A stretch of 32,486 nucleotides of DNA from contig JABSSW010000095.1 of NCBI GenBank assembly GCA_018902385.1, forward strand, positions 1 through 32,486, written 5' to 3'. A program made the position numbers and the translations under genes. The notes beneath the pieces are model-generated. The model was not told where the DNA came from, did no database searches, and was given only the letters and a program-made list of their open reading frames with translations. This stretch comes from Physcia stellaris (Eukaryota > Ascomycota > Lecanoromycetes > Caliciales > Physciaceae). This document shows positions 1 through 32,486 of the stretch, piece after piece. The stretch's first letter is position 1; every line of letters begins with the position of its first letter.

Positions 1-1529
1 CCTTCACTGCTGTCTTTACCGTTGACAGGTGTCGAAGATACCTGGTCTCCACCACTAGAACATCCTTCACCAGCATCTGCAGCAGGATAGCGAGCGGTCA
101 AAGGCTGGATAGTGGCATGGGTAGAAGCTATACCGTTGACATCGGTGCTCTGGGATGTAGAGGACTTTTGACTGTCTTGGTTGGTAGTAGCAGGGTCGGA
201 TTCCTCATTATCAAGGAGAGCAGCGGCTTTTGCTTCATCGGCAAGGATCGTCTCCCATTTCTTATTGATCTCCATACGAGATAGACCTTTGCGTCGCTGC
301 TCATTTCGAAAGGTCATCCACCGAGCACGCTCTTTTGAGACTTGAGGGGGACCCATTCGATTCCTTGGCTTCCTCGGCATGTCTGGAGGTATCCCAGCAT
401 AGAAGTAATTATATCCGCGATCATGTTGGTATCTATGGAATTCCGGTGCATAATGGCTCGGTATTTCTGCAGGAACGCCTAGCTTAGCCCGCTCAGCGGC
501 CTCATGCTGTCGATTTGATGGCAGTGGGGGGTCTTTTTTGGCTGGTTTGAACTTCTTTGGCTTTGAGGATGGGGAGTCTGGAGGCGGATCGAAGGCAAGA
601 GTCTCCATAGGCATAGCATCCTCTGGGGCCACGTCAGGCGAACAGACTGTAATAACCGGGGGTGGTAAGGGTTTTGCTTTTCCCTTGCCGCCTTGCCTTT
701 GCCCTTCGCAGGTGGCTTACGACCGCCAGTTTTGGCCTTACGCTTAGCGGCGGGTGGTGTGACCTCATCTGTTGATCGAGGTGGAGGAGTCAATGTAGAC
801 AAGGAGCTACTGTCGTTGCTGACGTTTGGTGGGACGGCATCTGTCGAAGCCGAGCCTAATGCTCCATTGCCTTCGACAAGAGGCAGGTCTGGCGCTCCAG
901 CTACTTCCCCAAAGCTATAATTGGTACATCAGATGCCTGGATGCTCACGGAAGCTGATTGTTCTTCTGGTACTGCCACTGGTTTGGGATCAACATCTTTG
1001 ATCTCATGACTGGCGGGCTTTCGAGAACCTTCGGGTGCTTCCATATTCACGGTAGCTGATTGTTCTTGAGCTATTGCCACCGGTTTGAGATCCAAATCGT
1101 TGATCACATGACTTGCGGCATCTGGTGATTCTTTGGGTATTTCCTTGGTCACCGAAGCCATATTCGGTAGCGCAGCTGCCACTCCAGTCGGGACTGCGAG
1201 GATCTCCGCAGCATGCGTGGCTTGAATTTGATTCAACGGTGTATCCCTCAATGTCTCGGTTGCTTCCTCAGTCACGGGAGCAGTGGTTGACGACGTGTTC
1301 GCCTCTTCAGCGGGGGCTACAACCGTGTCGCTAGGTGATGGCTTCTTCCGCTTTCTAGGAGGAGTGGCTGCTTTCTGCTCAAAGATGGCCTTAGGCTTAG
1401 GCTTCCGTTCCGATCGCCTAGGCGGCGCATCTCCAGTCCCATCATAGCAGGCGAAAACAGGCTCAAGCTCTAGATCCGGAGTGTTGGCGTGATTAGAGAC
1501 TCCGGACCACAGCCGAAGTCGGAATTCAT
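1..1529 (-). CDS. Uncharacterised basic, low-complexity protein, C-terminus beyond the left edge
   Basis: I do not recognise this protein. Read on the minus strand, a coherent but frame-interrupted coding sequence runs from about 1,529 to position 1. It is rich in Pro, Ser, Lys and acidic residues, with basic stretches near 1,330-1,420 (PPRRSERKPKPK, PPRKRKKPSP) and 690-760 (AAKRKAKTGGRKPPAKGKGK) that look like nuclear-localisation or DNA-binding tails. Around 950-1,150 it holds an imperfect 34-residue repeat (SHEIKDVDPKPVAV against SHVINDLDLKPVAI). The last part (1-480) looks more ordered, with a basic, tryptophan-containing segment (RARWMTFRNEQRRKG). Frame changes near 700, 900 and 1,470 resemble the indels of neighbouring genes. 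ATG 1,529 is a convenience start: the sequence could instead be the 3' part of the chromodomain gene just upstream. Confidence 0.5.
953..1150 (-). repeat. Imperfect 102-bp tandem repeat within a coding region
   Basis: Two copies begin at 953 and 1,055 with the same GCTGATTGTTCTT on the plus strand and stay alignable for about 95 bp, including GATCWCATGACT near the other end. The period of 102 bp is 34 codons, so the repeat keeps the minus-strand frame and expands a disordered Asp/Pro/Glu-rich segment. Confidence 0.8.
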
Positions 1530-1589
1530 GTCCGAATCCAGATCCGGACAGGGAGGGCTAGGAGAGGCAATGAAATAGTATTCACCAAC

Positions 1590-2222
1590 CTTTTCTATCT
1601 CGTTGTCACGGCCGCGCTTGGAGCCACGGCCAGTGACGGGCAGCGAGGAATGACGCTCTCACTACCGCGAGCGGAGCTTAAGTCGGATCCTGCAGTCTTC
1701 TTCTTGGAGGCAGTAAGATTTAGGGGCTGCACGGGCACGAGTCGTCCATCTCGCGCTTCAAGTCTTGGGCGAGCTCGCTTGTTCTCTTCGGTGAATTTAC
1801 GAAGGCGGTCTTGAGGGGACCCAGTCATCCCAGCTAGAAACGATTAGTGTCATGCACAGCAAAGCAGAAATAACTATGCTTCCGCCAAAAAGGCATAGGT
1901 GGAGAATACATTGGGGCAAATGCGCCTCCAGTGAAGTGGTTAGGGAAGTAGACGTGATATCCCGGGCCTTTGCCTGATTTCCACGAATATGAAGGAATGT
2001 CTGTAATGAAGGGAGCTACGGGGAGACAGCAAAACAATGAAGAGAAAAAGGGTGTACTTACGTATTCTTCCATCCTTTGTAATGCACACGGTAAAGCAAA
2101 GGAGTCTTCTTGTCATTAGGCTCGGCGTGCTTGTAATCAAGACCTTGGCTTCGTAAAGCAACTCGTGGTGAAAGCAGGACACGCTCGTCTTTAGCGTAAG
2201 CTGGAAGTACTGGAGGAGCCAT
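1590..2222 (-). CDS. EAF3: EAF3/MRG15-type chromodomain protein, N-terminal half; MRG domain not found
   Basis: EAF3 is a shared subunit of the NuA4 acetyltransferase and Rpd3S deacetylase complexes; its chromodomain reads methylated H3K36. Exon 1 (2,062-2,222) starts MAPPVLPAYAKDERV and carries the chromodomain ending VHYKGWKNT. An intron of about 228 nt (1,834-2,061; donor GTAAGT, branch CTAAT, acceptor TTTCTAG) leads to an exon with WDDWV and QDRLRKFTEENK. Family residues CFHHELLYEAKV lie in another frame than their flanks, so two small deletions (near 2,175 and 2,140) cancel. Extra C residues near 1,816 and 1,778 and a 2-nt change near 1,657 shift the frame again. Recognisable homology stops at RDNEIEK (1,590). 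The MRG domain that normally follows is not seen; an unrelated disordered sequence comes next. Confidence 0.8.
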
Positions 2223-4138
2223 TTCGTAGACTGAATTTAACTTCGCTGTTGCGGTTGGGTAGAAGTGAGATGTGTGAGGTCGTCTGTGAAGACGGATCTG
2301 ACAGAATGAAGATAGAGGAGTGGGCTTTGTGAGACAAGTCAGCCTGTAACGTTGTGGAAGCAAGAGCAAAGGTAGATTCGGAGCAGATGTAACAGAAGGA
2401 ATTTGGCAAGATATGGTAGTTGATAATCGTAATTCTTCAAGGTATCCAAGTTGTAAGTCGTTGATGAGGAAAAGAGAAGAAAGGGAGAGAGAGAGGAAGC
2501 GCAAAGATATACGAGTGACTGACAATTGGGGGCTGGAAGCTAGTAGTAACTCAACTGACTCACACTACCTGGTGTTGAGTGTTATTGTCCGTGGGTGAAT
2601 ATGTAGAAAGGTGTGTTCTGTGCAGGCTAAAAGTTGTGTTATAGCACTAGCGCCACGCTACGAACCCCCTTCTTCACCAATGCCCTCGATCCGTCAATAG
2701 ACCTCCAAGAAATGCTAGTGAATCATTTGAGGTCAATGGGGCGGACTAATTTTACTGCGATAGATCTAGCTATTGTCGACCATAAGATTCACGTTTTGGC
2801 GAGGCTTAACACTTTCACCCTTTCACCCTTTTCGAAGCTGGGACGGAACCGCCCAAGGAATCTTCCAAAACATCTCACAATCCACGGCGATGTAGAAAAA
2901 TAATGTATCTTTGGTTAACAAAGACGATCAAGTTTGAGATCGAAACTTGCAAGCAAACAAGAAATACATAATGACTTCTAGTGAATTCTAGATCTATGCA
3001 GAGGTACCACATACAATGCACAATGCCGACGGGACCACTTTTATAATTTGGATCCGTACAGATTGACTTAGCAGGCTTTCCCTTTGCGAGTTCATACTTA
3101 AGACAAACTTTCAATACCCCTCCTCCCCCTAAACACGGGCTGTCAGAAGAATCTCGATCCATGACCCGCTTCCTTAGATTATCGGACATAGCTCTGAAAC
3201 ACGTTTTGCCAGACCCCAAGCTGTGCCTCCTCGTCCAACTTTGCCCATAATGTCGCAAACTAAGGGCAGCAGCGACTTTGGGATCCGCAAGGATTGCGTC
3301 GAGGATCTGGTGTACAAGGTCTCTAGTCTCTGGCTGAAGTCTCAAATCCTGGCGTATTGGTTTGCTGGGGCCAATGACTATGATACCTGGAGAGGATGGT
3401 TATAATCTGGCTGATGTGACGAGCTGTTGTCTAAGGGTTCCAGAGACGACGAGGCAATATCTGTTTCCTTCTGCGTAGCTGTCGAACCTTCCATTATTAT
3501 CTGGCTAAAACTGAGTATTTCATGGACGGTCTACCTGATCGAGCTCCACCGTCCCCTTGAAATGATTTCCTAATAGGGTCTCTGAATGCCAGATTGGTAG
3601 ACATAGGTTTTTGTGGTTCTCTTCGGTCCATGTTGACCTGCTTGAGGTATTTGCTTGTCTATCCTTTATGCGAGAAAAGGCCAAGAAGGAGTATTTAGGC
3701 TGTTGGTGTGGCTTCTATGGTTTATTTGCTGCGTATCATGACAGTCACAGCTTTAGAAAGTCAACTGGGTGAATGACACCGATCTTCGTCACAACTCACA
3801 AAAGACTACATTATCTGCGTCAAATAACAGCATCATCACTCGGGTGGCAGGCCACCTCATGACACTGTCCAACAGAGGAACGTAGGGCGTTGTCGTAGCT
3901 TCAGGAAGAGACGTCAGTGCAAATTAGTTCACATCAAACGCAAGACTTACACATGGAAGGTGCAGTAAATAGCTGCTTAATCATTATCTTACTCTGGCAA
4001 CATCTCTATTTTTTCTGGTGCTGCTAAAGTATTGTTAGGAATCTGGGTAGGAATCAGAAGGTCTCCGTCTACAATGAAAGGAGGCAGTTACTAAATCTGT
4101 ATAAGCTTTCGTCTGATCTCGTGAGAGGTGAGCTGGTC
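2223..4138. other. Region without a recognised gene
   Basis: Positions 2,223-2,600 are the upstream region of the EAF3-type gene, with a pyrimidine-rich tract on its coding strand near 2,455-2,505 typical of fungal promoters. One minus-strand open frame (2,875-3,345) is listed separately with low confidence. I see no conserved protein or RNA gene in 3,420-4,138. Confidence 0.5.
2875..3345 (-). CDS. Possible hypothetical protein (156 codons)
   Basis: This is an uninterrupted minus-strand frame from ATG 3,345. Its first half looks protein-like (LVHQILDAILADPKVAAALS, probably helical), followed by a Cys-containing basic section and a hydrophobic C-terminus that may be chance reading of AT-rich 3' sequence. 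The frame is also open for some distance upstream without a clear splice acceptor. No family is recognised. It may be part of an intron-containing gene or a fortuitous ORF. Confidence 0.25.
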   Translation of the reverse strand: MRLQPETRDLVHQILDAILADPKVAAALSLRHYGQSWTRRHSLGSGKTCFRAMSDNLRKRVMDRDSSDSPCLGGGGVLKVCLKYELAKGKPAKSICTDPNYKSGPVGIVHCMWYLCIDLEFTRSHYVFLVCLQVSISNLIVFVNQRYIIFLHRRGL

Positions 4139-5053
4139 TCAAGGTAGTGCACACTTGGTGACCTCCGCATACTCCTCATCGATAACGACACCATCGACGA
4201 TCTCCTTCTTCGCCCCCATCTGACAGATACTGACCTTCTCAATACGAAAGTCTTTAGCCCACTCAAATTCTCGGAACTCTTCTAGCAAAGCTCTAGCATC
4301 GATTTTCCGACTCCGCGTTATTCTTTTCCATGACCGGTCACTTTAGCACGAAATTTGGTCTTCGCATAGAGAGAGTGTTCACAATCGTCGCGTGAAGCAG
4401 TAGCGGACGGTTGTCTAGCACCAGGAGATTCTTGCATATGAAAAGCGTCACGCAATGCTGTCGCAAAAGGCTGTAGACGGGATGTTGGATGTAAGGGAAA
4501 GTATAGAGGATGGAGGTCTTGGATGGGTTGTGCATGCTTTCTAGCCCAACCATTGATACCTTCAGAGGCGGCGCTGACGGATCAGGTTCCCGAACTTGGG
4601 CTGCGGTGCCCATTTCCAACTCGGTTTTGCGGCTGCCACTTTGTTGTTAGGGTTTTTGCAGAGAGCCGATCGAACATTCCGCGGCTTTTGCCTCTACTGG
4701 TTGAGGTGGGGGTACAGATTTTCCTGAGCATCTCGACGAGATCGTGAAGAGCGTAACAGAACGCAGGCAGCTTTAATCTGTTCTTCGGTGGCGAGCTGCA
4801 TAACGCCTAGAGTTAGATGGATGGTGCCAATGGGCCGTATCGCCTTCGGCGGGACGTCATGGGTGCTCGTCACAGACGCAGCAAAATCTTGTAGAAAGCT
4901 GCAGCTGCGGCTTTGAGTGCTGAGTAACAAGTGGAAGACAAAGAAAATGTCATGTCCAGTCGAGCTGCGGGCATGATGATATCAGTTTGCACTTGCTTGA
5001 TTATCTTCGAGGCGAGAGGTTGATGTCGATCCTGGGTTAGGCGAGTCTCCCAT
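4139..5053 (-). CDS. 2H phosphoesterase superfamily protein (AKAP7/ASCC1-like), frame-interrupted
   Basis: The 2H family includes RNA ligase-like and cyclic phosphodiesterase proteins with two HxT/S motifs. Both are visible: HLTL within IRPIGTIHLTLGVMQLA (codons 4,808-4,819) and HATI within DNRPLLLHATIVN (about 4,380-4,400). The order fits the AKAP7-like family: a HFLCLPLVT strand near 4,940, first H motif, helix EEQIKAACVLLRSL, the segment SAPPLKVSMVGLESM near 4,560, second H motif, and the C-terminal part REFEWAKDFRIEKVSICQMG ending at TGA 4,139-4,141. These pieces lie in several frames, so multiple indels or unseen small introns break the gene. The start at 5,053 (MGDSPNPGS) is tentative. 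The fungal role is uncertain; RNA repair or processing is an inference from the superfamily. Confidence 0.7.
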
Positions 5054-5637
5054 GTGCATGAATCTGAACGAGTCTTATCGAGTGGATTTATGTCTACTCT
5101 GAGGGAATTGGTATTGAGGAATGGGGTGAAACGATTCGGTAGAAAGCTTGCTAGAAGGTGTGACGTTTCCTTATAGCCCAATAGGCTACTGCGACGATCG
5201 CCGCAACAGATCTCGCCTACAAACTATCCCCATTGGCATCTTAATTCCCGATGGCGTAGCAGTGGTGGTCTTGTGGGTGGTTTTAATAATGCCGAGTGGT
5301 GTAGCGAAAGGAGAGAGGCTCGCGCTTCGCTCCTAATTGAGGACTAGGACCCCTGCAATGCGAACATTTACGAGAAGAAATATGTAGGGTCAAATGCAGG
5401 GTGCCAGTCTAGAGCACGACAGATACATGCGGCTCAAGTGCTCAATGTTTGGATCTCAATGTTCAAGGGCACTTTACCCCCACCCGTGATACGCCACGAG
5501 CAGGTTTCTTCGACCAGAAACCACAGAGGCTGCCTGTAATCGCAGTCTATCCCAACCGAGAATGTTAACCTATCCCATAGCTTCCTATTCCCGAAGACCG
5601 TAAAGTGCCGCTCAATATGCCTCAGCTTTGAAAACTC
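5054..5637. other. Intergenic region between two minus-strand genes
   Basis: This holds the upstream region of the phosphoesterase gene and the 3' flank of the YPD1-type gene. Short frames are present on both strands, but none has recognisable protein character. Confidence 0.5.
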
Positions 5638-6244
5638 CTAATCCTGGTAGAAACGCTTCAAGACCTTCTCTGCCTCTTGTATTCCTTCTTCACGTCGCCG
5701 AGTGTTGACATGATAGGTCGATGCATTGGGCATCGCTTTTGTTGGTCGTAGAGCCGTGCTCATCTTTGAGCCCCATAGTGTTGGATTTTCTCGCATGAGT
5801 CCTTGACCTTTGTCAATCCGAGCGTTGCGGAAGAGCCTTTGAGGAAGTGGCCCAGTGAGCTGAGCTCATCGAGATCTGTGTTGCCTTTCAAAGCGGATCA
5901 ATATCAGTACAGAGTTGATAGCGGGAGAGCGAAGCCGAGATAATCTTGATAATGACATGGATTTGCTTACAGCGCCTTGTCCATGCTTTTGAATGTCTGT
6001 TCGGCTTGATCCAAAGAACCCAAAGACGATGCCTTTCGAGAATTCGCGCTCCCTTTCATCGTCATCCATCTCGAGGATCTGCTCAAAGGTTGCTATATCG
6101 ATGCTATCACCCAGGTCTGAGAGGGCAAGGGAGCCCGATTCGGACTGGCTGCGGTGTCAGCGCCCAAATCCCTGCTGTGCATGCATATGCATTCTTTCGG
6201 CCTACGTACTCGGTCTCCGGCTGACTCGCTTTGCGACTCGCCAT
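5638..6244 (-). CDS. YPD1: Histidine-containing phosphotransfer (HPt) protein, YPD1 type
   Basis: YPD1 relays phosphate between sensor histidine kinases and the response regulators SSK1 and SKN7 in osmotic and oxidative stress signalling. Exon 1 (6,210-6,244) encodes MASRKASQPET. Intron 1 (6,149-6,209, donor GTACGT) leads to exon 2 with DSIDIATFEQILEMDDDE and the helix FSKGIVFGFF. Intron 2 is about 5,885-5,970. Exon 3 contains the HPt signature SSLGHFLKGSSATLGL; the phosphorylated His codon is 5,847-5,849. The protein ends AEKVLKRFYQD at TAG 5,638-5,640. An extra G near 6,010 shifts the frame within GFFDQAEQ, and at least two further indels occur between 5,660 and 5,800. The junction of exons 2 and 3 does not stay in phase as read. 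The identification is firm; the exact protein is not. Confidence 0.85.
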
Positions 6245-8117
6245 TTCGTTTTTGTTGTTCCAAACACCTCTGTTTTTGTGTAGTGTATGGTTGTTGATCA
6301 GAGGAATGTTGGCAGTAATCACCGGGTCGCGAACAAAGGACTTTCCATGAAGCGGCAGCGAACTTTGATTGGGTGCCCTCCGGTAACTCGTAAGACCGGG
6401 AGTACAGTACTGAAGATGGTGGGAAGTCCGGTAGGTGCCTGAGCTTGAGAGCAAGGGTCTCGAGCTTGGTGTAAGCAAGGGACTTGAAGCTGCCATCCGG
6501 CTTAGAGCTGGCAAAGCATAAAAGGGTAGGGTCTGAATGCGATAAACTTACTGGAAGCGCTTCATAGAAGGCCACTTGTGGTCGATTGCAGATACCAAGA
6601 TAAGTCTGAGTTGATGGACCTAGGTTATCAAAGGGAAGACGGCTGAGTAAGAATGCTCCGGGATTGCGGTCGGAGTGCACAGACTGAGCAGGACTATGGG
6701 CGCCTTTATATGCACTGAATGAATAGTTCGCGGACAACGAAGAGTTACGGCAATGGAGGGTGGAGTAAGGGTGTTGTTTCCAAGTGGTGCTCTCCTCATC
6801 AAGAAATCATCGAATCAGGGTCTCCCGCCGCAGCGACCAAATCACCCTCTAAATCCAACACTATGGTGCCTCCTCGACCGGGATGAGCAGACACTAAATC
6901 AGCAGGCAAAACCGCCATCGGACGCATGAAATCATAGGCTTGGAAAGCTAGTCAGTCAGTGGGTCTGTTGCTCGCATCGAAATTCTACGCCCAAGGTTCT
7001 AGTTCGCTATCCATGGAGTCCATAACTTGCATCAACACGAGTTCACATCTATTAGGATTGACGTGTTCAACCCAGCTATCCTGCGACAGTCGTATATTTA
7101 TAAGAAAGCGCCAATTATAGAAAGATCATCTTCACGAAAGCTTCTTTTAGTCATACTTCGTGGAGGTACCTCATAATCGCAGGGTCCAACGCACTACCAA
7201 ATGATATGCTTATGCAATTCGGAACGAAACCACGAAAGTACGGACCAATTGGCGACGGCAAGAGGCCGGTTCCGACAGTTCTCAGGGGATTAATTCTTTG
7301 GTGATTGCGCTGAGGATGACGGTCAGCGAGAAAGCACCAAAACAAACGTCACCTCTGATGTCGTTGTGCGTCTGAGGACCTAGGCTCGAAAAAGACAGTG
7401 GTCCAGACCGTTCTCTCCAAAGCTCCTTCACGACTTCGTTCACGACGAGATCCTCTGCCCACCAAGCACCTCATCGCCCGATTCACAGTGGTGGGTATGG
7501 CTAGGTGCGGAACAGTCGGCAGCTGGACTCCAGACCGGGTTGATGAACACCTTCAGCCATGTCCAGCACGTGGAGAACAGCCACCACACGAGGTCCGCGT
7601 GTGGAACAATTGAGCCGTGAGAGAAACATCTGAGGATTCAGCTTCCAGCTAGAAGATGGCGCTGTCGATCACCAAAACTTGGGGATTGGGGTTGTTCGGT
7701 AGCCATCTTAATCAGCCCCAAGACGAAAACCTAGGTCCATTTTCAGTAAGGCCTATGTTTGGGAACCTCAAGGCCTCGAACATTCCATCTGGGCCGTTCG
7801 GATCCCACACAGAAAAGGATACAGTGAGACAATGAGGTCAACGACCGCCACGTCAATTTACTGTGATAAGATCAATCCAAGGGAGTGAGTCCGCTGACGG
7901 CCACGGCACGATGCAGCACAGACGTAGAATCTCGGGAGAATTGTGATATCAGTGGACGAATTGAACAAACCTCCGACTGAGCCACCCGGCCAATATCCAG
8001 TGCAATTATTCTACAAGGTATGACTTAAAAATCCCACGCTCGTTCTTTCGAGGCCTAGATGCAACGCCAATCCATGCAGAGCTTGTCAAACACGAAGAAC
8101 TGCTCCCACCCTAACAT
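6245..8117. other. Region without a recognised gene, upstream of the YPD1-type gene
   Basis: On the minus strand, just before the YPD1 start, a CA-rich stretch (6,245-6,300) looks like a fungal 5' leader. A minus-strand frame at 6,093-6,737 is open but overlaps this leader and the YPD1 exons in another frame, so I do not call it. The remaining frames to 8,117 are short and lack recognisable motifs. No tRNA was found. Confidence 0.5.
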
Positions 8118-9766
8118 TTACGAAGTGACTTTATGGATCGACTCAGCGAGGCGTTCCGTTGCCGGACGTGATACCAGCCACGGATATTCTCCCGTCTTTG
8201 GTAGTGTAAACCGAAAGTTCTGATAGTGTAATCAGTGACTAAATCGTTGCGAGACACCAAGACTTGACGTACTCCTTTGCTAGAATCTCCATTTGCTGAG
8301 GCGTAAGCCCTGTGTAGGCGAACATGCCAATCTGTAGCTCTATCAGTCATCGATAATGCAAGTAATTGGTCCATCATGCAGACCTGTGAGGTGATGTGGC
8401 TCCAATCGTGTTTGCTTCCAAGGTCTTCAAGGTTTTCCTTCAGTAGAGCTCGCATGCTGGGATGATGCGGTCGGCAATCCTTGACTTCACCTAACCATTG
8501 CTTGTTAAGGCTTGGATCGTTGAGGATTTCTGCGGCAATCCGGGCATGGACGGGAGGATTGGAATATAGTGGCCGAACGAGGATTTTGATTTGCGAGTCC
8601 ACTCGCTTCTCCTCTGCCGAGTCGCAGACTATCGAGAAAGCCCCCACCCGCTCGCCATAGAGTCCCTGCATCGGTCAGCGGGTGACTATTTTCTGGACAT
8701 CGTATGAAGGCCTCATACCATGTTCTTGGCAAAGCTTTGGGCCAGGCATAGCTGATGGCCCTGTGCAACAAAGTGTCTTACAGGGAAGGCATCTCGGTCA
8801 GTATCACCACTGGCAAACCCTTGATATGCCATATCAAAGAAGGATAATGCTTTTTTCTTTGACGACATCGCTGATCTGCTTCCATTGATTTTCCGTGGGA
8901 TCGATGCCTGTAGGGGTTGTGGGCACAAGCATAATAGCAATACAAGGCTTCCTTCCGGTGCGCTTTTGAGATCCGCTACCATACCCTCGAAGTCTAGCCC
9001 AATAGTGTCTTTATTATAATACCGGTACTTCTCAACTTGGAGACCCGAGTCTTTAAAGACTGCATTGTGGTTCGCCCAGCTCGGAGTGGGAATATAGATT
9101 TTCTTCGAAGGGTAAAAACGAGCAAGGAATTCGCCGCCGATTCGCAGGGCGCCAGTGCCTGATATTGACTGTGATTGACCAGCCTGTCATCCTTAATAAC
9201 GTTGGAGCCAGAACTGTAGGCTAGGACAGCGGCAGCTTTGTAAATGAGGGTACACCAGTGATACCGGCATATTCCTTATCCAAATTGGCGTTGAGGACTT
9301 TTTGTTCTGCTGCTTTGACCGAGGGCAAAACGTAGGGCTTCCCCTTGTCATCGCCTGAAGTAGCACGGTTAGGTAAGGCGGAGACGCTAGGTAAAGGAAA
9401 GCGTACGATATGCCCCTACTCCTAGATTGATCTTCTCCCCAAAGCTATCGGCCTTGAAAGCTTCTGTTATACCTAAGATGAATGTCAGCACTGTGTTGTA
9501 GGTGTAACTTCAGTCAACGCTTACCCAAGATAGCCTACAGATCGATAGATGATCAGTCATGCTACGATGAGCTGTTGCGGGCTTACTCACGTCCTGCAGC
9601 AAGGTTAGATATCAGTAAAGTCAATTCCTTGAAAGGTGTAGCAGGGCGGGCTTACCGGAGGTCCTTGAGGAACGTTTGCCCATGTGGAAGCAGGCCTTGT
9701 AGCGACTATTTTGTACAACGCTCCTCGAGAGGGCAATTGGCGCGTAGCAATTCTAATGGACTGCAT
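8118..9766 (-). CDS. AAT1: Aspartate aminotransferase, mitochondrial; microexons and many indels
   Basis: This PLP enzyme interconverts aspartate and 2-oxoglutarate with oxaloacetate and glutamate. Exon 1 (9,656-9,766) encodes 37 residues starting [15 protein letters not shown], a basic mitochondrial presequence, and ends VPQGPP. Introns at 9,594-9,655, 9,535-9,590, 9,473-9,524 and 9,357-9,406 delimit a 3-nt exon (9,591-9,593), a 10-nt exon (9,525-9,534) and an exon with [20 protein letters not shown]. Later parts include [33 protein letters not shown] and SFAKNM; the PLP lysine codon is 8,725-8,727. Further introns: 8,666-8,718, 8,332-8,383 and 8,220-8,272. The stop is TAA 8,118-8,120. About eight to ten indels occur (for example near 9,236, 9,175, 8,938, 8,914, 8,853, 8,478, 8,463 and 8,156), several of which cancel in sum. 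Residue conservation is otherwise high, which favours sequence error over old decay. Confidence 0.92.
9525..9593 (-). other. Two microexons (3 nt and 10 nt) of the aminotransferase gene
   Basis: On the minus strand exon 1 ends CTCCG and is followed by GTAAGC...CTGATATC...CTGCAG, then GAC, then GTGAGT...TGACTGAT...CTGTAG, then GCTATCTTGG, then GTAAGC...TTAG. Splicing gives the family sequence [13 protein letters not shown] with Asp supplied by the 3-nt exon at 9,591-9,593. Each intron is 52-62 nt with consensus ends and a branch-like CTGAT or CTGAC. Confidence 0.8.
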
Positions 9767-10124
9767 TGTGATGATGGAGATCAGACGAATGTTTCGACGA
9801 GGATGAATGATTTCGTAGAGACGCGATTTTCTGAAGCTGTCCAGCTAGAGGCCGGGAGATTAAGCGGCCGCACCCGATGGAAATTTTGCCGGTTTTGAAC
9901 CCTGAGCGCCAAGCCCCTTGAGCTCAATGAGATGGCCAATCAACGTCTGCATCCAAAACCTCACGTATTCGCCGAAAAGAATTGTCTTCCTGCCAGCTGA
10001 ACGCAAACTGCTTCGTTTACAAGGTACAGAGTGCTCGACGCTTCAGGAATCGGCGATCTTCACGACCCCCCGCCATTGACTTCCATGGACTGAGTCCACG
10101 TGCGGCGCCGCCACGTCCCGAAAG
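9767..10124. promoter_or_regulatory. Divergent promoter between the aminotransferase and MNN11 genes
   Basis: These 358 bp separate the minus-strand aminotransferase start from the plus-strand MNN11 start, so they must hold both promoters. A NotI-like GCGGCCGC palindrome lies near 9,865. No specific factor site can be assigned with confidence. Confidence 0.6.
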
Positions 10125-11202
10125 ATGCAGTTTGCCTACCTTGCTCGCAAAACCTCTCAACCTCCACCCTATACACGGATATCGAGAACAAGCCCAACAC
10201 GAAGGAGACAAATTCAATTGGGCGCTATTGCGGCATGCGGCCTCTTACTCCTCCTGTTCCTGCTCTCAAGATTGTTTTCAGGCTCCAGTAGTGAAAGGCC
10301 ACCATTGGGAACGCCAGATACAGTAATTGTCACACTCTTGGATCATGAATCGATGAGCAAGGACTATATCAAAAAACTAGAGGAGAATAGGCAAAATTAC
10401 GCAGCTAGGCACGGTGAGTCTGCGTTTCTGACTGCAACCACAGAAGGGAATGACTTGCTAATCAATTGACTTGCAGGCTATGGCACCTTCTTCCCAAGCG
10501 TAAACGACTACGACATCGGAAACTCCCCAAGAAGCTGGGCTCTCGTCCCCGCACTGCGACACGCTATAACGAAATATCCACACACCACCCACTTCTTCGC
10601 GCTCTCCGCCCACGGGCTTATCATGAATCCTTCACTCTCGATCCAATCACACCCTACTGGAGAAAAAGCGTCTCGAATCGATCATGCTCCGGGACAAGCC
10701 TGTGGTTCCACCCGATAGCGTCATCAAGACTTTCTCTCATCTGAAGGCCGATAAGATCGATATCGTGCTCACCCAAGACGGGGAAGGTCTCTGCCAAGGA
10801 AGCTTCATTTTGCGGCGGGGAGAGTGGGCGAGGTTCTTTTTGGACACATGGTTCGACCCGCTATATCGAAGCTACAACTTCCAGAAAGCAGAAGGCCACG
10901 CACTGGTGAGTCGTATATGATGTAAAATAGAGGATTGAATTTGGGACTGGACTGATCAGGCCATCTAGGAACACGTTGTACAGTGGCATCCCACTATTCT
11001 CACTAAGCTGGCCCTGATCCCACAGAGGCTACTCAATTCATATGGAGTCGATATATCCAGCCGCGGCGGGAAAGAAGCCATGTTCAAAGATGACGACTTC
11101 GTGGTTCGTTTCGTGGGTTGCGAGCTTGATTCGAATCGGAACTGCGAGCAGGAGATGGAGCCTTACTACAATCAATGGAAGGCTCGGTGGGGGAACTCGT
11201 GA
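10125..11202 (+). CDS. MNN11: Alpha-1,6-mannosyltransferase complex subunit, MNN11-like (GT34 family)
   Basis: MNN11 belongs to the Golgi M-Pol II complex that extends the alpha-1,6 mannan backbone of N-glycans. Exon 1 (10,125-10,413) encodes a basic cytosolic tail (MQFAYLARKTSQPPPYTR), one signal-anchor helix (IAACGLLLLLFLLSRLF) and VIVTLLDHES. Intron 1 is 10,414-10,476 and intron 2 is 10,906-10,968, both 63 nt with GTGAGT donors. Exon 2 carries YGTFFPSVNDYDIGNSPRSW, VPPDSVIKTFSHLKADK and SFILRRGEWARFFLDTWFDP; exon 3 carries HVVQWHPTILTKLALIPQRL and ends at TGA 11,200-11,202. One extra C in a CCC run (about 10,652) breaks exon 2; all else fits the family. Where catalytic relatives have a DxD motif, I read FFALSAHGLIMNP, without it. 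Confidence 0.92.
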
Positions 11203-11855
11203 TTCTTTTTGATTTGGCAGAATTATAGCGTTATATTTGGTATTCCCAAGTTGCCCACAAGCGTTATTGTAGAATTGTTGGAGTGTGATGGCGTAGGGAA
11301 GGTGATGAGCTGATGACCTCAGTACTTACACTTACACTTGCATGGTTGAGTTAGCATATGGATTTCCATACCAAGATGCTTGCGCGTAGCTTGAGTTAGC
11401 ATATGGATTTCCATACCAAGATGCTTGCGCGTAGCGATCGTTCAAAGGCTACTCAGTAATGAATGTATGTATGTATATCGGACTGTTCACTGAATCAAAT
11501 CGACTGTTCGATTAGTAGATCACGCATTTCACTTGTATGAGAAAACTTTCTAGATGGCGTCCGCAAAGGTGTCATGACAGAAAAAGCCTGATTTTGCCAG
11601 TTATACGCATGTTTCCTGGCTTTGTAGTATGGAGACCAAGCTCAGGAAATCAGGCGGCTTCGATGGTAAAAGTGTTGGGAGCCGACAAACATGTGTACAA
11701 GACAGGACTCTGCAAAGTAATCACCCATCATAGGATTAATAAGCATAAGACCAATACCGTAGACTCTTGAACCATCTGTTTTCGTTAGATGAATGCAACA
11801 TCGAATCAAGAAACTCCAGTGAGGAGTCGATACAACCTGTGGCCGCAGATCCATA
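11203..11855. other. Convergent intergenic region
   Basis: Lies between the 3' ends of MNN11 (plus) and the TPR gene (minus). It contains the 45-bp tandem duplication listed separately and a short ATGT microsatellite near 11,462-11,476. No gene is supported. Confidence 0.6.
11346..11435 (+). repeat. Perfect 2 x 45-bp tandem duplication
   Basis: Units 11,346-11,390 and 11,391-11,435 are identical, each starting TTGAGTTAGCATATGG and ending TGCGCGTAGC. Each unit also contains the short palindrome TATGGA-TT-TCCATA. The array sits about 145 bp after the MNN11 stop codon, so it probably lies in or just after its 3' UTR. Confidence 0.95.
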
Positions 11856-12473
11856 CTACCATCTCGGTGCCCTTGGTCTTTGGAATCCCCATAGCTGTGA
11901 CACTACCGCGCCATGCCGAGCGGTTGGATCATACTTTTCCTTCGCTGTCTTGAAAGCGCTTTGAATAATTGCATCTTCAGGAGTTTCTTTCAATGCATCC
12001 TCCAGATCACTGCAGGCATAGCCATACTCGCCTAGTTCAATCATAATTGAACCGCGACGAAATCGCGCTTTACTACGATCCACGGTGGAGTATTCGGATT
12101 TATCGTTGGCAGGAACCTTCGGTGCACACGCCTGCCACACCCTGTTCATCTCGTTGTCGTCGGCGAGATCAATCGCGTTGTCGGCCGCGAGCAAGGCCTC
12201 TGCCCAGTGTGTGTTGAGCTTCAGGCAGGTGAGCGCCAGGTTGAGCTCACACTGGAACCGCAATTTATTGATAGCGTGGCCAAATTTTGGCGGCATAGTA
12301 GATAGCAGCCTACCTTGGCGAACACTTTGCAATACCGACTCAAGGATCGAGAGGGTGTTACGGTAGTGATCACGAGCGTCCCCGAAGTGCCCCTTCTTGA
12401 ACTCTTCAGACCCCATATCTTTCATGTTGGTTGCAGACTTCAGCCAACTCCACGGTTCGAACTGACCGGTCAT
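11856..12473 (-). CDS. TPR protein, probably the C-terminal half of the adjacent F-box gene
   Basis: The 205-codon frame starts MTGQFEPWSWLKSATNMK and contains three helix-turn-helix pairs of tetratricopeptide type: GSEEFKKGHFGDARDHYRNT, CELNLALTCLKLNTHWAEAL, and RFRRGSIMIELGEYGYACSD followed by LEDALKETPED. TPR arrays mediate protein-protein contacts. Its ATG overlaps the TGA of the upstream minus-strand F-box frame in an ATGA. Bacterial-style overlap is not expected between separate fungal genes, so one frameshift within a single F-box/TPR gene is the simpler reading. The C-terminus (RPRAPRW, stop at 11,856) has no family match that I recognise. Confidence 0.75.
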   Translation of the reverse strand: MTGQFEPWSWLKSATNMKDMGSEEFKKGHFGDARDHYRNTLSILESVLQSVRQGRLLSTMPPKFGHAINKLRFQCELNLALTCLKLNTHWAEALLAADNAIDLADDNEMNRVWQACAPKVPANDKSEYSTVDRSKARFRRGSIMIELGEYGYACSDLEDALKETPEDAIIQSAFKTAKEKYDPTARHGAVVSQLWGFQRPRAPRW

Positions 12474-13198
12474 CGCCGTCTGAAGACTTTTGCGTACGCT
12501 GAGGGAATGATGTCAGTACCAACAACCACCTCGCTAAGACCGTGTAGGCGACGCCAAGGCTCAAGTAAAAGGCGTTCGTTCTCAGCAGGGCCACTCCGGT
12601 ATTTCCGTCGCAGATGCAGGTGGATAGCGTGCTCTTTACCCCATCTTGGTAAAGCATCACACATTTGCTGGAGGAAGGCTGTGAAACGAGGTAGATATAA
12701 GACAGGAAAGACGACCTGACATCGAAGTCGCTTGCTTCTCTCCTGGATGATCTTGACGTCGAGAGCGTGTCTGGTGAGCTTTGAAACTAGATCTGGATTA
12801 CTGCAGACGAAGCCCATCTCTGTACCCTCCAATAGCGACTGGGTCCAATAGACGTCATCGTTGTAGAGGCTGAGGCGTACGAACATATTTGAGGAATAGA
12901 ATATGTTGACAGTTTCAATATGGACCTGCTTGTTGACGCGTAGAATAGCTATATGGAGCTGAAAAGGCGGAGAGCTCGCTTTCAATCTCAATTTTCCATC
13001 TCGGACTAACGGCCGATATGCGAATGGCTTCGAAGGGCTAGTGACCCTAGTATCGAGAAGATATGCATATATTTTCTCTCTAAGTTCCAGTGGTAACTGT
13101 AATAGGCGAGAGGCTTTTGCAGTGATGCTGAGAGCCTCGAAACTCTCGGAGGGTGTCGGTAGATGAGGATGAGCCTGGGCGATCATTGACTGGAGCAT
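12470..13198 (-). CDS. F-box-like domain protein (fungal expanded family)
   Basis: The 242-codon frame carries the fungal F-box-like signature LLQLPLELREKIYAYLL at about residues 33-49. A region of the kind common in lineage-expanded fungal proteins follows (FQLHIAILRVNKQVHIETVN, then IFYSSNMFV). F-box proteins recruit substrates to SCF ubiquitin ligases; no substrate can be inferred. A Lys-rich leader in another frame (13,080-13,271; MPTEKKASKNTKNKNKAKAA) could be the true N-terminus if an indel lies near 13,130-13,190; otherwise translation starts at 13,198. The frame ends YAKVFRRR and runs directly into the TPR frame, so both are probably one protein. Confidence 0.7.
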   Translation of the reverse strand: MLQSMIAQAHPHLPTPSESFEALSITAKASRLLQLPLELREKIYAYLLDTRVTSPSKPFAYRPLVRDGKLRLKASSPPFQLHIAILRVNKQVHIETVNIFYSSNMFVRLSLYNDDVYWTQSLLEGTEMGFVCSNPDLVSKLTRHALDVKIIQERSKRLRCQVVFPVLYLPRFTAFLQQMCDALPRWGKEHAIHLHLRRKYRSGPAENERLLLEPWRRLHGLSEVVVGTDIIPSAYAKVFRRR

Positions 13199-13271
13199 TG
13201 CCAGACGCCGCCTTCGCTTTGTTTTTGTTCTTGGTATTCTTCGAGGCCTTCTTCTCTGTCGGCATCGTCAA

Positions 13272-14800
13272 CCATGCAATGCCAAGTCTATCTTGGAGCT
13301 GGGGACATACTCTTGTTCGCCATACCTTGTTTCCTTCAGGTAATATTTTTTTGGTCTACAGTGAGCTGATTCAATCGGAAATGTTAAGGGCGTTTGAGAA
13401 GAAAAGGTTTTCGTCAATTCCGCGATTTTAAGTGCAGCACGATGTCATGATGGCGTCGAACAGTGACACGCTAATTCTGCACGCTAAACCTGCACTCTAG
13501 ACCCTTAAGTAAACATGCCTGAAATGGAATGCCATACCCTATCTCCCACCAAAGCGATCAGGCCTGTTTGGGATGGTGGTGAGAAACCTCAAACTTTCAT
13601 ACTTCCTCTCACCCACTCCTCCAGGACCGAGCAGCGAGGAAGGTGCGCGCGCATCCTCACGCTCTTTGGCATGGCCACATTCATAAAGCCTTGGAAATGG
13701 ATGCCCTGATGGAGACAAAAGGGCATCGCCCGGTTCTCGCTCTTCCAGTCTCCAAATCGCTGTTGTCCTCTCCACCGGACTCATTCCCGACATCCCCATC
13801 TATCCTATGCCACTAAGGTTCGGAGAGAAATCCCGGCAGATGAGCTTCTGGAGAAAGCCGAAGTCGATGGCAAGTAAGGAGCTTACCAGGTGGAGAACAG
13901 CATCAAAGACAATACCAATGACTCGTAACTTTGTTTAGCTAAGGTACTGCGGTTGGCCCCTGGGTTGGGAATTCGTCTTCCACGGTTATCGTAATGCGCT
14001 ACAGTTGGGGTTGGGTGATATATCTAACCTGTATCAGCACGCTATGCTATTATTACCTTATTCTATCTTATTATTAGTTTCTTTCGGCTGAGGAGTCCTT
14101 GATATCCCCCTTCTCCTAGTCGTTGTAGAACATGCGTCGTCGGTTATGGGGTCAGAGCTTTGACGGAGCGTTGAGGTAAGGGGACTTGGGGATTGTGTGT
14201 ATCGTTGGAGGGATCCATGGGGAATGGAGCATGCAGTCCAGCTGAAGATATGATGGGTATCAATAGATATCGTAGAGCATAAATGAGATACTCTACTCTT
14301 CCGATTCTACATCTTAATAGCTATGTGCCTAATATACTCATCTCAACGAGGGAGGGAGAGAAGACGTCAAAGAGAACCCGCTAAAGCCCTGTGCCGATGC
14401 CTTCCCTTTCCTCCCTACGCTACCGCTATGATAGAGCTGGTTACTGCAAGATTTCCGCCGTTGTGGTCCTCCGTTCTGTACCCATGTTGCTGGTCGGCTT
14501 GCTGGCTTGACCGGTGTGATGCGTGCAGGTTTCTCCGTACCTTATTGGAGGGATGGGGCCCTGGCTTCCCGAAACACAGAGTGTGCCCCGTGGAGGTTTG
14601 TTCTCGAAAAAACCTCCTGTTTTATCCTCTTCCTTGCACTTGCCCTCCTCCTCTCCATACACACCCACCTCGAAAATATGCAGCCCAAGCTACAGCTCTT
14701 TCGTTGCTCTCCTCACGACCCTCTTGCTCTCTTGCTCTGCCTCTTCCTCTTCCTCTCCCAATCACTCTTGCCTCTTCCTCCCTCCTCCCCTCTAATGAGA
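13272..14800. other. Region without a recognised gene
   Basis: About 1.5 kb between two minus-strand genes. Short frames at 13,515-13,709 (plus) and 13,539-13,799 (minus) overlap and neither shows a known domain. Plus-strand frames at 14,323-14,956 are the antisense side of mS37 exon 2 and its 3' flank. Pyrimidine-rich tracts at 14,640-14,800 explain their Leu/Ser/Pro content. Confidence 0.5.
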
Positions 14801-15320
14801 TCATTTATCCCTCTTCCGCGCCCCACTGATCTTGGGATACAACCTCGAGAGGTGATAATTGATGGTGTTTTTCTTGGGGTTCTTCGGGCGCGGCTCGTCC
14901 ATGCATGCGCGCAGGGCTTGCTCCAGCTTGATGCAGCCTGCGGTGTTGTGGCCTGAGGAAGCCCAGCAGCCTGGAATGGGGATGGTGTTAGCGCACGCGG
15001 ACTTAGAAAGGGTGTGCGGTGGGTCGAGTAAAAGGGGCAGTGGGGAAAGGTCATAGGGGAGTGGTGGAGATGGTGGGGAGAAATGTAGAGCTCGGGGGAA
15101 AAGTGTGACTGTAAGAAAAGAACTGAGACAGTGTCACAGTAGGCATCAAAAGCAATTACGGTTGGAAGCAAAGAGGAGAGAGTGACGTACTAAGCACGCT
15201 TGACATAATCCCCAGACAGGGGTTCTCGGCCGATTGATTTGGGCGCCGGACGCGGAGTTTTGGTAGAGGAGGTAGGCGGGGAGTGGAGGAGATCGCTTTG
15301 GAAGTTGGTTTTGCGGGCAT
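14801..15320 (-). CDS. MRP10: Mitochondrial small-subunit ribosomal protein mS37 (MRP10), intact
   Basis: This CHCH protein of the mitochondrial 37S subunit is imported and oxidatively folded by the Mia40 pathway. Exon 1 (15,191-15,320) starts MPAKPTSKAISSTPRLPPLP and continues KLRVRRPNQ; exon 2 is 14,801-14,970. The intron (14,971-15,190, 220 nt; donor GTACGT, acceptor TTCCAG) splits the Ser before the second Cys. The twin CX9C pattern is complete: C-LGIMSSVLS-C, then WASSGHNTAG, then C-IKLEQALRA-C. The tail MDEPRPKNPKKNTINYHLSR is typical of the family. The 99-residue product has the usual length and, unlike genes to the left, needs no frame repair. It lies only about 370 bp from the hypermutated block. 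Confidence 0.96.
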
Positions 15321-15690
15321 TGCTGTATTTGGGTGGAGATGGTAGGGGAGAGACGATGCGAGTGGTGGGTGTTGGCGACAGCTCGATGGCTGAGGGGAAT
15401 CTTTATGAGGTGTGCATCTTTAGTGAGTGTATCTGGAGATTGGTCGGCTTCAGGAGCTAAATAGATGCTTTAGGTCTAAGAAGGATGTGATCTTTAGAGA
15501 TTGGCGATAAGCAATCGAGAGATTATGGGTAAGATGAGAGGTTGACGAGTTGAGGCTTAAGCAGCATCACAGTATGTGATACTAGGTACGATTATTGTAT
15601 TGCTTCGACAAAAAGAGACTGGAACTCTCATGATTGATTGATTGATTGATTCATTAAGCACTCGAAACCGATCTTAAGAATTCGTTATGC
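15321..15690. other. mS37 promoter region and edge of the AT-rich block
   Basis: This is the last balanced-GC sequence before the hypermutated block and holds the mS37 promoter. A (TGAT)5 microsatellite at 15,631-15,650 lies just before the composition changes sharply near 15,690. No gene is seen. Confidence 0.6.
15631..15650 (+). repeat. (TGAT)5 microsatellite at the GC/AT boundary
   Basis: Five uninterrupted TGAT units, about 40 bp before the start of the T-rich block. Confidence 0.95.
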
Positions 15691-16542
15691 GATTAAAAAC
15701 AATCGAGCCAATCATCTTCTAAGAGATTTTTGACTCTATACAGAATTATTTGCTTTTGATGTTTTTTTTTTTATTCGAGCAAATCACTTCAAACATTTTT
15801 ATTTTCATGATTTTTTTTTCATTTTCATTTTGTACGAAAATTTTCAATTCAATGCACTTTTTTGCAATTTTTATTTCTCGTCGTTCGCAATTGAAACTCG
15901 TAAATAATCAATGAATTCGAATTTTTCGATAAATTTTGTCGTTTTTGTCAAATTGATCGAATTGATCAATACGTTCATCAATTTTATTTTTTTCATTTCG
16001 CTTTTTAATTTCGTCAATTCATAAATTTTTACGAAATTTTCAATTTTTGCATTCGAAAACACGTGTTTGATCGTTTGTTTTTCTGGCATACATTTAACAC
16101 AATGAAATTTTCGATTTGTTTTTGTTGTATAAAAACGTTCGTAAATTTATTTGATCGTGCGAAATTGTATTGTTATGACGTTGAATTTTTTTGTGAATTT
16201 TTCGTGTAATCGTAATATTGTTTTATTGAATTTCGACGTAATTTTGTACAAATTTTTTTGTTGCAATTTTTTCATTTTTGATTTCGATTGTTGTTTTATC
16301 GATTTATGAAATCACGATTTTGACGACGTTTTTCAGCATTTGCACGTTCGTTTGTTGTGTTTTTGTGATCGATGTTCATTTTTTTTTTTTTTTTTCGTTT
16401 TTTCAATTTTCATTTCGTGATTTGCTTGATCGAAATGTTTGTTTGTTCGTTGTTTTCGATATCGATGTGAATCGAAATTCAATGCAATTTCATTTCAATA
16501 TATTTGTTTCGCAATTCGTTGATCAATCAAATTATTCATTTC
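15690..16542. repeat. Hypermutated T-rich sequence, left arm of an interrupted unidentified element
   Basis: CpC, CpT, GpG and ApG are nearly absent while CpG, CpA and TpG persist, giving strings such as TTTTTCGTTTTTCGA. Minus-strand reading contains partly open frames (15,871-16,089, beginning MPEKQTIKHVF), suggesting coding sequence in that direction, but I cannot assign a family. It joins 18,974-22,263 across the inserted LTR element with a 5-bp duplication (ATTTC at 16,538-16,542 and 18,969-18,973). Confidence 0.7.
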
Positions 16543-16704
16543 TGTTACGATAAATCGTGATGTGGGTGGATAATATGCTTGATTGTTACTATCTAGGAGG
16601 CAGAGTGCGAGATATGGGGCAGGCTGCCGAGGCTCTGCGGGAGCGCTAGTCCCTTCTGGTCAAGATATCCTGACTCCAGCCCTATGTGGAGGTTTACCGT
16701 AACA
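16543..16704 (-). repeat. Left LTR of the gag-only element
   Basis: 162 bp, starts TGTTACGATAAATCG and ends GGTTTACCGTAACA. It differs from the right copy by one GG/GA change, an adjacent CT/AC pair and one G/C change. In the gag orientation this is the 3' LTR. Confidence 0.95.
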
Positions 16705-16934
16705 GATGCCACCAACGAAAGAAGATCACAACGCCCTCGTTGTGCCGCGTGACGGGGACATGCGATCCATCCATGAGAAATCTATTAGTAATACATGTAA
16801 AGAAGTAAGGAATCCACCGAGTTCTCCGTCCATTGGCTCAGATGTCTCCGTGGATTGCGCCCGGGCCAGAGATACTGCACATTTTGTATGGCAAATGGCC
16901 CGATATCTCTGGTCAGAGCTTCCTCCAGGGCTGA

Positions 16935-18505
16935 TCAAAACGTCGATTCGGTTGGGTAGGGGGTCCATTCGGTGGAGCGGCGGCGGCGACGATGCTCCAA
17001 ATGGGTGCAGCGGAGGTGCCCATGCAGGTCGTTATTGGAGCGGAAGGCCCGAAAGCAACGGCGGCATGTATGGGGGTTGGTTTTCTTGATCAAGGCCATT
17101 AATGGGGTATTCGGAGGATGGCGGCCAACGTAGTGCCCGGCATATATACGTTTCGGTTCCGAATCAACGCATTCTTGGTAATGCGCGGCTTCTGATTGGT
17201 TGACTTGGTGGGTTCTGGTCCATTGGTTGCAGAAATTGGGGCCTCCATTGAGTGCGTGGCCTTTGTAATGGTAGGGAGCAGGTGTAAGTGGTATGCCGTC
17301 AGAGATGGAGGGCATTTTGTATGGCGAAACCCTCGATTTCTCTGACGTGGTTTCGGTAGGAGGTAAGGATTTGGGGCGGATCGATTCCGCAGGGATGAGT
17401 TGTTGAAAACTCCTCGGATTCGGCGTTTTCGAGCCCTGACTAATCGATGCCTTCTGATTGGCTGCGGGCTTGAAGTAGGAGGTGATTTGGTCTGACTGGA
17501 GACCTTTGGGGAAGACTTGTGCTTCTTGGCCTGATGATTGCTGTGTAGGTGGTTCATTCTCTTGTGCTTCCCATCGAACATCTTGAACAAGTCGTCAATG
17601 GTCAGGTATGGTTTCGGCTCCTGGTGTTTCGAAATTGGAGTCTGAGGGGTGTAGGCGGCGGAGTAGGCGGGCAATTGACCGCTGCATTCTCCAGCGCTCT
17701 TGGTAGGTGCTTTGGTGTAGGTATTGGGAGACGTGAAGGCTTTGGTGCAACGACTGGGCGTGAGGCTATTTCGGCCCAGGATATCTGCTTTCGTGGTGTT
17801 GCAGGTGGAGTGTCAGGAAGTGAGGTTTTCGGAGCCGTTTTTGACGGGCTGGTAGGTGGTGTGAGCACTGATGCTGACTCACTCGGTGGAGGTGTTGCAG
17901 GGGGTGTAAGCACTGCGGCCAATGCTTTTGGTGCTTCGATTGGTGCAGCAGGTGACTGCTTCGGTGTGGAGGGGGGTGTAGGCATCGCGGCCACTGCGGG
18001 CGCCGCTTTTGGTGTTTCGGTTGATGCAGCAGGTGACTGCTTTGGTGTGGAAGGGGAGTAGGCATTGCGGCCATTGCGGGCATCGCTTTTGACGTGTGGT
18101 GCTCGACGGTCTCGCTTCGAGGTGGAGTAGAGAGTCTTACGATATCGTTTGCAGGCTTTGTTTGTTGTTGTAGCTCTTTCGAGTCGAATTTCTGGTAAAG
18201 CGCTTCGCATAGGATATCGAGGTCCTTCGTCCAATACTCTTGCAGATATGATGCCTGTTCAAAAACCATTGCCCCGCAGAACCTTGAAGGCAATATCGAG
18301 CAATAAGATGTGGTTCGACTCCTGAATGCTCCTTTGTTTTGCGTTCAAGATTTGCCAGAAACTTGTTGACGTCGCGGTAAACGGCTATGCCCTCTTTGTA
18401 AACGACATCTCCTTCAGGGTATTTGACAGATATAAGGAGACTTGGATGAAGGATGCCGAGCATTCGTTGATAGTTCTTGCAATAGGATGGCTCGGATTGC
18501 GACAT
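16935..18505 (-). pseudogene. Gag-like polyprotein of the gag-only element, frame-interrupted
   Basis: On the minus strand the protein starts MSQSEPSYCKNYQRMLG. It then shows a capsid-like region (VYRDVNKFLANLERKTKEH, HLIARYCLQGSAGQW, DLDILCEALYQKFDSKEL), a Pro/Ser-rich tail with 27-residue repeats, the linker YLTIDDLFKMFDGKH, a segment YKMPSISDGIPLTPAPYHYK and a C-terminal C2H2-type zinc finger, CRRCFRAF...HGHLRCTH (C-x2-C-x12-H-x4-H). This order matches gag proteins of LTR elements common in Dothideomycetes, by my recollection of the family. The pieces lie in successive frames, with shifts near 18,250, 18,070, 17,650 and 17,300, so the copy is broken, or sequence errors are present as in nearby genes. 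Confidence 0.75.
17865..18110 (-). repeat. 81-bp tandem repeats in the gag Pro-rich region
   Basis: Units beginning TGCAGCAGGTGACTGCTT occur at 17,944 and 18,025, 81 bp (27 codons) apart, with a more divergent third unit to the left. They encode repeats built around TPKQSPAA. Confidence 0.8.
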
Positions 18506-18806
18506 GGTGCAGGTAGGTCGCTGACGCCGAATGGCTAGGTATTGCCAAACGCGGAGGACTCGTAGATAGGTATTCTGGCGTGGATTGGGCACGCAGGTAG
18601 GTAGATAGATAAACGGGTCGATAGGTAGATATGCTGATGTGGTTTCTAGTACAATAAAATCAAATGCAAATATGCTCCCAGCGGAGTTGGTGATACCCTT
18701 CGGTTCTGATGCTTGCCCAACGGCGCTGGTACGGCCCAACGGCGTTGGTTGCTGCTAGGACTCTAGACAGCTTGGAAAGCTGTCAATCGATCGATGATGC
18801 TATCAT

Positions 18807-18968
18807 TGTTACGATAAATCGTGATGTGGGTGGATAATATGCTTGATTGTTACTATCTAGGAGGCAGAGTGCGAGATATGAGGCAGGCTGCCGAGGCTCT
18901 GCGGGAGCGCTAGTCCCTTCTGGTCAAGATATCACGACTCCAGCCCTATGTGCAGGTTTACCGTAACA
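18807..18968 (-). repeat. Right LTR of the gag-only element
   Basis: 162 bp, same ends as the left copy, followed by ATTTC at 18,969-18,973. In the gag orientation this is the 5' LTR. Confidence 0.95.
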
Positions 18969-21900
18969 ATTTCATCAAATATTGATCGAAATTGATTTTG
19001 AATTGTGCATCGTTTGAATTGTTGTTTGATTGTCGATGCATATGATGAGTTTCGATTTTTGCAAATTTTAAAAACGAACGCAATCGCATATTCATTGTTA
19101 AAACGATGTCATATAATTCAGCAAAATAAATCGTGTATGACGTAATGAATTTCAAATACGTTTTCGTTGTAATAAATTTCGTTTTTGAAAATATCGTTGT
19201 TGTTTTTCATTTTTGTCGTTAATGTCGTTTTCATTTGTGTATATGTAATTGATCGAATTCGTTCTAATTGTATTTTGTGATATTTTTTTTTTTTTTGTTT
19301 TTCATGATACGTGTTGTTGACGATGTTCATCATGACAATGCGACAAAAAATAAAATTTTTTTATATCGTGTGTTTTGATGTTCGTTTTTTTTTCGAATTT
19401 ATTCATTAATTTTTCAATGAATTAACGTTTTTCGATTTTTGATGAAACGATCGCATATAATCGTGTCGTATGTTGAATTTGTTATTAATTTTATTGCGAA
19501 CGCATTGATGAGTTTGTTCAAACGTAAATGCATGAACATTGAATTGATTTCGATATTGAACGTTTTTTCGAAATCGTTTTGTATGTTTTCGTTATGATTT
19601 TTCGATTTGATATTAAACGTTCGTTAATTTTTTCGTTATTTTTTTGTTGTGATTTTTTTTTTCGTCGACGTATATCACATCGAACATGCGTATGAATTGT
19701 AAAACGAAAATCGTTTGATCATTTGTTTCATTTTCGAAAATTTAATATTTTATATAATGTCGTCAAAATTGCGTAATGTTTTTATTGATTTCAATGTTTT
19801 CGTTTTGTTTTGATTAATTTGTGTTTTTCAATTGAGTTTTCGTTCATTATGACGTTCAAATATTTCATTTTTTTGTTTGTTTTGACTTTTTGATTAAATT
19901 CAAAAATAATATCGATTCGATGTTGTTTGTTTTTTTTTTCGATCGAAATAAATGAATTGATATTTTGAAAATGCAAATTTCATTTCGTGTTTCAATGTTC
20001 ACGATACGCAAATTTTTTCGTGTGTTTTGATTATAATATCGTTGCATTTTTCGAAAATGTAATTTTTCGTCAACATTTTTACATCGTCGACGAATTCATT
20101 CGCTGAAATGTTTTTTTTTCAAAATTTTCAATAAAAATGCGTTGTAAAAAAAAAAAAAAATCGATGACATAAATGAATTTTGAAAAATATTTATAAATAT
20201 TTCGAATCATTCGATATCGTATTCGTTCGTTTTCAAAATCGTCATTTTATTGATCAAAAAAAAATTTATTTATTTTATTAATTTCTCGTCGAAACGTTTC
20301 GTTTTGAAATTGTGTAACAATTTTAATCGAATTATATTGTCGAAAACGTTCATCACGTCGAAAAACATGATCACGATTATCAATTTTTTATTTCATGTCG
20401 AATGTATACGTTTCATCATGTAATGTAATGCGTGTTTCGTAAACACGATTTTTTTGATTTCGAAAATGCGTGACAACAAATCGTGTTTTCGTCAAAAAAT
20501 TGATTCGTTTGATCAATATGAATTTAAATGAATTTGTTTATAATATTGAATAAAATTATTGATTTGTACGAAATCGTCATTTGAATAAATATTTTTGTTT
20601 GATTTACGTAATACGATCGTGATCGATTTTCGAAAATGTTTCGAACAATAATTTTCGTTCAAATTGACGTTGTATATACGTTGCAAATGTGATGCGATAA
20701 TGTCGTTTATTCATTTTTATATTTTATTGATTATGTCGTCGTCGTTTGAAATTTTATTCGAAATTTGTTTGATTATAATTTTCGTCATTTCGTGAAATTG
20801 TATGTTTTTCAATTTCAAATTTTGATTGTATGTGATTTTTTGTATGTCGATTAAAATTATTGTAAACGACGAAAAAAAAAATTTTTTCAATAATATGAAT
20901 GTTTTTTTGATTGAATCGATTTTTGACAACATAAATGAATGATCGTGTAATGTCGATAAACAAATTTTTTTCGAAATTTTATTTTTTGTTCATTTGCATG
21001 TTTTTTACATGTTGTTTGATGTATCACATCGTTCGTCGATTTTTTTTTATATTGTGTTTTCATGATTTTGAAAATTACGTGATTCAAACGATTTTTAATT
21101 TTTTTGTATTTTTTTCACAAATCGTCGATTTTGTCGTTTCGTTGATATTTTTTTTGATCGATTTGATCGTTTTCGATGTTTGTTTGCATTTTTCGATGAA
21201 TTTTGATTTCGCGTATACGTTCGATTTGTTAATTGAAACGATCGTTTCGATAATCGTTTGAATGATTTTTATCAATTTTTTGATTTGATCGTCGATTTTT
21301 TTTGTTTGATTGTTGTACGTGTCGTTGTTGAAAATGAACGTTTCGTTATTCGTTATTTTTGTTTGCAATTTTTCGCGTAATATATCGATATTCGTTTTCG
21401 TTCAAATTTTTGTAATTTTCGACGTGATCGTTTTTGTACGCAAATTCAATATCGTTTTGATTGAACGATAATTCGAATGATTGTTCATGTTTTCGTCGAT
21501 GTCAATTTCGATCATGTTGTTTCGAAACAACGATATTGCGTATGTAAAATCGATCGTGTTTTCGTTCGTGTGTTTATTTCATGTAATTAATTCGATTGAT
21601 GTGATTTTTTCAATTTGTATTTTTTTATCGTGATTATGAGTTCGTATGCGTTCGTGTTTGTTTTCACATGTAATTTTTTTCAATTGAAATGATGTAAATT
21701 AAAATTTTTTACGACGACGTGTTTTTCGTTGATTTTTTTGCATCGCGTTTTTAAAATTGAATATCGCGTTGAAATTTTCGTTGTTTTTGTATGAATTATA
21801 CATGTTATGAATATTAATAATTTTGTCGTTCGCGATTTGCATTTTTAAAAAATCAAATTTTTGTTGTGAAACGTGTGAAAATATTCGATTTTCGTTATTT

Positions 21901-22263
21901 TTTTGTTAATCGATATGCACATTTTCGTGATTGCATCGAACATGTACAATAATTCGAATTGTTGCGAAAATTTGTTGTTTGTCGTGAATTGAAATGAGTT
22001 TTTCATGATTTTTGCATGATCAATATATCGAATTTTTTTATGTTTTTGTTTCGAACAGCGATATCATGATTTGAATTTTCGAATTGTTGACGTTGTATTG
22101 TAATATCGATAATGTGTCGTTTTTAACATTTTTTCACGATTTTAAATTTCGTATTTCGATTCGTGACGTCAAATAAAAATGTTTTGATAATCGTGAATGA
22201 AAAACTTTTTTTCTTTTTCAAATTTTTTTTTTTTTTTTTGATTTTTGATGTTTTTTTATTTTT
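18969..22263. repeat. Hypermutated T-rich sequence, right arm of the unidentified element
   Basis: 3.3 kb with GpG and CpC almost missing, very few CpT and ApG, and abundant CpG, TpG and T runs. TpA is scarce, unlike classical RIP output. Minus-strand frames around 18,958-19,333 and 19,791-20,047 are partly open, but the translation is dominated by Lys, Asn and Ile and no family is recognisable. No LTRs or inverted repeats bounding the whole 15,690-22,263 unit could be found by eye. The block ends near 22,263, where CT and AG dinucleotides reappear. Confidence 0.7.
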
Positions 22264-23262
22264 TGTTATGACATTGACATATTGACATAGCTAGCTAGAT
22301 GATTAGTAGATGATTGTCTCGAAATCATAGTATCTTGACACGTGTAGTATTTAGTCAAGCAATCTTTTTTAACTAGTCAATTCATTCTTTTTACATCATA
22401 CAATTCTGTATCATAACATATGATAGCATTATCAAATTTTGTTTTGTATCATTGATTGTTGACAAATCGATCAAATGTTTTTTTAACATTTGTTTGTTAA
22501 AATATCAAAATCAAATTCAACATCAAACGATTCGACACATTCGATCAATCAATTATCAATTCGTTCGTTTCGTTGCATTTTTCTGTATTTGATTTCGAAT
22601 TGCAATCTGATTTACTTATCACGATATTTTCGTAAGTGAACGAATTGCTTTTTACGTTTACTAGTCAACACGATATCGTCGTCGTCAGCAATATTAACAG
22701 TTTGATTTACTTATCGCATCAAACATCGAATTCTGCTCAAAAAGTGAATGACTATTTATCAATTGAGTGTCTTTTTGCTTTGTGAAACGAGTTTGTCAGC
22801 AATTTCGCCATTTTGTGTGCGTATTTTCCGACTATTGATCAGAAAATTTCGCATTTGTCTCACAATGTAACACAAACAGTGACAAAGTGAATGATTCAAA
22901 GCATTTTTTCTTTTTTTTTTTTCTTCAGTCTTTCATTTCATTCGCAATTTTATCACTCGTTATTTGTTGTATCTGTTGATTTCTTCGTTGCAATTCGCAC
23001 GTTTGTTCGCACGTTGACATCAGTTCGTTGACTATTATGCATTCGTTGTTTCAATTCATTAACTATCGTACGTACAACTCGCACGCTGATTCGTACGCTG
23101 TAATTATACGTTCGTTGTCTGTTCGTACGCTCGCTAGCATGTTACAGTTCGTACGCTGATTATCGTACATCTCTTTGACGTGTATTTCGTTCGTTTCTGT
23201 ATCAATTGTACGTTTTATCTTAGTTCAAGCTGACATCTTTTTCAGTAGATTCGAATATAATC
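22264..23262 (+). repeat. 5' region (possible LTR and leader) of Ty3/gypsy element B
   Basis: This is the left flank of the chromovirus insertion and joins 29,976 directly. It may begin with an LTR: TGTTATGAC at 22,264 and TAACA ending at 22,872 would give about 609 bp with TGTTA/TAACA ends. No second copy lies inside the window, so this is unproven. From 22,990 to 23,170 short motifs (TTCGTACGCTGAT, CGCACGCTGATT) recur irregularly. No coding frame is convincing. Confidence 0.45.
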
Positions 23263-23267
23263 AGTAG
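23263..23267 (+). repeat. Target-site duplication AGTAG, left copy
   Basis: AGTAG directly precedes the chromovirus LTR and is repeated at 29,971-29,975 directly after it. Confidence 0.95.
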
Positions 23268-23491
23268 TGTTACGAGCATGCCTGGCAGGTAGATCTGACA
23301 GATAGGTAGTTGATATGATATGTGATCGGGCAACGAACTATGCTCTAATTCTACGTTGAAACTAGCGTGATTTGAGGCTTGGCGTCGCACACTGCTTGCA
23401 ATTCCAACATTTTGTATCTATTTGTTTCTGCAGACTTATTATTTTCGTCTAGCTAGTCAATATTACGTCTATTCAAGCACGGCTCATGATA
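23268..23491 (+). repeat. 5' LTR of the chromovirus
   Basis: 224 bp from TGTTACGAGCATG to GGCTCATGATA. It differs from the 3' LTR at 25 positions, all transitions. Six of these are mutated in this copy and nineteen in the other. Confidence 0.97.
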
Positions 23492-23938
23492 TTACAATAA
23501 GTTTTCAATTTCTATCGCTCGTCGTGATACGCGAGCGTTCAAAAATAAGACTTCAGATCGACTAAATCCTTCTGACGAGACAAACGACGAAAAGTTCTGT
23601 TGATCAGACAAACGATCAAAAGTTCTTCTGACGAGACATCTGACGAAAGTCGTGAAATAACAAGTCGAATCTTCACGCAATCGACGATAGAAGACGAGAA
23701 CTGACACGATTAACTTTCTTTCTTTTTATCATCTTCAATTTTTCATTTTCAGCTATGGTTCGAAGTCATCACGAAACAATTTCTCTCGGATTTTTTATTT
23801 CGATGAAACAACGCTTTAGAACGCTACGTGTCAACGTGAATCGTATGCTGCATTTAAATTAACGACAACTTTTCTGACGAAAATTTCGCTGATCAATTCA
23901 AACGTCGTCGATCTGTATCAACGGTCGAATTCATAGAA

Positions 23939-25219
23939 GTGAAAAATGACGAAGTCACTCACTTTCTGAATATCGTCATCATCGGTCAGTTGAAGTGGTG
24001 GGTCAATCATAGAGTCGTCGATTTTTTAAAGGAATTTGATCGATTACGCATCGATCGTGATAATTATTTGGACGCTTTGGTTCAATATCAGAATTTGTAC
24101 AATATTGTCAGCGTCGATCGTGACGAGCTGGTCAATACGAATGTCGAGTTAGATGAGGTGCGTCGAGAGTTGGATATCTTGAAGAGCGAATACGAAAGGC
24201 AACGTGATTTATTCTTGATCAAGCAAAAGGATTACATTTTTTTGAAGAAAGATCACGACGTTTTGCTGATCAAGACTCGCGGTCGTACACGAGGCTCTGG
24301 CGTCGGCGATGAAGGGAGCGACGATGAGGTCAGCGTAATTAGTTTTTCTCAGAAGAACAAACGACGCTTCAAAGCACACTCAGATTCTTTTAAGTTCATC
24401 GATGGAGTAGAATTCATCTGGCGTGTCTGGAAGACAAAGGTACACGATAAAATGACGGTCAACGTTGATCATTACGACACGGACATGATCGCAGTCATTA
24501 TTGTGATTGGCTGAACTGAGAGTGATGTCGATGATCACATACAATCGGTTCGTGACATTGATATGAATCATTTCAAAATCTGACATATGATGTTGAAATT
24601 TTTGGACACTATTTACGAAAATTCTGATTTCAAACGCAATATGCGTAATCAATTTCGAGCATTGATCATGAGTACTCAGAACTTTCAGTTTTTTTTTTAT
24701 TTCATTTTTTTCGTCTTAGCAATTCAACTGGCTATAGCGAAATCATCAAGATCGAGAAATTGATGAACAAAATCTTCTGAAATTTGAAAAAAGCGATGAG
24801 TGTATATTCACGTGAATTCATCACGTTCGATGAGATTCGAATCATTTTGCAGCAAATATACAATCGGCAATCGAGTTTTCGAAAAGAAAAGATCGCGACA
24901 CGTCAGCAACGTTCTGAATTGTCTCAGTTCAGATCAATTTCTGTCGCTTCGATCTCGATGTTTTTTACGAAATCTGTTATTTCGATTTTCTTCGTGAAGT
25001 CTGTCGTTCATTTTCATCTCAGCGTTGAAATCAAAACTCATGATTCGATGACAGACAAATTGATCGTCACGAGCAAATGTTTCACATGCGATGAAATCGA
25101 TCACGTATGAAGAGTGTGTTCGAACGCTCACAAACATCAAAAGCGTCATTGACACAAAATGCAAATGTTTTACATGAACATGATCAGCGAGTCGAGCGAA
25201 TCTGACTCGGAAAATTGAT
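23939..25219 (+). pseudogene. Chromovirus gag: coiled coil, capsid-like region, zinc knuckle
   Basis: The first open stretch (to 24,514) encodes a charged, probably coiled-coil segment (RRELDILKSEYERQRDLF). A family-typical capsid start follows: FIDGVEFIWRVWKTKVHDKM and TVNVDHYDTD. Later pieces include RNQFRALI near 24,650 and a nucleocapsid knuckle at 25,078-25,119 with spacing CX2CX4HX4C (CFTC-DEID-H-V*RV-C). Knuckle glycines are Asp here and one position is TGA, as expected from GG to GA change. No ATG start is certain: the open frame from 23,939 begins with GTG and continues upstream. GG and AG are kept in 23,940-24,440 while CC and CT are depleted, indicating top-strand mutation in this patch. 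Confidence 0.8.
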
Positions 25220-25289
25220 AATTCACATCAAAACGCGATTGATGAGTGTTTAAAAATTTTTCTACTCATCATGACGAATTGTTTGACTT

Positions 25290-25735
25290 TTTTGTCAGAC
25301 GATTTTTAGTCATCAATTGTACGTTGTCATTCAACGATAATAAACATAAATTAGAAACTTTAATAGACATTGATGCAACTGATTATGTTTTATTGATAAA
25401 AAAAATTGCGCAACTTGTATGCAACATGCTGAGCGTAATTTCGTATTTCTACTAAAATCGAAGTTCATTATCGGATTCGACGATCGTCAGACTTTTTCAA
25501 TAACTCATGTCATTTATTTCAAGCTGACAATTGATCTGCATTTCGAGTTGACAACTTCTTTGTTCATCATCGATCTGAACAATCATTCGATAATTCTAGA
25601 AAAATCGTGAATGAACAAGCATGAAGTTATTCTGAATATGATTTACGATAAACTGATTTTCAAATCGTTCAAATGTAATCATCATGATAATATATTCATC
25701 AAAACAATGCAGACTCGACGTTTGAAAATTCCTGA
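25290..25735 (+). pseudogene. Chromovirus retropepsin (aspartic protease)
   Basis: The active-site region reads TLIDIDATDYVLL; the DTGA motif of retropepsins is DIDA at 25,366-25,377, explained by ACT to ATT (CpT) and GG to GA. The following conserved segment (FIIGFDDRQTFSITHVIY, then TSLFIIDLNNHSIILEKS) lies in another frame and ends where relatives have GKPWMNKHG: here EKS, TGA (25,608-25,610), then MNKHE. The Gly to Glu, Pro to Ser and Trp to stop changes are each a CC or GG context change. The enzyme is non-functional. Confidence 0.85.
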
Positions 25736-26199
25736 TCCAAATCGTCGATGAGACGTATCTAGTCGACGTCGCGATGCTTTTATCGAAAACAAATAACGCG
25801 AAACATATTGCTGCAATAGAATCTCGATATACGATTTTATTTCGTTCGCAATTTAGCTTTTCAACGTTCTATGTACAGGACGAATCAAACGTATTCGATT
25901 CAGAATGTTTCGATTGTTTTACTCACTCGAAAGTCGATCAAGATGACGAGTCGTTCGTCGTTGAATCAGATCATTCAAAAATTGATATCACAGCGACTAC
26001 GAAAACGACATTCGTCAAAAAAAAAATTTGAAAAGACAACGCAACAAACGTTGAAAGATCAAAAACAACAATTCGAAATTTTTTCATTCTCGAGACTGAA
26101 TTCAGACGATTCGATGAATATCGCGATGATTGATGCGATTTTTTTGTTTATTCGTCGACTTCAAAGATCGAAAGCAAAAATGCAATGCTTTTTCATTAC

Positions 26200-27110
26200 G
26201 ATCAATCAAATCGATTTCGCACTCAAGACGTTGCGAACAAATTTTGAATCGTTGGAGGTTGTCGCCATGATCAAGGAGATTCTGGAGCACGAGCAGGTCA
26301 AGTCGATTCTTGAACGTATAATGGAGAAGGTATCGAAGTACTTCAGACATTTGTCAGAAGTATTCGATTTCCAGAAGGCAACTGAATTGTCGTCGCATCG
26401 AATTTACGATCACAAAATCGAGTTTTTAAGCGATAGCAGTACATTGTCTCGAAGTCGAGTATATTTTTTGTTCGAACTCAAGCTTCAGAAACTCAAGGAG
26501 TATTTGGAGGATAATTTTCAGAAGGGTTTCATCGTATTCAGTCAAGCAGCATACGTCTCGTTCGTTTTATTTGCAATCAAGTCAAATGATCAATTACGTT
26601 TGTGTGTGAATTATCGACGACTTAATCACATCACGAAACGCAATCGATATTTCATTTTCTTGATCGAAAAGACTTTAGCTAGAATGCAAAATTGCAAGTA
26701 TCTGATCAAGCTGAATATCATATCGATTTTCAACAAGCTTCGAATGAATGAAAAAAATGAAAAATTCATCACATTCGTTACTTTCATGAGATCGTACAAA
26801 TATCGAGTATTACTTTTCGGATTGATCAACGAATTCGCGAATTGACAATATTACATGAACGATTTGCTGTTCAGCTTTCTGAACGATTTCTGTCAAGTCT
26901 ATCTAAATGATATTTCATTTACAACAAATTCAAAAAAGCACATCGTTCACGTTCGTAAAATGCTAAAGAAATTCAAAAAAAGCCGAATTACAGATGAATA
27001 TTGAGAAGTGCGAATTTTTCAAGAAAAAAATGACATTCTTGAACGTCATATTATCGATGAATGATCTTCGCATGAATTCGAAAAAAATAAAAGTCATTGT
27101 CAATTGAGAA
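26200..27110 (+). pseudogene. Chromovirus reverse transcriptase
   Basis: The domain is clear: HRIYDHKIEFL, NFQKGFIVFSQAAYVSF, LRLCVNYRRLNHITKRNRY, the palm segment LIKLNIISIFNKLRM, FGLINEF and DDFCQ-type FLNDFCQVYLND. The first catalytic Asp is Asn (26,714-26,716) by GG to GA, and YxDD is YLND (26,900-26,911) by AG to AA. TGA replaces the Trp expected in the TWQ motif (26,843-26,845) and the one after IVN (27,105-27,107). A patch at 26,255-26,530 keeps many GG; flanking parts have lost them. Both active-site changes alone would abolish activity. Confidence 0.92.
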
Positions 27111-27159
27111 CGCTTTACAAATCTGAAAAAGTGCAAATTTTCGTGAATTTCGTCAATTT

Positions 27160-27760
27160 CTACAGACGATTCATCCGTGACTTCTCGAAAAAGATTCGAG
27201 TTCTCACTCGAATGATCAAAAAGCTCGTGGATTTCGAATGAATTGTTGAAACCGAAAAGATCTTCAATCTCTTCAAAAAGACGATGATCGAAACTCTCAT
27301 ATTACGACATTACGATCGAATCAAACAAATCATTCTGAAAACTGATTTTTCTGATTACGTCAATGCGAAAGTATTATCTCAATACGACGACGAAAAAGTT
27401 CTGCATTTCGTTGTCTTTTATAGTCGCAACATGATTTCAGTCGAATGCAATTACGAAATTTATGACAAAAAGTTGTTGATCATTATTCGTTGTTTAGAAG
27501 CACTGACGTTCTGAGTTTGAAAACATTGAAAAATCGATCAAAATCTTCATCGATCACAAAAATCTGAAAATTTTCATGACGTCAAAGAAACTAACTTTTC
27601 GTCAAGCTCGTTGGACAAAAACTCTCTCGAAGTTCAATATTGTCATTCAATTTCAGTTCGAGACTCAGAACGTTAAAGCAGATGTTCTGATTCGTATGTT
27701 GATTCACGATCAAAGGACGATATTGACGAACGGCATCAATATCGAGAGCAGGTATTGTTT
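27160..27760 (+). pseudogene. Chromovirus RNase H
   Basis: After the RT connection (NFVNFYRRFIRDFSKK) the frame meets TGA at 27,239-27,241 in the FEW motif. The RNase H then reads LKTDFSDYVNAKVLSQYDD, HFVVFYSRNMISVECNYEI, YDKKLLIIIRCLEALTF and FIDHKNLKIFM. Three TGA codons (27,512-27,514, 27,518-27,520, 27,527-27,529) interrupt the last part, the first where relatives have EEW. RQARWTKTLSKFNIVI keeps one Trp codon. The domain is recognisable but interrupted. Confidence 0.88.
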
Positions 27761-29026
27761 ATTTCGAAACGACTCGAGATTCACGCGATGAAGACTGACG
27801 AATTTATTTATGAACGAATTTTTGCTGTCAACAGAACTGACGATGATTGCACGACTTATCGTGAAATCATCGAACAAAATTTCATTTCAATGAATGAAGT
27901 TGATTTACGAAACTGCATTGAAAAGGACGGCGTTTTGTATCGAGGAGATCGACTTTGGGTGCTCGTCGATGTTTTTTTACTCGTTGATCTTCTCAGGGAA
28001 ATTCATGAATTTTCTGTCTCGGGGCATTCAGGTTTTAATCGCATGGAGGATTTTATACGTCGCGACTATTATTGGCTCAACATGCGCAAGGCGGTTCGTC
28101 GATACGTACGTAATTGTCATGAATGTCAACGCACGAAGGTCTTCAGGGATCGCAAGAACGGCTTACTTATTTTTTTGGTCATATTTTTGCAACGTTGGAT
28201 CGACATATCAATGGATTTCATCATCGGGTTGCTCGACGTTCACGGTCATAATGTCATATGCACGATAATTGACAGGCTTAGCAAGGAACGTCATTACGTG
28301 TTTTGTATCGTCAACGACGAGGGTATCAGTGTTGAGGTCACGGTCAAAATACTCATCAATTACGTATTTCGTACACATGGGCTATTTTTCTCGATAACGT
28401 TTGATCGAGGCTTTCAGTTCATATCGCTCGTTTGGCAGACATTCTGTCGAATTCTCGGCATCAAGTGTAAGTTTTTCACCGTTTTTCATCCAGAAATCGA
28501 TGGGCAAATCGAGAGAGTCAATCAGGATATCGAAAGACAGTTGCGGCAGTATTGCAATTACATGCAGAACGATTGGGACGTCTGGTTGTTCATGGTCGAG
28601 TTTGCAGACAACAACGCAGTATTTGCAACAACAGAGCTATTTTCATTTTTCATCAATAAAGACTTTCATTTTCGTATGAGCTTTTCATCAGATTTTATCT
28701 CGTATGTTACAACGAGGGAGCGGCTTCTGGTCGTCAAGGCAGAGGATATTATCGGCACAATGCAAAATATTCTCAATTACGTACGAGATCATGCAGAGGT
28801 GGTTCAGAAGCGTATGACAGTTCAAGTCAACAAGCATCGAAAGGTCGTAGAGTACGTCGAAAGAAATTTCGTCTTTTTCGATCGACGAAACATCAAGACG
28901 GTCAGGTCGTTTGACAAGCTCGATGACAAAAAGTTAAATTTTTATAAAATATTACAACGTATGAACAATTCATATCGATTCGAGTTGTCTGAAATCATGC
29001 ATATTTACGATGTGTTTCACTGTTGA
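27755..29026 (+). CDS. Chromovirus integrase, long open frame retained
   Basis: The 423-codon frame contains the N-terminal HHCC zinc region (HEFSVSGHSGFNRM, then RNCHECQRTK) and a catalytic core with all three acidic residues: Asp in ISMDFI (28,214-28,216), Asp in ITFDRGFQF (28,403-28,405) and Glu in DGQIERVNQ (28,511-28,513). A C-terminal region ends IYDVFHC before TGA 29,024-29,026. The sequence is heavily mutated, but on the top strand: CC and CT are depleted while GG, AG and Trp codons remain, so no stops arose. The open frame is therefore a result of mutation context and need not mean selection. A few conserved Pro positions are Ser or Leu, so function is doubtful. Confidence 0.9.
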   Translation: MFISKRLEIHAMKTDEFIYERIFAVNRTDDDCTTYREIIEQNFISMNEVDLRNCIEKDGVLYRGDRLWVLVDVFLLVDLLREIHEFSVSGHSGFNRMEDFIRRDYYWLNMRKAVRRYVRNCHECQRTKVFRDRKNGLLIFLVIFLQRWIDISMDFIIGLLDVHGHNVICTIIDRLSKERHYVFCIVNDEGISVEVTVKILINYVFRTHGLFFSITFDRGFQFISLVWQTFCRILGIKCKFFTVFHPEIDGQIERVNQDIERQLRQYCNYMQNDWDVWLFMVEFADNNAVFATTELFSFFINKDFHFRMSFSSDFISYVTTRERLLVVKAEDIIGTMQNILNYVRDHAEVVQKRMTVQVNKHRKVVEYVERNFVFFDRRNIKTVRSFDKLDDKKLNFYKILQRMNNSYRFELSEIMHIYDVFHC

Positions 29027-29094
29027 TTTTTGCGCAAAGATCTTCGTGACCCACTCGAAAATCAAATCAATGAATTTTCTGATTCTGTCATAGT

Positions 29095-29250
29095 CAACGA
29101 AAATTTCGAATGAAAAATGAACGATATTTTGAAATCTCGATATCACTACAATCGCTTTCAGTATCGTGTCAATTGATCGAACTGATCGCATGATCGAACA
29201 TGATATTATGTCGACAACGAAAAGTTTGATAATGTTCGCGACGTGATGAA
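29095..29250 (+). pseudogene. C-terminal chromodomain of the chromovirus
   Basis: In frame after the integrase come NDILKSRYHYNRFQYRVN, TGA, SN, TGA, SHDRT, TGA, YYVDNEKFDNVRDV. This matches the chromodomain pattern with Trp in the places now TGA (29,174-29,176, 29,183-29,185, 29,201-29,203; also 29,111-29,113 before the domain). Chromodomains of such elements bind methylated H3K9 and steer integration into heterochromatin, which fits the nested location. Confidence 0.85.
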
Positions 29251-29730
29251 CGATTTTCATCGCACTCATTTCACGATTGCAAATTCAAAATCGTTCAAAA
29301 CGTTGACTTCAATATCTCAAAACGTCGTCAACGGATTCGATTTTTCAACGAATCGTCGTCGCTTTCGAAAAAAGATCGTCATGTTGACATTAATCGAGAC
29401 TACATTCGATTAAAACCTGAAAGTCTCGAATTCAGTACACTCATCTCGATTTCATTTTCGCAACGTTTTCGCAATTTCTAATCTTCGTTATCGTCTCGAT
29501 GTTACTTACAGTCAGAACTTACGTCGCATGAAGGATTGAATCGTGTCAAAAACATCTTCAAAAACTGTTGTCAGATTTTATCGAGCTTTGAAGCAATAAC
29601 GGAACATCTGAAAATGAAAGATGATGATCGTGAAATTTCTGAATTTTGCAAACATTCAAATCAATCAGCAAGATTCTCAACAAAATTTTTCAATCTCGAA
29701 GTAACAACGGATCGTCGAAACGACGCTCGC

Positions 29731-29746
29731 GAAGAAAAAAAGATAG
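29731..29746 (+). promoter_or_regulatory. Polypurine tract of the chromovirus
   Basis: GAAGAAAAAAAGATAG directly abuts the 3' LTR and is purine except for one T; it is the expected primer site for plus-strand synthesis. Confidence 0.8.
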
Positions 29747-29970
29747 TGTTACGAGCATGTCTGACAAATAGATCTGACAAATAGATAGTTGATATGATAT
29801 GTGATCGAGCAGCGAACTATGCTCTAATTCTACGTTGAGATTAGCGTGATTTGAGACTTGACGTCGCACATTGTTTGCAATTTCAACATTCTGTATCTAT
29901 TTGTTTTTGCAGACTTATTGTCTTCGTTTAGTTAATCAATACTACGTTTATTCAAGCACGGTTCATGATA
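29747..29970 (+). repeat. 3' LTR of the chromovirus
   Basis: 224 bp from TGTTACGAGCATG to GGTTCATGATA, followed by AGTAG (29,971-29,975). It carries 19 of the 25 derived CpY-type changes between the two LTRs. Confidence 0.97.
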
Positions 29971-29975
29971 AGTAG
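29971..29975 (+). repeat. Target-site duplication AGTAG, right copy
   Basis: Matches 23,263-23,267 and marks the point where element B resumes. Confidence 0.95.
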
Positions 29976-31570
29976 AACGTTCAGATTGTACGACTTCAAG
30001 ATTTTTGCAAACGTATCGTGATCGCTCGAAACATTCGAAGCAGAAGTTACTGTTTTAAACATTGTATTCAACTCAAATAAATCAACGAACTTACGATTTC
30101 AATTTCTTCGATCTAGATTCGACTTCAAGAAATTTACTGACTGATTTTCGAATTGAGAACAGTCTCGTGTGTTTGTTAAAATCGTTCGAAATTTTTGCAA
30201 CGTCACTACAACTTATCGTGATTCGAAATACTTCAAACAACTGATTAGAATTTCACGACAGCATTTTTCGTTTAGCAATTCTGTGACATTTTCGTATAGT
30301 TCAAATACATCATTTAAGTTTGAATTGTCACAAAAGTTACGAAATTCGTTTGCAAGAGTTTCACGAATATCACGTCGAAACAAATTCATAACTAACATTG
30401 AAAACGTTTCTATTCGCTTCGATTTACGCTCTGTTTCGTCACAAACATCAAATTATTCGTCTGTAATCAATTCATTTTTTCGACGTGTTACAAACGTTAC
30501 GTCTGTTGACGAGATTATTCATCACGAATTTATTGAATCACAGTCAACACGAAATATGATCGATTTCACTGTGAAACAACAACGAATCATTGCAGTCATT
30601 GTACGAAAAACTATTCAGACTATATCTCGTGAACGTGATGATAACGATGATGACGTTGAATCGTTTGATTCGTCTGATTTTTCGAATCATTCGATCAGAA
30701 TGACAATATTGACAGCAACACTAAATGAAATTCGACTGATTTTGATTTTTTCGATTTTATTACGATGACAAATCGCTTGCTAATGAAGCAAACTATCGTT
30801 AACATTGATAAAAATACATATTTTCGAAACATCACGTTTATTCATTGTACGAGCGAAAAAGATGACTTTACACGTGACGAACAACTAATTAAAAACAATT
30901 TGTGACTTAGTTTAAAAAATATTGCGTTGAAATGATGAACAAATGAATTGTTTGACGTCGAACGTCGAATGACTAAAATGATTATAATTGAACAAGAAGA
31001 ATTGTCTGAATGAATTAGTTTGTTGCCTGATAAATTCAAACAATTTATTAACGTTGTTATGAATAGTTTAGTGCAACAGCGTTACACATTAAGAAATGTC
31101 GTTGTACAGCGTGAATCTCGTGAGTACGCACAGAAAATCATTCGACTAGTCAAAAATGCTGACATGATCAGCGTATTCAATCAACTCGATTTCATCTACA
31201 ATGGCATATCGACATTGATGTACGAACTGATACGTTACGTCGTTTCAAAAATAGTATTATTATCAACGAAAATGCTTAGCGATATGAACGATTGGCGCGA
31301 TTGATGGTAAAGCTGTTGCAAACTACGAAGAACATCAATATTCAAAATAGTCGTAATCAATTATCTAGACAGAATGTTCGTTTTCAGCAATTCGATCAAT
31401 ATAATAACAATCGTCAATCGCGATCTCAGCGACAATCGTTTCAATTTCAGTCGTTTCAACGTCCGATTTTCAATCTCGTTATTCGAATAATGCTTATCAA
31501 AATCAGTCTTTTCAGTCTCGTCAAAGCTATCAACAAGAAAGAATATCAGATTTACAAAATCAGCTGATTA
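29976..31570 (+). pseudogene. Gag region of Ty3/gypsy element B, hypermutated
   Basis: The clearest part reads LFDVERRMTKMIIIEQ, LLPDKFKQFINVVMNS, QQRYTLRNVVVQRESREYAQ, IRLVKNADMISVFNQLDF and IYNGISTLMYELIRYVVS, the order of a fungal LTR-element capsid protein. Just before it, two consecutive TGA codons (30,933-30,938) follow ALK, where related gag proteins have a WW pair. A Gln/Arg/Ser/Asn-rich tail follows (31,367-31,480). The first open stretch (30,169-30,768) ends in an acidic segment (RERDDNDDDVESFDSSD) typical of gag N-terminal regions. Several frame changes and TGA stops make it inactive. Confidence 0.7.
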
Positions 31571-32486
31571 TCAAGTCGACTATTCAAACAATCAAGAAGA
31601 TCAATACCAAACGCTCGCACGTTATTTACGTTGTCGAATCGATTACAGATTATCGTCGCATTCAAAGAAACGTCAACGCGCCAAATTCGAATCAACAGCA
31701 ATTTATGTCATCACGACAGTTTTTTAAATCGCTCAACAATATTCAACGAAACGACTATAAATGACATGCATTTAATACGCACAGCGTTTTCAAACAACGT
31801 ATCGCTGGGCTGTCATTGACGAAACGAACGAGAATAATTACATCATAAACCACATCAACGACGCTCATCGACCATTCAATATCAAAATATCGACGACTTC
31901 ACGTGTTCGTTTACGATGAGCAAACTGGATTTGTTCACGATTACAATCAAAACGTTGAAATCGCACACAAAACGTCAATTTTTGACGTTTACTATCAGTT
32001 GTCGCACACAACTCCATTCACCGTAACAATATTTTTACGTTTAGAAATCAACTGTTCAAACATTTACGCATTGCGTGCTAATTTTGACACGTTTGAACAC
32101 GCTGATCACGTTGACGTTGTATCGATAATAAAGCTATCATTTTCGTTTACGTCAAACATTAAAACTTTTCGCAAAGAGATTTACGAATTTTCATACGCTT
32201 TTTTCAATCAATCGTCGCGTTATTCAATTTATTGTACGTTTTGATGAAGTTAGTTTTGATTACGTTTTTCGTGAATATCAATACGATCAGATTATCGTTA
32301 AATTAAATAGTGCGTCGAAAACATCAAGATATGCATCGATATTGATTGTTTTGTTATTATGATCGATCGCAAGTTTTTCACACAATTACTATTTAATGTA
32401 TCGATGCAAAGTTAGCTTCATTTATATTTATGCTGAAATGCGAAGCGACAAATTGTCAAATCAGACGAGTTCATGTTTGTTAACAT
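31571..32486 (+). pseudogene. Element B gag/pol junction with retropepsin start, cut by the window end
   Basis: At 32,329-32,379 the frame reads ICIDIDCFVIMIDRKFF, which matches the retropepsin start of fungal elements that use a D-T-G-C active site and a VTLIDR-like continuation. CIDIDC at 32,332-32,349 would arise from ACT to ATT and GG to GA. Upstream YVFREYQYDQIIVKL fits the preceding strand with Gly to Glu. The region 31,571-32,230 lacks a clear domain and has many frame changes. RT, integrase and the 3' LTR must lie beyond the right edge. Confidence 0.7.

Follow-up and report, generated by a model that had tools for sequence, protein, structure and literature searches.

Pyrimidine-directed C-to-T mutation of repeats in the lichen fungus Physcia stellaris, with CpA and CpG spared

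The paired LTRs of a Ty3/gypsy-type element in Physcia stellaris, found in a 32,486-nucleotide stretch of contig JABSSW010000095.1 (hereafter the window, Table 1), raise the question of whether a fungus can mutate its repeats at C followed by a pyrimidine (CpY) instead of at CpA. The initial annotation had read such a preference from this one pair, and its counts were borne out: the 25 differences comprise C/T and G/A changes only, without indels, and when sorted by the 3' base on the mutated strand they fall at CpT (16), CpC (7), CpA (1) and CpG (0), with one further site scored as CpC or CpT, the 3' neighbour differing between both LTRs. Of the CpY sites, 24 differed and 20 were shared, against 1 and 53 of the CpR sites (Fisher P 7e-10), and the CpG sites, said to be unmutated, were shared in 20 of 20 cases. 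An origin of the two LTRs in different insertions had been set beforehand as a refuting test and was ruled out by the AGTAG common to both outer sides, which places the LTRs in one insertion. The repeat finder gave the LTRs as 227 bp (23265-23491 and 29744-29970), because three flanking bases match too. The reverse-transcriptase region was recognized through another element copy, in which the same stretch (L016:3004-3795) matches PF00078-bearing proteins; an Rfam search of the whole window gave no match. A single LTR pair may give a false picture, since exhaustion of a preferred context removes it from the differences between the LTRs. This artefact was excluded in the window element because CpA is abundant and intact, and the lead of CpT among the LTR differences reflects a near depletion of CpC.

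Table 1. Features of the window, with O/E dinucleotide ratios where computed.
Feature	Position	Strand	Remarks
Gene-bearing part, negative control	1..15000		Dinucleotides normal: CpC 0.97, CpT 1.11, CpA 1.08, CpG 0.84
Further CpY-depleted block	15501..16500		O/E CpC 0.39 then 0.06, CpT 0.72 then 0.08
Unmutated insertion, internal negative control	16543..18968		162-bp terminal direct repeats (98%); itself a repeat
Second repeat family, saturated	19000..22200		CpC count 0; O/E CpT 0.04, CpG 3.9, CpA 1.3; at least 40 matches (40 of 59 candidates scored)
Left target-site duplication AGTAG	23263..23267		Read from LTR flank
5' LTR, Ty3/gypsy-type element	23268..23491	+	224 bp
Element internal part	23492..29746	+	O/E CpC 0.31, CpT 0.70, CpG 2.0, CpA 1.1 (computed on 23492-29743)
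Single-strand run	24068..24467	+	Share of CpY mutated 0.76 vs 0.04 between the strands; approximate position (alignment offset 800-1200)
Open stretch, reverse-transcriptase region	25871..26845	+	Without its own Pfam match
Integrase open stretch	27755..29026	+	PF17921 Integrase_H2C2 above cut-off; rve under cut-off
Second single-strand run	28068..28867	+	0.77-0.79 vs 0.04-0.05; coordinates approximate (alignment offset 4800-5600)
3' LTR, Ty3/gypsy-type element	29747..29970	+	224 bp; vs 5' LTR 25 transitions, 0 indels
Right target-site duplication AGTAG	29971..29975		Read from LTR flank
Third repeat family	30000..32486		23 matching stretches; CpC O/E 0.10

LTR pairs were surveyed at 21 loci (20 plus the window), 7 of which, without a second LTR at element distance in the sequence analyzed, were left out. 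The 14 pairs represent 12 insertions, as L013 repeats the window insertion and L015 and L020 have flanks in common, and the pooled counts take all 14. Differences were found at CpT (173), CpC (33), CpC or CpT (13), CpA (18, plus one beside a gap) and CpG (4, plus one mixed), together with 6 transversions and 7 gap columns, and the 5-bp outer flanks matched exactly in 8 pairs and differed by one transition in 6. The element copy L027, whose LTRs are identical, served as the reference against which the other 13 copies, window copy included, were counted. The most mutated context was CpC, with 11613 of 12526 sites changed from C to T (0.927), followed by CpT with 7925 of 10708 (0.740); CpA (594 of 11196, 0.053) and CpG (353 of 11529, 0.031) displayed neither the CpA preference of RIP nor the CpG target of basidiomycetes, and T-to-C change stayed at or below 0.043 in every context. 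CpC counts on both strands fell from 987 in L027 to 0-3 in 9 of the 13 copies, and to 7, 44, 63 and, in the window copy, 140 in the others; in the two least mutated copies CpC had mutated about threefold faster than CpT. The mutation order is thus CpC > CpT, with CpA and CpG at background level, and LTR pairs and copies alike present the C-to-T change on both strands with few transversions that is expected of RIP.

With the 3' base fixed, the 5' base shifted the rate little (NCC 0.909-0.947, NCT 0.679-0.764, NCA 0.045-0.056, NCG 0.020-0.035), and these trinucleotide rates ruled out UV mutagenesis and APOBEC-type editing. Ultraviolet damage in a sun-exposed lichen would give C to T at dipyrimidines, which CpC and CpT are, but the gene loci were untouched, and TpC before A or G, also a dipyrimidine, was mutated at only 0.055 (TCA) and 0.031 (TCG), making this source hardly credible. 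APOBEC/AID-type deaminases select by the 5' base. A cytidine deaminase of this kind, acting on single-stranded or reverse-transcribed DNA, would suit the single-strand runs of the window copy and the 8 PF00383 matches in the genome; against it, the 3' base decides and the 5' base carries little weight, the rates of the two strands differ by no more than 0.11 in 12 of the 13 copies (window copy, 0.72 vs 0.47), and the 2 of the 8 matches that were scanned (L047 and L052) resemble RibD and TadA relatives, below the NCBIfam cut-offs. The deaminase offered as one option in the initial annotation is consequently very unlikely, given the weak influence of the 5' base and the mutation of both strands. 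Strand-wise runs like those of Physcia are also a feature of Neurospora RIP.

The pyrimidine preference, for which a predominance of CpA in wider alignments had been named as the refuting result, held in the alignments of three repeat families. In the second family, each of the 10 copies retained 0-2 CpC over 3.2 kb, both strands counted (0 in 6 copies), and the 45 pairs of these copies, counted after orienting them (four loci lay in reverse orientation), gave 3228/37036 for CpA, 1673/37050 for CpG, 29/36 for CpC and 2313/2859 for CpT. In the third family, CpC was absent from two further copies (L054 and L055). Well-mutated copies had a GC content of 25-31%. Ordinary CpA-type RIP, with CpA exhausted and only secondary CpT and CpC sites still differing, would agree with the CpT-dominant differences that the available reports give for several fungi, but it can practically be dismissed: CpA has an O/E of about 1.3 in saturated DNA and a rate of 0.053 against L027, and TpA, with an O/E of about 0.45, is not raised. 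Similarly, mutated DNA has a (CpA+TpG)/(ApC+GpT) of 1.19-1.40 (29976-32486, at 1.04, excepted), whereas values of 0.08-0.12 appear in the accessible data for CpT-biased families of Colletotrichum truncatum. A saturation artefact was accordingly ruled out, CpA being intact, and such an exhausted state may underlie some earlier CpT reports.

Dinucleotides were normal in 11 of 11 gene loci, and likewise in window positions 1-15000, and the three repeat families were mutated; in this limited sample (about 283 kb, selected around repeats and genes, from a 44 Mb genome) mutation was confined to repeats and genes were spared, as in RIP. In a duplicated segment, the element part was mutated at CpC (.356) and CpT (.147) and little at CpA (.035) and CpG (.025), and the unmutated flank had a flat spectrum (CpA.024, CpC.044, CpG.034, CpT.038). 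The flank was thus spared and the repeats mutated, but the flank is itself the unmutated repeat at 16543-18968. This repeat lies amid mutated blocks, an observation that counts against the explanation favored below.

The search for RID and DIM-2 homologues, proposed at the outset, returned three genes, two RID-like and one DIM-2-like, whose names we take from domain make-up and motifs, the comparisons having been made among sequences other than experimentally studied RID or DIM-2. Both RID-like genes (L033 and L035) exceed the PF00145 cut-off and carry the motif-IV Pro-Cys as SPPCQ, which relatives show too; by these motifs, a RID/Masc1-type methyltransferase gene is present. One of them, RIDb on C6, is a divergent paralogue whose clade received an SH-aLRT of 100 with a stem length of 1.05 in a quick tree with long branches (58 rows, all other than experimentally studied RID). 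The motif-IV loop of RIDb is SPPCQSFSPAQ..KP.DFEDKQ, where RIDa has SPPCQFFSDAHT.MGKDDDMN; RIDa is likewise intact and could be the responsible enzyme. Of the three sources initially put forward (a divergent RID-type methyltransferase with another 3' preference, a different pathway or a deaminase), the first appears the likeliest, given the RID-like and DIM-2-like genes present.

The explanation that we regard as likely is a RIP-like, both-strand, repeat-targeted CpC>CpT mutation by a RID-type methyltransferase, in which C would be converted to T on both strands of the repeats where the 3' neighbor is a pyrimidine, CpA and CpG staying at background. The agent would most likely be a cytosine-5 methyltransferase of the RID family whose 3'-base specificity has changed, RIDb being the first candidate; the trigger is probably homology between copies and the timing probably the sexual cycle. 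It is unlikely that the same mutations are produced not by a RID but by another enzyme, either the DIM-2-like methyltransferase (C3) or one that is unknown. A DIM-2-like gene is present, its open stretch of 1118 residues carrying PF00145 and DUF7893, and N. crassa is described as having a second, DIM-2-dependent RIP pathway; the latter, however, works on single-copy DNA flanked by repeats, and the k-mer shift in repeats was reported to be lost upon rid deletion (PMC12543289, available text). Somewhat less probable still is a general C-to-T mutator blind to the 3' base, from which CpA and CpG were shielded, for example by prior CpR methylation. CpA (0.053) and CpG (0.031) were spared about equally, as this would require, but shielding of CpR alone leaves the faster mutation of CpC over CpT unexplained, and methylation of both CpA and CpG without CpY would itself be unusual.

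The RID-type mutation proposed here resembles the RID-dependent RIP of Neurospora crassa in its both-strand C-to-T change in repeats, spared genes, RID-type gene and heavy AT shift, but the order in N. crassa is CpA>CpT>CpG>CpC (quoted in PMC5496416), against CpC>CpT>>CpA, CpG in Physcia. Magnaporthe oryzae and Botrytis cinerea T4 are described as having CpT-biased RIP, with a RID motif proposed as setting CpT recognition (PMC4352252); they share with Physcia the favored CpT and the RID gene, but CpA is their secondary context and CpC goes unmentioned in the main text, whereas in Physcia CpC leads, CpA is spared and the combination of CpT with CpA was not found. CpT-to-TpT changes are also prominent in published alignments of C. 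truncatum, Ascochyta rabiei and Anisogramma anomala; according to the accessible text, TpA indices are raised in C. truncatum and A. anomala, unlike in Physcia, where TpA is depleted and CpA kept. Intact CpA sets Physcia apart from the earlier "CpT-biased" RIP reports, among which A. rabiei is worth re-examining, because relatively fewer CpA changes are described for it in the available text. Trichoderma reesei also departs from the preference of Neurospora, with CpA~CpG and then CpT>CpC as reported (PMC5496416), nearly the reverse of Physcia. The CpG-type mutation described for basidiomycetes (Microbotryum, TpCpG) is likewise a repeat-biased C-to-T change, but CpG is the least mutated context in Physcia. 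Among lichen-forming ascomycetes, mutated repeats are reported for Cladonia rangiformis (PMC12542154) and Endocarpon pusillum (PMC3897900); those of E. pusillum satisfy CpA-based indices, unlike those of Physcia, and those of C. rangiformis have a GC peak near 16%, below the values of well-mutated Physcia copies, in a paper whose main text is without the terms CpA and dinucleotide. In the open-access RIP literature, as far as examined, no CpC-led or CpA-sparing RIP was found.

RIP detection commonly relies on CpA loss and TpA gain, and CpA-based indices called 0 of 159 mutated windows RIP. A survey from 2025, covering 1,239 fungi, states that RIP-like defenses have a CpA preference in common (PMC12543289). 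Physcia clearly departs from this rule, its CpA and CpG staying at background under near-saturating mutation, and RIP may be undercounted in surveys. At the protein level, new stops were mostly TGA (TGG to TGA, 346 of 384), and CpY mutation largely spared Gln codons, leaving open stretches that lack Pro, Gly and Trp, which risk being taken for genes and offer a marker for further cases. Reverse-transcriptase fossils in other fungi are stripped of most Pro and Gly but retain His and Gln, the pattern that CpY mutation predicts, and this trace suggests that the same process may operate in those fungi. P0328 was also sought in viral contigs, with 15 pattern matches and no confirmed relative. That RIP with a reversed base preference (pyrimidine after C, not adenine), with a divergent RID paralogue as its determinant, extends beyond Physcia is a tentative proposal to which we give slightly under an even chance; if true, a share of the fungal genomes scored as RIP-negative would be RIP-positive, invisible to CpA-based indices. 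With two RID-like paralogues and a sharp, unusual specificity in one genome, the determinant of the RIP context becomes directly accessible to testing.

Against the favored explanation also stands the duplicated pair L015/L020, where CpY sites account for only 18 of the 31 transitions that arose later and 16 transversions were found alongside, so that much of the latest divergence of this pair is ordinary mutation.

The LTRs of the Ty3/gypsy-type element in the window differ at 25 sites, 25/25 of them transitions as the initial annotation had claimed, and the AGTAG duplication at both outer ends marks them as a single insertion, which settles the concern that the pair might come from different insertions. 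Sorted by 3' base, the differences lie at CpT (16), CpC (7), CpC/CpT (1) and CpA (1), so that the annotated counts for CpT and CpA stand and its eight CpC sites become seven plus one CpC/CpT site. The CpG sites (20/20) are common to both LTRs and none differs, as had been stated; for CpY (C before C or T) versus CpR (C before A or G) differences, Fisher P was 7e-10.

The assembly of Physcia stellaris (Lecanoromycetes, Caliciales, Physciaceae; 44.0 Mb, 147 contigs, the window being contig C95) was searched with a query made up of the LTR and 309 bp from inside the element, giving at least 43 matches (40 of 307 candidates scored), and 20 stretches were examined, 13 of which carried two LTRs at element distance and, with the window, provided 14 pairs. 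Pooled, these pairs differed at CpT (173), CpC (33), CpC/T (13), CpA (18, plus 1 beside a gap) and CpG (4, plus 1 CpG/T), with 6 transversions and 7 gap columns. Because the copy L027 has identical LTRs and a GC content of 53.7%, compared with 26.5–36.9% in the other 13 copies, it was used as polarity reference only. Against it, over 5.8–6.7 kb per copy, tabulation of C-to-T changes by 3' base in the 13 copies bore out the CpY preference, with CpC (11613/12526) and CpT (7925/10708) mutated and CpA (594/11196) spared; the CpG value was 353/11529. The reverse T-to-C change reached at most 4.3% in every context, and transversions numbered 33 to 92 per copy. On both strands together, CpC numbered 987 in L027, 0–3 in 9/13 copies, and 7, 44, 63 and 140 in L028, L017, L013 and the window, respectively. 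The mutated fractions of CpC and CpT were 0.78 and 0.41 in the window copy, 0.86 and 0.46 in L013, which repeats the window insertion, and 0.97 and 0.92 in L024; by arithmetic from the first two, CpC is mutated roughly three times faster than CpT. Changes between the window and L013 were found at CpT (128), CpC (72), CpC/T (29), CpA (8) and CpG (17).

With the 3' base fixed and the 5' base varied, the rates were 0.909–0.947 for NCC, 0.679–0.764 for NCT (lowest for GCT), 0.045–0.056 for NCA and 0.020–0.035 for NCG; the 3' base sets the rate and the 5' base has little effect. A deaminase choosing its sites by the 5' base is disfavoured by CCA, which is quiet despite the C preceding its C. Ultraviolet-type dipyrimidine damage was ruled out, TCA and TCG being as quiet as the other NCA and NCG. 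Both strands were mutated (0.95 and 0.94 in L024, for example), unevenly in the window copy (0.72 and 0.47), where runs show 0.76–0.79 on one strand versus 0.04–0.05 on the other. Such runs would fit a single enzyme moving along one strand per event; L017 and L028, profiled for them, showed none except a milder one at the L017 start (0.54 versus 0.24).

Location of the features discussed
Feature	Location	Remark
LTR pair	window 23268-23491 and 29747-29970	224 bp each
One-strand mutation runs	window 24068-24467 and 28068-28867	approximate coordinates
Unmutated LTR-like insertion	window 16543-18968	162-bp direct repeats, 98%
RIDb, second and divergent RID-like methyltransferase gene	C6:791557-792528 (L033)	

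The second repeat family (window 19000–22200) gave at least 40 matches, with 40 of 59 candidates scored; over 3.2 kb on both strands, CpC numbered 0–2 in 10/10 copies (zero in 6) and CpT 8–79, versus 390–449 for CpA and 400–436 for CpG, the leftover C being almost always in CpA or CpG. The third family (window 30000–32486) had 23 matching stretches, among which copies L054 and L055 have no CpC and CpT observed/expected ratios of 0.29 and 0.39; differences between copies lay at CpT (123/169), CpA (71/660) and CpG (49/590).

Dinucleotide ratios were normal in window 1–15000 and at 11/11 loci around host genes (CpC 0.90–1.17, CpT 0.98–1.10 at the loci); the analysis as a whole covered about 283 kb of 44 Mb, picked around repeats and genes. 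Part of the window recurs at the end of contig C60 and serves as an internal control: the unmutated 17497–18980 was flat (CpA.024, CpC.044, CpG.034, CpT.038; 28 transversions), and the element at 23253–25384 gave CpC.356, CpT.147, CpA.035 and CpG.025, so that CpA and CpG are at the background of the unmutated flank and no CpR excess is visible there. The control stretch belongs to a repeat too, an LTR-like insertion standing between two heavily mutated blocks, whose family has many matches elsewhere at 64–96% identity; repeats can therefore escape, which weakens the picture, and this insertion may have done so through youth. The picture is also weakened by the duplicated pair L015/L020, whose later changes (CpT 17, CpC/T 1, CpA 6, CpG 7, transversions 16) are a mixture, unlike those between the window and L013. 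Window 5000–9000 matches C60:238137–242166 at 95% over gene-bearing DNA, C95 repeating the C60 end, and the right half of the window repeats the start of contig C51 with the same insertion and target duplication, the two element copies differing mainly at CpY; either this is a second haplotype, or both contigs are bridged by a segmental duplication. At window 929–1132, two 102-nt units stand in tandem, with 75% similarity.

In M. oryzae and B. cinerea T4, RIP has been described as CpT-biased, CpA being the secondary context, and a motif in RID has been proposed to account for the bias (PMC4352252). In the passages compared, prominent CpT changes are also given for C. truncatum, A. anomala and A. 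rabiei, CpT changes outnumber CpA changes in Neurospora Tad1 (RIPCAL), and, according to section 10 of PMC7882544, CpT-to-TpT changes predominate in its RIP-capable controls, a statement at odds with that paper's own CpA-based indices. A CpT excess alone can therefore hardly be called new. The orders given in PMC5496416 are CpA > CpT > CpG > CpC for Neurospora and CpA ~ CpG, then CpT > CpC for T. reesei, with CpA among the leading contexts and CpC last, whereas in Physcia CpC leads, ahead also of the CpT favoured in M. oryzae and B. cinerea T4, and CpA is spared. No CpC-led, CpA-sparing RIP was found in the literature passages compared. Section 9 of PMC12543289 states that CpA preference is common to RIP-like defences and reports 130 strong-signature species from four classes, Lecanoromycetes not among them; the passages compared from the Physcia stellaris genome paper (axenic culture from ascospores, 43.3% GC; PMC7513301) contain no RIP analysis. 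The process in Physcia is real, sharply defined and RIP-like, with a new context; a preference for CpA, by which RIP is in part usually described, proved absent on testing, which makes the process a RIP-like variant.

By the RIP thresholds quoted in PMC7882544, 0/159 windows of one kilobase, taken from the 13 mutated copies and from window 19000–22200, were scored as RIP, because TpA drops while CpA does not. New stops in the open stretches of the element were mostly TGG to TGA (346/384), and 20 Gln codons had turned into stops versus 802 still Gln (summed over the tabulated counts). Besides the window, 5 mutated copies retained open stretches 250 residues long or longer, 5/5 without Pro, Gly or Trp; the window copy has two, with 20 and 2 Pro/Gly/Trp.

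A RID-type methyltransferase likely makes the mutations. The search for RID and DIM-2 homologues proposed in the initial annotation was productive: a PF00145 profile search of the genome gave 4 matches representing 3 genes, two RID-like (RIDa on contig C5, RIDb on C6) and one DIM-2-like (C3, PF00145 plus DUF7893), labels that we assume from motifs and architecture. The RIDa open stretch is 99% identical to the predicted full-length 'hypothetical protein G7Y79_00005g016670 [Physcia stellaris]', with relatives in Usnea, Alectoria and Pseudocyphellaria. RIDb residues 14–523 align with a protein (67%) of Heterodermia, which shares the family Physciaceae with Physcia stellaris. A quick 58-row tree, where RIDb is represented by the 94% identical protein P0121 in place of the Physcia sequence, has a RIDb clade of 12 rows including Heterodermia (SH-aLRT 100, stem 1.05). 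The loop after the catalytic Pro-Cys is unlike between RIDa and RIDb, and might set specificity, a lead and not proof.

CpY-type mutation may extend beyond Physcia, as judged from protein composition, loss of Pro and Gly with His and Gln kept being its prediction. The Pro/Gly/Trp-free reverse-transcriptase stretch of the copy L016 found 215 proteins, 120 of them listed, and Pro+Gly+Trp was below 1% in 78 of these 120 (Gln 3.6%, His 2.9%), a query that prefers look-alikes, may retrieve some of Physcia's own among the 78, and cannot return the stop-filled copies that CpA-type RIP produces. Many reverse-transcriptase open stretches among proteins P0276–P0360, which come from other JGI/NCBI genomes, are nearly free of Pro, Gly and Trp, yet keep His and Gln. 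One lineage shares about 43% identity with the query; there, 28 relatives of P0280 have retained 11% of its Pro and 14% of its Gly, along with 95% of its His and 90% of its Gln, in line with the prediction.
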